Below are positions 1 through 64,000 of a stretch of 64,000 nt of DNA, piece after piece. The DNA is taken from positions 1-64,000 of IMG/VR virus record IMGVR_UViG_3300043395_001970; one strand, given 5' to 3'. Below the pieces are notes generated by a model. That model was not told the DNA's origin. It ran no database searches and saw only the letters and a list, made by a program, of their open reading frames with translations. Source of the DNA: a virus. Position 1 is the first letter of the stretch; every line of letters starts with the position of its first letter. The translations under genes were made by a program, and so were the position numbers.

Positions 1-1339
1 ATGCCATAGATGTACCACTAATGTTTGTTTGTTTAAAAGATGCGTTTTTAAAATAGTTACCCGTTGCAAATTGAGTTGTCTGAGAACACGCTCCCATAAT
101 AGCTGTACCAGGTGCGTAAATATCTACACCCGGACCTGTTTCCGATGATGTTGATTTTTGGTCAGTATTTGCATCATAAGATGCACTATCAGCATTTCCA
201 ACTTTTATTGCCCTAGTTGAATATGGAGATGAACCTCTATGGTAATAGTATGTTCCACCGTTTCCGCCTGTTGTTACGATTTGATTATTATAATCTGCTC
301 CACCACTAACATCAATTTTAAAACCAAAGTTTCCAGCTGCTATACAAACATGAATTCCTTCAGAAATCATTTCATCAATATCAGTATCAGTTGATGATAT
401 CCTACTATTAGCGTAATAATAAGAACCATCATAATTTTGAACAAATCCATAATTTGATTCTCTTTGAGCAGCGTTAGTTGCGGTTGAGTTTGTATAAGTT
501 GTACCTCTATAAGTTAAAGATGTTACTGAAGTAAAATAATGAATATATCCCCAACTCATATTAACCACAGTTGGTCTTTTAGCTCCCGTTTTAGGGTCTA
601 TTGGTTTATTTCTATGCCAAAGTTTTATGGCATCAAATGCATCCGTTACTGAAATACCAGTACCACTATCTCCACTACCTTCCAATCCACTAAGTTTTTG
701 AGAATATACTCTTGCTTTTTTAGCCCAACCAAAATATTTTCCAGCTACAGTTGAAGCAACGTGTGTACCATGTCCATCGTAATCTCTATAATGATTTGCT
801 GATTGAGTTCCGCTTATTCCACTTTCGGTGTACCAATTTATTTGCTGTACTCTACTAACCCCAAATTCGTCTTGAAATTCAGGATGGTCTACTTGCAACC
901 CACTATCCTGAATTACAACATCAACCCCATCACCTGTTAATGAATATTCATAAGAAGAAGTTGTTGATGTTCCAGTACCATAACAATTAAAATCAAAATT
1001 AGAGCGTATCAATCCCCAATTTGTATAATCACCAGAATCAGTTGTAGAAGGAACTTTTGTAAAATCAGTATTTTGAACTGCTCTCAAAATCATTTTTAAG
1101 TCATCCCTCTTTTCGGGTGGAATTTCTACATCAAATACTCTTTCATCTAATTTAAGTTGCTCTGCTTCTTCATCGGTAAGCAAATACCAACATTGACGAA
1201 GAGAACCAGGTCTTTCGTTTGTAAATTCTACTTTACGATTTGGAATATATAATTTACCACCATCGGTATCACTTTCTATATCATTCCAAAACTCATCGTA
1301 ATCAATTCCTTCTTTTAAGATAACATTAAATTCCCTCAT
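1..1339 (-). CDS. Subtilisin-like serine protease (S8), 3' end cut by window edge
   Basis: Subtilase-family serine protease. Only the first 446 codons are in the window, ending two residues after the catalytic serine. Seen directly: Asp motif VIQDSG (D145), His motif DGHGTHVAS (H190), oxyanion-hole Asn in AAGNFG, and Ser motif GTSMA (S444), all in one uninterrupted frame. The His-to-Ser distance is about 254 residues against about 157 in subtilisin, so the catalytic domain carries insertions. Roughly 135 residues precede the catalytic domain and have no signal peptide; they could be a propeptide or a virion-docking part (inference). The ATG lies 6 nt past the stop of the collagen-like fibre gene, so both are probably on one late transcript. 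Possible roles are fibre maturation or cleavage of host surface proteins; the sequence does not decide. Family call is firm, role is not. Confidence 0.9.
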   Translation of the reverse strand, partial: MREFNVILKEGIDYDEFWNDIESDTDGGKLYIPNRKVEFTNERPGSLRQCWYLLTDEEAEQLKLDERVFDVEIPPEKRDDLKMILRAVQNTDFTKVPSTTDSGDYTNWGLIRSNFDFNCYGTGTSTTSSYEYSLTGDGVDVVIQDSGLQVDHPEFQDEFGVSRVQQINWYTESGISGTQSANHYRDYDGHGTHVASTVAGKYFGWAKKARVYSQKLSGLEGSGDSGTGISVTDAFDAIKLWHRNKPIDPKTGAKRPTVVNMSWGYIHYFTSVTSLTYRGTTYTNSTATNAAQRESNYGFVQNYDGSYYYANSRISSTDTDIDEMISEGIHVCIAAGNFGFKIDVSGGADYNNQIVTTGGNGGTYYYHRGSSPYSTRAIKVGNADSASYDANTDQKSTSSETGPGVDIYAPGTAIMGACSQTTQFATGNYFKNASFKQTNISGTSMA

Positions 1340-1345
1340 ATTCTA

Positions 1346-4237
1346 TTAATATAATGCGTTCCATGCACTTCCATCATAGAAGTATGGTTTATATACTGCT
1401 CCAGATCCAGAAACTGCAAATGTACCTGCTTCAGGAGTTGCTGGTAATGGATTTGATGGTGCTATTTTTACAAGCGATGAAACATGTAATGATGATGTTA
1501 CTTGTAAAGATGTTCCAGAAAATGTTAATGATGATAGTACACTTGCGTTAGCACCACTTCCATCATATCTTACCAATCCATTTGCTGTTGTTCCAGTAAG
1601 TGATAGCAATCCAGAAGTACCAGATGTACCCGAAGTTCCCCCACCAGCTCCACCTACAGATGAACCAGAGGTGAAATCAATCCAGCTACCACTTATTCTA
1701 CCCATAAATTTATTGGTAGTTGTATTATAATAAATATCACCATTTGCAGGTGCTAAGCTTGATGTTTGCCCATCACTAAATGATGCCAATCTTAATGATG
1801 ATGAAGTTATTACTACAGCGTTACCTGCGTTTAAATTAATATTTGTTGAAGAATATATTTCAGGTGTACCAGGAGAAGTTACGGTTATTGCAGATGCTGT
1901 TATTGAACCGCTAACTCTAAATGAACCAGTTACATATAAATCTCCGTTTGCTGAATAATATGAACCCGTTTGTGCAAATACGCTACTTCCACCACCACCT
2001 TGGAATGCTATTCCGTTTTGATACAATGAACCACTAAAGTAAATTGAACCAGTAAGAACCATACCACCATCAACCCATAGAGAACCGGTGTGTACAATTC
2101 TACCATCTTTAAATTGTGTTCTTCTTTGTCTATCTTTAATATAAATAGGTCCACTTAATGCTGTATTTGCAGAACTACAATAAAATATGGTTGAACCCGG
2201 AACTGAACCACTTGTGTTATATGTTACAGTACCATTTGTTGCACCATTATTATTTACCCCCGTTACTCCCTGTCCCGTACCAGACGTTACTGATGTTTTA
2301 ATATAGAATGGGTGAGATGCTGCTACTACGTTAAATACAATTGTATCACCATGATAAACCCAAATATCAACATCTTCGCCTCTTTCCAAAGTTGGGTCAT
2401 TTGATGGAGTAAATACATATCCACTATTACCATTATTTACCACACTCCAATCTCTAACCATTGATTGGGTTACAATGAAATCTTTAAATATTCCAGATGA
2501 TGATTGAACAAATCCAGCATCTAATATTTGTGCAGAACCTGTAATCCATCCGTTATATGATGCCGATGAGAATGATGATGCGTTTCCTCCTGTTAATGTT
2601 ACAATAACTCCAGAAGAGCCGGAAGGTGTTAGTATTATACTTCCACTAAAAGATATATCACTAACTCCATAAACCGTAGTTATTCCACCACTATCTCTTA
2701 CTCCCAATTGAGTTGTTATACCAGATGTTCCAGATGAACCAGCAGAACCATTTGAACCACCTGAAGTACCAGAAGAACCAGACGTTCCACTAACACCAGG
2801 TGAGCCAGATGTACCAGACGAGCCTATTGCAGAAGTTCCAGAAGTACCATTTGTACCTGCTAAGCTACTACCGCTAGTTCCGCTTAATCCAGATGTTCCA
2901 GATGTACCTGCGGTTGATGTAGCACCAGATGTACCAGAAGAACCAGCTGTGCCGTTTGTACCACCACCACCTCCACCAACTACATCAAATGATATATTAC
3001 CACCCCCTAAGTTAGTTACACTAAAATTAGAACTATATGTAAGTGTACTAACGCTTGTATATGTATTTACTCCTCTAACTACACTTATAGAACCACCACC
3101 ACCACCTAAAGAAGATGTAGCTATTTGACGATTATTTTGATTAGTATCACCACCAACCCAAACATAACCTTCTCTTAATGATGCGGTTAAAGGACCGGCA
3201 GTTGATAAACCAGCAGCTCCAGATACAATTCCACTTGCGTTTACAGCACCTCTAATAAATGCAGAACCAGTAAGTTCTAATGAACCTGTTATAATAGCTG
3301 AACCGGTGTATGGGAAGGTTGACCCTCCACCACCTCCACCAAATCCTAATGCAGTAATTTGTGCTGCTCCGGAAATTAATGTTGTTGCTTTTAAAGATTG
3401 TGTATATGCTTCCAATCCATTTACTTCACCTCTAATTGAACCAGTAAAAGTATTTAATGCACCCGTTGTTGCATTTAACGATGCTGTAGCAAGGTTTAAA
3501 GAACCTGTTACCCTTGCTATGTTTAAATTAACATTGGTTTGTGAAGATGTAAAAATTGCTACACCCAATATACTTAAATCAGTTGAAGCTGTAAATATAT
3601 GTATAGATGCCGTTGTTTGATAAAATCTACTTAACGAACCTGTAAAAGTATTTAAAGAAGCTGTTGCTTGTTGTAGTGATGCTGTTGCTTGTTGTATTCT
3701 TGGTACTAAATCTGCACCTGCTAATGTACCATCTTGTCCAGATGTACCACTAACCCCGCTTGTTCCAGCAGAACCATTTGTGCCACTAACACCAGACGTA
3801 CCTGCTGTACCAGTTGAGCCAGCCGTACCGGTTGTACCATTTGTGCCAGATGTTCCCGATGTGCCATTTACACCACTTGTTCCCGAAGTTGCCGATGTTC
3901 CAGATGTACCTGATGTTTGGATACTACCAGATACTAAACTCCAACCGATAGCACCATCTGCTGGGTCATAAACTACTACCTTATCGGTTGTATTCTTAAA
4001 AGATATTGATGCAGAAGTGAACTTTAGACTACCAGAAATTAAAGCACTTCCGGTAAATTGTCCACTTAAAGTTCCTTGTAATGTTGATAAATTAGCTACC
4101 GATGATGATACTGCTAAAAAAGAACCTGTCATAAGGGCCGTAAATGAGCCCGATGTTTCTTCTAATATTGTTAGGTTTGCATCCATCTCTCCGGCGGTAA
4201 GCGGAGAACCTTTGGGAATTCTTTTAATTATTGCCAT
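1346..4237 (-). CDS. Collagen-like tail fibre / virion surface protein
   Basis: Large structural protein of 963 residues. The N-terminus has the phage-fibre attachment-type motif SPLTAGEMDANL. It contains two collagen-like stretches (residues about 105-170 and 425-505) built of Gly-Thr-Ser and Gly-Ser-Ser triplets with almost no proline, separated by GSL/TGS-rich beta-type repeats (TASLNTFTGSL). Around residues 610-700 is a cupredoxin-like module (HPFYIKT, then YCSSANTALSG) of a kind common in marine phage structural proteins; the usual second His and the Met of a copper site are not there. The last ~85 residues carry an LTF-G-LQVT module also seen after the collagen stretches of the other two fibres in this window. 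A TATTTATA late motif lies 43 nt upstream. Target receptor unknown. Confidence 0.8.
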   Translation of the reverse strand: MAIIKRIPKGSPLTAGEMDANLTILEETSGSFTALMTGSFLAVSSSVANLSTLQGTLSGQFTGSALISGSLKFTSASISFKNTTDKVVVYDPADGAIGWSLVSGSIQTSGTSGTSATSGTSGVNGTSGTSGTNGTTGTAGSTGTAGTSGVSGTNGSAGTSGVSGTSGQDGTLAGADLVPRIQQATASLQQATASLNTFTGSLSRFYQTTASIHIFTASTDLSILGVAIFTSSQTNVNLNIARVTGSLNLATASLNATTGALNTFTGSIRGEVNGLEAYTQSLKATTLISGAAQITALGFGGGGGGSTFPYTGSAIITGSLELTGSAFIRGAVNASGIVSGAAGLSTAGPLTASLREGYVWVGGDTNQNNRQIATSSLGGGGGSISVVRGVNTYTSVSTLTYSSNFSVTNLGGGNISFDVVGGGGGGTNGTAGSSGTSGATSTAGTSGTSGLSGTSGSSLAGTNGTSGTSAIGSSGTSGSPGVSGTSGSSGTSGGSNGSAGSSGTSGITTQLGVRDSGGITTVYGVSDISFSGSIILTPSGSSGVIVTLTGGNASSFSSASYNGWITGSAQILDAGFVQSSSGIFKDFIVTQSMVRDWSVVNNGNSGYVFTPSNDPTLERGEDVDIWVYHGDTIVFNVVAASHPFYIKTSVTSGTGQGVTGVNNNGATNGTVTYNTSGSVPGSTIFYCSSANTALSGPIYIKDRQRRTQFKDGRIVHTGSLWVDGGMVLTGSIYFSGSLYQNGIAFQGGGGSSVFAQTGSYYSANGDLYVTGSFRVSGSITASAITVTSPGTPEIYSSTNINLNAGNAVVITSSSLRLASFSDGQTSSLAPANGDIYYNTTTNKFMGRISGSWIDFTSGSSVGGAGGGTSGTSGTSGLLSLTGTTANGLVRYDGSGANASVLSSLTFSGTSLQVTSSLHVSSLVKIAPSNPLPATPEAGTFAVSGSGAVYKPYFYDGSAWNALY
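2721..2966 (-). repeat. Collagen-like triplet repeat DNA
   Basis: Tandem 9-nt units coding Gly-Thr-Ser / Gly-Ser-Ser inside the 963-residue fibre gene. Units differ mainly at third codon positions, so the repeat is better conserved as protein than as DNA. Confidence 0.85.
3736..3921 (-). repeat. Collagen-like triplet repeat DNA (second block)
   Basis: N-terminal-side block of Gly-X-Y coding units in the 963-residue fibre gene, covering about residues 105-168. Confidence 0.8.
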
Positions 4238-4279
4238 TTTTTATATATCTTGTATAATTCGAATTGTTACACAAGTAAA

Positions 4280-4287
4280 TATAAATA
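4280..4287 (-). promoter_or_regulatory. Candidate late promoter octamer
   Basis: Coding strand reads TATTTATA 43 nt before the ATG of the collagen-like fibre gene, between it and the preceding early-type operon that ends at 4304. Confidence 0.5.
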
Positions 4288-4303
4288 AAAGGTAAAAGAA
4301 TAC

Positions 4304-4777
4304 TTATTTATAATATTTGAGAAGGGTTTCGGTTGTAAAAGTAACTTCATCTACACTTTTAATTCCACCCAACGTATATGTTCTATATGAATCGGGTTCT
4401 TTATCGTAAATTGAATCACCTTTTAAAAAGGAACTGAACAACTTCTTTCCCCCTTTATCTGATAAAACTAGCAGTTCTTCTAATTGTGTTGCCGATTTTA
4501 CTTTATCTTCGGCTAGCCCTTTTATAAACATTTTCTTTAAAAATTTAAAAAATATATCAGGCTTTATTAAACTAATCTTAACACAAGAAATCTTTTTATC
4601 AGGGCTAATACCTAATACAAAAATCAAAGCACTTTCTACACCACTTAAAGTTTTTGTTTTTCCATCAACATATTTGTATGTGTTGATTCTATAAACGTTT
4701 CTTGGCCTAATCAAAGTTTTTGAAACACTTTTTTCGGATTGAATAAATTTATTATATTGTAAAGTAAATGCATTCAT
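4304..4777 (-). CDS. Unknown phage protein, 157 aa
   Basis: Not recognised. The product is 157 residues, basic, with no signal peptide or membrane segment. A hydrophobic beta-strand-rich core (ALIFVLGI, CVKISLI) is followed by a Lys-rich helix region. The start ATG shares its A with the TAA stop of the upstream glycosyltransferase gene (TAATG), so the two are very probably translationally coupled. It is the last gene before the late fibre unit. It could act with the glycosyltransferases, but only position supports that. Confidence 0.7.
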   Translation of the reverse strand: MNAFTLQYNKFIQSEKSVSKTLIRPRNVYRINTYKYVDGKTKTLSGVESALIFVLGISPDKKISCVKISLIKPDIFFKFLKKMFIKGLAEDKVKSATQLEELLVLSDKGGKKLFSSFLKGDSIYDKEPDSYRTYTLGGIKSVDEVTFTTETLLKYYK

Positions 4778-6069
4778 TATACTTTATTTAATTTTGGTAT
4801 TTGCATTTTAGAACTATTCACTTTTGGCATATTAAACGGAACTAATTGAGGCGCTTTCTTTACATAAGTATCTAAAATCTGAGTAAATCTTTCATGCATT
4901 TTTTCCAAAGTAAACTTATTTAAAGTATTTTCTTTCAAACCAGATGATTTTTTTAAATATTCATTGTATTTGTTAAACACATCATAAATCTTATTAGCAG
5001 CATTTGAATAGTTTACTGTAAACCATTGTGCTTCTTTCATAATGAATTGGTCCGCCGCTGATTCATCAATTGGTGTTAGAGAACCTTCCAACAAAACTGC
5101 GTGCTCTGCTGGTAGAAAATCCGTATGTCCACTCCAACCACTAACTATAATTGGTTTTCCCGTCAAAGTAAATTCAGCCATAGGTCTACCATATCCTTCC
5201 CCCTTAGTAAAAGAAATCATTGCTTTCACTTTTGGATGATGATAAAGGTTACTCATATCAGTTTCTTCCAAATCACCATGTATCAAATAAATTGGTGGAC
5301 ACTTATCACCATAGGTTTTTAGAACATCATCTATTTTTTGGCGAGTTGTTTCTCTATCTATTACACTAAAACCAGCATGCGATGTTTTTAGTAACAAAGC
5401 AGGTTGCTTATCTTTTGGAAGGTATTGGAACACCGTTGCGAATGTTTTAATTACCATACCAATATCTTTTCTATCCTGTCCTAAAGAACCTTTTAACCAA
5501 TGTCCAACAGTTAAGAAACAAAAATCTTCTTTTACATTTGATAATATATCTTTACCACTTCCTTTAGAAAATATTTCAGTGTCCACTCCTTCAAAAAGAA
5601 CTTCAATTGGTGTATTTGTTTTTATCTCACCAACTATTTGTCCAGTAGCTTGGTCTTTTTGTTGATAAACAGTACCACCCACATTTCCTTTTGTAAACTC
5701 AGATGGAACTATGATTAGATTCATTTTATTAGAACCATCAATAAAATCTTTTGGGCAGATTGTAGTTTCAACACCAGCAGTAATACCAATATTATAGTGT
5801 CCTTTTGGTTCAAACTCATTTGCTACCGAAACCTGCATGAAAACATCTGGCTTTTCTCCAATCTCTCCAATTACTCTTTCTAACATCCATCTTCCAAATT
5901 CATCTTGGTCACTTACCTGATTTTGTGGAGTGTTACCCCAACGAAGTGGGATAATCTTTATATCGTATTTATCCATCTTACGAAGTGATTTCATCAAATC
6001 TCTACAATGGTCACCATATCCACTTCTAGTAAAAATAGGTCCCTGAAATACTAATGTTGGTTTATTCAT
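4777..6069 (-). CDS. GT4-type glycosyltransferase
   Basis: GT-B fold retaining glycosyltransferase of the GT4 (group 1) family, 430 residues. The C-terminal nucleotide-sugar domain shows the family E-x7-E pattern in KGEGYGRPMAEFTLTGKP, followed by VSGWSGHTDFL. The N-terminal domain has GPIFTRSGYGDH, a typical acceptor-side Gly-rich loop. No signal peptide or membrane anchor, so it should act in the cytoplasm. It follows another GT4 gene by 10 nt and overlaps the next gene by 1 nt, forming an operon. Substrate unknown; candidates are phage DNA, the Ser/Thr-rich collagen-like fibres, or host envelope glycans. Confidence 0.88.
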   Translation of the reverse strand: MNKPTLVFQGPIFTRSGYGDHCRDLMKSLRKMDKYDIKIIPLRWGNTPQNQVSDQDEFGRWMLERVIGEIGEKPDVFMQVSVANEFEPKGHYNIGITAGVETTICPKDFIDGSNKMNLIIVPSEFTKGNVGGTVYQQKDQATGQIVGEIKTNTPIEVLFEGVDTEIFSKGSGKDILSNVKEDFCFLTVGHWLKGSLGQDRKDIGMVIKTFATVFQYLPKDKQPALLLKTSHAGFSVIDRETTRQKIDDVLKTYGDKCPPIYLIHGDLEETDMSNLYHHPKVKAMISFTKGEGYGRPMAEFTLTGKPIIVSGWSGHTDFLPAEHAVLLEGSLTPIDESAADQFIMKEAQWFTVNYSNAANKIYDVFNKYNEYLKKSSGLKENTLNKFTLEKMHERFTQILDTYVKKAPQLVPFNMPKVNSSKMQIPKLNKV

Positions 6070-6079
6070 ATTCTATAAC

Positions 6080-7462
6080 TTATTTAACTTTAAATACCTC
6101 AAATCTTTGGCGAGGTTTCCAATTTTGGAATGTAGATTCAATTCCATCCATTAATGTTTGACACATATTTGTATGATTCAATCCAGCTTCATTAATAAAG
6201 AACTCTCTACCTTTTAATGCATTCACTTTTCTTTCTTCTTTAGGTGTATTATACATTTTTTCAATAGCATCCGCTACATCATGCAAATCAACTCTATCAT
6301 CCCAAATATAGGGTGTAGGTACTGAACCTGCTAATGCTAATGCTCTACTCCAAACAGGTATAGCCCAAGGACCCGCTTCTGCCTTTCCTTCCCATTTTCT
6401 CCATTCATGCAAAGAACCTATCTTAATATAATCATCTGCAACTAATACATTACCATTTACTTTAAAACCACATTGGTCTTGCAATCCACCAGTTACATTT
6501 ACAATGATTGGTGTACCAGCCATTACCGATTCTGCAGTTGCTAATCCGAATCCTTCGTTATTAGCAATGTTAATTGTACAATCTGCGATATTATAATTCC
6601 AATTCAACTCATGTTGTAATCTTCTCTTTTCTGAAAACTTAATATTACAATCAGGTGCTACAGCTTCTATAACGGCTGGAAGGTCAGTTCCATTATCATC
6701 AACAGGCTGTGTATGCATTAATAACAAACACTTATCCGCTTTTTCTTTACCAATCTTTTCACAAAACAATTTGAAAGCATAGATTACATCAGCTGGTTGT
6801 TTTCTTCTAATATTACGATTACTCCAGTAAAGAACAAAATCATATTCTTTACCACCTAAAATTTCATTACGATATTCAGTAGGAACATCTGTTGGTTTGT
6901 ATATATCAGTATTAATACCATGTGGTACATAACTTACTTGCCAATCTTTTTTTGGAATCCAAGTTGGTTTATCTGTTCTTTGACCAATTCTACTTATAAT
7001 ACCATAAGTTTGACGAGATATACAACCAATCCAATCACAACTTTCATAAAAGTTACGGTTGTACATTGGGTCTGGTAAATCATCCCAAATTGCATAAAAC
7101 AATAAAGGAATATTTTGTCTTATTTCATGCTCTATATCATATAACCAAGTCCAATAGCGTGGGTCAGTAAAGTGTAGGATAGCATCTGGCTTTTCTGCAT
7201 TAATTAATTGACGAATCAAATCAGCATTACCATATCCATTCCAAGGAAGTATTTTTACACTAGCATCAGCTATTCCATAATTTTTTTGAATGTCTTCGCT
7301 TACATCTAAAACTCTACCTTGCTCTGGGTGGTTGATTGCTGCACCTACTTGAAACCAATCATATTTGTGAACTGTCCCTAATACCAATTCTTTGGACATA
7401 GTGGCGATACCACTTGCCATTCTTAAATCATCTGAAAGTAACAATATTTTTTTCTTTGCCAT
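6080..7462 (-). CDS. GT4-type glycosyltransferase
   Basis: Second GT4-family enzyme, 460 residues. The N-terminus ILLLSDDLRMASGIATM is a GT-B Rossmann start with acceptor loop. The donor-binding half has NNEGFGLATAESVMAGTP, matching the family E-x7-E signature, and VNVTGGLQDQ. It is cytosolic by sequence. It sits between the ribbon-helix-helix gene (8 nt) and the other GT4 gene (10 nt). The two GT4 proteins are only distantly alike, so they more likely add different sugars than duplicate one function (inference). Confidence 0.88.
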   Translation of the reverse strand: MAKKKILLLSDDLRMASGIATMSKELVLGTVHKYDWFQVGAAINHPEQGRVLDVSEDIQKNYGIADASVKILPWNGYGNADLIRQLINAEKPDAILHFTDPRYWTWLYDIEHEIRQNIPLLFYAIWDDLPDPMYNRNFYESCDWIGCISRQTYGIISRIGQRTDKPTWIPKKDWQVSYVPHGINTDIYKPTDVPTEYRNEILGGKEYDFVLYWSNRNIRRKQPADVIYAFKLFCEKIGKEKADKCLLLMHTQPVDDNGTDLPAVIEAVAPDCNIKFSEKRRLQHELNWNYNIADCTINIANNEGFGLATAESVMAGTPIIVNVTGGLQDQCGFKVNGNVLVADDYIKIGSLHEWRKWEGKAEAGPWAIPVWSRALALAGSVPTPYIWDDRVDLHDVADAIEKMYNTPKEERKVNALKGREFFINEAGLNHTNMCQTLMDGIESTFQNWKPRQRFEVFKVK

Positions 7463-7470
7463 AACTAATT

Positions 7471-7671
7471 TTAAAATTGTGAACCTGAAATTTGTAATTG
7501 TAAGTACTCATTCATTTCCTTACGAAATTCTTCATCTTTAACATATCTTTCAACGGTACGATTTACCAGCTTTTGAAGGGTAACATCTGAATCAAATGAT
7601 ACTTTTTTAAATGATGAATAAACATCTTTCAAGATTTTCACTGTAGTAAGCTTTGTGTTTTCTTGAGTCAT
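7471..7671 (-). CDS. Small ribbon-helix-helix-like protein
   Basis: 66-residue protein whose pattern fits a ribbon-helix-helix DNA-binding fold: a short beta strand (KLTTVKILKDVY), then two helices (SSFKKVSFDSDVTLQKLVNR and VERYVKDEEF). Arc/MetJ/CopG proteins bind operators as dimers. It is the first gene of a unit with the two glycosyltransferases, so it may autoregulate that unit. The 77 nt upstream are very AT-rich and I see no confident promoter there. Confidence 0.6.
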   Translation of the reverse strand: MTQENTKLTTVKILKDVYSSFKKVSFDSDVTLQKLVNRTVERYVKDEEFRKEMNEYLQLQISGSQF

Positions 7672-7748
7672 TGTAATATTAATTTATATATTTGTATATA
7701 TAAGTATATTACAATTAGAAAAAACAATAATTTTTAAAGAACTATTTT

Positions 7749-8618
7749 TTATTTATCTGCTTTACCATCACAATGCTTACCTAAGAACTCACACCATTTA
7801 CAATTCTTTTTGTTTTGACCTGGTACTTTTGGAAACCTTATATCTTTAAACGTACCATCATCATTAAACACAGTATTGATAAATTCCATAAATTCATCAT
7901 GTGCTTTTGTTACAGATGGTGCTCCGTGAGATGGCGCATGTTTAGAAATGTAAGGTACTGGAAATGCTGAATCTTCCGGCAACTTCCTTCTCATAATTTG
8001 ATATTCAACTCTAATCTTTTGTAAAGGAATATTGAATAACTCTGAATAGTATTTCTTATATAGTAAGATTTGTGCGTTCTTAAACTTGTCCGCCTTTTGG
8101 TATTGATTCCAACCCTGCGTAGAAGTTTTAAGGTCAATAATTACAATTGAATTCTCAGCCAAATCTCTCAACACAATATCAATGAATCCAATAAAGTGTA
8201 CACCTTCTTTAATTGGTGCGTTTAGTGGAATTTCAATACCAACTAATTCATAGCCGGATTTAGAATAAAACTTATTAAGGTTTTTCTTTAACCATTCTAA
8301 GATTCTTCTACCATCACCATAAAATTCTTCCAATTCTATTTGGGAACAAGGTGTACCTTCACTAAGAGCTTGTTTCTCTTTAGTAAAGTTTTCTTTAAGT
8401 CTTTCCAATAAAAGCTTATCCAAATTAATTTCATCAGCCTGCTTTTTAGAAACACCATACATCACCGAAAGGTAGTGTTGAATAGTTTCATGCATTGAAC
8501 TACCAAAGATAGTATGAATGTTGCCTGAACTTTCACCTAACTTATCTATGTAATTTAACTTATATTGTTGTGGGCAGCTACTCCACATTGAGTACTGCGA
8601 AAATGATACTTTTGCCAT
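7749..8618 (-). CDS. PD-(D/E)XK nuclease with four-Cys (Cas4/AddB-like) cluster
   Basis: 289-residue nuclease of the RecB/Cas4/AddB type. Seen: an N-terminal QYSMWSSCPQQYKL segment (C15), an early His in GSSMHETIQHYL, the active-site strands GFIDIVLRD and VIIDLKTST (Asp...Asp-x-Lys), and a C-terminal CKWCEFLGKHC (C273, C276, C283). One N-terminal Cys plus three C-terminal Cys is the arrangement that holds a 4Fe-4S cluster in Cas4 and AddB. Likely role is DNA end processing in recombination-dependent replication. It is transcribed from a host-type promoter immediately upstream, with virtually no leader. Confidence 0.85.
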   Translation of the reverse strand: MAKVSFSQYSMWSSCPQQYKLNYIDKLGESSGNIHTIFGSSMHETIQHYLSVMYGVSKKQADEINLDKLLLERLKENFTKEKQALSEGTPCSQIELEEFYGDGRRILEWLKKNLNKFYSKSGYELVGIEIPLNAPIKEGVHFIGFIDIVLRDLAENSIVIIDLKTSTQGWNQYQKADKFKNAQILLYKKYYSELFNIPLQKIRVEYQIMRRKLPEDSAFPVPYISKHAPSHGAPSVTKAHDEFMEFINTVFNDDGTFKDIRFPKVPGQNKKNCKWCEFLGKHCDGKADK

Positions 8619-8622
8619 AATG

Positions 8623-8654
8623 TAAAGATACGAAAAAATAGTGAATATACCAAA
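8623..8654 (-). promoter_or_regulatory. Host-type promoter, TTTG-N20-TATCTTTA
   Basis: -33 box TTTG at 8654-8651 and -7 box TATCTTTA at 8630-8623, spacer exactly 20 nt. The predicted start site falls at or next to the ATG of the nuclease gene (8618), implying a leaderless or nearly leaderless mRNA. Confidence 0.75.
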
Positions 8655-9104
8655 TTAAACTTTAAGTTTTAATTTAGTAATTTGCTTAGGGTCAGTACCA
8701 TAAGCCTCCGCAATTTCTTTGATGTGTAGTTTACCAGAAGTTGTTTGGTGTAATATTAAATAATATTCTTCAGCTTGTGTTGTTGATACATTATAATATC
8801 TTGCAATCAATTCAATAATCCAATCTTCATACTTTTCCGATGAAGTTGGTTTCATATATTTTAGGAATGCTCTTGTTTTTGGAATTAGTCCTATTAGGCA
8901 TAGGTACATTGATTTAGGTGATACTTCTTGCAAATATGGTTGTACATCTGCAATTAATTCTATCCATTCAGGTTTCATAGAAAGAAAACGGAGTATCATA
9001 TAGTTACTCCATGTCTTTTTATCACTCTCATCAAGAGTATCCCAATATTTAGGATTCTTATCTTGCGTTATTGCGTTAATATGGTCAAATAATGTTTTAG
9101 CCAT
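8655..9104 (-). CDS. 62: Clamp loader small subunit, gp62-like
   Basis: 149-residue protein resembling T4 gp62, the non-ATPase clamp-loader subunit that joins gp44 to load the gp45 clamp. Seen: the central YLCLIGLIPK segment, then a Lys/Tyr-Trp stretch (KYEDWIIELIARYYNVST) that lines up with the KRYGKW...LLAKRYQVNT region of T4 gp62, then a G-K-L tail. It is shorter than T4 gp62 (187 aa). It overlaps the zinc-ribbon gene by 8 nt and lies one gene away from gp44, as expected. Confidence 0.8.
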   Translation of the reverse strand: MAKTLFDHINAITQDKNPKYWDTLDESDKKTWSNYMILRFLSMKPEWIELIADVQPYLQEVSPKSMYLCLIGLIPKTRAFLKYMKPTSSEKYEDWIIELIARYYNVSTTQAEEYYLILHQTTSGKLHIKEIAEAYGTDPKQITKLKLKV

Positions 9105-9408
9105 TTTTAATATCCAAATCTAATGAACGAGTTTCTGCTGCTTGTAATTTATCTTTTTGTTCTAATGCTCTTAGTTGAACAGGCTTCATAAGTTCTTGCT
9201 CTGCTCCACAATCACCACAAAGATACACTTCAAAAGGTATCATCATATCCTGGTCACCCCCATATGCTAATTTAGATAACTTTCTCATCTTCATAGCTGG
9301 TAAGAATGTTTTACCACCACACTCACAAAATACTGGTACTGATGCTGATATATCTACTTTTGGTTGTGGTTGTTGTGGCATTTCGCCTTGTCCGATAATG
9401 TTTGCCAT
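9097..9408 (-). CDS. Small zinc-ribbon protein
   Basis: 103 residues with two Cys pairs (CECGG near residue 28 and CGDCG near residue 64) about 35 residues apart, the layout of a zinc ribbon. The N-terminus is Gln/Pro-rich and the C-terminus helical and charged. It is nested between the genes for the two clamp-loader subunits: it starts directly after the gp44 stop and overlaps the gp62 start. An accessory factor of the replisome or a transcription factor coupled to the clamp is possible; the sequence alone does not say. Confidence 0.7.
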   Translation of the reverse strand: MANIIGQGEMPQQPQPKVDISASVPVFCECGGKTFLPAMKMRKLSKLAYGGDQDMMIPFEVYLCGDCGAEQELMKPVQLRALEQKDKLQAAETRSLDLDIKNG

Positions 9409-10347
9409 TTATATTATATTTAAAATTTGTATTAAAGTTGCAGCAGTTGGTATTTCTTTATCAATTGCTGAAAAGTGTTTAAACTGCCCATCTGCCAAAA
9501 GAAGAATTACACCAGATGTATTATCCGCTGCATATTCATCCACCTTATCATAAAGTAAAGTAAATAGGTCAGTAAAATCAGTTACCTTACTATCTATAAG
9601 TGCCTGTCTGATTTTCATATATTTGTTTCTCTTATCATCGTTTGATTTAAGAATATCTAATACTTTCATTTTGTAATCATTCTCTAATAGATTTTGTACA
9701 TCCACTTTTAACTTACCTTTTGTAGAATTCATTTGGCAAGTATTAATTACTTTACGAATATCAGGATATGATGAATCAATAATAGGAACTAAATCTTTTG
9801 GGTCAAACTCAATACTTTCAGCTTTCAGAATTTTACTCATTTGAATTGCCACATCCTTTTTAGTTGGTGGGATGATTTGGAAAGATTGACATCTACTTTG
9901 GATTGGTTCAATTACTTTCTCTACATAGTTACAAGTCAAAATGAATCGGCAGTGTGAACTGAAAGTTTCCATAATATTACGAAGCATTGGTTGTGCTAAG
10001 TAACTCATGTAATCAACCTCATCCAATACTACCACTTTCCATTTTTTGAATCCCATAGATGAAGCAAACCCTCTTACCTTATCTCTGATTGTATCAACAT
10101 TTCTTTCATCGGATGCGTTGATAATCATATAATCACAATCAATTGATTTTACAATTAACTTAGCAAGAGTTGTCTTACCCGTACCAGCTTTTCCGTACAA
10201 CAATAGGTGTGGTATATCATTATTTTCAATGAATATTGAAACTTTTTCCTTTAGGTGTTCATTACCCACATAATCTTCTAATTTAATTGGGCGATATTTC
10301 TCAACCCAAAGACTATGATTTACATTTTCTTCTTGATATTCAAACAT
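9409..10347 (-). CDS. 44: Clamp loader large subunit, gp44-like AAA+ ATPase
   Basis: 312-residue AAA+ ATPase of the RFC-small/gp44 type, which opens and loads the sliding clamp at primer ends. Motifs: WVEKYRP near residue 14, Walker A YGKAGTGKTT (G52-T60), Walker B VVVLDEVD (D109, E110), and arginine-finger motif SRC (151-153). Length matches T4 gp44 (319 aa). It sits 6 nt after the dUTPase gene in a compact replication operon with gp62 and the gp45 clamp. Confidence 0.95.
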   Translation of the reverse strand: MFEYQEENVNHSLWVEKYRPIKLEDYVGNEHLKEKVSIFIENNDIPHLLLYGKAGTGKTTLAKLIVKSIDCDYMIINASDERNVDTIRDKVRGFASSMGFKKWKVVVLDEVDYMSYLAQPMLRNIMETFSSHCRFILTCNYVEKVIEPIQSRCQSFQIIPPTKKDVAIQMSKILKAESIEFDPKDLVPIIDSSYPDIRKVINTCQMNSTKGKLKVDVQNLLENDYKMKVLDILKSNDDKRNKYMKIRQALIDSKVTDFTDLFTLLYDKVDEYAADNTSGVILLLADGQFKHFSAIDKEIPTAATLIQILNII

Positions 10348-10353
10348 ATATTT

Positions 10354-10818
10354 TTATTTTCCAGTTGAACCAAATCCACCATCACCTCTTTCCGAATCTG
10401 AAAGTTCATCAACTTCCTTAAATTCAATTGGTGGGTACGGTATAATCATTATTTGTGCAATTCTATCGCCTACCTTATAGAAGTCATTTGATGTATCTTC
10501 GGTGTTTTTTGTCTCATCATAAAAACGTTCACCACCAAATATTTTATTAAAGGTAGCTTGGAGTTCACCTCTATATCCACTATCGCATACACCAACTGCA
10601 TTACTTAAATCCAATCCAGTCTTTCTAACGGATGAACGAGGAAATATTAATCCTACAAACCCTTCAGGTATTTCTAAGGCAATACCCATGCCATATGTAA
10701 TTTGTTCAGGTGTATCTTTTATAATTGTTGTTGCTACCAAATCCATTCCAGCATCACCAACTTTGGCGTACTTTGGAATTACTGCATTAGGATTGAGCTT
10801 CTTTATTTTCACTTCCAT
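10354..10818 (-). CDS. dut: dUTPase (trimeric type)
   Basis: Hydrolyses dUTP to dUMP and PPi, keeping uracil out of DNA and feeding dTMP synthesis. All five family motifs are present in the 154 residues: GDAGMDLVA (21-29), PRSSVRKTG (60-68), VGVCDSGYRGEL (75-86), VGDRIAQIMI, and the C-terminal GDGGFGSTG arm that closes over the active site. Its start overlaps the preceding gene by 32 nt. Confidence 0.96.
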   Translation of the reverse strand: MEVKIKKLNPNAVIPKYAKVGDAGMDLVATTIIKDTPEQITYGMGIALEIPEGFVGLIFPRSSVRKTGLDLSNAVGVCDSGYRGELQATFNKIFGGERFYDETKNTEDTSNDFYKVGDRIAQIMIIPYPPIEFKEVDELSDSERGDGGFGSTGK

Positions 10819-11167
10819 TTTGTAATTGTTTAAATGATTCTCTTTGTTTTTCTCTTAACTGCTTACCTTCTTCAGTAAGCTCTCTAGCAAATAATTTAAA
10901 TAATTTTCCTGTTTTACTATTTTGAAAAGTAATATAAGAATTTTCAAGATTTGTAATTGAAAAAACTACTTTAGGATTTTCATCTGATGGTAGGTTTGAA
11001 TCAGTCCATGCAAATATTTGTGGTTCATCTTCATCAAATTGAAAACACCATTCGCATTCTTCATATCGTTTTTGTTGTAAATTAATTTCACCAATTTGTT
11101 CTAATTGTTCAGATTGGTCTTCAATCTTTACTTCTTCTACTTTTTTTGTTTTTTTAGCCTTTGCCAT
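10787..11167 (-). CDS. Unknown acidic/lysine-rich protein, 126 aa
   Basis: Not recognised. A Lys-rich N-terminus (MAKAKKTKKVEEVKIEDQ) precedes a compact middle with several aromatic residues and two close cysteines (ECEWCFQFDEDEP), then a helical Glu/Lys/Gln-rich tail. Its last 32 nt overlap the dUTPase start, so its C-terminus and dut are probably co-translated. It lies between the DruA-like and dUTPase genes in the replication operon. Confidence 0.7.
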   Translation of the reverse strand: MAKAKKTKKVEEVKIEDQSEQLEQIGEINLQQKRYEECEWCFQFDEDEPQIFAWTDSNLPSDENPKVVFSITNLENSYITFQNSKTGKLFKLFARELTEEGKQLREKQRESFKQLQNGSENKEAQS

Positions 11168-11179
11168 ATTGTTTTGTTT

Positions 11180-12391
11180 TTATCTTCCCACTTCACCTAA
11201 ATACTTTTCCTTCATTTCTTCCCAACTCATTCCAATAGCATCTATGTAAAATAAGTGTTCAGGTTTTAATCTGCCTTCTTCATGCAGTTTTGTATATCTA
11301 CTAATAGCATGTTTCTTCCACCATTTGTTGATGTAATCCACACCTTGCGCAAATTTATCTTTTAGTACTAATTGGTCTTCAGTAATTCTATCACAAAGGA
11401 AATCATTACCATTCTCATACATCATTGCCATATAAACACCTCTCTTAAAACCATGATGATATTCAGTTGCCTTAATACCACACTCCTTAAAGATTTGTCC
11501 TAATATCTTTTGTTTGATACCACTAACAGGTCCGTTAGCTTCATATCCCATATTAGCACCATTACGAGCTCTTTCTCTCGTAATATTTTCCATATACCAA
11601 TCAGCTTTATTTTCTTTTAACCATTGATGCCAAGGGTCATAGAATTTATCATCGGGTTTAATACTAATCTTACCTGCTGATTCACCTAAAGTTTTGAAAA
11701 GTGGGATACCATTATATTGCGAATGAATTCCGTATAGTGACGTTGTACCAACTGCAATCAATACGTTATCGTATTTTGTTTTCCAATAGTTTCTAACTTC
11801 AGGTACGGTGGTCATCATAGCGATTAACTTACCACCTAAGAAGTTATAACCCAATGGTTGAGTACATACAATTGTAGAAGCAATAGTTGTATTATTTAAC
11901 TTACCTTTTACAAACTTATCATCTTTAGTCCAACCAATGTAGTTATCTCTTACACCTAATGCAGTTACATCAGATGCTAAAGAAATTTGCCCCAATAGTT
12001 TTCCACTCACTCTATCCTTAACATTAATCTTAACGTTACGGCCAGGGTTTGCTGTGAAATCCATTGTGTGAATCATTCTACGGATTTGTGACCATTTAGT
12101 TGCTTCTTTGGCATCTTCTACTATTTCAACGTAAGGGTCTAACGCTTCAATTTCTTTTATCGTTAGCTCCTTATCGTTGATATTAGTTGGCCTCCATTGA
12201 GAATCATAGTAAGCTGCTATTTGGGATTTAGCCTGAATCATTGTAGGGTCTTGCAACTCTACCCACTTCTTATACAAAGTTTGCTCCTGCACAGACATCG
12301 TCATTAGATAGTCCATGTTTTCTTTTAACTTTTCTTTTTCAGTATCAAAGTCAAAGACAGGTTTTTGCGGTTCAGTATCCCAAAAGCTCAT
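11180..12391 (-). CDS. DruA / DUF4338-like protein
   Basis: 403 residues. The middle part resembles the DUF4338 family, to which DruA of the Druantia defence system belongs: RDNYIGW, then KLNNTTIAS, a Leu/Ser-rich LGGKLIAMM, YWKTKYDNVLIAVGTTSLYG, and SQYNGIPLFKTLGESAG, which matches the family's 'Thr...Tyr...W/F-x-x-LG-x-x-x-G' ending. N- and C-terminal extensions of about 130 residues each are phage-specific. It is embedded between the sliding clamp (2 nt) and replication genes, so in this phage it most likely serves DNA metabolism or DNA protection (inference). The family match is from memory and moderate; the biochemical activity is unknown. Confidence 0.5.
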   Translation of the reverse strand: MSFWDTEPQKPVFDFDTEKEKLKENMDYLMTMSVQEQTLYKKWVELQDPTMIQAKSQIAAYYDSQWRPTNINDKELTIKEIEALDPYVEIVEDAKEATKWSQIRRMIHTMDFTANPGRNVKINVKDRVSGKLLGQISLASDVTALGVRDNYIGWTKDDKFVKGKLNNTTIASTIVCTQPLGYNFLGGKLIAMMTTVPEVRNYWKTKYDNVLIAVGTTSLYGIHSQYNGIPLFKTLGESAGKISIKPDDKFYDPWHQWLKENKADWYMENITRERARNGANMGYEANGPVSGIKQKILGQIFKECGIKATEYHHGFKRGVYMAMMYENGNDFLCDRITEDQLVLKDKFAQGVDYINKWWKKHAISRYTKLHEEGRLKPEHLFYIDAIGMSWEEMKEKYLGEVGR

Positions 12392-12393
12392 AA

Positions 12394-13089
12394 TTACTTA
12401 ATTTCTACGAGGTAATAGTTAGATGTGTAATCACCATCAGTAAATGATACGTGTGATAATCCTTTAGATGAAATCTTCAATGAAGAAGTTTTAGAACCTT
12501 TGTTAGCCATTAAGATAGCTTTCAAATACTTTGCTGAGAAAGCAATTGGTTCAATATCCTCTTTACATTTGCAATCCACACCAATAGAGATTCGGTTAGA
12601 GTTAATTGAAGAATAACCCAAAATAACTTCACCTTTCTTATCTTTACAAGTGAATGTAAATGTATCAGCGTCAGCCAATGCACCTTTTGATTTGATGAAC
12701 TTATTTACAAAGTCATCATTCAATGTAATCTCTGCATCAAATTCAGGCAAAGCCTTCAAATCAGGTACCGCAGGAATTACTGAAGGAGCTGCTAACATGT
12801 ATTGTACCTTAGTTCCTTTATCAGAGAACTTAACTGCTCCAGTTGTTTCTTCAACTGAAATTGCTTCATCCAATACACTCAACAATCCTTTCAATTGTGA
12901 AGTTGTATAGATACCGAATTCACCCTTTGGGAAATCATTTTCAGCTACAATAACATCACCTAAAAGGGTCTTGTCATCTGAAATCATTCTTACTGACAGA
13001 TTCTTACCATCTGCCTTAATCATAACGGATTCAATCTCACCACCAAGGTTATAACGATTGATAAAACCATCAAATTTACTTTTGTTCAT
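12394..13089 (-). CDS. 45: Sliding clamp, gp45-like
   Basis: 231 residues, the size of T4 gp45 (228), and the position (directly after gp43 and upstream of gp44/gp62) fit the DNA polymerase processivity clamp. The sequence shows the two-fold internal clamp pattern of beta strands and amphipathic helices (LKGLLSVLDEAISVEE; NDDFVNKFIKSKGAL; FSAKYLKAILMANKG), the last matching the MANMK region of T4 gp45. In T4 the clamp also activates late transcription; whether it does so here is open. It has its own host-type promoter with a leader of about 27 nt. Confidence 0.85.
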   Translation of the reverse strand: MNKSKFDGFINRYNLGGEIESVMIKADGKNLSVRMISDDKTLLGDVIVAENDFPKGEFGIYTTSQLKGLLSVLDEAISVEETTGAVKFSDKGTKVQYMLAAPSVIPAVPDLKALPEFDAEITLNDDFVNKFIKSKGALADADTFTFTCKDKKGEVILGYSSINSNRISIGVDCKCKEDIEPIAFSAKYLKAILMANKGSKTSSLKISSKGLSHVSFTDGDYTSNYYLVEIK

Positions 13090-13122
13090 AATATACTTTT
13101 TATAGTTTAAGTTTTAGAAATA

Positions 13123-13154
13123 CAAATATACGAAAAATTATTCAATCTACCAAA
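13123..13154 (-). promoter_or_regulatory. Host-type promoter, TTTG-N20-TATATTTG
   Basis: -33 TTTG at 13154-13151 and -7 TATATTTG at 13130-13123, 20 nt apart, starting at the stop codon of gp43 and driving gp45. It lets the clamp be made independently of the polymerase. Confidence 0.8.
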
Positions 13155-15671
13155 TTAAAATGAAAAGAATTTTTCAGCCGTTTTAGCTGCGGAAAGAACC
13201 TCTCCCCAACCCAATGCTCCATAAAAATCCTCTAATTTCTTTAGGAGTTCTCTTTCAAAGATTTTATCATAATCTATATATTGGGTTACCAATTCAATTA
13301 CTTCAGGTGCATCATTGTGTCCTTTGAATGCCAATCCTTCCAATCCATATGGATTTTGTTTTAGATATACCCATTTTATTTTATCACCATCTTTCATAGG
13401 TTCGTATTTAGATGGACAATTAAAGTGAATCAACAATTGATTATGTGCAATTGCTGCCTTAACGTGTGCAGGTGTTGCTGATTTAAATTGGAACATAGCC
13501 GTTTGTTCTTTTTTCTTTGGAAGATATTTAGATAACTCCTTAACCGCAGAATTCTTAGCTATACTAACAACATCCATTTTGGAAAGAGATTTTTTGAAAG
13601 CTTGAATCTTATCTGTCAAAATATCTTCAGTATCACCTCTTAGAATTTGAATAAGAACTTCACTCATAAACTTACGGAACTCCGCAGGGTATGATGAACG
13701 AACCACATCCAAACCTTTCACATCCAATCTATCCATAGGAATACCATTCTCCGCAATAATCCATTGAGCATATCTTTTCTTAGCAATCCATATACCACTT
13801 CTACTAACAAACTCTTTCTTAATTTGGAAACGATGTTTATCTACATTGAATATTTTTTTACCCAACATGTTATAGAAGTTATTGATATAGTCTTGCGTTT
13901 CACCAGCAATCTCATCAACTAATAGGGCAATCTCTTTATCATCCTTTTGTTTCCACTCAGGATACCTATGTTCTAATAAAGGTACTGCTGAAAAGAATAC
14001 GGAATCAGTATCAATGTAAATGTTAAAATCTTTACCTTGCGTTCCTAACTCTTTGTTATATTTTATGTTTACCATTTCAGCAGTTGATTTAATCACTGTC
14101 TGACCTGTTAAGGTTACAGCTTCAGCGTTATCAACATCATAGAAACGGAAAGCAGGTAATCCCAGTACTCCATATAAAGAGTTCAATAAGATTTTTTGTA
14201 CTGTCTGTCTTTTCTTATAGAATGCATACATCTCTTTATTACCTTCCTGTCCATATTTCTTTTCCAATTTACGGAATTCAACCCTTTGGTCAAACCACAA
14301 ATCCAATATATCAGGAATACATCCTACTTTTTGTGTTGTATAGAGTACACCATTTGATGATACTGCGTATTTACTTTCATCAAATAGCTTCTTTAGATTT
14401 TCTTTTGAAATTTGCCTACCACCAATTGAATACATATCAACTTCACCTCTTAGGAATTTCTGAGCATCCCAATCATCAATCTTTGCCACCTTCGTTTCAG
14501 GTGATATGTTTGTTGTCATAATGATTGATGGATATAGTGAAGTTAAGTCCAAGTCATAAATCCATTCGTACTTACCAACGATAGGTGCCTTAACGTATGC
14601 TCCGATAAACTTTTCTTCGTTGTTCTCTCTGATAGCTTCCATACGTTCTTGTCTATCCGCAGGTTTGTTAGGTGCTACAATATTTTTACGTTTAAGGTAA
14701 CATAGCATCGCACCTTCTAAAAATTTAGATGAATAAACAAAATCTTCGTATGGTACGTGTCCAGCATGGCATATACCTCTACAAAGGTCTACAAACTGCA
14801 ACTTACGTTCCATATCAACCACCAATTGTACATCCACTAAGTTATACTCAATGAACTTCTCAATATCGTTATGAAACAATTCATCTAATTTACCCTGATA
14901 TTCAACCTTACCTCTACCCAACTCTTTCATAGCTACCGTATCCAAACGATAGTTATCTAATTCAACATAGGTATATGCTTTGTATAATCCGATGTAATCC
15001 AAATAGGATACACCAGCCATAAAGAATCTCTTACGATAGGGTGACCAGAAACACTCACCAATAGGTGATAATCTATTAGCATGTCTTGCACCTAATAATC
15101 TTTTAATACGATTGTACAAATAAGGAGTATCAAAGTAATCAATGTTCCATCCCGTAACGATTGATGGATTTATCATTTCATATAATTCCAAATACTTTAG
15201 AATCAAATCTCTTTCATCTCTAAATGGGATTACACTACGATTACCGGTATTACTCTCTTTCATCTTACCGGCTTTATCCATAATCAAAACCCAATAGTGG
15301 TCAGTTGCAGAATCATGCAAACCAATAGCGGTTAATTCATTCTCTGCCTTTTCCATATCCGGCAGACCTGTTTCCATTTCAACTTCAATATCAAAGGTTA
15401 GAATAACGTGTCCATCTGAAGGTATATCCGAATCGGTATAGGTATCAACTAAAATACGAGTTGTTTCCGGTACATCCGATTCAAATAATTCAGGATCATC
15501 CTTTTTAAATTTGAATATTTTTGTAAGCTTATCACCATAAAGGGAAGTGTATTCGCCTCTGTCAGCTTTTTCGTATGCATATCTTACATATGGAAATGAA
15601 CGATAACCAAGCCTATCATCCCACAAATGTACTAAATTCTTCTCTCTTTGGTAATATACGTTTTGATACAT
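13155..15671 (-). CDS. 43: Family B DNA polymerase, gp43-like
   Basis: Replicative DNA polymerase with 3'-5' proofreading, 838 residues (T4 gp43 is 898). Exonuclease motifs: Exo I LTFDIEVEM (D94, E96), Exo II GWNIDYFDTPYL, Exo III YNLVDVQLV. Polymerase motifs: A DLTSLYPSII (about 375), B KILLNSLYGVLG (about 494), C YIDTDSVFF (about 555), with the catalytic aspartates in place. The C-terminus ends in helix ...AEKFFSF, suitable as a clamp-binding tail. It follows the DGQHR-domain gene by 13 nt. Confidence 0.97.
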   Translation of the reverse strand: MYQNVYYQREKNLVHLWDDRLGYRSFPYVRYAYEKADRGEYTSLYGDKLTKIFKFKKDDPELFESDVPETTRILVDTYTDSDIPSDGHVILTFDIEVEMETGLPDMEKAENELTAIGLHDSATDHYWVLIMDKAGKMKESNTGNRSVIPFRDERDLILKYLELYEMINPSIVTGWNIDYFDTPYLYNRIKRLLGARHANRLSPIGECFWSPYRKRFFMAGVSYLDYIGLYKAYTYVELDNYRLDTVAMKELGRGKVEYQGKLDELFHNDIEKFIEYNLVDVQLVVDMERKLQFVDLCRGICHAGHVPYEDFVYSSKFLEGAMLCYLKRKNIVAPNKPADRQERMEAIRENNEEKFIGAYVKAPIVGKYEWIYDLDLTSLYPSIIMTTNISPETKVAKIDDWDAQKFLRGEVDMYSIGGRQISKENLKKLFDESKYAVSSNGVLYTTQKVGCIPDILDLWFDQRVEFRKLEKKYGQEGNKEMYAFYKKRQTVQKILLNSLYGVLGLPAFRFYDVDNAEAVTLTGQTVIKSTAEMVNIKYNKELGTQGKDFNIYIDTDSVFFSAVPLLEHRYPEWKQKDDKEIALLVDEIAGETQDYINNFYNMLGKKIFNVDKHRFQIKKEFVSRSGIWIAKKRYAQWIIAENGIPMDRLDVKGLDVVRSSYPAEFRKFMSEVLIQILRGDTEDILTDKIQAFKKSLSKMDVVSIAKNSAVKELSKYLPKKKEQTAMFQFKSATPAHVKAAIAHNQLLIHFNCPSKYEPMKDGDKIKWVYLKQNPYGLEGLAFKGHNDAPEVIELVTQYIDYDKIFERELLKKLEDFYGALGWGEVLSAAKTAEKFFSF

Positions 15672-15684
15672 GTACTAAATATAA

Positions 15685-17358
15685 TTATATAGCTGGAGCT
15701 ATTTTCTTTTTACCTAATTTTTTATTTACTGTTGCATTTCCGACTAATGTTGTACTACCACCCTCAACAAAGTTTTTACCAAAATGGTTGTCAGATAAAT
15801 CAGTGCCTTCTGCCAATTGTATTGGGGTAAACTCCTCATCTAAATATGAGTCCTGATAGTTTTGTATTACAACTGCGTTATACAGAGATTCAAGATTATC
15901 AGTACTACGATTAGCATCTATGTAGTTAATAATACCTCTACGAAGCCAATCTTCTTTAACTTCTTCAAAATAAGTTTCCATCATTTCCAACCTAAGATTT
16001 AACTTTCTAGTATCAGTACCAGCATTATGACCAGCGAACCCATGCTTATTTACCAAATTATCCTCAACAACTTTTTTACCCACTGTTGTTTGAATTTTTG
16101 CAATCTTTGGTTCTAATATTCCCGTATCGGGATTTTTAACTTTAACTGCTTTAGATACATCAGGAGTTATATCTCCCTTTTTATCAATATAGATATATGC
16201 AGTTTTTGCTGTAATTGTTTGTACCATTCTAATTAATTCCTCTGCATATAGAATAGGATTCTTTATATAAACACGCTTACCACTATCTTTAAGAGACTTT
16301 AAACAACCATATACAATAGCATGAGTAAATACAAAGAAATTTAATACATTAGACCAGTTACTACTTTGACCAGGTATAATTTTAATTACCTTCTTTTTGT
16401 TTGTTAAATCGTATTTACTAACAAACGCATTTGAAACAATAGACCAAACATTACTAACCTGAGTTAGTGTATTTGTACTTACTTTAGATGTGTAATCGCA
16501 TATTTCATCCAATCCATTATCATCACTCCAATTTGAATACTTTGATTTACTCAACCATCCAATAGATGTGGCTATCATTTTTTCAAAACCACTTTTAGTT
16601 TCAACTTTATCAGCAGCCTTTTCACCACTCAATATATTAGATAAAAATCTTCTAATTTCTATGTTTCCAATTTTAGCAACAGGATTAATCAAATCTCTAA
16701 TAAACTCAACAACAGGTGCCATTGAAATCATTCTAATACTCATCTTTTCAGGCATAGTTGATGAGTTTACAACTTTAAATGCCTTTTGTATAATTCTAAG
16801 ATGCCCCTCAACGAACATAATTACAGGAAGTTTAGCATCTAAGAAATAATTCTTAACATTTTCATCCAAATCACAAAAAGCCTGTTCAGCTATTTGTTCG
16901 AATTTCGGTCTCTTTCCATCCGTATCGGCGAATAATTTATTCAATTCATCTGATTCAGGATAATATCTTTCTTCTTCGGTAGCCGGTTGTATCCACTTTA
17001 CAAGGTGTTTAAACCTATGCTGTCCATCCAATAACACATATTTTCTACCTTTATCTTTTATGTCTTGAAATACCTCAATTGATTTTTCAATACTTTCAGT
17101 TGTGCCTTCGTTTTCTTTTATATCTAACAAAGACTTTAATACAGCATCAACATCAGCAAGAACTAATGGAGTTGCCCTACCAGTACCTTCATATAAGGCA
17201 ATTAAAAAAGAATCCACTCTTTCAGCTGGCCATTGGTTAAACATTCTCTGCATTAACTTATCATCAATGTGAATTAGGGGCACCCATGTCATCAGGTCTC
17301 TAACTGTAATACTTTTAGGAATTGGAATACTTCTTTCTGCGTAAGGTCTAATAGCCAT
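15685..17358 (-). CDS. DGQHR-domain protein (ParB/DUF262-like fold)
   Basis: 557 residues. The N-terminal ~200 residues carry QRMFNQWPAERV, a conserved EGTGRATPLVLAD, and KYVLLDGQHRFKHL, the signature of the DGQHR/ParB-like fold found in DndB and, as DGQQR, in DUF262 (GmrS-type) proteins. Such domains bind or hydrolyse nucleotides or nick DNA. The remaining ~350 residues are helical and unrecognised; I see no HNH or PD-(D/E)XK motif, so a complete GmrSD-type restriction enzyme is not supported. It is transcribed from its own host-type promoter embedded in a terminator and is followed by DNA polymerase. Role in DNA modification or replication control is inference. Confidence 0.65.
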   Translation of the reverse strand: MAIRPYAERSIPIPKSITVRDLMTWVPLIHIDDKLMQRMFNQWPAERVDSFLIALYEGTGRATPLVLADVDAVLKSLLDIKENEGTTESIEKSIEVFQDIKDKGRKYVLLDGQHRFKHLVKWIQPATEEERYYPESDELNKLFADTDGKRPKFEQIAEQAFCDLDENVKNYFLDAKLPVIMFVEGHLRIIQKAFKVVNSSTMPEKMSIRMISMAPVVEFIRDLINPVAKIGNIEIRRFLSNILSGEKAADKVETKSGFEKMIATSIGWLSKSKYSNWSDDNGLDEICDYTSKVSTNTLTQVSNVWSIVSNAFVSKYDLTNKKKVIKIIPGQSSNWSNVLNFFVFTHAIVYGCLKSLKDSGKRVYIKNPILYAEELIRMVQTITAKTAYIYIDKKGDITPDVSKAVKVKNPDTGILEPKIAKIQTTVGKKVVEDNLVNKHGFAGHNAGTDTRKLNLRLEMMETYFEEVKEDWLRRGIINYIDANRSTDNLESLYNAVVIQNYQDSYLDEEFTPIQLAEGTDLSDNHFGKNFVEGGSTTLVGNATVNKKLGKKKIAPAI

Positions 17359-17402
17359 AATTAATTGTTTTAAGTTTTAAATTTTTTATGTTTTATACTA
17401 TG

Positions 17403-17434
17403 TAAAGATACAAAAAATACCCGAAACTGCCAAA
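17403..17434 (-). promoter_or_regulatory. Host-type promoter, TTTG-N20-TATCTTTA, inside a terminator
   Basis: -33 TTTG at 17434-17431 lies in the loop of the terminator hairpin and the -7 TATCTTTA at 17410-17403 follows its T-run; the spacer of 20 nt contains the 3' arm of the stem. Leader to the DGQHR gene is about 38 nt. Confidence 0.75.
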
Positions 17435-17451
17435 GAATTATCGGGTATTTT
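17411..17451 (-). terminator. Rho-independent terminator behind the GT-B/Mom operon
   Basis: Coding-strand stem AAAATACCCGA / TCGGGTATTTT (11 bp, arms 17451-17441 and 17424-17414) with a 16-nt loop and a following T-run. It ends the operon whose last gene is the GT-B protein. Confidence 0.8.
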
Positions 17452-17471
17452 CATAAGTGATTGATAATCAA

Positions 17472-18812
17472 TTAGTTGCCAATCCACTCATATCCGTTCT
17501 TAGTGAATTTAATCTCAGGAATCAATCTTAAAGCGTTCCTATATCCGGTCCATTTGATTCGTACACCCCAACCCATATGCTCTAAAATTTCAAATTTATT
17601 GGTAACTCCTTTCTTCTTTATGAAATCTTTTATTTTCAAAAGAGATTCAGTTTCGTTCATTGCCTTCAATTCAAATACACTATCCCATCCGTTAAACCAT
17701 TTTGAAATACGTTCTTCCCAAACCATATTCTTAGCAAGTTCGGTTGTATCATATTCAATTGGGTTATCCAACATTTCATTAAACTTCTTAATAAAATCAT
17801 CTCTATCTTCATAAAGGTATGGATATGGATTTGATGCTACACTAACCATTTCAGGATAACATAATTTATTTGGAAGTAAGTAAGGGCAACCAACCGAAAA
17901 TCCATCAGTAGTTGATATACTCCAAGCTGAATATGTTTGGAATGTACCTACACCAAATTTAATTTTGGAAAGGAAATCCATATACTCATCTCTACCTGTC
18001 AATTTTACTCTTTCATTCCAAGGCCTATCCACTTGTGCTAATGTAGTATATACTTTGAAATCTTGTCTCTTTTCCCAAATCTCATCTACACACTTCACAA
18101 ACCATTCCCATCCGGTATAACCAGCATCTCTATGATTGAATATAACAGTCTTATCTTTATAATCAGAAACTTTTCTTGGATTAACTCTATCAACCCCCAA
18201 ATAATGTGGTTGAATAATTTGTTGTAATTTATCCAAAACATTTTGATTATAATGATTTGCTGCATGTTTGATTGTTAATTGCTTTAACCAATCACTATTA
18301 ACTCCACACTCATCCATTTGTAACAAACCTGCTACTGAAGCATCTAACATATGTTTTGCATATGGTGCGTTTTCAGGAACTTCAAACCAATGTGAGTAAC
18401 CAATAATTTTTGGAGCTATGTTTGTATTATTGAATACACAATTTGCAATCTGATTTGTGTGTTCAGGCAAATGTGTATAGATAATATCCCAATCGTTATG
18501 TTTCCACTTAATATACTCCATAAATTGAAGTGAATCAAAGTGGGTACGCATTTGATTAATATACGTTGGAAGGGTATATATCCGTTGGTCCACATTTGGA
18601 AAGTTTAGTGACTTTACAAATTCAGGAATAAGGATTGTAAAATGTACTTTCCATCTTTTACTTATAAATGGAATAACTCTACGAAGAACTTCTACCAAGC
18701 TATCAGCTTCTAAATTTTCTCTATATGTGTAATTTCCATAAACTAATATTTTGTAATCATATTGTTCATTCTCATACTTGTCTACTAAGAAATCAGTAAT
18801 GTCTCTTGCCAT
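17472..18812 (-). CDS. GT-B-fold glycosyltransferase-like protein with C-terminal extra domain
   Basis: 446 residues. The layout is of a two-domain GT-B glycosyltransferase: N-terminal Rossmann part (YKILVYGNYTYREN; DWDIIYTHLPEHTNQIA), linker with VIFNHRDAGYTGWEWF, and a C-terminal part SAWSISTTDGFSVGCP followed by PYLLPNKLCYPEM, a typical donor-site region. After about residue 390 there is a ~55-residue tail (KIKDFIKKKGVT...GWGVRIKWTGYRNAL) that looks like a small winged-helix or DNA-binding domain. It is 23 nt downstream of a Mom-like gene. T4 alpha- and beta-glucosyltransferases, which modify DNA, are also GT-B enzymes; transfer to DNA is plausible but unproven. Confidence 0.65.
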   Translation of the reverse strand: MARDITDFLVDKYENEQYDYKILVYGNYTYRENLEADSLVEVLRRVIPFISKRWKVHFTILIPEFVKSLNFPNVDQRIYTLPTYINQMRTHFDSLQFMEYIKWKHNDWDIIYTHLPEHTNQIANCVFNNTNIAPKIIGYSHWFEVPENAPYAKHMLDASVAGLLQMDECGVNSDWLKQLTIKHAANHYNQNVLDKLQQIIQPHYLGVDRVNPRKVSDYKDKTVIFNHRDAGYTGWEWFVKCVDEIWEKRQDFKVYTTLAQVDRPWNERVKLTGRDEYMDFLSKIKFGVGTFQTYSAWSISTTDGFSVGCPYLLPNKLCYPEMVSVASNPYPYLYEDRDDFIKKFNEMLDNPIEYDTTELAKNMVWEERISKWFNGWDSVFELKAMNETESLLKIKDFIKKKGVTNKFEILEHMGWGVRIKWTGYRNALRLIPEIKFTKNGYEWIGN

Positions 18813-18835
18813 ATTTTATTTTGTTTAATTTATTT

Positions 18836-19636
18836 TTACCAAAAATTTTCAGTACCTTCCGGCACTTCGTATGTTGTTAAATGATGTACAACTTCAGTAT
18901 TAAAATCCACACTATTTTTTGGATAGGGTTTGATTTCATGCTTCAGTGCTTTCATCAATTGTTTTTTTTCTTTCTTATCTTGCGCCAATATTTGAATGTA
19001 TCGGTGCTTTGGTGGCTCCATTCTTCTCCAAAACTCTTTATATCCCTGCTTACCAATTTCTCTTTTAAGATGGTCTAAGTTACCACTACCCCACATTGAG
19101 AATACAGTTCTACTATGAATCCAATCGTATGGTTCTTTTTGTAGTGAGATACCCCAATTAGGCATCAATGCAATATCAGATGAAATACCCTGATATATCC
19201 AATTGGTTGCTTGATATATTCCACCCAAATGCTCTTGTCCAGCATCTGCATAGGATAGTAACAACTTAATGTTCTTATCATTTTCTTTCAACCACTTAAA
19301 GGATTGTGATATAGCAAATGATTCAATATTAGAACCATACCCATCATCACAATACAAACGTGTCAACTCTAATGCATTATCTTTCGTCAATCCTTCACAA
19401 ATAGAAGTTGCTGCTTTTGCTCCAACAGGAAATCCATAAATGATACAGCCAATTAGTTTATCACCATCAAAGGTACTAGCATCCTCTGCTTTGTAATAGA
19501 TACCTAATGCGTAACGGCAAGAAGTCCAAGCGTGAGTGTAGTGTTTCTTAACAATAATATCCTTAGCGATATTCTTTGCTATTGGTGCTACATACACTTT
19601 ACTTACATCACAATATTGTTTACCTTCAACTTTCAT
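18836..19636 (-). CDS. mom: Mom-like DNA modification protein, copy 1
   Basis: 266-residue member of the Mom family. Phage Mu Mom converts adenine in DNA to an N6-carbamoylmethyl form that blocks restriction. Family signature seen at residues 128-150: SYADAGQEHLGG then IYQATNWIYQG. Also present are the N-terminal IIVKKHYTHAW, ELTRLYC and YGSNIESFAIS blocks of this GNAT-like fold, and a basic C-terminal PKHRYIQILA...KALKHE segment. It overlaps the 83-residue gene by 11 nt and precedes the GT-B gene. It shares its first 10 residues exactly with copy 2 (MKVEGKQYCD), so the pair arose by duplication. Confidence 0.82.
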   Translation of the reverse strand: MKVEGKQYCDVSKVYVAPIAKNIAKDIIVKKHYTHAWTSCRYALGIYYKAEDASTFDGDKLIGCIIYGFPVGAKAATSICEGLTKDNALELTRLYCDDGYGSNIESFAISQSFKWLKENDKNIKLLLSYADAGQEHLGGIYQATNWIYQGISSDIALMPNWGISLQKEPYDWIHSRTVFSMWGSGNLDHLKREIGKQGYKEFWRRMEPPKHRYIQILAQDKKEKKQLMKALKHEIKPYPKNSVDFNTEVVHHLTTYEVPEGTENFW

Positions 19637-19877
19637 TTTTCTTTTTATTGGCCATAGCCTTTTCTAAGGTTGATTGCTTCTTTACTAATCTAGCTTCCTT
19701 CATTTGCTTCTTCATCATCTTATCATAACCTGGAGGAAATTTGTTCTCAACTGAAATTGGTCCATTTGGAAATTTCTTTAAATCATATTTCCAAATTGAT
19801 TCAACCCCATCATCATCTTTATACACATACTCAAACTTAGTTGGTTTATCTATTGGTTTTTCGGGCCACCTTCCCAT
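19626..19877 (-). CDS. Unknown small basic protein, 83 aa
   Basis: Not recognised. The first half is mixed charged/aromatic (KFEYVYKDDDGVESIWKYDL), the second half a Lys-rich helix (MMKKQMKEARLVKKQSTLEK), consistent with nucleic-acid or protein binding. It stands between the two Mom-like genes, has its own promoter 15 nt upstream, and its end overlaps the start of Mom copy 1, so it is probably translated together with it. Confidence 0.7.
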   Translation of the reverse strand: MGRWPEKPIDKPTKFEYVYKDDDGVESIWKYDLKKFPNGPISVENKFPPGYDKMMKKQMKEARLVKKQSTLEKAMANKKKNES

Positions 19878-19891
19878 ATAATAAATTTATA

Positions 19892-19923
19892 CAAATATAC
19901 AAAATTATTTTGAATCTACCAAA
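19892..19923 (-). promoter_or_regulatory. Host-type promoter, TTTG-N20-TATATTTG
   Basis: -33 TTTG at 19923-19920 and -7 TATATTTG at 19899-19892, spacer 20 nt. The -33 box and part of the spacer lie inside the last codons of Mom copy 2. It drives the 83-aa protein, Mom copy 1 and the GT-B gene with a leader of roughly 8 nt. Confidence 0.75.
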
Positions 19924-20678
19924 TTTATCGGGTCCATTTTATAAACTTCATCAATAATATCTAATTCTACCTTCGGATATGGTAAGACCTCATGTTTAAG
20001 CGATTTTAAGAGTGCTTTACGTTCCTTCTTATCTTTGGTTAGAATGTACACATATCGGTGCTTACGGGGTTCTCTTTTAATCCAGAATGGGCTTGTAACC
20101 ATTGTCTGAATTATCTTTGGGTCATTCGTTCCGTACTTCACATAGGATGTTCGAGAATGATGCCATTCATCATCCTCACTCCATTTGAAACTCCAACTAT
20201 CTGACCATCTGATTTTGTTACCCTGATATATCCAATTGGTAGCTTGATATACCGTTCCTAAGTGTCCAGCGTTTGGGTCTGAATAAGATATTAGTGCTTT
20301 GATGTGTAGTGCGTTTTCTCTTAACCAATCAAATGTTCTTCCAACAAACCAGCTCTCAATATTACTACCATACCCATCAAATACAAAAAGGCGTGTCAAT
20401 TCTAACACACCATCTCTTGGTAGTAATTCAGAAATAGATGCACCTGCATTTCTACCAACCGGGTCACCATAACAGGCAACTCCAACTAACTTTTCATTTA
20501 CACCACTAAAAAAAGAATGTTCTTCATCAGACATATAAAATAATCCTATGGCATAGGATACCTTTGTCCATATACCACTATAATGGTTATTGACAATAAT
20601 ATCCTTTGCTATATTCTTATTGATTTCTCTTATTGAGAATTTGGATATGTCACAATATTGTTTACCTTCTACTTTCAT
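19905..20678 (-). CDS. mom: Mom-like DNA modification protein, copy 2
   Basis: 257-residue paralogue of the downstream Mom-like gene, with SYSDPNAGHLGT then VYQATNWIYQG at residues 131-153, plus KNIAKDIIV, ELTRLFVF and YGSNIESW blocks. SYSDPNAGHLG is closer to the usual phage Mom form (SYADP-x-x-GH) than copy 1. The middle (residues 155-190) differs clearly between copies while the ends are conserved, which suggests different base or cofactor preference (inference). Its start overlaps the HTH gene by 4 nt. There is no com-like translational activator that I recognise. Confidence 0.82.
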   Translation of the reverse strand: MKVEGKQYCDISKFSIREINKNIAKDIIVNNHYSGIWTKVSYAIGLFYMSDEEHSFFSGVNEKLVGVACYGDPVGRNAGASISELLPRDGVLELTRLFVFDGYGSNIESWFVGRTFDWLRENALHIKALISYSDPNAGHLGTVYQATNWIYQGNKIRWSDSWSFKWSEDDEWHHSRTSYVKYGTNDPKIIQTMVTSPFWIKREPRKHRYVYILTKDKKERKALLKSLKHEVLPYPKVELDIIDEVYKMDPINLVDSK

Positions 20679-20878
20679 AAGCTACCAGACCAAAATTCAT
20701 TTAGATGTGCCCAAGTTTTACGTTGGATTATCTTCATTACATTGGCTGGAGAAACTTTATTGTTTCGCGCAATCACCTTTATATTTCGGTGACCCATACT
20801 CCATAATCTTCTGATGTTTAGAACTTGCTCATCTGTCAACTTTGCAGCTGGATGAGTTTGTCCTCTTAAAATAGCCAT
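20675..20878 (-). CDS. Small HTH protein, homing-endonuclease DNA-binding type
   Basis: 67 residues, nearly all one helix-turn-helix module: HPAAKLTDEQVLNIRRLW, then IKVIARNNKVSPANVMKII and a closing KTWAHL. This is the C-terminal DNA-binding module commonly attached to phage HNH homing endonucleases. No nuclease domain is present before it, so it is either a free-standing DNA-binding protein or the remnant of an endonuclease. It precedes Mom copy 2 with a 4-nt overlap. Confidence 0.7.
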   Translation of the reverse strand: MAILRGQTHPAAKLTDEQVLNIRRLWSMGHRNIKVIARNNKVSPANVMKIIQRKTWAHLNEFWSGSL

Positions 20879-20897
20879 GTAACCTTTATTATTAAAT

Positions 20898-21164
20898 TTA
20901 TTTTATTGCTTCGTTGATAGCATTTTTGTAAGCCATCTTTGAAGTTAGGCCTTGAAATCTTTCAATTATCACACCATCTTTTTCAACAACTACCAATGGA
21001 ATTGATGTTACACTATATTGTTGTGCTTCATTTGGAGAATTATCTACATCATATTCAATGAAAGTTGCCTGTCCATTAAATTCTTCTTTTAATTGTTCCA
21101 AAACAGGTTTTAGCATTCTGCATGGTCCACACCATTCTGCTCCAAATTTTTTAATCGTTACCAT
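20898..21164 (-). CDS. Thioredoxin
   Basis: 88-residue thioredoxin with the active-site motif AEWCGPCRM (C12, C15) and the cis-proline loop TSIPLVVVEKDG. It is shorter than E. coli TrxA (109). It lies just behind the ribonucleotide reductase gene and overlaps the DUF5522 gene by 14 nt, so its likely task is reduction of the reductase C-terminal cysteine pair. Confidence 0.93.
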   Translation of the reverse strand: MVTIKKFGAEWCGPCRMLKPVLEQLKEEFNGQATFIEYDVDNSPNEAQQYSVTSIPLVVVEKDGVIIERFQGLTSKMAYKNAINEAIK

Positions 21165-21375
21165 TTTCTAAGTGTTTAAATTGTTTTTCTATTTTTATGT
21201 TACCAGCCTCATGCTTTGGTTCGTAAGGACAGTGTCTACATCCACTTCCACAACAGTAGCCACGCTCTATGTGGTATTGTGGAGTAAACACAATCCTACT
21301 ACCCTCAAAGTAATACAGCTCCTCTCTTTCTTTATTTAACTTCACAAGCTCCTCCTGCACACGCAGCCTCCGCAC
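21151..21375 (-). CDS. DUF5522-like small Cys-rich protein
   Basis: Up to 74 residues with the core FTPQYHIERGYCCGSGCRHCPYE, whose close cysteines (CC, GC, HC) suggest metal binding; quoted here in parts: FTPQYHIERG and CCGSGCRHCPY. This matches the DUF5522 family, which I know mainly from Bacteroidota chromosomes. No ATG is available: the longest frame opens with GTG at 21375, 44 nt inside the reductase gene, and a GTG five codons later has a GGAGG at better spacing, so the start is uncertain. Translational coupling to the reductase is likely. Function unknown. Confidence 0.72.
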   Translation of the reverse strand: MRRLRVQEELVKLNKEREELYYFEGSRIVFTPQYHIERGYCCGSGCRHCPYEPKHEAGNIKIEKQFKHLENGND

Positions 21376-23188
21376 TCAAGTCGGTGTTATCTTCCAACTC
21401 TATAACTTTACTTAAATCAACATCTGATAATGTTTTTAAAAGTTCTTCGTATTTTTCTTTTGTACAATCTTCAAATGGTGCTTGAATATAAGTTCCACCA
21501 TCATAAGGTAATACTGATAATCCGTTGTAGAAATCTTTATTTTCCCACATCCATTCACCAACTGCTTTCCACTCATGCTCTCTGATAGAAATTGTAGCAG
21601 ATACGTTGTGTGTATTGTTACCACTTCTATGGCCAGGCTTAACCCACTCACCATGCACCTTCTTAACTCTTTCTAAAAGTTGAAGTGGTGATTCGGTTCT
21701 AAAGATTGAACCTTCCGGTGCTTTTTGTGGAATACCAATTACTGCGGTATCATGTGGTCTAAAGTATTCATCTTCTACCAATTCAGGATGATGCAATACT
21801 AAGTGTGAATAGATACTTTCGTTTTTACCTACTCTTACTCTACGAATGTAATACTCATTGTGCCAAGCGTGAATACCAGATGATGTACCCAAAGTTAATG
21901 ATGTAGTTCCAGCAGGCTTTACAGTTGTACATCTTGCTGAAGCGTTGATACCAATTATTTCCGCTACTCTTTTATTTTCTTCTTTCACAACTTTAGCTGC
22001 TGCTTTCATATCATGCTTTAGAATAGCACCACTACCAATACCTGTCATAGATACACCAATAAGTGCATCCTTTTCAGTTGTTCTTTGCCAAATTGGTCTT
22101 AGGTAATGGAAATCAGTATAGCCGGCTTGTAATGTTCCGATGAATGATGCTGCTTTTACTCTAGCTTCTAAATCAGCTTGGTCTATAATATCACTTACAT
22201 TTACTTCACATAAGTTACAAAACTGATAAGGTCTTAATGCAATCTCACAACAAGGATTAGTTCCCCAATCTTTATCGTTTGATAAGTAGATACCAGGTTC
22301 ACCTGCTCCACTTGCTTCAATTCTTTTCCACAAATCCATAAAGTATTCTTTTGTGATTTTGTGTCTCATCAATACTGCTGAGTTGTTTGCTCTACCTCTT
22401 TGTGGATTTGTTTCCCACCATGCACCACTCTTACAACTAATCATCTTCTCATCGGTTGCTGAGAATAATGAAATAAGAGCTGCTCTACGAATACCACCTG
22501 CTAATACAGCATCAGCGATGTGGCAAATAATATCATGCACTTCAATTGGTTCTAATTTATCACCATCTTTGTGTGCATCTAAAATACCTTCTACTTTAAT
22601 CAAACACTCTTTAAGTGGTTGTGGACCAGGTGCTTTACCACCCGATGTAATTAATCTTGCTCCTTTTGGTCTAATATCTCTGAAATCAAATACAGGCTTA
22701 CTACCACCAAAGAAATAAGCTTTTACCAGTACCTGTACTGCATCTGCCCAACCTTCAATAGAATCACCTACTAAAAATCTTCTTGTCTTATCAGCGTTTG
22801 GTTTTCTGATTTCAGGCAATTGGTCTACATGATGTTTTTGAACTGAATAACCTACACCAGTACCACCCAATAATAAGAACATAATTTCTGCAAATACTCT
22901 CCAATCATCAGCTGGTGCGAATGCACAATTATAAATTCTATTTGGGGAAATTTCAATTGGTTTGCCTGCAAATTGCATAGAACGCATTGAAGGTAAAACC
23001 TTTTTATCGTACACAAATTTGTAGTTCTCTTTAATCTCTTTCTTTAAGTTTGGATACTTCTTAATATGCATTTCCATATTACGAGTTACCAATTCTTCCC
23101 ATGTTTCCCTTCTTTGTAATTCAGGAACGTACTTAGCGTATTTCATATACACTGTAATGTCCGATAAAATTTTTGTTGAAATGTCCAT
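21332..23188 (-). CDS. nrdJ: Class II (adenosylcobalamin-dependent) ribonucleotide reductase
   Basis: Reduces ribonucleotides to deoxyribonucleotides using a B12-derived radical. 618 residues, shorter than the monomeric Lactobacillus enzyme (739). Seen: SMRSMQFAG, active-site Cys in RIYNCAFAP (C88), FLLLGGTGVGYSVQ, then N-P-C-C-E with a second Cys 11 residues on (NPCCEIALRPYQFC, about residues 310-323), giving the N/C/E/C set of the class II site. The extreme C-terminus CAGGACEVK (C610, C615) is the redox-shuttle pair regenerated by thioredoxin, whose gene is two places downstream. No NrdB partner is expected for this class and none is present. The upstream leader has two hairpins. Confidence 0.92.
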   Translation of the reverse strand: MDISTKILSDITVYMKYAKYVPELQRRETWEELVTRNMEMHIKKYPNLKKEIKENYKFVYDKKVLPSMRSMQFAGKPIEISPNRIYNCAFAPADDWRVFAEIMFLLLGGTGVGYSVQKHHVDQLPEIRKPNADKTRRFLVGDSIEGWADAVQVLVKAYFFGGSKPVFDFRDIRPKGARLITSGGKAPGPQPLKECLIKVEGILDAHKDGDKLEPIEVHDIICHIADAVLAGGIRRAALISLFSATDEKMISCKSGAWWETNPQRGRANNSAVLMRHKITKEYFMDLWKRIEASGAGEPGIYLSNDKDWGTNPCCEIALRPYQFCNLCEVNVSDIIDQADLEARVKAASFIGTLQAGYTDFHYLRPIWQRTTEKDALIGVSMTGIGSGAILKHDMKAAAKVVKEENKRVAEIIGINASARCTTVKPAGTTSLTLGTSSGIHAWHNEYYIRRVRVGKNESIYSHLVLHHPELVEDEYFRPHDTAVIGIPQKAPEGSIFRTESPLQLLERVKKVHGEWVKPGHRSGNNTHNVSATISIREHEWKAVGEWMWENKDFYNGLSVLPYDGGTYIQAPFEDCTKEKYEELLKTLSDVDLSKVIELEDNTDLSAEAACAGGACEVK

Positions 23189-23354
23189 AATTGTTTAAAT
23201 GTTAAAATGTGAGTAAATATTTTTTCAGGAAAACCTGAAAATAAAAAAATAAATATGTGGTCACTCACCAAACAACATACTTTTGTGGATAAAAAATCCA
23301 CTTTTTTTAAAATATTTTTAGGTGTCAACAACTGACCCTATTAAAACATATGAA
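23189..23354 (-). other. Intergenic leader of the reductase operon with two hairpins
   Basis: Between the terminator after the histone-like gene and the reductase ATG lie two perfect hairpins: GTGGAT/ATCCAC (arms 23301-23296 and 23290-23285) and TTTTCAGG/CCTGAAAA with a 4-nt loop (23241-23234 and 23229-23222). No exact TTTG-N20 promoter or TATTTATA octamer is found, only a near match ATATTTATT. I see no cobalamin riboswitch (no B12 box). Confidence 0.5.
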
Positions 23355-23373
23355 AGGGGAGAGTTACTCCCCT
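23355..23373 (-). terminator. Hairpin terminator after the histone-like gene
   Basis: Stem AGGGGAG/CTCCCCT with a 5-nt loop (arms 23373-23367 and 23361-23355), 4 nt past the stop codon, followed by a weak TTTCATATGTTTT run. Confidence 0.7.
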
Positions 23374-23377
23374 ATCA

Positions 23378-23551
23378 TTATGCTGCCTTTTGCTCTTCTG
23401 TTGAAGCTTTCTTATACGCGGTTACTAATTTCTTCAACTCACCAATTGCTTTTCTAGCTCTTGCTTTGTTTACTTTCTTAGTACCATTGTGCTCAGTTTC
23501 AAAAGTTGTGAATAGAGCTTTCATTTTTTCGAATAGTTCTTGACTGTTCAT
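23378..23551 (-). CDS. Histone H1/Hc1-like small basic protein
   Basis: A 57-residue gene that is easy to miss because of its size. It starts MNSQELFEKMKALF and continues with a basic NGTKKVNKARARKAIGEL then KKLVTAYKKAS. This matches the short histone H1-like proteins (Hc1 type) of Bacteroidota, which bind DNA through an Arg/Lys-rich helix (usual form KAAGTRARKATLELEKL). It lies 19 nt behind the helicase gene and is followed at once by a terminator, so it ends that operon. In the phage it may compact or coat newly made DNA, or interfere with the host nucleoid (inference). Confidence 0.78.
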   Translation of the reverse strand: MNSQELFEKMKALFTTFETEHNGTKKVNKARARKAIGELKKLVTAYKKASTEEQKAA

Positions 23552-23570
23552 AGTTTTTGTTTTTAAATGT

Positions 23571-24965
23571 TTATCCTAATCCCGTATTGGTATTTGTTTT
23601 ATTACCAATCGGCATTGCTTCCATATACTTTTTATGTAACAATTGTCTTTCCATTTCGGCACCATTTGCACTTTCCTTAGTTGCTATCATTCCATCTGGC
23701 GATGTTGCTGTGTAAACATCTAAAGTACCATGCGTAGTATCCATCTTCGCTGGGAAGGTGATACCATCTTGTCCGAAACGATTCTTCATAATATGCACCC
23801 TAGCGGTATTGTTCAATTTATCTTTAGCTTTTCTACTCAAACTCATAATAAAATCTGCGTTCATTACTTTAGCGTAAGAATCTGCAATCTTATCTGCTTC
23901 AATAACTTCCGAATCAATTGCTGAACGATTGGTTTGCGATGCTGTCCAAATTGGAATTCCTAACTCACCACTCATTCCTCTTAAATCAATATACACACCA
24001 CCTTGCTCAGCGTATGTACTATCGGTTTTGTTAGAATGTGATAATAGTAAATCGGCGTAATCCACAATAACTAAATCGGGCTTATTACCGGCTGCCATCA
24101 TCTTTTCTAAATGAGCTTGAATTGTTTTTGAACTTGCTGCTTTAGGTGGGAAGTATTTTATTTTGAGTTTACCTCTCAACTTCTTTAATGCGGAAAGTAC
24201 TTGTTCTTTTTTCTCTGCTAAATCATGCGATGCTATGTGTGAGAATACGGTATCGTATCTCAAACCAACATACTCTTGTGATAATTCCAAAGAATAATGT
24301 GCAACGGTCATACCAGCTCTTACAGCGGCTGCTCCTAAAGCACATAATACCCAAGTCTTACCAACACCAGAAGGTGCTACTACCACTCCTAATTCGCCAG
24401 GTCCTAAACCACCATTCATTAATTCGTTGATACATTCCCAATCAGTTGGTACAGTATCACGTTTTGTTTCATCGTATCTCTTTTCAAAATCAATAAGATA
24501 ATCCATTCCCAAATCTGAATCAACACCTACTTTCATTGCCTTATCAACCAAGTCTTTGATTTTATCATAGTTGCCCGATTTCAACAAATCAATAGATTGT
24601 ACAATTACATTCTTTAAGTTTTGGTTTATACAAAATGATGTGAACTCATCTTTGATATATGCTAAATCAGTATTACCAATTTGTCCATATACTTCTTTGA
24701 GTTGAGTTACGATTGTCTTTTGTAGAGATTGGTTTTCAAGTTTAGATACTTGAACTTTGAATACATCTAACGAAGGTACTTTATTGTAATCTTTATGATG
24801 CGATACAATTTCATCCACTATCCATTTATTTGCTTCGGATTCAAAGAACTTCTTATGGATTACATCTGAAAGTGTATCCATCATTCGTTCATCCGTAAGC
24901 AAAGCAGATATTACTTTGGTCTGAAATGATTGCCCATATTTTGAAAGTGTATCTTCGCTGTGCAT
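23571..24965 (-). CDS. 41: Replicative DNA helicase, gp41/DnaB-like
   Basis: Hexameric 5'-3' helicase of the DnaB family, 464 residues (T4 gp41 is 475). The N-terminal ~165 residues are the helical collar domain. The RecA-like motor has Walker A APSGVGKT (197-204), a catalytic Glu in HYSLELSQ, Walker B LVIVDYADLL (D302), and the DnaB-type ASQTNRSA followed by KNRFGQDG arginine-finger region. It is driven by its own promoter 16 nt upstream and followed by the histone-like gene. Confidence 0.95.
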   Translation of the reverse strand: MHSEDTLSKYGQSFQTKVISALLTDERMMDTLSDVIHKKFFESEANKWIVDEIVSHHKDYNKVPSLDVFKVQVSKLENQSLQKTIVTQLKEVYGQIGNTDLAYIKDEFTSFCINQNLKNVIVQSIDLLKSGNYDKIKDLVDKAMKVGVDSDLGMDYLIDFEKRYDETKRDTVPTDWECINELMNGGLGPGELGVVVAPSGVGKTWVLCALGAAAVRAGMTVAHYSLELSQEYVGLRYDTVFSHIASHDLAEKKEQVLSALKKLRGKLKIKYFPPKAASSKTIQAHLEKMMAAGNKPDLVIVDYADLLLSHSNKTDSTYAEQGGVYIDLRGMSGELGIPIWTASQTNRSAIDSEVIEADKIADSYAKVMNADFIMSLSRKAKDKLNNTARVHIMKNRFGQDGITFPAKMDTTHGTLDVYTATSPDGMIATKESANGAEMERQLLHKKYMEAMPIGNKTNTNTGLG

Positions 24966-24980
24966 AATTTAATTGGTTTA

Positions 24981-25012
24981 CAAATATACAACAATTTAGT
25001 GATTACACCAAA
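24981..25012 (-). promoter_or_regulatory. Host-type promoter, TTTG-N20-TATATTTG
   Basis: -33 TTTG at 25012-25009 and -7 TATATTTG at 24988-24981, spacer 20 nt, lying directly behind the stop of the exonuclease gene; leader to the helicase ATG about 9 nt. Confidence 0.78.
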
Positions 25013-26056
25013 TTATTTTACTATTATATTTGTATAAGTTGATTTTAACCAATCGTTTATGTCTTTCCAGTTCTGAAGGATTTTATACTTCATAGCGGCT
25101 TTGATAAATTCCATCTTATCAAACTTTTTGTTTGGTTCAGCGAATCTATCATTTATTTTCAACTTCGTATTTGTATTGATATGTGGTTCTTGCAATTGCA
25201 TGATTTGTCTATTTCGTAACACATCATTTTTTGATGCAAGTATATCTTCATAGATTTTGGCTTCTCCCTTTTTATCTTCACATATTTGAAAGAACTCATC
25301 AAAAGTTATTTCTCTATCTTCAGTTAATTCAGGAAATCTTTTAAGAACAGTCTTTAATCCACATCCCTTAACGCCAGGCACATTATCAGAGTTATCTCCA
25401 TCTAATGTTCTGAATAGTAAAAGGTTTTGTGGATACAATCCATATTCTTCTTTAACCATTTCTCTATTGTAAAGTTTCTTTTTAGTTGGTGAATAGACAA
25501 ATGTCTTTTCATCCACTAATTGTAAAAAATCTTTATCGGTAGAAACAATGAAACATTCTTCACCTTCACCAAGCACATGCTTAGCAATGTGTCCAATTAC
25601 ATCATCTGCTTCTATACCATCATATATCATTGTAGTGATTGGTAAACTATCTAATAGGTCTACTAACCACACAAATTGTCTTTTCATTGAAAGTTGCTCA
25701 TCTTCTTGAGACATCATTTCTGGGTATTGTCTATTAACCCTAAAACGATTCTTACCTCTATCAGCTTTATATCCTTCAAACAATTCTTTCCTACCTTTAG
25801 AACCACCCTTACCATCAAAGGTTAAGATAACTCTAGTTGGATTGAATTGGCGGATTGAATATCCGATTGAATTTAGTGAACCAATAACTCCACCCGTATG
25901 GTCACCATCCTCATTCATTGTGGGGTTGGTAGTCCAGCTACGGATGAAGGTATTGAGTCCATCTATGATAAGAACTCTACCATTCCTCACCCTTTGGATG
26001 TTGGCAGTATGTTCTACTTCTACTTCATTAAGTAATTGTTTGTAAAGTTCTTTCAT
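25013..26056 (-). CDS. 5'-3' exonuclease / FEN-type nuclease (RNase H-like of T4)
   Basis: 347-residue structure-specific nuclease that removes RNA primers and 5' flaps. Metal-binding acidic residues are all visible: LIIDGLN (D32), LTFDGKGG (D81), GIEADDVIG (E149, D151, D152), STDKDFLQL (D174, D176) and the helix-hairpin-helix GDNSDNVPGVKG (D221, D224). T4 RNase H is 305 residues, so this has an N-terminal extension of about 25. It is in one operon with UvsX (15 nt) and upstream of the helicase. Confidence 0.92.
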   Translation of the reverse strand: MKELYKQLLNEVEVEHTANIQRVRNGRVLIIDGLNTFIRSWTTNPTMNEDGDHTGGVIGSLNSIGYSIRQFNPTRVILTFDGKGGSKGRKELFEGYKADRGKNRFRVNRQYPEMMSQEDEQLSMKRQFVWLVDLLDSLPITTMIYDGIEADDVIGHIAKHVLGEGEECFIVSTDKDFLQLVDEKTFVYSPTKKKLYNREMVKEEYGLYPQNLLLFRTLDGDNSDNVPGVKGCGLKTVLKRFPELTEDREITFDEFFQICEDKKGEAKIYEDILASKNDVLRNRQIMQLQEPHINTNTKLKINDRFAEPNKKFDKMEFIKAAMKYKILQNWKDINDWLKSTYTNIIVK

Positions 26057-26071
26057 TTTTTGTAACCTTTA

Positions 26072-27193
26072 TTAATCACCTATTACTTCTGAGTCTGTCA
26101 CCAAACTATCAGTATCAAGTGAATCTTTTTTGTATTGTGAAATTGTTGCTTCGCAAATCCTTTTATAGATTTGCTCCCTAACTTCATTGTTAGCATCTAA
26201 CGTTGAAGGGAAATCTTTGGATTGGAATTTAATCACTTCACCAGTATCAATATCAGTATATTCATACCAAGCTCCTGATTGTTTTACAATACCATTGTCC
26301 TTCATTATTGCTAACCAAGCTCCATAGTTATCAATTCCTCTGTCAAAGAAGATATCGAAATCGGCGGAACGTAACGGCGGTCCCATCCTATTCTTTACTA
26401 CCTGACAACGTACTTTGATACCTACGATTCTTTCGTTACCATTCTCCTTAGCCTTAATAGTTCCCATACTCTTTAATCTCAAACGAACTGAAGCATGGAA
26501 AGCGATTGCTTTACCACCACTTGTTGTCCAAGGGTCAGAGAAAGGCATTGCGTTCATTTTCTGTCTTAACTGATTTGTGAAAACCAATGTGATTTTCTGT
26601 CTACCAATTAAGTTAGTGATTTTACGCATTGCTTTGGAAATAATGATTGCCTTATCGGTAGCGTAACCATCTTTACCATAATCTGCTTCCATTTCTTTTT
26701 CAGTAGATGCGGCGGCAACGGAATCCACCACAATCGTTACATACTTATCTTTGGATTGCGTTCTTACTTTTTCGATGATTGTTTCGGTGTACTCAAAACA
26801 TTGTTCAACAGTCTCAGCTGCTACATACAACATCTTAGATACATCAACTCCGATAGCTTCTAAGAACTCTCTACTTACGGCATTTTCAGTATCAATCAAC
26901 ACAGCGATACCACCTAACTTTTGTGTTTCGGCAAGTAAGTGTGCTGAAAGTAATGATTTACCACTTTGCTCAAGTCCTGTCACTTCGGTAATTCTACCAA
27001 CAGGCAAACCACCATAAGGTCTATTGGAAATAGCAACGTCCAACAACGATGCTCCGGTTGAAATCCAACCATCTACATTTGTTGGTGCTTCATCAGAATC
27101 CAAAAAGAATGCTACTCTTTGGTCCTTTGATTGTTTGTTTAGTGACTCGGCCAGCACTGCTGCCAAATCAACTTCTTTAGTTGCTTTTGCCAT
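26072..27193 (-). CDS. uvsX: UvsX/RecA-like recombinase
   Basis: Strand-exchange ATPase of 373 residues (T4 UvsX is 391). Walker A GLEQSGKS (73-80), then VLIDTENAVS with the catalytic Glu, Walker B VTIVVDSVAA, and the DNA-binding/Q-loop region LVFTNQLRQKM followed by TTSGGKAI. The acidic C-terminal tail (DSLDTDSLVTDSEVIGD) is typical of the family. It works with SSB, whose gene is just upstream, in recombination-dependent replication. Confidence 0.93.
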   Translation of the reverse strand: MAKATKEVDLAAVLAESLNKQSKDQRVAFFLDSDEAPTNVDGWISTGASLLDVAISNRPYGGLPVGRITEVTGLEQSGKSLLSAHLLAETQKLGGIAVLIDTENAVSREFLEAIGVDVSKMLYVAAETVEQCFEYTETIIEKVRTQSKDKYVTIVVDSVAAASTEKEMEADYGKDGYATDKAIIISKAMRKITNLIGRQKITLVFTNQLRQKMNAMPFSDPWTTSGGKAIAFHASVRLRLKSMGTIKAKENGNERIVGIKVRCQVVKNRMGPPLRSADFDIFFDRGIDNYGAWLAIMKDNGIVKQSGAWYEYTDIDTGEVIKFQSKDFPSTLDANNEVREQIYKRICEATISQYKKDSLDTDSLVTDSEVIGD

Positions 27194-27210
27194 ATTCTTT
27201 ATAACTTATT

Positions 27211-28032
27211 TTATGAATTGAAAAGGTCATCAAATGCTGCTGCTACATCATCTAATTTCTTAGCTGGTGCTGCCGCTGGTTTTGATGGAGTTGTATCAAA
27301 TGGTGCGTCATCCTCATCTTTCGCTGTTGAAGAAAGGGTTTCAGCTGATGCTGATTTCTCATCTTCAGAAGCTGCGTTAGATGGGTTTAACCAACCTTCT
27401 AATACATTCTTCAATTCTGCATAAGTTAATTCAGAATAAAGTTCGGTGATTTCTTTTTGCTCAGAAAGAAACTTATCATTTTCAGCTTTAGTTGTTGCTA
27501 ATGGTGTTTCTTTTGGCTTAACACGAATTGTTGTTACAGGGTAAGAAGTACCACTGTCTTCTGCGGATACAACTTCAACGGTAATATCTCTACCAGTTTC
27601 AGGATCGGTAATATCACCATAATCAGGATCAGCCATATAACCAAGAATTTCTTGATATACAGTTTTACCAAAGCCCCAGAATCTTACACCTTCACCTTCC
27701 TCACCTCTTACCAATACTGGTACGAAGGTTCTAAGTTTCGGCTCCATTTTCTTTGCAGCTTTCCAATCTTCCTTATCACCCATTCTTTTAAGTTTATCAG
27801 CAAACTCAACGATTGGGTCAGGTCTGCCAAAACTCATTGGAGATAAGTAAGTTTTGTTGTTGATGTTGTAGTGAAAATAAAGTTCAATAAAAGGATTCTC
27901 TTTATTGAATTTGTACGGCACCAATCTGATTGTGTGTTTGCCTGGTGCTGGCTTCCAAAGTTCTACTGTGGTTCTTTGGGTGTTTTGCAGTTTGTTAAGT
28001 CTGCTCTTAATTGCGTCTAAATTAATAGCCAT
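27211..28032 (-). CDS. 32: Single-stranded DNA-binding protein, gp32-like
   Basis: 273-residue gp32-type SSB. The N-terminal self-association segment (NLDAIKSRLNKLQ) is followed by a core with WKPAPGKHTIRLVPY and an OB-type FWGFGKTVYQEIL. The end is acidic and Ala/Pro-rich, finishing LDDVAAAFDDLFNS like the protein-interaction tail of T4 gp32 (301 aa). T4 gp32 has a structural zinc site; here I do not see the Cys/His set, so zinc is probably absent. It is expressed from a region with two tandem host-type promoters plus a late octamer. Confidence 0.88.
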   Translation of the reverse strand: MAINLDAIKSRLNKLQNTQRTTVELWKPAPGKHTIRLVPYKFNKENPFIELYFHYNINNKTYLSPMSFGRPDPIVEFADKLKRMGDKEDWKAAKKMEPKLRTFVPVLVRGEEGEGVRFWGFGKTVYQEILGYMADPDYGDITDPETGRDITVEVVSAEDSGTSYPVTTIRVKPKETPLATTKAENDKFLSEQKEITELYSELTYAELKNVLEGWLNPSNAASEDEKSASAETLSSTAKDEDDAPFDTTPSKPAAAPAKKLDDVAAAFDDLFNS

Positions 28033-28119
28033 TTTCTTTTAAGTTTTAAGAGTTTAAGTTTTAAAACGTTTATGTTTTAAGGTTGGATTATAGTGTCTTT
28101 CCTACACTTCCGTTACACA

Positions 28120-28127
28120 TATAAATA
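28120..28127 (-). promoter_or_regulatory. Candidate late promoter octamer
   Basis: TATTTATA on the coding strand (context CTTTATATTTATATGTG), 88 nt before the SSB ATG and downstream of the two host-type promoters, which would let SSB also be made late. Confidence 0.45.
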
Positions 28128-28138
28128 TAAAGGAGATA

Positions 28139-28170
28139 CAAATATACAACAAATTTCTGAGATTTCCAAA
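28139..28170 (-). promoter_or_regulatory. Host-type promoter (proximal) for SSB
   Basis: TTTG at 28170-28167 and TATATTTG at 28146-28139, spacer 20 nt; leader about 100 nt. Confidence 0.75.
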
Positions 28171-28207
28171 TCTTTTTTTGCGGTATATTTTATCATAAAA
28201 GATGTAA

Positions 28208-28239
28208 CAAATATAGGAAAAATTTGTGACAAATCCAAA
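28208..28239 (-). promoter_or_regulatory. Host-type promoter (distal) for SSB
   Basis: TTTG at 28239-28236 and TATATTTG at 28215-28208, spacer 20 nt, beginning 1 nt beyond the endolysin terminator and 69 nt upstream of the proximal promoter. Confidence 0.75.
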
Positions 28240-28240
28240 T

Positions 28241-28263
28241 AAAAAAGGGAGTATTTAACTCCC
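28241..28263 (-). terminator. Rho-independent terminator after the endolysin gene
   Basis: Stem GGGAGT/ACTCCC with a 5-nt loop (arms 28263-28258 and 28252-28247) and a TTTTTT run; separates the late block from the replication block. Confidence 0.85.
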
Positions 28264-28269
28264 CTTCTT

Positions 28270-29100
28270 TTATGCTAACAAATGATAGTATTCTTTAAAG
28301 TGTTTTATACGGTCTGCCAATCCAATTGTACCACCATTTACTCTTTTAGTAATAGATGTTACTACCGCATCGGTTGCACCACCATCAGCCATTATATGTA
28401 ATTTATTCTTATTGAAGAACCATGCTGCTGAAAGTAAAGCATATTTAGATGCTACTACATCAGGATTAGATGGAATATCTTCACCGATTGCTTTACCAAA
28501 TGCGGTATAGTTATCCTTTCCTGTCAATTGGATATAACCACGTCCTCTGAATTTGTAGCCTTCGCCACTCGCCTCATCACCATTACCCATACGAGATGCA
28601 TATACTTTATTTGCAATCTTTTGTGGGTTTCTTTGATATGCGTTTGCTATAGCTTCAGTTGGGAAATACTTTTTGAATATACCCATTAAACCTTTTGCTG
28701 AATAGTTTAAGTTTTCTTGCGTTGCTTTGAATCCGCCACTCTCATGTCCACATTGTGCTAAGAAGTGTGCCAATCTTAATGGAGTGTTAATTTGGAATTT
28801 AGCTGCCGTATCAGGAATCATTGCGATTACTGCATCTGGAATATGACCTTTTAATTTATCTAATTTCAATCCACCAACAGGTGCAATAGGTGCAGGTGGT
28901 GCAGGCGCTGGTGTGTTTTCACCCATAATTTTTGCCCAGGTTCCATCTCCTACAATACCATCAGGATTTAATCCATTTTTTAATTGAAATGCTTTTACAG
29001 CTTCTTCAGTTTTTGGACCGTAGTTTCCTATTGGTTCTAAACCTAATTTTGTTTGTAGTTGTTTAACGTGTTCGTTATTATCACCTCTTTTTAATAACAT
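28270..29100 (-). CDS. Endolysin: peptidoglycan-binding domain + GH19-type catalytic domain
   Basis: Cell-wall hydrolase, 276 residues from the ATG chosen here. N-terminal PGB_1 domain (LKRGDNNEHVKQLQ to GIVGDGTWAKIMG), an Ala/Pro linker, then a GH19 chitinase-like lysozyme domain with FLAQCGHESGGF (catalytic Glu at about 120) and GRGYIQLTGKDNY. The frame is open for 18 more codons upstream, but those overlap the preceding gene; the ATG at 29100 is 8 nt past that gene's stop and begins directly at the first PGB repeat. No signal peptide, so a holin or other export route is needed; none is recognised here. Confidence 0.9.
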   Translation of the reverse strand: MLLKRGDNNEHVKQLQTKLGLEPIGNYGPKTEEAVKAFQLKNGLNPDGIVGDGTWAKIMGENTPAPAPPAPIAPVGGLKLDKLKGHIPDAVIAMIPDTAAKFQINTPLRLAHFLAQCGHESGGFKATQENLNYSAKGLMGIFKKYFPTEAIANAYQRNPQKIANKVYASRMGNGDEASGEGYKFRGRGYIQLTGKDNYTAFGKAIGEDIPSNPDVVASKYALLSAAWFFNKNKLHIMADGGATDAVVTSITKRVNGGTIGLADRIKHFKEYYHLLA

Positions 29101-29107
29101 CCTAATA

Positions 29108-29536
29108 TTATTTATTTTCGTTAGATATAACTTCTTTACCTTCACCAAAATCAATTACTTCAAAAACTCTTGTCTGAATTTTCTTAGTACCTTCAGCGTT
29201 GGTTAATATTATTGAATTTTTAAATTTCTGCCAATTGATGACAAATGAATTATCCAATACACCACCATTTTCTTCTTTTACCAGTTCGTTAAGTGCGTTG
29301 ATAGTATATAGTGTATTTGATTCTTTCTTTCTGTGTATTAAAATAGTGTTTTCCAACGGAGTATCCGGTTGGAAAGCTGTATCAATATTGTATGTGATGA
29401 ATAACTCATCTAAATTACTCTTATTTTGGAGTATATAGATGTAGTTATACACTATGTGGTAAGTTTCACGAATTAATTGTAATGTATTTTGTAACTCACC
29501 TTTCGTTGTAAACGTACATAGTAACTGTGTTTTCAT
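29108..29536 (-). CDS. Unknown late protein, 142 aa
   Basis: Not recognised. Mixed alpha/beta composition, no signal peptide or membrane segment. An N-terminal helix with TTKGELQNTLQLIRETYHIVYNY (split: TTKGELQNTL, QLIRETYHIVYN) is followed by beta-rich segments (NTILIHRKKESNTLYTIN). It has its own late octamer 30 nt upstream and is probably co-transcribed with the endolysin. Confidence 0.7.
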   Translation of the reverse strand: MKTQLLCTFTTKGELQNTLQLIRETYHIVYNYIYILQNKSNLDELFITYNIDTAFQPDTPLENTILIHRKKESNTLYTINALNELVKEENGGVLDNSFVINWQKFKNSIILTNAEGTKKIQTRVFEVIDFGEGKEVISNENK

Positions 29537-29565
29537 CCTCTTTTTTCCCTTTTTCTTTTATTATC

Positions 29566-29573
29566 TATAAATA
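29566..29573 (-). promoter_or_regulatory. Candidate late promoter octamer
   Basis: TATTTATA (context TCATATTTATAGAT), 30 nt before the 142-aa gene and past the end of the 1993-aa gene. Confidence 0.5.
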
Positions 29574-29607
29574 TGAAAATTCGGATGAAAGGATATTTTC
29601 AGTTATT

Positions 29608-32600
29608 TTATCCGTATATATTTTTGTTAGCTGCTTCTAGTATTTTTGCAAATCTTTTATCTAATTGCATTTCAAACTTAATTTGGCCGCCATATCCAAC
29701 ACCATCTTCTCTAGCAACAATAGTGGCAATTGGTATTACTCTACCTTTTTTACCAGCTTTGTATGCCAAATATGGTGGTTCTTCATTGGTTACCGCAAAT
29801 AAACCTTGTTTGATTTCTTCAAAGTTTGATGTTTGGAATATATTTTGCAATACAGCTCTATCTAAAGAATTAGGTCCAATTGCCATAGATTCTTCACCTT
29901 CACCAACTGCTTTCAATGGAAACTCCTCTCTAATAGCACCCAACATACCTTGCTTCAACTTAGGATTACTTCCCAAAGAACTAATTACAGCTTTTTGGTG
30001 AGCTTTGTGTACATCTTGTACATTTTGTAGATATTTAACTGCTCCTTTATCTCCCTTCTTTGCTAAAGTGGTAATTGCTGATAATACTACTTTATTAATA
30101 TCTCTACTACCTTTACCTGCTTGCAATTTAGCTACTGCTGTTACTAAATCTATTTTTTTAGATTTAACAATTGCTTGGAATTCTGGGTCATTAGCTACTG
30201 CATTTTGTAATTTTTTAATATTAGCTTTTCCAAAATCTCCTAAAGCCTTTCTTTGATTCTTTTGATATACATTTGGATTAATATCATCAGGAATATTCGG
30301 GTCCCATTCAAACAATTTACCCGTGCCAGAATTTAAGAAGTTTACTGCTGTTGATTTCTTTAAAGATACTTCATCTAATATTTCTTGTCCATCTTTGGTT
30401 TTAATTTTGAAATATGCATCAGTTGAAAATCCTTTATTCTTTTTATAATCAGCCAATCCCATTGCTTCAACCTCACCTTGAGTATCCCAACTACCAGCCT
30501 CAATTGTTGCGCCAGGATATTCTTTAGCTAATCTATTTCTAATAGCTCTTCTGTTGTTTACTGCGGCTTTAATCCAACTTGTACCAACAACCCTACTACC
30601 TTCAACTTTTAATTTAGGGTTTGCTGCTATTTGTTGCTTTTCATGCTCTAATAAAGAGTTAAATAATGCTGCCGCTTGTTTATCATCTAATGTAGTTGAA
30701 ATCATAGTCATCAACTCACCCGCTTGTGCTGATATTTGTCCAGCTCCACCAGGTAAATCTGAAAAATGTGACCACTTTGCTGTTTCTGTTGTTGCTCTAG
30801 TGTTCATCATTCTTTCCAATGCTTTTAAATGTCTTGGTGGAACTTTTGCATTAGCATATAATTCTTTTGGTAATTTATATGGAGCCGGTGGAGGTCCTAT
30901 TTGGAATTTTTTATTTTTTTCTGCAAATTTAGCATCATCAGGTTGTTGCTTCTGAAGGAATTCTTTTGATTTTAAAGTATCTACCTTAGAAAGTGTTTTG
31001 TCTTTACCACCAATAATTCTAGAACCTTTGGTTGGTTTAGTAGCTTTTGCGGTTGGTTCTAAATCTTTTTCTTTTGTTTTTCTAAAACCCAAACCTTGAC
31101 CAGGAATTTCTTTTGGTTTTTTTTCAGTTGCTCCTAATTCACTATTACTAACGCCTGCTTTTTTAAGTAATCCAACTGCTGATTGATATGCTTGTATTTG
31201 TCCTTTGTTTTTAGAACCTTTGTATTTTAGTGCAGATGCTACTTTAATATCTTTTCCTGTTTCTGGATTTTTTACCGTTTGATTCAAAACATCATCTGCT
31301 TTTTTTATAGGATTTTCATTTAAAATCTCTAATATAATTCCATCAATTATTGAAATTTCTTTTTTCATTGTATCTTTTTCTTTCTTTTTATTATATGAAT
31401 CAATCATTTCTTCCATTTGTTCAGGACTAATTTTCATATTTTCCAACCCATCAGCAATCATTTCGGTAAACTTAATAAATTGTGCATCCATTTCAGCTTC
31501 ACCTTCAGCATCCGCAAATAATGCTGCTCTACCAGCTCCTTTTAGGAAAGTTTCTGCAATAACATGTGGTACAAATTCAATAGCAACGTGCTTAGCAAAA
31601 CCAACTGCACCATAGGATAATCCACCCATAGCTGCACCAAATAGTGCGGTGGTTACTATTTTAGTACCAACTGATTTAATTGCATCTTTTTCGTGATGTG
31701 ATAGAGAATTCCATCCACCCGCTTCACTAAATAGTTTTCCAACAGCAACACCAGCTGTTTTGAATTCTTTTACTTCATGTTTAAACCCATCTTTTACTGC
31801 TTTCCAAGCACCAGAAGCTTTATCTCTTAACCTTTCACTAATACTCTTTCTTGCCTCAGAACCAGGCTTATGATACCCCATATTGAAGTATTCCTTTTCT
31901 TTCTTATTCCAATTTTTTAACTTTTCTTTTATTCTAGATAAAGTTGATGGTTTTGTAGAAGTTGCTGGTTTTGGTTCATCTTTTTTCTTTCCCTTACCAC
32001 TCATTGTTTCAATACCCATCTTTTCAGCAAAAGCATTTGCTCTTGGGATGTGTGTTTCAATATCCTCATCAACAATACGAACTTTCATTTTAATTGGTTC
32101 TTTATCACCATTAGGCGGAGTATGTTTCATATTATACGCCTGAATTGTTGCCCATCTATGGTGCCCATCAATTACATATCCATCTCGTGTCACCATTATA
32201 GGTGCTGTAATAAATGGATTGTTCGGGTCTTGCTCTAAAGAATTTACCATGCCCACAATTTGCTCGCCAACTAATTCACTTTGAGTTGCTTTTAGTGATG
32301 ATGCAGGTACTTCAACAGGATCACTTACATTTATACCTTCTGATTTTAAATAATCTTCAAATTCTTTTTCTACATTAACATGCTGAGTGTTTTCTTTTGC
32401 ATACAAATCATCATACTCTTGTTTCTTGTCTGCAGGGATTTCACCATCGTTAGGTAATCCCATTTTCTTTCTTACATTTTGGTCAGCAATTCTTTTTGCT
32501 TTTGCTTCACCCTCAGAACCAGGTTTTGGTTTACCACCTAATTGTGGCATTTTATCTCTTGGTATTCCTATATTTTCATCACAGAATTTATTTGTACCAG

Positions 32601-35589
32601 GAATTGATACTTTACATAAATCCCAATGTGGTGGTTTGTTTTCATCCTTAACTGCAGCAGAAAATTCTTTTTGTAATTCAGGATTATCTTTTAATGCTGG
32701 GTGTTTGAATCCAAATGGTAATGGATGTACTTCTTTAAAATCTGCTGGTAGTTTACCCTCAGCTTTCATTTTTTCAATTACTGCCTTTTGTGCTCTTTCT
32801 TCTTCATCCAATACATCTTTGTAAAAATCATCTAACTTTGTAGAAACTTTATTTACAAATTTAGGATTTGGATTTTCTTCATTTTGAGCAGGTATATCAG
32901 TTCCCTCAACATTACCCTTATCATCAACTTTTGGTTTTAACTTTGGGTCAGGTTTATATTCACCCTTTGGATTACCAGGTTCCGCCGGCTCCTCTTTTCT
33001 AGTTGGGGGAGCAACTTTTTTATCTGTTGGTGGTGTTTCACTCTTAGGAGCTTCTGGTTTTTGTTCGGGCTCTTTGTATGATGCCGCTGCTGCTTTAGCT
33101 TTTTGAGTTGCTTTTTTTACATCGTTTGGTGGTAATTCTTGAACTTTAATTTGTTTACCATTTGATAAAGTTGCCGTAATTGTTTTTTCAAATAAAGCAA
33201 ATACATCTTCAGTAATAATATCCGAAAATGCTAAATCAACAACCCACTCCGTTCTTACATATTTTGCAGGTCCATTTGGCTTATCGGAATAATAACCACC
33301 ACCTACACTATAAATTTTATTTCCAGAAGATGATGTTGCCTCTTGACCAGGCTTTTCTTTTTTAATATCTTCTTTATCATCTTTCGTATCTTCCGGCTTT
33401 TCTTTTGGTTGCTTTGTATCCTTTGATTTTTTTGACATTTTATCAACAAGCTCAACATGACTTTCACCGGCAATTGTAATAGGTATTTTACCTTGTGCAG
33501 TTAATTCTTTATTTTTTTCAATTAAATTTTCATCTCTAATTTCATTAAATGCTACTTGAATATCATTTATTTTTGTTCCTTTATCGCCATTATCTTCTGG
33601 AAATGCTAATCTATATAATGTTCCTTTATCTCCACTACCTTTTGGATTTTCTTCACTTGGAGACTCTCCAGTTGGGTTATCCCAATTTTCTATTGGTGGT
33701 AATCCTGCTTCTTTAGCTGCATCTTGTAAGAATTGTTTACCATCATCATCTAAAAAATCATTTGGTGACATTGTATCAGTACCCTCACCCTGTCCAATCA
33801 TACTAGCCCAATTACCAGCTTTAACTTGAGAATCGTTAAATCCAGTTTTTTCTTTTTGTTTTTGGTATAGTTTGGATTGGTCATTATGTACATCCATATC
33901 ATCACCATCCCATGTATCTACACCAGCACCCATTTCTTTAAACTTCGGAGCTGCATATTTCATCTCATCGTTAAATTCTAACTCACCTGCATCATTAGTT
34001 GCTCCGCCTTCACCTACAAACACAACATCTTTCCATCTTTCTTTTGGTATCTTAGATTTAACATCATCCAATATATCATCAACCATTGCTGTGTTTCCGT
34101 GCTTTGTTCCATATACGAATCCACCACCTTCCATTTCCATTGTTTGGATTTCTTCACCGGATTTCTTTCCTTTAAATTTTTGTGCTTTAGATTCCGGGTC
34201 ATCATTGGCAGGTTCTCTCTTTGCTGGTTCAGATGGTTGTTGTTCTCCGGCAGTACCAGTTGTTTCACCTTGCTTTTTAGGTGCAATTCCTATATCTTCT
34301 GCAAACTTATTACACATTGGAATTGCATCTTTAATATCCATATCAACAACTTCACATTTCATTGGTATTTGCTTATCAGGATATTTTGCGTTATATGCTG
34401 CTATTGCTGCCCATCTATGGTGTCCATCAATTACAAATCCATCTCTACTAACATATATAGGACCTGTTATACCTGGGTGGTTAGGGTCTTTTTCTAAAGC
34501 TCCCATCATTCCAACTACTTTATCACCACCCAATTCAGATTGCGTTGCTTTTAATTTATCAGCAGGTACTTCAGTTTGAGTTGTTGTAATTCCTTTTTCT
34601 TTTAACATTTCTCTAAACACAGGTTCAGTATCTACTTCACCATCTTTGTTTAGTGGCATTTTTTCTGCTTTACTACCAGGAACCGGCTTACCTTTGAATT
34701 GTGGCATTTGGTCTCTTGGAATACCTAAGTTATCATCACAATATAAGTTAGTACCCGGCACAGTTATATCACACAAATTAATATCAGGTGCTTTTTCACC
34801 TTTAGCTTTTGCATCAGCAACAATTTGCTGAACTTTACTAATATCCGTATTGAATTTTTTTAATTCTTCTTTACCAATTCCATCTGGAATATCAGATGGT
34901 GCTCCAAATGTATCAGGATCTGCTTCAGGTATTTCATTCTTTACATCTTGTGCTGGTATTGGTTCAAACCCGTCCTTCTTTTTAGGTTCTTCTTTTGGCT
35001 TTTCAGCTTCTTTATCTTTTTCAGCATCTGCAGCTAACTTAGCTTGAGTTTCTTTTTCTTTATCCAAACGAGCAGCCATAGCCGGGTCAACTTTAGGGTC
35101 AAACATAGCTTGTGCTTGCTGTTGTTTTTCTTTTTCAGCAGCTTGTTTATCTTCACCACTTTTTGGTTCTTCTTCTCCTTTTTTACCACCCTCACCACCT
35201 AATTCTTGATTTAAGGCATCTCTTTCAGGAGAACCCTCTGGTGGTAAAACCTTTTCAGCTGCATCTCTTGCAGGTGTTCCTTCTGGTTGTCTTAAAAGAT
35301 TACCAACAATACCATCTTTTTGATTACCTTCTTTATCTTTATAAGAAACTTTTTTATTAAGGATAGGATTTGAAAAAGATTTTTCTTCTTCTTTTACAGG
35401 TTGAGGAGTTTTTCCTTTTTCAGTAATAAGATTTTGGACTAATTCTTCTTTGATATGAGACAATCCCATTTCAGAAAGTACAATACTTAATTCTTTCAAA
35501 TGAGATGGGTTTTGTGGGTTTGGCATACCATCATTTACTCTATATGCCCATTCTTCAATTATTAAATTAACAATACCAGTTACGTTCAT
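29608..35589 (-). CDS. Giant multidomain (polyvalent-type) protein with duplicated DGHHR domains
   Basis: 1993 residues. After a low-complexity Glu/Lys/Pro/Gln-rich region come two related units, about residues 268-430 and 990-1190. Each has an L-C-x-[IV]-[TS]-[IV]-PGTN motif, GIPRD-[QK]-MPQ, [AS]-x-[KS]-LKATQSEL, and VIDGHHRWA-[AT]-I, a ParB/sulfiredoxin-like signature. Between them are a region with GGGFVYGTKHGNTAMVDDI and charged linkers. Around 1300-1345 is a hydrophobic stretch (TTALFGAAMGGLSYGAVGFA). Residue M1407 begins a segment (MKKEISIIDGIILEILNE) resembling the protein's own N-terminus. A C-terminal part near 1700-1750 has GFSTDAYFKIKTKDGQ and ILDEVSLKKS, possibly nuclease-like. 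The make-up recalls phage polyvalent proteins that are packaged and injected with DNA; that role is inference. Confidence 0.65.
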   Translation of the reverse strand: MNVTGIVNLIIEEWAYRVNDGMPNPQNPSHLKELSIVLSEMGLSHIKEELVQNLITEKGKTPQPVKEEEKSFSNPILNKKVSYKDKEGNQKDGIVGNLLRQPEGTPARDAAEKVLPPEGSPERDALNQELGGEGGKKGEEEPKSGEDKQAAEKEKQQQAQAMFDPKVDPAMAARLDKEKETQAKLAADAEKDKEAEKPKEEPKKKDGFEPIPAQDVKNEIPEADPDTFGAPSDIPDGIGKEELKKFNTDISKVQQIVADAKAKGEKAPDINLCDITVPGTNLYCDDNLGIPRDQMPQFKGKPVPGSKAEKMPLNKDGEVDTEPVFREMLKEKGITTTQTEVPADKLKATQSELGGDKVVGMMGALEKDPNHPGITGPIYVSRDGFVIDGHHRWAAIAAYNAKYPDKQIPMKCEVVDMDIKDAIPMCNKFAEDIGIAPKKQGETTGTAGEQQPSEPAKREPANDDPESKAQKFKGKKSGEEIQTMEMEGGGFVYGTKHGNTAMVDDILDDVKSKIPKERWKDVVFVGEGGATNDAGELEFNDEMKYAAPKFKEMGAGVDTWDGDDMDVHNDQSKLYQKQKEKTGFNDSQVKAGNWASMIGQGEGTDTMSPNDFLDDDGKQFLQDAAKEAGLPPIENWDNPTGESPSEENPKGSGDKGTLYRLAFPEDNGDKGTKINDIQVAFNEIRDENLIEKNKELTAQGKIPITIAGESHVELVDKMSKKSKDTKQPKEKPEDTKDDKEDIKKEKPGQEATSSSGNKIYSVGGGYYSDKPNGPAKYVRTEWVVDLAFSDIITEDVFALFEKTITATLSNGKQIKVQELPPNDVKKATQKAKAAAASYKEPEQKPEAPKSETPPTDKKVAPPTRKEEPAEPGNPKGEYKPDPKLKPKVDDKGNVEGTDIPAQNEENPNPKFVNKVSTKLDDFYKDVLDEEERAQKAVIEKMKAEGKLPADFKEVHPLPFGFKHPALKDNPELQKEFSAAVKDENKPPHWDLCKVSIPGTNKFCDENIGIPRDKMPQLGGKPKPGSEGEAKAKRIADQNVRKKMGLPNDGEIPADKKQEYDDLYAKENTQHVNVEKEFEDYLKSEGINVSDPVEVPASSLKATQSELVGEQIVGMVNSLEQDPNNPFITAPIMVTRDGYVIDGHHRWATIQAYNMKHTPPNGDKEPIKMKVRIVDEDIETHIPRANAFAEKMGIETMSGKGKKKDEPKPATSTKPSTLSRIKEKLKNWNKKEKEYFNMGYHKPGSEARKSISERLRDKASGAWKAVKDGFKHEVKEFKTAGVAVGKLFSEAGGWNSLSHHEKDAIKSVGTKIVTTALFGAAMGGLSYGAVGFAKHVAIEFVPHVIAETFLKGAGRAALFADAEGEAEMDAQFIKFTEMIADGLENMKISPEQMEEMIDSYNKKKEKDTMKKEISIIDGIILEILNENPIKKADDVLNQTVKNPETGKDIKVASALKYKGSKNKGQIQAYQSAVGLLKKAGVSNSELGATEKKPKEIPGQGLGFRKTKEKDLEPTAKATKPTKGSRIIGGKDKTLSKVDTLKSKEFLQKQQPDDAKFAEKNKKFQIGPPPAPYKLPKELYANAKVPPRHLKALERMMNTRATTETAKWSHFSDLPGGAGQISAQAGELMTMISTTLDDKQAAALFNSLLEHEKQQIAANPKLKVEGSRVVGTSWIKAAVNNRRAIRNRLAKEYPGATIEAGSWDTQGEVEAMGLADYKKNKGFSTDAYFKIKTKDGQEILDEVSLKKSTAVNFLNSGTGKLFEWDPNIPDDINPNVYQKNQRKALGDFGKANIKKLQNAVANDPEFQAIVKSKKIDLVTAVAKLQAGKGSRDINKVVLSAITTLAKKGDKGAVKYLQNVQDVHKAHQKAVISSLGSNPKLKQGMLGAIREEFPLKAVGEGEESMAIGPNSLDRAVLQNIFQTSNFEEIKQGLFAVTNEEPPYLAYKAGKKGRVIPIATIVAREDGVGYGGQIKFEMQLDKRFAKILEAANKNIYG

Positions 35590-35595
35590 AAGTTA

Positions 35596-36204
35596 TTAAA
35601 ATTTGTGGTCAGGTTCTTCACATATCATTTCTAACTCATACCAATGAAATTTTGGTCTTTCGTTAAGGAAAACAAAACACTTCCATTTTTTTTGTTTTTC
35701 AAAGTAGATGTGTTTTTGAATGTGTGATGGAACTGCTGCACCTGTTGCTACTCTTTTTGCTGGAGTATCAAAGAATGATTTTATTAAAACAGTCAAAGGT
35801 TCTACATCATCCCATTTTCTTTCTTGCTCTTCCAACAATCTCCACTCACCTCTATTAAGGTATTGGTCTTGCATTATTGAATTTAAATATGAGAATGTTT
35901 GCTTTAAGTTCACTTCGTTATCAGAGAATGTTGCTGCAGGAGCTCCATGTCCTTTATCGTAAATGTTTGCTTTGTAATCTTCACCATCTGATGTTTTGAT
36001 TCCCTTTTCAGTATAGAAATCCATATGTCCTCTATTAACATTTGTAGGCCTGTTTGTAGAACGATACTTAATGATTAGGGGTTGTTCTAAAGATTGTGAA
36101 TAAAGTACATCAAACACTTCATTTTTAATTCTAACATCAGGCAATTGTGCCAAAGAAGTTACCGAAACTAAAAGAAACGATAATAAAACAAAGATTTTTT
36201 TCAT
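35596..36204 (-). CDS. Secreted DNA/RNA non-specific endonuclease (NUC/beta-beta-alpha-Me)
   Basis: 202 residues with a clear Sec signal peptide (MKKIFVLLSFLLVSVTSLAQ, cleavage after Ala19 or Gln20). The mature part has NRGHMDFY, the catalytic DKGHGAPAATFSDN (DRGH-type, H86), and LNRGEW with the metal-binding Asn (N117) followed by LLEEQERKW, the order seen in Serratia-type nucleases. The frame is open 13 codons further upstream, but that extension would mask the signal peptide and covers the late octamer, so the ATG at 36204 is preferred. The enzyme should act in the periplasm or outside. Degrading incoming competitor DNA or clearing DNA at lysis are both possible. Confidence 0.82.
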   Translation of the reverse strand: MKKIFVLLSFLLVSVTSLAQLPDVRIKNEVFDVLYSQSLEQPLIIKYRSTNRPTNVNRGHMDFYTEKGIKTSDGEDYKANIYDKGHGAPAATFSDNEVNLKQTFSYLNSIMQDQYLNRGEWRLLEEQERKWDDVEPLTVLIKSFFDTPAKRVATGAAVPSHIQKHIYFEKQKKWKCFVFLNERPKFHWYELEMICEEPDHKF

Positions 36205-36228
36205 ATTATAGCATATTTTTGTATATAC

Positions 36229-36236
36229 TATAAATA
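36229..36236 (-). promoter_or_regulatory. Candidate late promoter octamer
   Basis: TATTTATA (context GTATATTTATAGTATA), 25 nt before the preferred ATG of the secreted nuclease. Confidence 0.5.
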
Positions 36237-36242
36237 TACCCA

Positions 36243-37523
36243 CTAAAGGTTTCCGTAAGTTTTTCCCCAGCTTGCTTTGATTGGAAACCCACCATCTTCC
36301 AATATTCCTTTCAATCCCTTAATTAACTCCTTATCCACATCAACAGGCACATCAAATAGGAACGAGTCATAAGTGTATAGATTCAATGAGATTCCAGTTC
36401 CCTTAATGTAATCCAACACCCTACGCATTTTCTCAACGTTTACTTCAGTTTCAAATGCCTGAAGGAGATAGTTAAATACCTTTTGTGGATTTGCCTGTTC
36501 TACCCAACTTAGTGGAATCAATCGGTTTGGGGTACGGATACAATCACACTCTACACTCTCATCCCAAAAATGGTCTATGAAATCGGCCACCTTATCAAAG
36601 TATGGTATTTGGCGGAACTCATCATCAATACCACCATATAGTAATCGGAATGTAACACCCTTAGCCTCATCAATTCCACAACCATATTGGTCAGCTAACC
36701 ATTGGTGAACGTTTCCATCCGGCATATCGTATCCCACCAACTTACCAATCAATCGAGGGTGATAAGCGTTATAGTCCATTTGTAGGAATATCCCATCGGC
36801 TATGAAACAATCTCTACTACCATCCGATTTGTTTAGGGCGGCATAGTTCACACCACCATGTCTATTGGAAGGTCTACCTGTCACCGTAAATGGATTGTAT
36901 TCGGTGAATACGGTATCACCTTTTAAGTGTTTGGAAGCTTGAGGCCATCTATCAATAAATTTTTCCCCAACGACACGGATTCCGAATCCTTCAATCTGAG
37001 AAAGGGTAGGAATGAATATATCGTTGTACCAATTATAAGTTTTACTCTTTTGGTTTGTATGTTTTAGTAATTCGGGTTCTACTGCTTCCGCAAGTTTAAG
37101 AATGGGAATGGATTGAATGATGTCTTCTCTATAACCTTTGTGTAATAAAGGAGCTACTAAGTGTTGTAATGGTTGAGAGTAGTCTATTGTTTCACCGGTC
37201 TTTAAGAAATAAGCGGTGTCAACATCATTCAGTCCTTCCCTAAGTGTAACAAAAGATTGGAGTAGCTTTTTCTTTTGAAATACCCACTTTTCACCGGCGG
37301 TATTCAACACACCTTCTATTTGCTCATTAGAGAGTGATAGAGCGTCTGTGTGTTGTTGTGGTAGTATATACCTGTCCGATTGGGTTCTTACGAATATAAA
37401 CGAAATAGTGGTGTTTAATGGGTGCTTATCATTATCTACCCATAGCGGATACCAAAGGGATACTTCAGTTTCCAACTTTACCTTTAATTCGTTTAATTCA
37501 TCAATAGACTCAACAATTCTCAT
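36243..37523 (-). CDS. Divergent family A DNA polymerase-like protein
   Basis: 426 residues from the preferred ATG. The pattern of a Pol I polymerase domain is visible: TGRPSNRHGGVNYAALN (the TGRLS...PNLQNIP region), FLQMDYNAYHPRLIGKL (motif A, DYSQIELRVLA-like, with the Asp), GVTFRLLYGG (motif B end, NFGIIYG-like) and LYTYDSFLFDV (motif C, with one Asp). The N-terminal ~190 residues show no convincing exonuclease motifs. The frame is open back to 37559, but that would read through the tmRNA terminator; the promoter's -7 box ends 6 nt before the ATG at 37523, implying a leaderless mRNA. The phage therefore has two polymerases. Activity is not assured because motif residues diverge. Confidence 0.68.
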   Translation of the reverse strand: MRIVESIDELNELKVKLETEVSLWYPLWVDNDKHPLNTTISFIFVRTQSDRYILPQQHTDALSLSNEQIEGVLNTAGEKWVFQKKKLLQSFVTLREGLNDVDTAYFLKTGETIDYSQPLQHLVAPLLHKGYREDIIQSIPILKLAEAVEPELLKHTNQKSKTYNWYNDIFIPTLSQIEGFGIRVVGEKFIDRWPQASKHLKGDTVFTEYNPFTVTGRPSNRHGGVNYAALNKSDGSRDCFIADGIFLQMDYNAYHPRLIGKLVGYDMPDGNVHQWLADQYGCGIDEAKGVTFRLLYGGIDDEFRQIPYFDKVADFIDHFWDESVECDCIRTPNRLIPLSWVEQANPQKVFNYLLQAFETEVNVEKMRRVLDYIKGTGISLNLYTYDSFLFDVPVDVDKELIKGLKGILEDGGFPIKASWGKTYGNL

Positions 37524-37528
37524 AACTA

Positions 37529-37560
37529 CAAAGATACAAAAAAAATCCCAAACTACCAAA
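37529..37560 (-). promoter_or_regulatory. Host-type promoter, TTTG-N20-TATCTTTG, inside the tmRNA terminator
   Basis: -33 TTTG at 37560-37557 sits in the loop of the terminator hairpin; the 20-nt spacer holds the 3' stem arm and T-run; the -7 TATCTTTG is 37536-37529. Confidence 0.78.
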
Positions 37561-37576
37561 TAATAGTTCGGGATTT
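37538..37576 (-). terminator. Rho-independent terminator of the tmRNA
   Basis: Stem AAATCCCGAACTA/TAGTTTGGGATTT (13 bp with one G-U; arms 37576-37564 and 37555-37543), 8-nt loop, then eight T. It begins 2 nt past the encoded CCA. Confidence 0.9.
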
Positions 37577-37577
37577 G

Positions 37578-37953
37578 TGGTGGAGATGGTGGGATTCGAA
37601 CCCACGTCTTACGAAGTAACCATAATACCAGCGTTTCACACGTTTAGGATAAGGTTTAATCTTATTCACCTTCCAAAATAATTGGGGCCGTTTGGTTAGA
37701 ACAGCGCTACCACCAACCGATTTAGAGTTTCGGTAAACTTAGGTTTCACTTCTTGTTAAATTCCACGAGTGATGCGGAAGGTGATTAGGCTGCTACAGCG
37801 TAATCAGCACCTACGAATGCCATAACGTCATCGAAGGTCCAAGTAGATAATTCTACATCATTTATTGTTTGATTCCGAGATTTAAGTGGTTTGAGAACCT
37901 TCCCACTACGTGTGATACTACAATTCGCATCGCAATCAATTCCAGTCATCCCC
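37578..37953 (-). ncRNA. ssrA: Transfer-messenger RNA (tmRNA)
   Basis: 376-nt one-piece tmRNA, which rescues stalled ribosomes and tags their products for proteolysis. The 5' end GGGGATG pairs with CATCTCC at the 3' end (7 bp, one G-U), followed by discriminator A and an encoded CCA. The T-arm is GTGGG-TTCGAAT-CCCAC. The tag frame ends GADYAVAA then TAA (stop at 37787-37785); a Gly start fits Bacteroidota tags such as GENNYALAA, and the tag ends in AVAA, close to the usual ALAA protease signal. A G-C rich hairpin region follows the tag stop, as expected for pseudoknots. It has its own promoter and terminator. A 61-codon open frame across its 5' half is only the tag frame extended backwards. 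Confidence 0.93.
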
Positions 37954-37959
37954 ATTATG

Positions 37960-37991
37960 TAAATATACAAAAAAGTATTTACATTTCCAAA
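37960..37991 (-). promoter_or_regulatory. Host-type promoter of the tmRNA
   Basis: -33 TTTG at 37991-37988 and -7 TATATTTA at 37967-37960, spacer 20 nt. The -7 box ends 6 nt before the G that begins the acceptor stem, so the predicted start site coincides with the RNA 5' end. The -33 box lies in the last codons of the 127-aa gene. Confidence 0.85.
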
Positions 37992-38362
37992 TTTTGTTTT
38001 TGTTTAAATTGCAAATAATTTGGTAAGTATTTTATAAGAAGTGGTATTTTTTTCATACCAATCTTAACTGAATTAAAGTTAGATTCTTTCAATTCTTCGT
38101 CTGTTCCAGTTATTTTCCATCTCAATGTAAGTACTGTAAAAAATGGATTTGTAAGTAGTGTTCCATATACTGCTTCACTTATTTCATAGATATATCCATT
38201 TTTATCATTTGTTCTTTGAGCAAAGTATCTTTTTATAAATCCCATTTTATAATCATTTTCCGTTGGAGTAGGGCAAAAAGTACTTATTTGACCATCTTTT
38301 TCACGAAATGGATATCCACCAGCTCCATTTAACTTATTATAATCATAATTGTAAATAGCCAT
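37979..38362 (-). CDS. Unknown tail-region protein, 127 aa
   Basis: Not recognised by family. Sequence has an Asn/Tyr-rich start (MAIYNYDYNKLNGAGGYPF), then FIKRYFAQRTNDKNGYIYEI and a hydrophobic LLTNPFFTVLTLRWKITG strand pair. It follows the baseplate hub gene by 3 nt and is the last gene of the tail operon, so a baseplate or neck role is likely by position. Confidence 0.7.
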   Translation of the reverse strand: MAIYNYDYNKLNGAGGYPFREKDGQISTFCPTPTENDYKMGFIKRYFAQRTNDKNGYIYEISEAVYGTLLTNPFFTVLTLRWKITGTDEELKESNFNSVKIGMKKIPLLIKYLPNYLQFKQKQNLEM

Positions 38363-38365
38363 ATA

Positions 38366-41083
38366 TTATGAATTTTGTTGTCTATATTCACCTGTCACAC
38401 TTGTTTGCCATTCCATCCCATTTAGTTCATGTTCAATTTGTGTTATTTGAAATAACCCATGTGCTGCATATTTATCCGGAATTCCTAAAATGTTAAAAGT
38501 ATCTCCCCTTCGCAACCCACTAACACCTATTGTTTTAAAATTGTATTTGATAGGAAGTGGATGCGATAATCTATCGTTACCCGAGCCATTGGGGCTGAAA
38601 GCGTCATTTCGTAATCTATCAAAATAATTTCCATCATTTAAAGTATAGATTCTTAATTCCCCTGCTGTATCAAAAACAGTGGCACTTTTGATGACACTTG
38701 TATCCATTGTAATATTTGCTCTTGAAGGGTTTGCTACTAATGAAATTTTTTCAAAATTTTTGCTCAAAGCTGCCTGCTCTGCTGCTTTAGCATCTTCCGC
38801 TGCCTTTTTTTGGGCTTCATATACTTCTAAGCTTTTCTCATATGATTTATTTTGTAAATCAGATATTATTTTATCGTTTGCATCAATTTCATCTTGTTTT
38901 GCTTTTATTTTTGCATCACGTTCCTCCTCCAAAGCTCTTATTCTAGCAAATTCTCTATCTCTAGCAGCATCTGTTGCAGCGTCTGTAAAAATAGATGCTA
39001 TTGCACCACCAAATTCTCTAATACCTACATTAACAACTCCTTTATTAATATATTCTGTACGTATGTCACGTATTTGGCTTGCTAATTCAGCATTTTTAGT
39101 TTGTAAAGAAGTTTTTTGTGTATTAATATCTTCGTATTCTTTAGTTAGTCTTTCAACTGCAGTCATTTCGGGTTCTGTTTGTGCAGCAGAACCAGATGTA
39201 CCTCCTGTTCCCTGAGTTGTTACCAATTTCATAAATAAATCAGTATTACTATTAAATAATTCTCCTGTATTTACAATTGCAGAGTCTGGATTGGTTGCTA
39301 AACTTAATCTTTTTGCAACAAGCATACTTGTCATATCTTGTGGTATGCTAATGTCCAAATCCGCAGATAAAAATGCAGATTCAATTCCAGCATGTATAAA
39401 TTTAGTAGGAGGTTCTGTATTTGCGTTTTTACCTACCCAGTTTTCATCAATAACTGTGATAACAATATCACCCTCATTCATTCCTTCAACTGGTTTATCT
39501 TTTGTAACTGTTGTTTCTACTATCTGAAAATTCCAAAAAGAATTCACTCCTGATGATAATTCATTTAGTATATCTAAAAATATTTCTCTAATTGTTTTAT
39601 TTGTTTGAGTTATTTTTGGATAAAAAACTTGGTCAAAATTAACAAAAAGATTTCTTAAATATCCCCAATAATTTGCGGACTCTTTGTGACCACTACTATT
39701 TAAATCAGTAGTTTCAGGAAATTTTTTGTCTCCAGTTGAATAATCCACTGGTACTTCATCGGATATTTTCCCATCTGCTTGCTGTTGTACTTCTATCGTA
39801 CTTAAAAAATATTTTTTGAATGGTGGTAATGAACTACCAGGAATAATTAGTTTATCCGGCTTTGTTGAAAACATATGAGGAAAGGCTCCTATAATAGTAT
39901 TAGATATATCAATCTTAACTTTTATAGTTTTTCCACCTACAGTAAGTGTATTTAAACCTCCATTTAGATTTAGAAGTTTTGCACACAATCCCATACTAAA
40001 ATATCTATCATTATTAAAAAGTGATTCTTTGGCAAGTGTTGCATTTCCAACACTTATATCGTTTGCTTCAAAAAGACCTACCGATTCATAATCAAGTAGT
40101 TTTTGGTTTACAACTTCATCAAAATTTATAAAATCATATTCACTATATTCAGTTGAGCTTAATTCTTTAATTTCTTTTATTTGTTTTTCAGCAGGAAGTG
40201 CGTTAAACATTGCTTTAAATCTTCTACGAGCGAGAGGACCATTAACTGTGCCACCCATAGCACCTGCAACGACAGCGGTACCTGCACCAGCTGGTGCAAC
40301 TTCTTCTTCTAATTCAGAAATTGGAAATGGATGTACTGTTGGTAATTCTATAATTTTTCCGCTTGCATCTAATTCTTGTGTCTTTTTATGAGTTTGTAAA
40401 AATGTAGGTAATCCGGGTGCTCCTTTACATTTAATTGTTAATTGAAAACTTTCTCCGTCCGATGTAACATTTCCACCAACTATAAAACCTAAAAATATAT
40501 CATATTCTCCAGCCGAACTTTTTCTTGCGTTATGTATATTGTCTTGATTTAAACATCTACTGGCTATAGAATTTAAAATTTCATCCAAACTTTTTGTAGT
40601 ATCTATCATTTGTGATAAAGCATTGGTTGTATTAAATCCCCACTCTACACACAAATTATAGCCCGGCTCCATTAAAAAAGCTTGTAGTAATTCCATTTGG
40701 TCTTTGGAAAAACATTGTAATGTCAAATTTAATTCTCTTGATATTTGGTCTTTACCTTCTTTTGAAGTTAATGCTTTTATAATTGGAGATGGTCTAAATC
40801 CTCTACCTTCACCAGATGCTCCAATTGCAGCTTTATTTGCTAAATCATAACCTATTGCTCCCGATTCAGATTTACTTCCATAAATTGCTCCAAAATTTTC
40901 GTCAGCTGTTTTAAATAATTTAAAATCATTATTAGATGCTATAACTAATCCCTTAACACCACTTACTTCAGCTCCAGAGATAATTCTAACCCATGGATTT
41001 AATTTTGATGCTACTTTAGTATTAGATCTTGACTTTATCGTTGCCGATATTTCTTTTTCTATGTTTGTTAGTTGTGGCCACAT
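38366..41083 (-). CDS. Baseplate hub-like protein with internal coiled coil
   Basis: 905 residues. The first ~300 residues have beta-rich segments with LNLTLQCFSKDQMELLQAFL and YNLCVEWGFN, and the last ~80 have GVSGLRRGDTFNILGIPD, HGLFQITQIEHELNGMEWQT, a pattern like the C-terminal domain of gpD/gp27-type hub proteins. Residues about 620-790 form a long charged coiled coil (Ala/Glu/Lys/Asp-rich, e.g. RIRALEEERDAKIKAKQDEI), which is unusual for a hub. It overlaps the LysM gene by 1 nt and is downstream of tape measure and gp48/54-like genes, where hub genes are found. Assignment rests on order and general pattern. Confidence 0.55.
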   Translation of the reverse strand: MWPQLTNIEKEISATIKSRSNTKVASKLNPWVRIISGAEVSGVKGLVIASNNDFKLFKTADENFGAIYGSKSESGAIGYDLANKAAIGASGEGRGFRPSPIIKALTSKEGKDQISRELNLTLQCFSKDQMELLQAFLMEPGYNLCVEWGFNTTNALSQMIDTTKSLDEILNSIASRCLNQDNIHNARKSSAGEYDIFLGFIVGGNVTSDGESFQLTIKCKGAPGLPTFLQTHKKTQELDASGKIIELPTVHPFPISELEEEVAPAGAGTAVVAGAMGGTVNGPLARRRFKAMFNALPAEKQIKEIKELSSTEYSEYDFINFDEVVNQKLLDYESVGLFEANDISVGNATLAKESLFNNDRYFSMGLCAKLLNLNGGLNTLTVGGKTIKVKIDISNTIIGAFPHMFSTKPDKLIIPGSSLPPFKKYFLSTIEVQQQADGKISDEVPVDYSTGDKKFPETTDLNSSGHKESANYWGYLRNLFVNFDQVFYPKITQTNKTIREIFLDILNELSSGVNSFWNFQIVETTVTKDKPVEGMNEGDIVITVIDENWVGKNANTEPPTKFIHAGIESAFLSADLDISIPQDMTSMLVAKRLSLATNPDSAIVNTGELFNSNTDLFMKLVTTQGTGGTSGSAAQTEPEMTAVERLTKEYEDINTQKTSLQTKNAELASQIRDIRTEYINKGVVNVGIREFGGAIASIFTDAATDAARDREFARIRALEEERDAKIKAKQDEIDANDKIISDLQNKSYEKSLEVYEAQKKAAEDAKAAEQAALSKNFEKISLVANPSRANITMDTSVIKSATVFDTAGELRIYTLNDGNYFDRLRNDAFSPNGSGNDRLSHPLPIKYNFKTIGVSGLRRGDTFNILGIPDKYAAHGLFQITQIEHELNGMEWQTSVTGEYRQQNS

Positions 41084-41382
41084 TAAAATTGAACATTTTT
41101 GAAATCTCTGATTATAGATATATAAGCTTCTGGAATTCTTAAAATAGTTCCTTCGGCAAGTCCTATCTGTCCATTGTGAATATTATTTGCAGATGCTATA
41201 ATCCACCACAAAGAAGAATCGCTATAAAATTGATGCGCTAAGGTATCCAATCTATCACCCGTTTCGGTTGCTATATAAAAATCAGTATCCCTAAGTTCTA
41301 TATTAGGATATATTTTTGATTGGTAAACCTCTCTACCATCAATTGTTTTTTTAGTTGGATTGTTTTGATATCTACTAATCAT
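41083..41382 (-). CDS. LysM-domain baseplate protein (gp53-like)
   Basis: 99 residues containing one LysM-type module: TETGDRLDTLAHQFYSDSSL, WWIIASANNI, then EGTILRIPEAY. Single-LysM proteins of this kind (T4 gp53, P2 gpX) sit in the baseplate or at the tail tip. Stop and start codons overlap the hub gene by 1 nt. Confidence 0.75.
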   Translation of the reverse strand: MISRYQNNPTKKTIDGREVYQSKIYPNIELRDTDFYIATETGDRLDTLAHQFYSDSSLWWIIASANNIHNGQIGLAEGTILRIPEAYISIIRDFKNVQF

Positions 41383-41388
41383 AATTTA

Positions 41389-43467
41389 TTATTTTCTTAA
41401 TCTATTAGCTAAATTATCTACACTTCCCAAATTAAGCTCTTTCTGAATTATTGGATTTTGTGTAACTCCGCTAAATCTTTGTTTAAATTGTTTATCTATT
41501 GCTTCATCAGATAATTGAGCTAACTTTGAATCAATTTTTATTTTTGCAATATCGCTGTTAATACTAGATTTAGATTTTCCAATATCAACTGGTTTTTGTA
41601 ATTCTCTTTTAACCAATGTACCATCTGGGTTTGTTTCAGTACTTGTAGCAGGAACTCTTAATTTTTGATTTTTACCAACTCCACCGTATGAATAGAATCT
41701 GTTTGCTATAAAAGTTCCTTCTTTACCCGTTTCATCACTAATACCATACGAATCACCCATAGTATCCAAAAATTTATATGTAATATTAACATTTATAATT
41801 CTTGGTAGTTTCCAATATTCTAAATCAACGGATTGGTCTATATCAAATCCAATTTCCCATGGAGAGTTATCATCAATATCATAACTAAGAGATTCAATAA
41901 ATCCTTCTGCGTTCTTAAACATATCACCCAATGTTAATTTTAAAAATGGTGGAGTAATAAATACGCTACCAGCCACACCAATACCATTAGCAGGATAAAC
42001 TAATCCAGTCAAAAAATTAATCTTTTCCCATGCCACCTTATGTTCTTTTGCATTTAAAGAAAAAACTTTAAATGTAAAAGTAATACTTCTTTCAATTCCA
42101 GAGTATGTATAATAACTAAATGGATTTCCTAAAGTTTTATTAGTATCCCAAGTTGGACTTAAATTTTCACTAATACCAGATAATGTTGCTCTGAAAGATA
42201 CTGCTGTTTCTTTTGCAATAGAATAAAATCTTAATGGAATAAAATCGTAATCATCATAATATTTACCAGCTGCATCTTTTTGACCTCTACTATCGGTTTT
42301 AAGGTCTGCTTCTGTCAATGAATACGTTCCCAATGAATTTAGGTAATCACTACCTTTTGTCATACCTCTTAAAACTTCTATATTTTTTTCTAACTCATAT
42401 CCACTACCACCGGGAGTTGAATTTTTTGGATATCCCCTTCTTTTTGAATATGGTTGGAATCTACCACCATTATCATAATTTTCATTAGCTGTTATATCCG
42501 GTTTAAAAGTTCCTATATCTGCCATTAATCCACCATCTAAAGCAGATAATTCAGTATATCTTTCTGAATATATTGATGCTAAATCATTTTGTTCAGGTAC
42601 AGTATCAGCTCGTGCATCAATACTTTTTGAATACTTTGGTAATTCTCCTTTTAAATTTTTTTCAGCTACCGATGTTTTATCTTTGTTTGTATATACAGTT
42701 TTAGGTTGTATTTGCCCTAAAGGACCTAAATTAATCTTTTTTCCTCTACCAATTCCAATATTAGGTTGAGCTACTATACTTCCAAGATTTATTTCGTTTA
42801 CACCAAAAATTGCTTTTTTAAATTGTTGTTTTCCTAATCGTAAAGCCTCACCTACAATTTTATTACCTATTTGATTTGGTGTTGAACTTTTTAATGCAGA
42901 TGATAAAATTCGTCCAGGTAAATTACCTTCTGATTTTGCTTTTATTTTTTTAAGCGTATCTACTAATTCATGTGGACTTGCATTTGTAAAATCTAAATCG
43001 TTTACAACTCTTGTTGGAATCTTAGTTTCAGGAAAATTAATACCTAATTTATCAGTTACTTTTTTTACAGTTTGTTCTGCCTTTACTTTAAGTTGTTGTA
43101 AACTATTTATTTTACCGCCTGTTAATTGAGATAAACCTTTACCAACCAAACCACCATCTTGAGTTTGAGTACCACTAGCTGCCAATTTCATATCGTTTAA
43201 AACTGGTGTTGTTTTTTCTTTAAATCTCAAAATGTCCGTACCATACAATGTAGTACTTCTCAAACCTCTAATTGCTCTAATACCAATTAATTCTTCTTCT
43301 ATTCTTGTTTCTCCCAATCTATTAGCTACTCCACTTCTTCTAAGTGCGTTAATAGCAAATCCATCAATTACACGAATATCTTTACTATTACGAATATCGT
43401 ATTTTTGCTCTGCGGTTAGATTACCATCAATTTTTTTGGTTTTAAATAATTCTTGTAAAGTTGGCAT
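41389..43467 (-). CDS. Baseplate/tail-tube initiator protein (gp48/gp54-like candidate)
   Basis: 692 residues. The N-terminal half is helical and Lys/Leu-rich; the C-terminal half is beta-rich with IPLRFYSIAKETAVSFRATL, SGIERSITFTFKVFSLNAKE, SVFITPPFLKLTLGDMF, GFIESLSYDIDD-x-PWEIGF and LPRIINVNITYKFL, the last two resembling tail-tube-like domains of baseplate caps. Position directly after the tape measure gene matches T4 gp48/gp54. It is about twice the size of those proteins, so it may combine two roles. Confidence 0.5.
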   Translation of the reverse strand: MPTLQELFKTKKIDGNLTAEQKYDIRNSKDIRVIDGFAINALRRSGVANRLGETRIEEELIGIRAIRGLRSTTLYGTDILRFKEKTTPVLNDMKLAASGTQTQDGGLVGKGLSQLTGGKINSLQQLKVKAEQTVKKVTDKLGINFPETKIPTRVVNDLDFTNASPHELVDTLKKIKAKSEGNLPGRILSSALKSSTPNQIGNKIVGEALRLGKQQFKKAIFGVNEINLGSIVAQPNIGIGRGKKINLGPLGQIQPKTVYTNKDKTSVAEKNLKGELPKYSKSIDARADTVPEQNDLASIYSERYTELSALDGGLMADIGTFKPDITANENYDNGGRFQPYSKRRGYPKNSTPGGSGYELEKNIEVLRGMTKGSDYLNSLGTYSLTEADLKTDSRGQKDAAGKYYDDYDFIPLRFYSIAKETAVSFRATLSGISENLSPTWDTNKTLGNPFSYYTYSGIERSITFTFKVFSLNAKEHKVAWEKINFLTGLVYPANGIGVAGSVFITPPFLKLTLGDMFKNAEGFIESLSYDIDDNSPWEIGFDIDQSVDLEYWKLPRIINVNITYKFLDTMGDSYGISDETGKEGTFIANRFYSYGGVGKNQKLRVPATSTETNPDGTLVKRELQKPVDIGKSKSSINSDIAKIKIDSKLAQLSDEAIDKQFKQRFSGVTQNPIIQKELNLGSVDNLANRLRK

Positions 43468-43481
43468 TTTATAATTTTATT

Positions 43482-45794
43482 TTATCCTTGAGCCATAGCG
43501 TAGTTGTTTCTGGTACTACCCTCTACAACTGTACCAATACCCGCTGAAACCTTAGCACCATCCATTCTAACAGCTATTTTACCTGCTGCCAAATCTGCTC
43601 TTAATGCTTTTAATTCTCCAATCATTGTATTTAGTGGTGCAGATAATACTGCCAAATTTCCTCCTGACCCTCCATTCATAGCTTTTGCTGCTCCAGGTGC
43701 TGCTATTAAATCATCATTTGGAGATAATTCAAATAATCCACCTTCTTTTGTTGAAACTTGAGTTTTTCCATCAGCTGGGGAATACATATCTCCCGCTTTT
43801 TGTTGAGACTTTATAAAACCAATACCACCTGCAATAGCAGCAATTGCTAAAGCAGGTCCAACAACAGGCAATCCACCTAATGAAGTCCATGCTCCTTTAA
43901 TAACACTCATTATTGCTAATGCTTGTGTTTTTATCCACATAGCGTTAAAAATAGCTAATATTGGTAGTAATACAGGAGCCATAGCAGTAAATCCTTGAAT
44001 AATATAAGAAACAGCCTGACCAATTAGTTGGACTGGATATAATATGGCTTGAATTATTGGTATTAATGCATCTAATAATGGAGTTAAAGCATTACCAACT
44101 GTGGCTGCAATTGATGTAAAAGTATTTGCTAGCTTATCTAATGATTTTTGATTTTCTTGCTGAACTTTGAATTTTTGTGTTTCTGATGCTAATTGGTCTG
44201 CGCTTATATTTGTAATATCTAATCCGGCATTAATAGCTTCTTCCGCTTGTTTTCTTTGCTCAGATGTTAAACTATTTAATTTATCTTGCGCATCTAATTG
44301 TTTATTAATTTCCTCAACACTCATTCCAGCTGCCTTAGCTAATTGTCTTTGTGTAAAATAATCTTGCTTTCGAAAATCTCCACTTCTTTGTAATTGAGCT
44401 AATGTTTCTTTTTGAGCATCAACTATATTACCTTCCATTGCTAATGCCCTAGCTCTACTTAAATTAAATTGACCACCAACATAAGTTGCAGCTACTAATT
44501 CATCTTCAATACTACCTTCAAAATCTAAAAGTTTTTCAGCCGTTGCGGCTACATCTTTTAAATTAGTTCCAAGCCTTCTAGCCTCAATAGCATTTTTGGT
44601 TAATTTAGTTAAATCTCCTTTAAATAATGTTGATGCAACTTCTGCGTTTTCTGCTATATCTTTAAATACTTTTGCAGGAGCAACTCCAGCCAACTTAGCC
44701 ATATTTGCAGCTTGCATTTGTACATTAGCTGCTGTTTCGGAACTCAATCCTCCAATTTGTTCAAATATACCTTGTACCTTTCCGGAATCTGCTGCAGCAA
44801 TACCAAAGTTTTGATTCATTACTGTAAGTGCAGCAGTTGTTTCTTTTGAGACATTGTATATATCACTAAATTCAGATTTTAAAGCGGCTACAGTATCAAA
44901 TGCTCCTTTTGCTGTTACACCCAAATCCCCAAACTCTCCTGCAATTTCACTTGCATTAGAACGAATTCCCTCCATTTGAGAATTAGTCAATCCTGTTGTT
45001 TCTCTAAATTCTCCCGCAGCATCATCTAAATCTTTAAATGCTGTTATTCCTGCAATTAAAATTCCCGCTAGCAACGTAAATACTATAGCTTTTGCACTAG
45101 CTGTTTTTATTGCATTTCCTAATTTTTGCGCAAATCCAACTGCTCCTTTTAAACTATCAGGTAAAGCATTAAACATATCCTGCTGAGATTCTCGTATTTG
45201 TTTTAACTTTTGTTCTTTTAAATACATTTGTTCTTCAAGATTAACAGCATCCATATCTCTTTTAATTTGAGCTTCACTCAAACCTAAAACATTTTCTTTA
45301 ATTTTTAATCTTTTTTGCTCAAACTCATTTAATCCTTTAGCATCTGCTTCAGCTTTTGCAGTAGCTTGAGCTTGTTGTAACATATCATTACTTATTTGAG
45401 TAAGATAATTTTCCCTTTCTATTTCTGCTTGTAATTCTTCACCAGTTAATTTTGTTTGCTTTACTTTACTTTGAATGATGTCTTGATTAATTGAATGATA
45501 AATTGAAGTTTCCGAGTTTTGGTCTGCAAGTAATTTTTTAACTGCTGGAGATAATTTTGCAAATGATTTAGCGAACGCAGATTGTTCTTTTTGTAATTTT
45601 TTTTGTTCGTTTACTCGTTTTTGTTCTTCTTTAAGTAAAGCCTGTTGTTCCTTTTTTTCGGCTTGATAATCTTTTAACTTTCTTTTTGAATATGAACTAC
45701 TTAATTTCGCATAATGAGCTATTCGCTCATCCGCATGAGCAATTCTTTCTTTAATTTTTTCAATTTCTGTAAGTTCTCTTAAATTTTCAGCCAT
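43482..45794 (-). CDS. Tail tape measure protein
   Basis: 770 residues. Residues 1-220 are a long Lys/Glu/Gln coiled coil, followed by a hydrophobic segment (ALVFTLLAG-type, IVFTLLAGILIAGITAF), an Ala/Thr/Gly-rich helical core typical of tape measures (GLTNSQMEGIRSNASEIAGEF), and a second hydrophobic region near 600-670 (LLPILAIFNAMW; VGPALAIAAIAGGIG). At about 0.15 nm per residue this implies a tail of roughly 115 nm (family rule, not a measurement). It follows the chaperone genes, as in most tailed phages. Confidence 0.8.
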   Translation of the reverse strand: MAENLRELTEIEKIKERIAHADERIAHYAKLSSSYSKRKLKDYQAEKKEQQALLKEEQKRVNEQKKLQKEQSAFAKSFAKLSPAVKKLLADQNSETSIYHSINQDIIQSKVKQTKLTGEELQAEIERENYLTQISNDMLQQAQATAKAEADAKGLNEFEQKRLKIKENVLGLSEAQIKRDMDAVNLEEQMYLKEQKLKQIRESQQDMFNALPDSLKGAVGFAQKLGNAIKTASAKAIVFTLLAGILIAGITAFKDLDDAAGEFRETTGLTNSQMEGIRSNASEIAGEFGDLGVTAKGAFDTVAALKSEFSDIYNVSKETTAALTVMNQNFGIAAADSGKVQGIFEQIGGLSSETAANVQMQAANMAKLAGVAPAKVFKDIAENAEVASTLFKGDLTKLTKNAIEARRLGTNLKDVAATAEKLLDFEGSIEDELVAATYVGGQFNLSRARALAMEGNIVDAQKETLAQLQRSGDFRKQDYFTQRQLAKAAGMSVEEINKQLDAQDKLNSLTSEQRKQAEEAINAGLDITNISADQLASETQKFKVQQENQKSLDKLANTFTSIAATVGNALTPLLDALIPIIQAILYPVQLIGQAVSYIIQGFTAMAPVLLPILAIFNAMWIKTQALAIMSVIKGAWTSLGGLPVVGPALAIAAIAGGIGFIKSQQKAGDMYSPADGKTQVSTKEGGLFELSPNDDLIAAPGAAKAMNGGSGGNLAVLSAPLNTMIGELKALRADLAAGKIAVRMDGAKVSAGIGTVVEGSTRNNYAMAQG

Positions 45795-45806
45795 TTAGAG
45801 TTTTAT

Positions 45807-46016
45807 TTATAATGCTCCGTATTTTTTTAATATTTTTACAAATTCAGGATCTAATTGACCGCTTTTTTGATGTAGCTTAGCTATGTTAGCATCAATTTTT
45901 TTTAATTCAGGATCATTATCAATCACATATTGTAAATCTTTTGGTTTTTTCTTTTTTCCAAACCAACCAAAAAATTCTTTTAAATTTGACTTTGATATTT
46001 TATATTTTTTCCTCAT
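45807..46016 (-). CDS. Unknown small basic protein before the tape measure
   Basis: 69 residues, Lys-rich (FFGWFGKKKKPKDL), with a short helical C-terminus (PELKKIDANIAKLHQKSG). Not recognised. It has a late octamer 20 nt upstream and precedes the tape measure gene by 12 nt. Confidence 0.65.
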   Translation of the reverse strand: MRKKYKISKSNLKEFFGWFGKKKKPKDLQYVIDNDPELKKIDANIAKLHQKSGQLDPEFVKILKKYGAL

Positions 46017-46035
46017 TTTATATTTGTTTATTTGA

Positions 46036-46043
46036 TATAAATA
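46036..46043 (-). promoter_or_regulatory. Candidate late promoter octamer
   Basis: TATTTATA (context AGGATATTTATATCAA) between a terminator and the 69-aa/tape-measure unit. Confidence 0.5.
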
Positions 46044-46050
46044 TCCTATA

Positions 46051-46083
46051 AAACAAAAAGTTAGGATTTTATCTAATCCTAAC
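46051..46083 (-). terminator. Rho-independent terminator after the tail chaperone genes
   Basis: Stem GTTAGGAT/ATCCTAAC with an 8-nt loop (arms 46083-46076 and 46067-46060) followed by TTTTTGTTTT. The stop codon of the chaperone extension frame lies inside the hairpin loop. Confidence 0.85.
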
Positions 46084-46299
46084 CTTTGGAAGTTTTGGTG
46101 ATTTTGATGCGGTTGAAGCTTTTATTTGTTCATTTTCCTTCTTCTTAGCATCCACCAATTTTTTATAATAAAAGTTTCTTAAATAAGTTGGCATCTTATA
46201 TAATTCCATCATTGTAAACCCATTCCCATAATGAACCATATCAAAAATTTGGGAATGTAGATTTACACTATGGTTTATCGGAAGGCCAAAAAAACCCAA
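46069..46299 (-). CDS. Tail assembly chaperone, frameshift extension (gpT/gp51-like)
   Basis: 76-codon frame overlapping the end of the 253-aa chaperone gene by 32 nt. It has no ATG near its start; the first possible start is TTG at 46299 and the first ATG is 19 codons further in. The frame is +1 (equivalently -2) relative to the upstream gene and they meet at a run of seven T. This is the usual layout of the G/G-T tail chaperone pair, in which a few per cent of ribosomes change frame to make a longer protein. The extension is helical and basic (FTMMELYKMPTYLRNFYYKK). It is most probably made as a C-terminal extension, not as a free protein. Confidence 0.7.
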   Translation of the reverse strand: MGFFGLPINHSVNLHSQIFDMVHYGNGFTMMELYKMPTYLRNFYYKKLVDAKKKENEQIKASTASKSPKLPKVRIR

Positions 46300-47029
46300 C
46301 TCCTAATACTATATTGACGTCCTCCACCTCGCCACTATCGTGCTCATATTTAATAGTCATATCCATATCAGGGGACATATTTTTTACATAATCTCTAAAT
46401 GCTTTACTATCTCTAGCTAACATTCCGTTTATAAATTTACTAATTGCACCTATACTACTATCACCATCAACAGATTTAATCATATATCTTAATCTAGTTG
46501 TAATATCAGCAGATGCATCTTTATTCATCTTTTCTAAAGCAGCTATATCTTTTTCAATCATTTGCTCATCGCCATGAGTTAATAACTTAAATGTAATTTT
46601 TTTACCATTTGATGGTAGTGTAAAACTAAACTCATTTTTGTTATTGAATAAAGAGAAATCAACTTCTTTTGTTTGTATTTTTGATAAATCAACATCAGCT
46701 TGTGCTGTATCTCTTAATACTGATGAATAAAATTTAAATGAGTATTCAGGTCCATATCCTAATAATCTTGTTGCCAAAATTATGGCATTCTTGTCTCCGA
46801 TTACAATATCGTTAATATTAATATTATCAACAACAATAGATTCAAATAACTTATCTAAAACAACACCTTTTTTAATAAGGTTTTGGTTAGAAAGAATATC
46901 TTCTTCCTTTGCTGTCATATGCTTAATTGTAATTCTACCCGATGCTAATGGGTGGTCTTTTGGGTACACTAACCCTTTTGATGGAAGGTCTAACACTTCC
47001 GTTGGAAAATCGTATTGTTTTTCTTGCAT
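46268..47029 (-). CDS. Tail assembly chaperone (gp26/gpG-like)
   Basis: 253 residues. The N-terminus FPTEVLDLPSKGLVYPKDHP, then ITIKHMTAKEEDILSNQNLI, is typical of the T4 gp26-type 'baseplate' family now viewed as tail chaperones that coat the tape measure during assembly. C-terminal half: KLLTHGDEQMIEKDIAAL and a region ending VLGVGFFWPSDKP before TAG. It lies between the tube gene and the tape measure and overlaps a downstream frame at a T7 run. A late octamer is 21 nt upstream. Confidence 0.75.
   Translation of the reverse strand: MQEKQYDFPTEVLDLPSKGLVYPKDHPLASGRITIKHMTAKEEDILSNQNLIKKGVVLDKLFESIVVDNININDIVIGDKNAIILATRLLGYGPEYSFKFYSSVLRDTAQADVDLSKIQTKEVDFSLFNNKNEFSFTLPSNGKKITFKLLTHGDEQMIEKDIAALEKMNKDASADITTRLRYMIKSVDGDSSIGAISKFINGMLARDSKAFRDYVKNMSPDMDMTIKYEHDSGEVEDVNIVLGVGFFWPSDKP
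46288..46297 (-). other. Putative programmed frameshift site GGGTTTTTTT
   Basis: Zero-frame codons are GGG TTT TTT TGG. A Phe-tRNA on the second TTT can slip one base forward (next codon GGC) or two back, both of which enter the extension frame and avoid the TAG 18 nt downstream. Confidence 0.65.
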
Positions 47030-47049
47030 AACGTAATTTGTTTTGTATA

Positions 47050-47057
47050 TATAAATA
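47050..47057 (-). promoter_or_regulatory. Candidate late promoter octamer
   Basis: TATTTATA (context ATGTATTTATATATAC), 21 nt before the chaperone ATG and behind the tube-gene terminator. Confidence 0.5.
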
Positions 47058-47081
47058 CATTAATTTAAAAAAGTTGGAAAT

Positions 47082-47110
47082 AAAAAAGGGATACCTTTTG
47101 AGTATCCCTT
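47082..47110 (-). terminator. Rho-independent terminator after the tail tube gene
   Basis: Stem AAGGGATAC/GTATCCCTT with a 7-nt loop (arms 47110-47102 and 47094-47086) leading into TTTTTTA. Confidence 0.9.
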
Positions 47111-47132
47111 TCTTTTTATATCTTTTCTTAGA

Positions 47133-47627
47133 TTAGAATTCAAGAATTGCGTAATCGTAAGATAGTGTTAATTCAATTGTTGCAGGTTCGTTAGAATCAA
47201 ATGCAACATCACCAAAGTTTGCTTGATTGATAAATGCACCTTTTAATTTCCACTGCTCAATCTTATCACCAACAGGTCCTAACATATAAAAATCAATATC
47301 TTTTTTGTAGAACTCTGCATATCCATCTCTACCAGTAATAGATTCATGTGATAATCTCACCCATTCCATTACACCTTGAGCTGCTGAAGGAACGATTGGG
47401 TCATACAGAGTGATAGTGATATCTTGCCACTCACCTTTACCCTTCAACTTTCTCTTTACGTTGATGTGGTCTAAAGTTACTACTTCAAATTGAATAGTAG
47501 GTCTATTAGCTGCTTTTACAAGATACGCAGGTAATCCGACTTCGCCGAACTCCATCACATATCTATTTTTCATCTTAGGTTCGAAGTTCGTATAGAACAT
47601 CTTATCAAACTCTAGTATTTCTGCCAT
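47133..47627 (-). CDS. 19: Tail tube protein, gp19-like
   Basis: 164 residues, the size of T4 gp19 (163). Forms the inner tube of the contractile tail. Recognisable blocks are KNRYVMEFGEVGLPAYLVKA near the start, ITITLYDPIVPSAAQGVMEW in the middle, and a closing IELTLSYDYAILEF. It follows the sheath gene, and its own terminator lies behind it; the tube is needed in many copies. Confidence 0.92.
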   Translation of the reverse strand: MAEILEFDKMFYTNFEPKMKNRYVMEFGEVGLPAYLVKAANRPTIQFEVVTLDHINVKRKLKGKGEWQDITITLYDPIVPSAAQGVMEWVRLSHESITGRDGYAEFYKKDIDFYMLGPVGDKIEQWKLKGAFINQANFGDVAFDSNEPATIELTLSYDYAILEF

Positions 47628-47678
47628 TTTATTATTCCTTTATTTTATTAATAAATATTTCTTCGTTACGTTTTTATA

Positions 47679-50072
47679 TTATGCTGAGAAACTTGCTCCA
47701 GTTGGAAGAATGTTGAAATCAATTACGATGAATTCTGCAGTCTTCGCTGGTTGAAGGAATATCTGTCCAGCTAATATGTTTCTATCAATCACATCAGGTG
47801 TATTGTTAGTTTCATCCATTACAACTCTGAATGCGTATAAACCTTGTCTTTGTTGAATTGCTTCTAAGTAAGGATTTACAGTATTCAAGAATCTTCCTCT
47901 AGTTGTAGAAGTATTTTGTTCAAATACTAAGAAACGAGAAGTAGATGCGATGAACTTCTTAACAGTGATAAGTAATCTTCTTACGTTGATTCTATCTAAT
48001 GCCGATGCTTTATCTTGTAGAGTTTTTTGTCCGAATGCTACAATACCTTGTCCAGGGAATGCTGCGATTGGGTTTACTTTGTTCTCATATAGAGTATCTC
48101 TTTCAGAGTGTGTTAATCTATTCAATACACTAACTGCTCCAGTAATACCACCTCTATTCAAACCAGCAGGTGCGAACCATTCTGCTGCTAATCTATCATT
48201 CTGAGCGAATACCGCTGGAAGTAATACTGAAGGTGGAACAGTTGTAAGTTTGTTTGTGTTAGTATCAATTGTCTTAACCCAAGGATAGTAAGTTGCTACA
48301 TAGTTTGAATCTACTGCGTTAGCTGCTTCAGTTGCTTCAGTTATTGTATCATCATAATCGTTGAAATCAGCGATATAGAATGCATCTTGTCTATCTTCAA
48401 CCATATCAATAGCCTTTGTAGTTACTGATGGGTGAAGGCTTCTTACAATACCAGGAGTTACAACCATATTGATATCCCATTCATCAGGATTAGATACAGC
48501 GTTGATACCTCTAGCATATGATAGTGAACCAGATGATGTTGAAGTTGAACAATTAAATCCTTGCGTATTTGCTGCTCCCCATTCAGTATCACCAGCTTTT
48601 GCTGCTTTAACAGTTGGGTTCATACCATCATATCCACTTTGGAATGCTAATACAAATTGTCTTTTGGCCATATCACCAGAAGTAGAACCTGTCATTTCGT
48701 ATTGATAATTTGGATAAATAGCCGAATTATCAAATGCGAATATTTTATTATTACCCGTTGCTACACCTTGTGGCAATGGTTTTAAGTATTGTTTGTTATC
48801 CAAAGAAACACCAGAAGTTTCAAAATCAAAACCTGCGAAATAAACAGGAGATGATGATGTGTTTACTGCTGAACCAGTTTGGAATACAACCGCAGGAACT
48901 TTTGATTCATCTGCTGTTGCTACTTTGATTGGGTTGAAATAAGCTGCATGTCCAAATGGTGCTGCCGATACAGGAAATGCTCCTGCTTCTTTTACTTCAA
49001 CTCTAATATATTTTGACCTAGCTACATAATCACCATTTTCAGTAATCTTACCATCAGAATCAATTGTTAAATATCTATCACCAATTCTTCTAGCAATATA
49101 GTTTGGAGAAGCAGGGTCTAAGTTTACGTTATTATATGTTTCTAATACAACTTTTCTTTTATCAGTGTCAGAGAATGAACGGATTGTTACAGTAAATGTA
49201 GCGTAATCAGTTGCTCCATCTTCACCAGCTGCTTTTACATTAGAAATACCAACTTTAAATTTAGTATTATAATTTGTACCATGTCCTAATGTTGCAAAAC
49301 GGAAAAGGTCATATCTTTCACCACTTATGTTCTGAGATTTAACCCAAGGAGTAAATGCTTCAGAATAAGCTGGTGAAATTTCATTACCACTATAATTTTG
49401 GTCAGGCAATTCTTTTACAAAAATTGATGCTGAAGCGTATGGTGAAGATAATGCAGAACCGGTGTTTTCAAAGAAAATGTAAGTGTAAGCTTTCTTTGAA
49501 GTTGATGCAGATGTTACAATTGGAGAAGTACCAAATACATCAGAAAGGTCATTTACATCCGAATTATTTATAGAAGCAGAAATTGAATATCCACTTTGTA
49601 ATAGGTTTGAACCAGAAAGTAAGAATGCTCCACTTCCAGTTAAATCAGCACCAAATATTGGCATTATGTTAGCTGCAGGGAATCCTACATTTTGTTGTCC
49701 TAAATTAGTATTATAAAGAACACCAATTAAAGTTGGAGTTCTTCCACTAGCTTCTGTCCATGCGGAAGATGATGCAAATATACCCATAGGTTTTACTTGA
49801 GTATAACCACCAACTCCAGCTACTCTTACGATTGTTGCTGAACCAGCTTCTCTTAAATAGTTTTGTACTGCATATTCAGTATAATATGTCCCATCAGGTG
49901 TTCCGAAGATATCTTCAAATTCTGATTGTGTTCTCACAATAGTTGGAACAAATGCAGGTCCTTGTTTGAAAGGTCCTATAAATGCTGCTCCAATTTCTCC
50001 AATTCCTTGCGCTAAGAAGGATAGGTCATTTTCTCTTGTGAATACGCCAGGTGATACGATTCTTTCTGCCAT
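47679..50072 (-). CDS. 18: Contractile tail sheath protein, gp18-like
   Basis: 797 residues (T4 gp18 is 659). Starts with the sheath signature ERIVSPGVFTREND, continues GAAFIGPFKQGPAFVPTIV and LREAGSATIVRVAG; the C-terminal core has NVRRLLITVKKFIASTSRFL followed by FEQNT, RFLNTVNPYLEAIQQRQGLY and FRVVMDETNNTPDVIDRN, the conserved sheath handshake region. Extra surface domains in the middle explain the larger size. Upstream are a late octamer and a GGAG ribosome site. Confidence 0.95.
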   Translation of the reverse strand: MAERIVSPGVFTRENDLSFLAQGIGEIGAAFIGPFKQGPAFVPTIVRTQSEFEDIFGTPDGTYYTEYAVQNYLREAGSATIVRVAGVGGYTQVKPMGIFASSSAWTEASGRTPTLIGVLYNTNLGQQNVGFPAANIMPIFGADLTGSGAFLLSGSNLLQSGYSISASINNSDVNDLSDVFGTSPIVTSASTSKKAYTYIFFENTGSALSSPYASASIFVKELPDQNYSGNEISPAYSEAFTPWVKSQNISGERYDLFRFATLGHGTNYNTKFKVGISNVKAAGEDGATDYATFTVTIRSFSDTDKRKVVLETYNNVNLDPASPNYIARRIGDRYLTIDSDGKITENGDYVARSKYIRVEVKEAGAFPVSAAPFGHAAYFNPIKVATADESKVPAVVFQTGSAVNTSSSPVYFAGFDFETSGVSLDNKQYLKPLPQGVATGNNKIFAFDNSAIYPNYQYEMTGSTSGDMAKRQFVLAFQSGYDGMNPTVKAAKAGDTEWGAANTQGFNCSTSTSSGSLSYARGINAVSNPDEWDINMVVTPGIVRSLHPSVTTKAIDMVEDRQDAFYIADFNDYDDTITEATEAANAVDSNYVATYYPWVKTIDTNTNKLTTVPPSVLLPAVFAQNDRLAAEWFAPAGLNRGGITGAVSVLNRLTHSERDTLYENKVNPIAAFPGQGIVAFGQKTLQDKASALDRINVRRLLITVKKFIASTSRFLVFEQNTSTTRGRFLNTVNPYLEAIQQRQGLYAFRVVMDETNNTPDVIDRNILAGQIFLQPAKTAEFIVIDFNILPTGASFSA

Positions 50073-50126
50073 TTTATTTCTCCAATTAGATTTTTGTTAT
50101 AATTTGTATTCCTATAAAAATACACA

Positions 50127-50134
50127 TATAAATA
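50127..50134 (-). promoter_or_regulatory. Candidate late promoter octamer
   Basis: TATTTATA (context GTTTATATTTATATGTG) directly behind a terminator, 55 nt before the sheath ATG. Confidence 0.5.
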
Positions 50135-50141
50135 TAAACAA

Positions 50142-50176
50142 AATATCCAAAACACAATAATGATGCTTTGGATATT
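50142..50176 (-). terminator. Rho-independent terminator before the sheath unit
   Basis: Stem AATATCCAAA / TTTGGATATT with a loop of about 15 nt (outer arms 50176-50167 and 50151-50142) and TTGTTT behind it; it ends the 129-aa gene transcript. Confidence 0.75.
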
Positions 50177-50199
50177 ACGTTTGATTAATTCTTTAAAAA

Positions 50200-50589
50200 T
50201 TATATAGGTAAAGAACCCGAATTAGAACCAGATACAGGTGACCAAGGTAAATCAAAAGTGTCTACATTTTGTATCACATTTCTTTTTCTATCTATATCTT
50301 TTTGAATTCTATCACTAATATGGTCCCAATATGAAGTGTTTGAAGAACCACTTACATAGCTCTTAATCCACCCCAAAACTTGCTCTTCTGTAAGTTGTGT
50401 ATAATCAACAAAGTTTTCAGGATCTACTGAACTTAAATCAAATGGTGTAGCTCCTACAAATGCTCCAGAAACATTATCTGAAGTATCCGTTCCAGTACAC
50501 TCCCAACGAGTACCTATAATTACATTATCTAAACCATTACCACTTGTTTTTGATAATGCTGTAATTTTCCATGTATAATTTATTGCCAT
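50200..50589 (-). CDS. Small structural protein, 129 aa
   Basis: Begins INYTWKITALSKTSG, a short beta-rich domain of a type frequent beside fibre genes in marine T4-like phages, then FVDYTQLTEEQVLGWIKSYV and a Gly/Ser-rich end. No family name can be given with certainty. Own late octamer 18 nt upstream and terminator behind. Confidence 0.65.
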   Translation of the reverse strand: MAINYTWKITALSKTSGNGLDNVIIGTRWECTGTDTSDNVSGAFVGATPFDLSSVDPENFVDYTQLTEEQVLGWIKSYVSGSSNTSYWDHISDRIQKDIDRKRNVIQNVDTFDLPWSPVSGSNSGSLPI

Positions 50590-50606
50590 TTTCTTTTTAT
50601 TTTAAT

Positions 50607-50614
50607 TATAAATA
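50607..50614 (-). promoter_or_regulatory. Candidate late promoter octamer
   Basis: TATTTATA (context CAAATATTTATAATT), 18 nt before the 129-aa structural gene. Confidence 0.5.
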
Positions 50615-50627
50615 TTTGTTTTTAAAA

Positions 50628-50915
50628 TTAACCATTTTCTTGTCCTGTCACTTTAAAATCAAAATCTTGACACATTTTTTCTGCTAAATAGAAATTACTA
50701 CCACTCCATGCATTTAAAACATTTTGTGGTACTTTCCATTCACCTGTTGATACTGTTGTATCTGGTATTGCAACCGATTCTCTATTTGGGTCTCTATATC
50801 TTAACTCATATCTTAAAATACAATCATCATCATTCAAATCATATCTTAAAATGTTTGTAAATACAGTGTTTACTTTTTTACCAAATAAATTTTTTTCTTC
50901 AATAAAAGTTATCAT
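50628..50915 (-). CDS. Unknown late protein, 95 aa
   Basis: Not recognised. Beta-strand-rich start (KKVNTVFTNILRYDL, CILRYELRYRDPN) and a helical end with LAEKMCQDFDF. It is 14 nt behind the 141-aa gene, so they share a transcript in the fibre-sheath interval. Confidence 0.65.
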   Translation of the reverse strand: MITFIEEKNLFGKKVNTVFTNILRYDLNDDDCILRYELRYRDPNRESVAIPDTTVSTGEWKVPQNVLNAWSGSNFYLAEKMCQDFDFKVTGQENG

Positions 50916-50929
50916 CTTCTTTTTTGTTT

Positions 50930-51355
50930 TTAAACATCAACTAAAACAGTTGCTGATTGGATTACATTTCTTTCTATCAAATCTGCCGCTATCTTTTCTT
51001 TTAGTAAAGGATATGCTTTTGCAAATATATCACCACCTTCCAATACAGTAAAATCAGGAACCTTTTTTTCATAAACTCTACCATCAATAACTTCTTGTTC
51101 CGTTCTTGTCATTGGTAAAGAATGCCAATGTGGTATAGCATCTATCTTAGCAAGAAATCTTTCTTGAATAGGCGCTCCCATACGATTTGAAATATTAGTT
51201 TCCAACAATCTTGCTGTTTCTTCGTTTTTAAATACATTCACATAAAGTTCTAATGCTCCTTTGTTTCTATCTACCACATAACGATAAATTCTAACATAAG
51301 CTTCATCAGTTATTCCCTGCGATGTACCTACTTGTGCTGCTATTTTAATTGCCAT
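50930..51355 (-). CDS. Unknown late protein, 141 aa
   Basis: Not recognised. N-terminal beta segment (MAIKIAAQVGTSQGITDEAY; VRIYRYVVDRNKGALELYV) followed by charged helices and a C-terminal PLLKEKIAADLIERNVI. Likely a virion or assembly protein by position. AAAGGA ribosome site and a late octamer stand just upstream. Confidence 0.65.
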   Translation of the reverse strand: MAIKIAAQVGTSQGITDEAYVRIYRYVVDRNKGALELYVNVFKNEETARLLETNISNRMGAPIQERFLAKIDAIPHWHSLPMTRTEQEVIDGRVYEKKVPDFTVLEGGDIFAKAYPLLKEKIAADLIERNVIQSATVLVDV

Positions 51356-51375
51356 AGTTATTTTCCTTTAATATA

Positions 51376-51383
51376 TATAAATA
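51376..51383 (-). promoter_or_regulatory. Candidate late promoter octamer
   Basis: TATTTATA (context CTATATATTTATATATA), 21 nt before the 141-aa gene, only 6 nt past the stop of the giant fibre gene. Confidence 0.5.
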
Positions 51384-51388
51384 TATAG

Positions 51389-54300
51389 TTACTTATTCAA
51401 ACCTAATTTTTCTTCCAAAATTTTTATTTTAGCCTTTAATTCTTCAATCTGAGTTTGTTGTTCTTTCATAGCGTTTACTAATAATGCAGGCATTGCTCTA
51501 TCTCTTATTGCTAAATATCCAGCATCATCAGGTCTTACTAATAATGGTTCAACATCTTCAACTTCTTGAGCGATAAAACCAATATCATGTCTTAGATTTG
51601 TTGTTTCATATTCATCAGTACCCTCTTTCCAATCAAATTCAACACCTCTCAATTTCAGAACTTTATCTAATGCATTTTCGTAAAACTTAACATTATCTTT
51701 TAATCTTCTATCAGATGGAGAACCATATGCAATAATATTGTTTGATGCAATAATCACACCATCATATCTCAAGTTAATGTTTGCACCACCACCTCTATTA
51801 CCAGAGAAGATTCTCAAACCATAAGAAGCACGAAGTGATAAATATCCGTCATTCACGTCTGCCAAATCACCATCATCGGATACCCACATACCACCACCAC
51901 CATAGTTATCAAAGTTTGCACGAACTACATATGGAGTACCAATAGTATCATCATTCAAATAGTATCTCTGCCATCTAGAAGACCAACCACCCCATCTTAC
52001 AACGTTATCACCATCCAAACCTAAGTTCAATGCGTAGTAACCACCTTTGTGGAATGACATGAACGCACCATTGTTACCAGTTGAGTATGGTTGCAACATT
52101 GCCGAATCGGTTTGTGTTGCGTAGTATCCTCTATTGTAAGTAAAGTAAACTCTTGAATAGTGATTATAATCGTAAGTTGGAATACAATATTCACCTCTGT
52201 TGTTAGAGTCAACCATTGCTTTCCAACCACTATTGTTTGGCCAAGAGTTTCTAAACCACAATCTATCTACAGGTCCACCAACTAATTGCCATCCATATCC
52301 TGCATTATAACTCCAAGTATAGTGGTATGATTGAACACCCACCCAGTGAGATGTACCAGGAGGTTGGTTAGCCGGGTTTGACCAAGTATCAATATCACCA
52401 CTACCCCAATCCATTACCCAGTTGAAGTCCGTAGTACCCCAACCCATATTACCTGTCCAATAATAAACATCACCAGTGTAATCTTGTGGTCTTCTCCAGT
52501 TTGACCTACCTGTCAATGATATATTACCTTTACCTCTATTTTCTAATCCTAACCATTGAGAACGAGAGTTAGGATTCATATAGTATCCAGTATCATCTCT
52601 ATCATAGTAAATGTATGCTCTTGCATCATTCATATATGTGATACGATACAACTCCATATGGGCGTTACCATATTCAATACGAATCTGCCAGTTTCCGGAG
52701 TTATTTAACATACCGAAACCACTACCATCCCAATATCCAGCGTATCCTCTTAAATCAGATTCGTAGTTGTTGTAGAATACTATACCACCATATCCATATC
52801 CACCACCGGCTGCTTTCCAATATCCGTTATTAGAATACCAGTGCATTCCTCTATTGTTATTATACAAACCTTGTCCAGAGTTATTATTTCTAAACCAAGC
52901 ATTTGAATATATGTCATTGAAAGTTGGAGAAGCATCGGTTCTTACGTTTTGGTTGATGTAGTTACTCATCCAACCCATATATCTATTCCAATAGTTACCA
53001 TCTCTTGCAAACTGATGAGATTCTAAACCATCAGAACCATATCTCATAATATGGTAACCATTTGCGTAAGCTTGTAGATATAAGTGAGAACTATGCCATT
53101 GTATCTTATAGTATTCACCCGTCCAACCACCAGGATCAGAATACAACATATAACCAGGATTGATGTATATGTTATTTGCATTTACAAAGTTTAATCTATT
53201 TGTAGAAGCAGGGTCACAATAATATCCTGAATTATTTGTATCATAGAAAATAGTTGCGTAGAAATCACCACCACTACCTAAGTACATATTTCCAACCCAG
53301 AAGTTGTACATCGCCAAACGATATCCATTGGCGTACATTTCATTTACGTTGAAATAGAAGTTAGAACGGTCAGTATAAATGTGAGCATGTCCAGTATTTG
53401 CCGGTCCAAACTGAATCCATCCAGAAGGTGTATAATGTCTCCATCCCCAATCACCGGCACCAAAGTAGAATCCACTATTACCATAATCTATCGTTGAAAG
53501 ACGAGAACGTCCATTTGGGTCAACAAAGAATGCGGAGTTATTTCTATCATAAAGTATTGGTGTGTATATTTGACCAGGAACGTGAAATTCAGGTCCATAG
53601 AAATATCCATCACCTTCTATGTTTCCAGTACCGGCCGCAGATATATAATCGTTTACGTTTCCATATGTTCCAGTTGAATCGAATACAATTCTACCAGTTG
53701 CTGCAATTCTTATACGGTCATGTATAGTTGATGTATCAGGATCATTACCTTTAAAGATTAACAATTCAGATTCATCACCATTTCTCCAAATTCTTTCTAT
53801 AAGAGCAGTGTGGTTATATGAACCAGGATTATCACCAACAACTCCATAGAAATATAATCCATTTGATGTTGTTGAAATACCACTTAAATAGATACCGCTA
53901 AATCTAGAATCACCATTAGGATTGACGTAATATGTAGTATCATTTGCATCATAATAGATACCCGCTCTCATTTGGTCTCTTACCCAAAGGTGTCCATCAG
54001 GGTGGAACTGAGCCACACCTGTCCATCCAGAAGTTAAGATACTGAATGATTTTGATGAACTCATATGGATACCAAAACCTTCTCTACCCCAATATCCTCT
54101 TGATGTTGAGTGTTTAATCAAACCTTCATCCCATGTACCAGCTCTTAACCAATAAATGTAAGGCCATTGGTCAGCGTTTGATGTATCATATGCAGTACCA
54201 TTAACATAGAAGTAACCACTTTGAAGTGCTACTATATTTGATAAACTTGTTGGGTCTACATAATATGCTGTGTTGTTATAATCATAGAAAATTGGAGAAC

Positions 54301-57300
54301 GCATTTGATTGTATGCGTAGAAAATACCACTACTAAATTCACCCCAAGCATTATTAGAACCTCCACCAAAATAGATTACGTTACCGTCATAATAATTCAA
54401 ATACAAACCATATCCACTACCAGCATCTAAGTGTAAATTACCATTTGTTGTTGCTACTGATGCAAATGCCGAATCAATATATCCATTTCTACCATCACCA
54501 CCAACTAATAAATAAGCTCCCCAAGTGTTATTTGGACCAAATAATGCACCACCTCTCATTCTCAATGCAGTCATTGATGTTGAGTTAGGGTCTATGTAGT
54601 ATCCACTATCATTTGCATCATAATAAATTGTACCATAAACACGTCCACCAAAATATAATATTGGGTCTCCACTCTCTCTACCGATATAAGCAAACTGATT
54701 ATTACCGGCGGTGTTATCCATAAATCTTACATAAGAGTTGTTATTATTATCATTAGCATCAACTCTTAGGATAATATCGTTAAATGAGTTTATAGATATT
54801 GAATCGGTAAACGTACCATTCAAGTCAGTAGAAGCAATACCATGAAACTGATACGAATCATATGAAGCGTTCCAGTCAAATGAAACATATGCTAATCTGG
54901 TCATATATGAACTCCACGAACCATAGTTAGCCCATATAGAACGTTCACTATTTAATCTAAACGAGTTATCGGAACGAATGTAGTTATCATTGTAAAGAAC
55001 TTTTGAACCTCTTACTCTTAAATAAGTTCCATCAACCATATACCAGCCACCACCCCAACCAAATCCAATTTCCTCATCTCTCATAAATGATGCAGCACCT
55101 CTACCAAATACGATTGCGTCTTGGTTTCCTAATAATTGAAGTGAACCATTTATGAATACTCTGTTATTTGTAATTGTACTAATTACTGAAGCGTTATCAG
55201 TTGCGGTATATGAAAAATCAGTAGTTGCAATACCCATTCTTTGGTCGGATGAGAAGAATGCTGCCAAACCACCATTTATTGAAGTAAAATCAGAAGTGTT
55301 ATTAGTATAAATGTATAAAGAACCTCCTGTATTTGTTCTACCAGCTACTATATAGTTACCACCATTATTACCTAATTGTAAACCATACCAACTCAATGAG
55401 CCGTGATAGTTATTTGAACCATCATATCTAGCTCTAAAATAATTTCCACCAGGAATATATATGTCACCAGTTGCAACATTTCCTCTACTTGTTACAGTAG
55501 CTAATGTTTCCGAACCAGCCGTACCAGTAATATTTCCTGTTATATTAGCTGTAGTATTATCTAAATGGAATGCTGCTCTTGGAATTGTTACAGAATAACT
55601 TGAGTGATTTGAGTAGGTGAATGGACCATGCGTCATATTCAAATTAGAATATGAAATCTTAACATTATAGCTTAACCCAGCTCCACAATTTGGATTTACA
55701 ATTAATCTTAATACCCAACCTGTTGATACATGGTCACCATTAATACCCAATAAACCATTTGCGTTACTACCATTCCACAATCCAACATTATTGTTAGAAC
55801 CTGCTGATAATATCAAATTAGATGAAATTCTATCACCAATGTAAACAATCCATTTTTTATATTCAACATAAGAAGTTTGTGTATAACCTCTATGAGAACC
55901 AATTACTTCAATTACAATAGAACTATCATAACCACCATATGAATTAATCGTACCAATTGTATAAATTCTTGCATTTTCATTACAAGCCGGCCAGTTATCA
56001 GGGGTTGAAACAACACCTTTAAATTCAGTATAGTTATCACTAAATGTATGAGAACCATATAATCTTGAAGACCTATTATAAAGACTTCCACCAGCATTTG
56101 GGTCTAAGAAGTATGAAGTACTAGCTACATCATATAGTATAGGTGTATAAAATGCACCATTTTGAGAATCAGGAGTTACATATACATCCTGATTTAGCAT
56201 TCTTAATGTTGTAAAATTACTATTTCCTTCTGTTCCTGTATTTAAATTAATTCTTTTTGATGAACCTCTATTTGAAATATTCATCGCACCAGCACCATCC
56301 AAATTCAATGATAAACCATCTGTAGCATATGCTGCATAAGAACCGAATGATTGAGTTCTACCACCTAAACCAAACCATGCTCTTTGTGAACCTTGGTCAT
56401 CATACATTCCTAATAACAAATAGTTACTAGCAGATGTATTGTCCCATCTCATAAATGGAGCGCCTGTATTATTAAAATCAGCCAATCCATTTATTACTAA
56501 TCCGGCAAATGTTACCGAATCCGATGTTCTTATATTTTGGTTCATTAAGTGAACTTCGGTCAAACCTTGTCCAGTATTAACCTGAGCAGATACTAAGTTT
56601 CCAGGTATTGTAAATGTACCTGCGCTATCTAGTCTACCAATTTGAGTCCATCCTATTGTTCTACCTGCTGTTGTAGTTTGGTCATTGTAGAAAGTAAATC
56701 CTTGGTTAAAATTAAGATATGTTGCTGTATCGGTTAGTGGGGCAATTAGTTGACCTGATGTAGCTGTATGCCTTACATTATATCCAATACCGCCATACCA
56801 TCCACCACTATAACCAGCAACCATACCTCTACCCTCAGAACCACCACTACCTAAGTTTACGTTGTATGTACCATTAGCATCATAAAAATTAGCAGCTCTT
56901 ACATTTGCATAAATTACAGTATCTGTAGTTCTTAGATTTTGGTCCATTAAGTAAACTTCGGTAGCACCTTGTCCAGTATCAATTGTACCACTAAGAATTA
57001 CATTACCATTAACCTGTAATGTATTATCTGCATACCATCTATCAGTTGATTCATCCCAATAGAATGAAACATTTGCTGATGAACCTCTCCTTACTTCAAT
57101 ACCAGCATTTTCAGATGGTGCTCCAGAAGTAAAGTTTGAATTTAATGTAATTATATTATCAGCTAATAAAATAGTTTCAGTATTGATTGTGGTAGTTGTA
57201 CCACTTACAGTAAGATTACCTGTAATTGTTGCATTACCTGTTACTGTCAATAGTGTACCATCAAATGTTAAGTTTTGTTCTACTGTACCATTTGGTGCCG

Positions 57301-59779
57301 TTCCATTTAATGTAATCACACCATTATCAGTATTTCCAGTTAATGCTAATAGGCCCGATGTACCACCACTACCGCTTGTGCCAGACGTTCCACCACTTCC
57401 GCTTGTGCCAGACGTACCACCACTTCCGCTTGTGCCAGACGTACCACCAGAACCACTAGAACCACCACTGCCAGAAGTACCTCTGGTGCCAGATGAACCA
57501 GCAGAACCAGATGAGCCTGATGTGCCACCACTACCTGCGCTTCCAGATGAACCACCACTACCTGATGTACCGCTTGAACCACCGCTACCAGATGTGCCTG
57601 TTGTTCCTGATGTGCCACCACTACCTGCGCTTCCAGATGAACCACCACTTCCCGCAGAACCAGATGTTCCTGATGTACCACCACTACCTGCGCTACCAGA
57701 TGAACCTCCACTACCAGATGTACCTGTTGTGCCAGATGTACCGCCAGAACCAGAAGTTCCACCATCACCTGTTCTTACAAAATCAATAACTAATTGTGCG
57801 TTATTTGAAGGAAGTGTACCACTTACATAAGAAACAGGAATTTTAAAATAGCCTGATGCATTTGTTACTGCACCATTAACTAAAAATATGTTATTAACAG
57901 TACCATTATCTCTTGAAGATAATACTACATACCCCCTTGCTGAAGATGTTGTACTATCATCCCATGTATTATACCATGCTAATTGATTATTACCATTTTG
58001 GTCTAAAATATCAATGTATATGAATGTTACCGAACCAATCGTAGCATTGTTATAAGCAACTTTACCATTACCAGGATCGGCATCAGTTGTTGATGTATTA
58101 AAATCAAATTTTATACCACCACTCTGTCCGCTTGTACCACCACTACCAGCAGTTCCAGCTGAGCCAGAAGTTCCAGATGTGCCTGCGGATCCTGATGTAC
58201 CAGTTGTTCCTGATGAGCCAGCTGAACCAGTTGTACCAGCTGAACCGGTTGAGCCGCTTGTACCACTTGTGCCAGATGTACCTCCTGTACCAGCAGATGC
58301 TGAAGTTCCAGAAGAACCTGATGTTCCTGATGAGCCTCCGCTTCCGCTTGTACCACTTGAGCCGCTTGTACCACTTGTGCCAGATGTACCAGCTGTACCG
58401 CCCGTTCCACCAGCTCCACTTAATCCTGATGAACCTCCGGACCCGCTAGTACCACTACTTCCCGATGAGCCGCTTGTGCCAGATGTACCACCACTTCCAG
58501 ATGTACCAGCCGAGCCACCAGCCCCACTAATACCTCCACTACCCGATGTACCACTTGAGCCACCACTACCAGGACTACCAGCTGTTCCTGAAGAACCATT
58601 CGAGCCAGAAGTTCCTGATGTACCACTTATACCGCTTGAGCCAGTAGTTCCTGACGAACCTGTTGTGCCAGAAGTTCCCGATGAGCCAGTTGTACCAGCC
58701 GAACCCGTAGTACCAGCTGAACCAGTAGTTCCTGATGAGCCTCCACTACCTGACGTACCGCTTGAACCGCTTGTGCCAGATGTTCCACCACTACCCGAAG
58801 AGCCATTTGTACCACTTGTGCCAGATGTTCCACCACTTCCGCTTGAACCACTTGAGCCTCCACTACCTGACGTACCGCTTGAACCGCTTGAGCCAGAAGT
58901 TCCCGATGTGCCCCCACTACCCGAAGTACCTGCTGAGCCAGTTGAACCAGACGTACCACTACTACCGCTTGAGCCGCTTGTGCCAGAAGTTCCTGATGTA
59001 CCTCCTGAACCGCTTGTGCCAGACGTACCACCACTACCGCTAGAGCCGCTTGAACCCCCACTACCAGAACTACCAGATGAGCCACCACTTCCAGATGTTC
59101 CCGAAGTACCAGATGTTCCCGAAGTTGCTGCCGCAAATCTTCTACCTACTCTACCTGTTGTTAAGTTTACAACCAAAACTTCGTTTGTTGTATTATCAGT
59201 AGGTATAGTATCGCCAGTAACTCCTATTGAACCACTTACTGAAAGTGAACCTGTAATTTCTTGTCTATCAGTTACAGAATCACCAAATTTATTAGAACCT
59301 GTTGCATATATTACAGACGATGATATAAATGTTGTATGTAATTCGGTAGATGTAATTTTACCAGCTACAGTAATATCACCTTTAAAAATTCCACTTCCTG
59401 TAACAACTAAAAAATTATCAATTGTAACACCAGTGTTTACAATTAATCCTTTATTTGGGGATACATTTGCTATTGCAGAACCAGACTTAATCTGATTTAA
59501 ATCTCCGATTGATGATGCATTAATATTTGTTAATCCACTACCATCTCCAATAAATAATGATGATGATACTGAGCCACTTACTCTTACGTTTGCATTTATT
59601 TGAATAGAATTTGTTGGAGAACCAATCAAAGATGTTTGGATACCAGAAGCAGTAAAATTACCAACTACTTTTACCGATGCGGATGAAAAGTCAGCTATTC
59701 TACTTCCACTTACATATAACGCAATTAAGCTTGAGCTTAATTGATTTAAACCATTAGGGTTACCACCTAAATACTCCAT
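51389..59779 (-). CDS. Giant collagen-like tail fibre with C-terminal S74 chaperone domain
   Basis: 2796 residues. Order: N-terminal GSG/SVSG beta repeats (1-215); collagen-like block 1 of Gly-Ser/Thr/Ala-Ser/Thr triplets (about 220-555); a ~105-residue spacer domain; collagen-like block 2 (about 670-810); a module LTGNTDNGVITL...LTFDGTLLTVTG; a segment TILLADNIITLNSNFTSG common in phage fibres; then a long beta region with seven copies of a 'YYD-x-N-[DN]-[ST]-x-Y-[YF]-x-[DN]-P' turn. The end is an S74 intramolecular chaperone (SPSDRRLKDNV at 2687, GFIAQEVEDV, then a trimeric coiled coil), which in other phages self-cleaves after folding the fibre trimer. Host receptor unknown. Probably the main long fibre. 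Confidence 0.9.
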   Translation of the reverse strand: MEYLGGNPNGLNQLSSSLIALYVSGSRIADFSSASVKVVGNFTASGIQTSLIGSPTNSIQINANVRVSGSVSSSLFIGDGSGLTNINASSIGDLNQIKSGSAIANVSPNKGLIVNTGVTIDNFLVVTGSGIFKGDITVAGKITSTELHTTFISSSVIYATGSNKFGDSVTDRQEITGSLSVSGSIGVTGDTIPTDNTTNEVLVVNLTTGRVGRRFAAATSGTSGTSGTSGSGGSSGSSGSGGSSGSSGSGGTSGTSGSGGTSGTSGTSGSSGSSGTSGSTGSAGTSGSGGTSGTSGSSGSSGTSGSGGSSGSSGSGGTSGTSGTNGSSGSGGTSGTSGSSGTSGSGGSSGTTGSAGTTGSAGTTGSSGTSGTTGSSGTTGSSGISGTSGTSGSNGSSGTAGSPGSGGSSGTSGSGGISGAGGSAGTSGSGGTSGTSGSSGSSGTSGSGGSSGLSGAGGTGGTAGTSGTSGTSGSSGTSGSGGSSGTSGSSGTSASAGTGGTSGTSGTSGSTGSAGTTGSAGSSGTTGTSGSAGTSGTSGSAGTAGSGGTSGQSGGIKFDFNTSTTDADPGNGKVAYNNATIGSVTFIYIDILDQNGNNQLAWYNTWDDSTTSSARGYVVLSSRDNGTVNNIFLVNGAVTNASGYFKIPVSYVSGTLPSNNAQLVIDFVRTGDGGTSGSGGTSGTTGTSGSGGSSGSAGSGGTSGTSGSAGSGGSSGSAGSGGTSGTTGTSGSGGSSGTSGSGGSSGSAGSGGTSGSSGSAGSSGTRGTSGSGGSSGSGGTSGTSGSGGTSGTSGSGGTSGTSGSGGTSGLLALTGNTDNGVITLNGTAPNGTVEQNLTFDGTLLTVTGNATITGNLTVSGTTTTINTETILLADNIITLNSNFTSGAPSENAGIEVRRGSSANVSFYWDESTDRWYADNTLQVNGNVILSGTIDTGQGATEVYLMDQNLRTTDTVIYANVRAANFYDANGTYNVNLGSGGSEGRGMVAGYSGGWYGGIGYNVRHTATSGQLIAPLTDTATYLNFNQGFTFYNDQTTTAGRTIGWTQIGRLDSAGTFTIPGNLVSAQVNTGQGLTEVHLMNQNIRTSDSVTFAGLVINGLADFNNTGAPFMRWDNTSASNYLLLGMYDDQGSQRAWFGLGGRTQSFGSYAAYATDGLSLNLDGAGAMNISNRGSSKRINLNTGTEGNSNFTTLRMLNQDVYVTPDSQNGAFYTPILYDVASTSYFLDPNAGGSLYNRSSRLYGSHTFSDNYTEFKGVVSTPDNWPACNENARIYTIGTINSYGGYDSSIVIEVIGSHRGYTQTSYVEYKKWIVYIGDRISSNLILSAGSNNNVGLWNGSNANGLLGINGDHVSTGWVLRLIVNPNCGAGLSYNVKISYSNLNMTHGPFTYSNHSSYSVTIPRAAFHLDNTTANITGNITGTAGSETLATVTSRGNVATGDIYIPGGNYFRARYDGSNNYHGSLSWYGLQLGNNGGNYIVAGRTNTGGSLYIYTNNTSDFTSINGGLAAFFSSDQRMGIATTDFSYTATDNASVISTITNNRVFINGSLQLLGNQDAIVFGRGAASFMRDEEIGFGWGGGWYMVDGTYLRVRGSKVLYNDNYIRSDNSFRLNSERSIWANYGSWSSYMTRLAYVSFDWNASYDSYQFHGIASTDLNGTFTDSISINSFNDIILRVDANDNNNNSYVRFMDNTAGNNQFAYIGRESGDPILYFGGRVYGTIYYDANDSGYYIDPNSTSMTALRMRGGALFGPNNTWGAYLLVGGDGRNGYIDSAFASVATTNGNLHLDAGSGYGLYLNYYDGNVIYFGGGSNNAWGEFSSGIFYAYNQMRSPIFYDYNNTAYYVDPTSLSNIVALQSGYFYVNGTAYDTSNADQWPYIYWLRAGTWDEGLIKHSTSRGYWGREGFGIHMSSSKSFSILTSGWTGVAQFHPDGHLWVRDQMRAGIYYDANDTTYYVNPNGDSRFSGIYLSGISTTSNGLYFYGVVGDNPGSYNHTALIERIWRNGDESELLIFKGNDPDTSTIHDRIRIAATGRIVFDSTGTYGNVNDYISAAGTGNIEGDGYFYGPEFHVPGQIYTPILYDRNNSAFFVDPNGRSRLSTIDYGNSGFYFGAGDWGWRHYTPSGWIQFGPANTGHAHIYTDRSNFYFNVNEMYANGYRLAMYNFWVGNMYLGSGGDFYATIFYDTNNSGYYCDPASTNRLNFVNANNIYINPGYMLYSDPGGWTGEYYKIQWHSSHLYLQAYANGYHIMRYGSDGLESHQFARDGNYWNRYMGWMSNYINQNVRTDASPTFNDIYSNAWFRNNNSGQGLYNNNRGMHWYSNNGYWKAAGGGYGYGGIVFYNNYESDLRGYAGYWDGSGFGMLNNSGNWQIRIEYGNAHMELYRITYMNDARAYIYYDRDDTGYYMNPNSRSQWLGLENRGKGNISLTGRSNWRRPQDYTGDVYYWTGNMGWGTTDFNWVMDWGSGDIDTWSNPANQPPGTSHWVGVQSYHYTWSYNAGYGWQLVGGPVDRLWFRNSWPNNSGWKAMVDSNNRGEYCIPTYDYNHYSRVYFTYNRGYYATQTDSAMLQPYSTGNNGAFMSFHKGGYYALNLGLDGDNVVRWGGWSSRWQRYYLNDDTIGTPYVVRANFDNYGGGGMWVSDDGDLADVNDGYLSLRASYGLRIFSGNRGGGANINLRYDGVIIASNNIIAYGSPSDRRLKDNVKFYENALDKVLKLRGVEFDWKEGTDEYETTNLRHDIGFIAQEVEDVEPLLVRPDDAGYLAIRDRAMPALLVNAMKEQQTQIEELKAKIKILEEKLGLNK
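57355..57770 (-). repeat. Collagen-like triplet repeat DNA, block 2 of the giant fibre
   Basis: About 139 codons of 9-nt Gly-X-Y coding units with some nearly identical longer units (for example the GSSGSAGSGG-coding segment occurs three times), a substrate for slippage or recombination. Confidence 0.85.
58123..59122 (-). repeat. Collagen-like triplet repeat DNA, block 1 of the giant fibre
   Basis: About 333 codons of Gly-X-Y coding units. On the opposite strand the same repeat gives long proline/valine-rich open frames that are not genes. Confidence 0.88.
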
Positions 59780-59791
59780 TCATTACAACTT

Positions 59792-60124
59792 TTAAGTTAT
59801 CTCCAATACTGAAACAATTACATCCGCAGAACTAGCTAATGATGATGTTACTGAAAGAAAATCTCCAGCTTCCAAAACTAATTTTTGTTCACCACCAACT
59901 AATACATTAGAACTACCGGGTAAAATTAAAGAATCTTTTACAACATATACAGTTTTATTTGCTGAATTATCTCTAACCATTACACTAACTGAAATATTTT
60001 GTGAATTTACATTTGCCACACCAACACCAATTACAGTTGTTGATGTATTAGCAGGAGTTTCATAAACTTTAGCTCCTATTGTTCCAATTGAACCCGTTAT
60101 ACTATTTTTAAATGCGTTTGCCAT
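59792..60124 (-). CDS. Small virion structural protein, 110 aa
   Basis: All-beta composition rich in Ser, Val and Asn (ANTSTTVIGVGVANVNSQNI; VYVVKDSLILPGSSNVLVGG). This type of ~110-residue beta protein is common next to fibre genes in marine and Bacteroidota phages; no name is assigned. It is 12 nt from the giant fibre gene. Confidence 0.7.
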   Translation of the reverse strand: MANAFKNSITGSIGTIGAKVYETPANTSTTVIGVGVANVNSQNISVSVMVRDNSANKTVYVVKDSLILPGSSNVLVGGEQKLVLEAGDFLSVTSSLASSADVIVSVLEIT

Positions 60125-60135
60125 TTTATTTTATT

Positions 60136-60417
60136 TTATCCTAATGCTATTGCAAATGCAATTGCAGAATCTAAAACATTCACCCCATCTACTAAATATC
60201 CACCAGCCGTTAAATTCATTGAACCTGTCAATTTTATTGACCCACTTACAGATAAACTATTATTTACTTGTAAATTATCAAAAGATGCTTGTTGTACATC
60301 AATTGTACCTTTAAATGAACCAGTAACTGAACCAGTAAAAGAACCACTCAAATTCGCATATGCGTTATTTTTATCTTGAATGATTGAACCTGAAAATATG
60401 GGGTTGTGAATTACCAT
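60136..60417 (-). CDS. Small fibre-like structural protein, 93 aa
   Basis: Contains LSGSFTGSVTGSFKGTIDV and SLSVSGSIKLTGSMNLTAGG, the same GS/TGS beta repeats found at the N-termini of the giant fibres, and ends with a short hydrophobic LDSAIAFAIALG. Probably a fibre-attachment or short-fibre protein. Late octamer 20 nt upstream. Confidence 0.7.
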   Translation of the reverse strand: MVIHNPIFSGSIIQDKNNAYANLSGSFTGSVTGSFKGTIDVQQASFDNLQVNNSLSVSGSIKLTGSMNLTAGGYLVDGVNVLDSAIAFAIALG

Positions 60418-60436
60418 TATTTATTAAATCTTTATG

Positions 60437-60444
60437 TATAAATA
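60437..60444 (-). promoter_or_regulatory. Candidate late promoter octamer
   Basis: TATTTATA (context TACTATATTTATACATA), 20 nt before the 93-aa gene. Confidence 0.5.
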
Positions 60445-60458
60445 TAGTACAACCTTAA

Positions 60459-60902
60459 TTAAGGTTTTACAGGCCAAACTATACTAAACGGATTGCTTTG
60501 TGTTGTAACATCTCTTAATTCTTGTCTATATGATTGCCAAGCCGTTTTAATTTCGGTTGCAATATCATTTAATTGTGTCCAATCGCATTCTTGAAGTAAT
60601 TCATTTCTAATTTGTCTAATTTCTTCCCACTTAATTTGTATTCTTGAATTTATTTCAGATTCACTTGCATTTGTTTGTTCCCAGTTTTGATAATAAACAC
60701 CCTCTACTAATATTGGTGTTCCTTCCGATATATTTTTTGTGTAATCATTTGGTTTTGGTGTCTGTCTTACTTCATATATATTAAATTCATTCATCACCAA
60801 TTCAGTCATTTCCGATGGAAAGCTTGCTCTTGGATTATCTTCTTTTAATTTTTCTAAAGAGTAAGGATATGTTGTTTCATTATTTACTATTCTTAAATAC
60901 AT
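60459..60902 (-). CDS. Tail fibre assembly chaperone-like protein
   Basis: 147 residues. The C-terminal half has IRQIRNELLQECDWTQLNDI, TAWQSYRQELRDVT and the end NPFSIVWPVKP, a close match to the phage tail assembly chaperone pattern 'R-x-x-LL-x-x-[ST/C]DWTQL...YRQ-x-LRD...WP-x-KP' (PF16778 type). N-terminal YLRIVNNETTYPYSLEKL is typical of proteins that bind the fibre tip. It lies 2 nt behind the BspA-like gene, suggesting it helps fold one of the neighbouring adhesins. Confidence 0.8.
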   Translation of the reverse strand: MYLRIVNNETTYPYSLEKLKEDNPRASFPSEMTELVMNEFNIYEVRQTPKPNDYTKNISEGTPILVEGVYYQNWEQTNASESEINSRIQIKWEEIRQIRNELLQECDWTQLNDIATEIKTAWQSYRQELRDVTTQSNPFSIVWPVKP

Positions 60903-60904
60903 AA

Positions 60905-61807
60905 TTACTTAAAGTTTAATGGTATTGATGCAAAGTTGGATAACCCCGTACAATTGTTAAAACAATCAGTTCCAGATGGTGTAGGTACTCTATTCCATAA
61001 TTGGGGAGCTGTACCACTTAATGCATTTGATGTACTACTCATATTATAACAGTTATTAAAAATTGTTACGGATGTATTAAAAGTAAATTGTAATACATTT
61101 GTTAATACTAAGCAATTTCTAAATGTACCAGAAAAGTTAGTTACTATTGTATTAAGGTCAAATAAAGTTGAAGGAACTGATGTTAATGCCGTACAACCAA
61201 AAAAACAGGATGCAAAAGTTGTTGCTCCAGTATTATTATTAAATAAACCAGATGGTGCTGTTGATATCGTTGGTATTGATGAAAATGTATCAGTAAATGT
61301 TGTTGCGTATAATGAATATGAAAATATATCCGAAGGTATTGAAGTTATACGAGTACCTCTCATAAAACTTGCATAACTACGAACTTCATTCAACCCACCA
61401 TATCCACCAACTGCGCTAAGTGATGCGCTAGATGGTATAGAAGTTAGATTTACACATCCATAAAAATTTAATGCTCTTAATCCAACCTGTCCAAATTGAA
61501 CAATTCCGGTTACTAAATTTCTAATTGATGATAAGTTATTAACTGTAAAGCCGGGCATAAACCCTGAAATTGTTATTGTATATGTTCCTGGTGAAACATA
61601 TGTATGAATTCTATTAATAGAACTTGATGATGTTATTAATCCAGAATTTCCCGTACTATCTCCCCAATCAATTACAACTTGCGGAGTTAATCCACCAAAA
61701 TCTGATAATGGAGTAGTCCATACAGTATTTGCTGATGTTGTTGTTATTTGAATTTTAAATGGAAATTGTTCTTCTCCACTTGGTATTAGTTTTCTTGCTA
61801 TACTCAT
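60905..61807 (-). CDS. PKD-like plus BspA-type repeat adhesin
   Basis: 300 residues. Residues ~20-85 form a PKD-like beta sandwich (VVIDWGDSTGNSG...IHTYVSPGTYTITISGF). After it come irregular BspA/DUF285-type repeats with F-x-GC-x-x-LTSIPS cores (FYGCVNLTSIPSSA; FGCTALTSVPSTLF; NNCTGLSNFASIP). BspA-like leucine-rich repeats mediate surface adhesion and are frequent in Bacteroidota and mycoplasma surface proteins. No signal peptide, and it lies between two fibre-related genes, so it is probably a virion receptor-binding protein. Confidence 0.72.
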   Translation of the reverse strand: MSIARKLIPSGEEQFPFKIQITTTSANTVWTTPLSDFGGLTPQVVIDWGDSTGNSGLITSSSSINRIHTYVSPGTYTITISGFMPGFTVNNLSSIRNLVTGIVQFGQVGLRALNFYGCVNLTSIPSSASLSAVGGYGGLNEVRSYASFMRGTRITSIPSDIFSYSLYATTFTDTFSSIPTISTAPSGLFNNNTGATTFASCFFGCTALTSVPSTLFDLNTIVTNFSGTFRNCLVLTNVLQFTFNTSVTIFNNCYNMSSTSNALSGTAPQLWNRVPTPSGTDCFNNCTGLSNFASIPLNFK

Positions 61808-61818
61808 AACTCTAATTA

Positions 61819-64000
61819 TTAACTAAGATTTTTTCCTACTACAAATCCATAATATGTTGTACCACCATTGAATGTAAAGAATGTTAATACATCAGTTCCA
61901 GTAGATGTTAATACAGGTGCTACTCCACCAACCCAATCAACGGAAACAGGCCATGTGATAACATATGCTCCAGCATTTATTGTTGTAATTGTAAATCCAA
62001 ATGCGTTAGAAGCAGGAGGGTTACTGAAAGTTATTGTTGCAGAACCATTAAATTGTCTTCTAAAATTGTTTGCTGTTGATAAATCAAATGTTGCACTTCC
62101 CCCTGTACCTAAATCTGAATATGTTTCTCTAAATGTTGTTGCAGATACAAATGTACTTGCTGCTACCGATGTTGTTACTATCACATTACCAGTAACACTC
62201 AATGTATTTCCATCAAAAGTTAAATTATTTTCAGCTCTTACATTTGGAGATGAACCTTCTAATGTTAATACACCATTATCTAAAGTACCACTTATTGATG
62301 CAAATGCAGAAGTACCATTACTACCACTTATACCAGAACTACCTGTGGTTCCCGATGTAACCCCCAATGCTGACGTTCCAGATGTACCGCTTACACCACC
62401 ACTACCAGAAGTTCCTGATGTTATGCCAGGTGTTGATGTACCTGATGAACCAGATGTGCCGCTGAATCCATCCGTACCAGATGTACCAGATGAGAATCCA
62501 GGTGCTGATGTTCCAGAAGTACCTGACGTACCAGCATCACCCTGCGTACCTTGTGCTCCGGAAGTTCCAGACGAGCCATTAGTTCCAAAGAATGTACCAT
62601 TTAATCCCGAAGAACCAGAAGAACCCGTTGTGCCAGAAGTTCCACTTGAACCTGCTGTTCCTGTTGAGCCAGATGTTCCTGATGAGCCATCGGTTCCTGT
62701 TGTGCCAGAAGTTCCATTAGTTCCAAAGAATGTACCATTTAAACCAGAGCTTCCAGAAGTGCCGCTTGTACCATCAGTACCACTTAATCCTGAAGAGCCG
62801 CTTGTACCATCCGTTCCGCTAGTGCCAGAAGTTCCATTAGTTCCAAAGAATGTACCATTCAGTCCCGAAGAGCCGCTTGTACCAGTTGTACCCGATGTTC
62901 CATTTTGGCCATCAAGTCCGGATGTACCTGCCGTACCATTAGTTCCAGATGAGCCGCTTGTACCACTACTTCCAAAGAATGTACCATTTAATCCTGAAGA
63001 ACCAGATGAACCGCTACTTCCTCCCGTACCATCAGTACCATCTACACCACTTGTGCCATTTTGTCCGCTTGAACCAGATGAACCGGAACTTCCTGATGAG
63101 CCGAAGAATGTACCATTTAATCCCGAAGACCCAGACGAACCAGAAGAACCAGATGAACCTGATGTTCCATCTACACCACTTGTGCCACCCGTACCAGAAC
63201 TGCCTGAACTTCCAGATGAACCAAAATAAGTTCCATCCAAACCAGATGTTCCACCACTTCCGCTTGTGCCATCAGTACCGGATACTCCACTTGAGCCGCT
63301 TGTACCATCTGAACCAGAGCTTCCGCTTGAGCCAGACGAACCACTACTTCCAAAGAATGTACCATTTAAACCTGATGTACCTCCACTACCAGATGTACCA
63401 TCCGTGCCAGAGCTACCAGAGCTTCCTGCGCTACCTGTTGAGCCAGACGAACCACTACTTCCAGAAGAACCACTACTTCCAAAGAATGTACCGTTTAATC
63501 CCGAAGAACCAGAACTACCTGATGATCCTGATGAGCCAGATGTTCCACCACTTCCACTACTACCATCTGTGCCACTACTACCATTTGTGCCGCTACTTCC
63601 GCTTGTGCCGCTTGTACCTTCTGAACCTGTTGTACCAGAAGAACCCGTAGTACCACTTGTGCCATTTGTGCCGCTTGATCCTGAAGAACCACTACTACCG
63701 CTTGAGCCATCTATTCCGCTTGAGCCAGCCGTTCCACTACTACCACTTGAGCCAGTTGTACCAGATGTGCCATCAGTTCCCGTAGACCCAGATGAACCAC
63801 TACTACCATCAGTGCCGCTTGTACCATCCACTCCGCTTGTGCCAGATGAACCTGAAGTTCCTGTTGTACCGCTTGTGCCACTTGAGCCTGCTGAACCAGT
63901 TGAGCCAGCTGAACCACTACTTCCATCAGTACCGCTTGAGCCAGAACTTCCTGATGTGCCAGAACTTCCTGACGTGCCGGTTGTACCGCTTGAGCCACTT
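61819..64000 (-). CDS. Collagen-like tail fibre, 5' end cut by window edge
   Basis: 726 codons plus stop are visible; the frame is open to the edge, so any internal GTG is not the true start. Nearly 570 residues are Gly-X-Y triplets with Ser, Thr, Ala, Asp or Asn and no proline to speak of, broken eight times by GL[ND]GT[FY]FG. The C-terminal ~170 residues include SGTLDNGVLTLEGSS and LTFDGNTLSVTGNV (the shared post-collagen module) and a globular end (FRRQFNGSATITFSNPPASN; VISWP-type ITWPVSVDWVGG). It precedes the PKD/BspA-like gene by 11 nt. Presumably trimeric; function is fibre or head decoration. Confidence 0.85.
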   Translation of the reverse strand, partial: SGSSGTTGTSGSSGTSGSSGSSGTDGSSGSAGSTGSAGSSGTSGTTGTSGSSGTSGVDGTSGTDGSSGSSGSTGTDGTSGTTGSSGSSGTAGSSGIDGSSGSSGSSGSSGTNGTSGTTGSSGTTGSEGTSGTSGSSGTNGSSGTDGSSGSGGTSGSSGSSGSSGSSGLNGTFFGSSGSSGSSGSSGSTGSAGSSGSSGTDGTSGSGGTSGLNGTFFGSSGSSGSSGSSGSDGTSGSSGVSGTDGTSGSGGTSGLDGTYFGSSGSSGSSGTGGTSGVDGTSGSSGSSGSSGSSGLNGTFFGSSGSSGSSGSSGQNGTSGVDGTDGTGGSSGSSGSSGLNGTFFGSSGTSGSSGTNGTAGTSGLDGQNGTSGTTGTSGSSGLNGTFFGTNGTSGTSGTDGTSGSSGLSGTDGTSGTSGSSGLNGTFFGTNGTSGTTGTDGSSGTSGSTGTAGSSGTSGTTGSSGSSGLNGTFFGTNGSSGTSGAQGTQGDAGTSGTSGTSAPGFSSGTSGTDGFSGTSGSSGTSTPGITSGTSGSGGVSGTSGTSALGVTSGTTGSSGISGSNGTSAFASISGTLDNGVLTLEGSSPNVRAENNLTFDGNTLSVTGNVIVTTSVAASTFVSATTFRETYSDLGTGGSATFDLSTANNFRRQFNGSATITFSNPPASNAFGFTITTINAGAYVITWPVSVDWVGGVAPVLTSTGTDVLTFFTFNGGTTYYGFVVGKNLS
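62283..64000 (-). repeat. Collagen-like triplet repeat DNA with periodic aromatic breaks
   Basis: Runs to the right edge. Units of 9 nt with eight longer repeats that contain the FFG/YFG-coding break (for example near 62590, 62725, 62845, 62975, 63105, 63225, 63355 and 63485 on the plus strand). Confidence 0.88.

Follow-up and report, generated by a model that had tools for sequence, protein, structure and literature searches.

A shuffled-module protein of 1993 residues in a Far-T4-like phage, probably an enzyme bundle delivered into the bacterium at infection

The window analysed here comprises 64,000 nucleotides (positions 1 to 64,000) of the IMG/VR virus record IMGVR_UViG_3300043395_001970, itself an 81.8-kb fragment. 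A preliminary description, made from the letters alone, had placed a 1993-residue protein at 29608-35589 and called it late and next to lysis genes. The ORF exists and starts with ATG, but the true coding strand is the minus strand (35589-29608, P0001); the plus strand of this interval is full of stops. Late expression could not be established, with the gene lying 6 bases downstream of w215 and DNA polymerase A, in the same direction, and ahead of the SSB-UvsX replication cluster. The T4 late-promoter string TATAAATA is absent immediately upstream of the ORF start, and its counts (3 on the coding strand, 11 on the opposite strand) are uninformative as a sign of T4 late promoters. The proximity to lysis genes holds in part: a GH19-type endolysin is near, with one small gene between (Table 1).

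According to PHROGs, the surroundings include T4-like genes for DNA polymerase, clamp, clamp loader, exonuclease, tail fibres and endolysin. Sheath and tube in the flanking DNA were named by eye from sequence, and the labels UvsX, SSB, FEN and DnaB were likewise assigned by us. On the basis of this gene set and the literature, not of a marker tree, the phage is Far-T4-like, a freshwater relative of T4. Far-T4-type phages are described from water, with Bacteroidetes as proposed hosts (PMC7198788). The short DNA polymerase A-like ORF is found in the window alongside a T4-like DNA polymerase (13155-15671) and adjoins the 1993-aa-type gene in all close relatives. Elsewhere in the window, two adjacent paralogous ORFs of 266 and 257 aa (18836-19636 and 19905-20678) have no known function. 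Giant ORFs of 2796 and 2731 aa occur at window 51389-59779 and G000 73437-81632; the former matches tail-fibre families and the latter contains, by eye, long internal repeats.

Scans of IMG/VR yielded several hundred loci, in which we applied iterated profiles for eight modules (Nt, N2, ParB, M2, M3, HYD, SSAL and CT). The family comprises about 130 ORFs, with about 40 module orders among the complete ones, and the majority share one locus, DNA polymerase A-X-w142-[endolysin]-SSB-UvsX. Complete loci show the gene flanked by DNA polymerase A (often with w215) on one side and w142-(endolysin)-SSB-UvsX-FEN-DnaB on the other. The order of ParB and M2 is exchanged in L002, L031 and L034, and either module can also be a small gene of its own close to the endolysin (L152, L160, L161, L201 and L203). 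Compact proteins of about 550-700 aa carry CT behind Nt, and most relatives encode SSAL-CT at this locus as a protein of its own, tagged with a leader. Compared with the usual product of the locus, the window protein is enlarged, and it is the only family copy with two ParB units. At a different locus, proteins with a leader-like start carry an NMNAT/cytidylyltransferase-like domain fused to M2 and/or ParB (L034:9008-13063, L190:4519-10008 and L278:4510-8667); the L034 fusion also has a KTDG ligase-like C-terminal part.

Table 1. Features of the 1993-residue protein and its neighbours (window coordinates).
Feature	Residues and signature	Position	Strand	Basis
DNA polymerase A-like fragment, conserved upstream neighbour		36243..37559	-	
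w215, upstream neighbour		35596..36243	-	weak 'nuclease' PHROG
Whole ORF (P0001)	1993 aa	29608..35589	-	
Nt, N-terminal helical leader, predicted capsid-targeting propeptide	1-57, ends ITE57	35419..35589	-	family conservation, site at the domain end, leader swapping in relatives
N2, short post-site module	70-182	35044..35382	-	HMM family
ParB-like unit 1	240-440, DGHHR 388-392	34270..34872	-	
M2, TIKI/TraB-like candidate	471-720; GTKH497, E527, R685, GESH711	33430..34179	-	invariant pattern, model
M3, short module	748-830	33100..33348	-	HMM family
ParB-like unit 2	967-1195, DGHHR 1141-1145	32005..32691	-	
HYD, Gly/Ala-rich helical module ('membrane-like')	1219-1400	31390..31935	-	HMM family, model
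Second leader-like helix and site	1408-1425, MKKEISIIDGIILEILNE	31315..31368	-	conserved ahead of C-terminal part in same-layout relatives
SSAL, short module	1431-1486	31132..31299	-	matches first post-leader module of small Nt-SSAL-CT proteins
CT, conserved C-terminal domain, PD-(D/E)XK-like candidate; stand-alone elsewhere	1523-1992	29614..31023	-	
CT signature	S1722-x-D1724...E1740-V-S1742-L-K1744-K	30355..30426	-	invariant D and SLKK; kept in cyanophage relative
w142, conserved downstream neighbour, no function assigned		29108..29536	-	
GH19-type endolysin with peptidoglycan-binding domain		28270..29154	-	

The two DGHHR units recognized in the preliminary description share four motifs in the same order, PGTN (278 in unit 1, 997 in unit 2), GIPRD (289, 1008), LKATQSEL (346, 1099) and VIDGHHRWA (386, 1139). 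Against the 720 residues given there, the first two motifs recur after 719 residues and the last two after 753. The units are 46% identical over 226 columns (E 1e-60), far beyond chance, and DGHHR is invariant in the family alignment. In an AlphaFold model of unit 1 with M2 (mean pLDDT 88.7), the ParB part matches sulfiredoxin and ParB in the PDB (Foldseek probability 1.00, best E 0.01). The top match in a Pfam scan of P0001 is DUF1015, and the profile of the unit has four matches in the PDB, all SerK or a relative, confined to DGHHRWA rather than full-length (E 0.2-0.4). As in the SerK/DUF1015/sulfiredoxin/ParB-CTPase proteins (PMC12704722), the predicted fold is accompanied by the phosphate-binding (GxxR) motif DGHHRWA; unlike them, the window unit has an extra N-terminal PGTN..GIPRD..MPQ stretch and no HTH or ParA. 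P0001 has no ParB or HTH match in Pfam, and no ParA was found among the neighbours scanned in PHROGs. The model thus indicates a ParB/sulfiredoxin fold with a GxxR P-motif and not a partition ParB. Within this type of fold the NTP bound differs between proteins and specificity is not predictable (PMC12704722), and a DNase is therefore just one option for these units. The earlier label 'ParB-like' is correct for the fold, which by itself does not imply DNA cleavage; that the units bind or hydrolyse NTPs is our guess.

The presence of two homologous units in a single ORF could be explained by a recent tandem duplication within the gene. However, unit 1 is 94.9% identical to the single unit of L002 and more than 90% identical to those of L005 and L009, whereas no full-length unit exceeds about 50% identity to unit 2. 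Other modules lie between the two, and among 108 unit instances no second ORF contains a pair. A fresh duplication is accordingly extremely unlikely, and the identities suggest that the pair arose through mosaic assembly.

The M2 family alignment contains two invariant GX2H motifs, one invariant Glu and one invariant Arg, a pattern reported for TIKI/TraB enzymes (PMC6254334). Aligned with five TraB proteins by hhalign, M2 gives E 0.009 at a probability of 4%, with the last two motifs in register. M2 has no Foldseek or HMM match and no significant database match; a comparison with YbaP singly gave none, and a search of 84,980 prokaryote genomes found no relatives. Kinship to TIKI/TraB is thus a suggestion, and our guess is that M2 is a hydrolase of this kind. 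The stretch previously called membrane-like (about 1303-1345) is weakly hydrophobic (best 19-residue hydropathy 1.44), conserved and modelled as helices; the charged linkers are confirmed.

The C-terminal part had been described as possibly nuclease-like. Its model is mostly above pLDDT 90, and the invariant D1724 and S1742-L-K1744 lie on neighbouring modelled strands. The best PDB match, the MspI restriction enzyme, is not significant (E 0.73, probability 0.11). The MspI motif, which we take to be D-x17-N-x-K, has a spacing equal to that of D1724, S1742 and K1744 in CT. A PD-(D/E)XK-like nuclease is our guess for this domain. By fold CT resembles a conserved hypothetical protein of cyanomyoviruses (BFVD E 1e-4), in which the S-D...SLKK signature is kept; the hhalign comparison is weak (0.04 for the whole, 0.001 for the core alone). 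Three variants of tblastn against annotated phages gave no match to CT, nor did its profile against 11 phage records including T4, RM378, HTVC008M and cyanophages. Profile matches to hemolysin E (E 0.004) were dismissed as a helical coincidence. The cyanophage protein (L304:13122-14792; Synechococcus phage ACG-2014c Syn7803C97_161) is present in 58 phage records, never with a function. Beside this CT-like gene, a 381-aa cytidylyltransferase ORF starts with MKKFSAFLSEAKK, very like the T4 leader MKTYQEFIAEA, a likeness by which cyanophages may package enzymes in the same way.

In T4, a short leader directs internal proteins into the head and is cut off by gp21 after the E of L/I-x-E; for IPIII, a stretch of 10 residues is enough to send it there (PMC9026906). 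The window protein has such a site, ITE57, at the end of Nt. Of 39 non-redundant members, 33 have an Nt domain ending in a gp21-type [LIF]-x-E; 2000 random draws on these proteins averaged 5.5 and never exceeded 13. However, [LI]-x-E is a short, common motif, and its strict form was fixed after the sequences were seen. A scan for hydrophobic-x-E leaders in T4 itself returned 22 of 333 ORFs. Among these are what we take to be the MKTYQEFIAEA internal proteins, gp22 and gp68 (neighbours of gp21) and Alt-type ORFs. Members lacking Nt start with short leaders like those of T4 internal proteins, such as MIRLKSLLREQ, MIKLKSLLKEAEE, MRLKNLLLEAEY and MNLYRQFITSLFLTEEE. A strict LxE leader is found in 12 of 34 such members versus 48 of 556 other ORFs (P 4e-5), and the loose motif in 23 of 34 versus 174 of 556 (P 3e-5). 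Two biases act on this test in opposite directions: the controls include further genes with leaders as well as a few redundant copies of the family, which makes it conservative, and the pattern was chosen with the family already in view, which makes it lenient.

Local alignment further revealed the same mature sequence (EDVVKNKKTGNVYVV... or HIGYGRYK...) behind unrelated leaders, joined at the site (E 4e-25 for the pair L205/L015); a search by exact k-mers found no such swaps. We regard this exchange of leaders exactly at the site as the strongest indication of packaging. A protease of the gp21 family (PF03420) is encoded by 6 of 11 long relatives, and ORFs beside the gp21 homologue start with the same leaders (MIRLTDLLKEAEE, MKNLKELLNES and MNLKKLITES). 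In relatives with CT behind other modules, the junction is a conserved leader-like helix ending in FIDEA, IFNEA or, in the window, ILNE1425, and next comes the same module that stands behind the leader of compact CT proteins. This second site is most simply read as the fusion point of two leader-tagged proteins, which the protease may split again. In L279, at least eight nearby genes, including ParB-like and NMNAT-like ones, have leaders of the MKxxxTxExFLxEx type, although that of the ParB-like gene (LTLESFLEMRE) is imperfect. This run (L279:2221-11336), which also holds a possible ADP-ribosyltransferase-like (YHYTT) protein, is apparently a cluster of packaged effectors.

Leaders shared with proteins adjoining gp21, and charged, low-complexity linkers resembling those of core proteins, would also suit a structural or scaffold component of the head (gp22/gp67/gp68-like, or a decoration protein) that is packaged but not injected as an effector. 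We consider this distinctly unlikely, given the enzyme-like conserved residues in ParB, M2 and CT and the fact that relatives can lack or exchange the modules.

Confirmed or annotated virion proteins of other phages carry homologues of the ParB unit. A 149-aa protein of Ackermannviridae (LIMEstone1 ORF101/102, Det7 gp50; PHROG 2859) carries a homologous unit (PHROG E 5e-34), but is stand-alone, has DGSHR for DGHHR and lacks further modules. The LIMEstone1 homologue (ORF102 in the paper's table, ORF101 in the GenBank note) was detected in virions by mass spectrometry and is recorded as a confirmed structural protein; the table lists an unknown structural protein of 17.31 kDa with 5 peptides, and the computed mass is 17.30 kDa. 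In F116-type phages, the unit is part of a 3.8k-aa protein directly ahead of the lysis genes that is annotated as an internal virion protein. In both cases the homology spans the ParB unit only.

Among known systems, the window protein comes close to the polyvalent proteins of phages (Iyer et al. 2017, PMC5512222), above all to P1 DdrB, which bears a DdrB-like ParB domain, is processed and is present in the P1 head (PMC5512222, PMC9024508). The window protein resembles them as a giant domain mosaic with a ParB/Srx domain and frequent shuffling, and contains the two or more distinct globular domains in shuffled combinations by which they are recognized. The zincin metallopeptidase (MPTase) hub domain, common but not obligatory in polyvalent proteins, has no Pfam match in P0001. 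Unlike polyvalent proteins, the window protein has T4-type leaders and gp21-type sites, and its M2, HYD and CT match no named polyvalent domain; several of its modules are unnamed. With T4 IPI-IPIII and Alt (PMC9026906, PMC12373910) it shares a leader ending in L/I-x-E, a predicted prohead-protease cut and variable cargo. The T4 internal proteins are, however, small single-domain GmrSD inhibitors, whereas the window chain has a 57-aa leader and many domains. Known kinds, polyvalent proteins and T4 capsid-targeted cargo, are thus combined in a way that we did not find described in the literature examined.

The surroundings of the gene leave room for another explanation, an intracellular protein of DNA metabolism, accessory to the SSB/UvsX/FEN/DnaB cluster and never packaged, in which ParB and CT would handle phage DNA and the LxE sites would be incidental. 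The constant position between DNA polymerase A and SSB-UvsX-FEN-DnaB suits such an enzyme and counts against packaging. Other points against packaging are the length of Nt (57 aa, longer than the T4 leader) and the K, not A, after E57, and neither gp21 nor gp23 was identified in the 81.8-kb fragment. The cyanophage CT relative near UvsX, gp41 and MazG and the nuclease-like motif in CT point the same way. Against this stand the leaders and sites with their swapping and the ParB-unit homologues in virion proteins, and shuffling into about 40 arrangements is easier to reconcile with conflict proteins than with an enzyme at the core of replication. We therefore hold an intracellular role to be rather unlikely.

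The reading we favour, and think reasonably probable, is that the 1993-aa protein is a polyvalent internal head protein of a Far-T4-type phage that is cut, packaged and injected. Its start resembles the address label for loading the T4 head, so the protein probably brings a set of enzymes into the bacterium when infection begins. Nt would act as a capsid-targeting propeptide, as in T4 internal proteins, and the gp21-type prohead protease of the phage would cut after E57. A cut at E1425 would give an effector string (N2, ParB, M2, M3, ParB and HYD) and a C-terminal SSAL-CT protein; the pieces would be packaged alongside the DNA, injected, and immediately affect nucleotides, DNA or defences of the host. 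Conceivable targets of the modules are DNA, restriction enzymes, nucleotides, the cell wall or the membrane. The sequence anatomy, the leader motif, the swap at the site, the conserved locus, gp21 in relatives and the ParB/Srx fold are observed; cleavage, packaging and injection of this protein are what we infer. The proposal of an injected polyvalent protein in the preliminary description is thereby supported in part and indirectly, by the leaders, the site swaps, gp21 in relatives and the LIMEstone1 and F116 homologues.

In T4, the injected proteins Ip1-3 inhibit GmrSD enzymes, which have a ParB fold (PMC12373910). A more speculative scheme, which as a whole we rate as very unlikely, is that the injected ParB units are decoys or competitors for host ParB-fold restriction proteins (DUF262/GmrS, DGQQR-type). 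Far-T4 phages would then counter type IV restriction by reshuffling copies of the sensor fold, the phage studied here would gain two specificities from its pair of units, and M2 and the nuclease-like part of CT would hit other host targets after the prohead-protease split.

Far-T4 phages are common in water, but the proteins they inject have gone undescribed. If the favoured reading, an injected internal head protein, is true, a leader followed by [LI]-x-E would offer an easy criterion by which to recognize the injected arsenal of uncultured phages in the T4 superfamily, and M2, HYD and CT would become testable new effector domains. The locus would then show an arsenal that is built and reshuffled as one long chain, which the prohead protease may cut.
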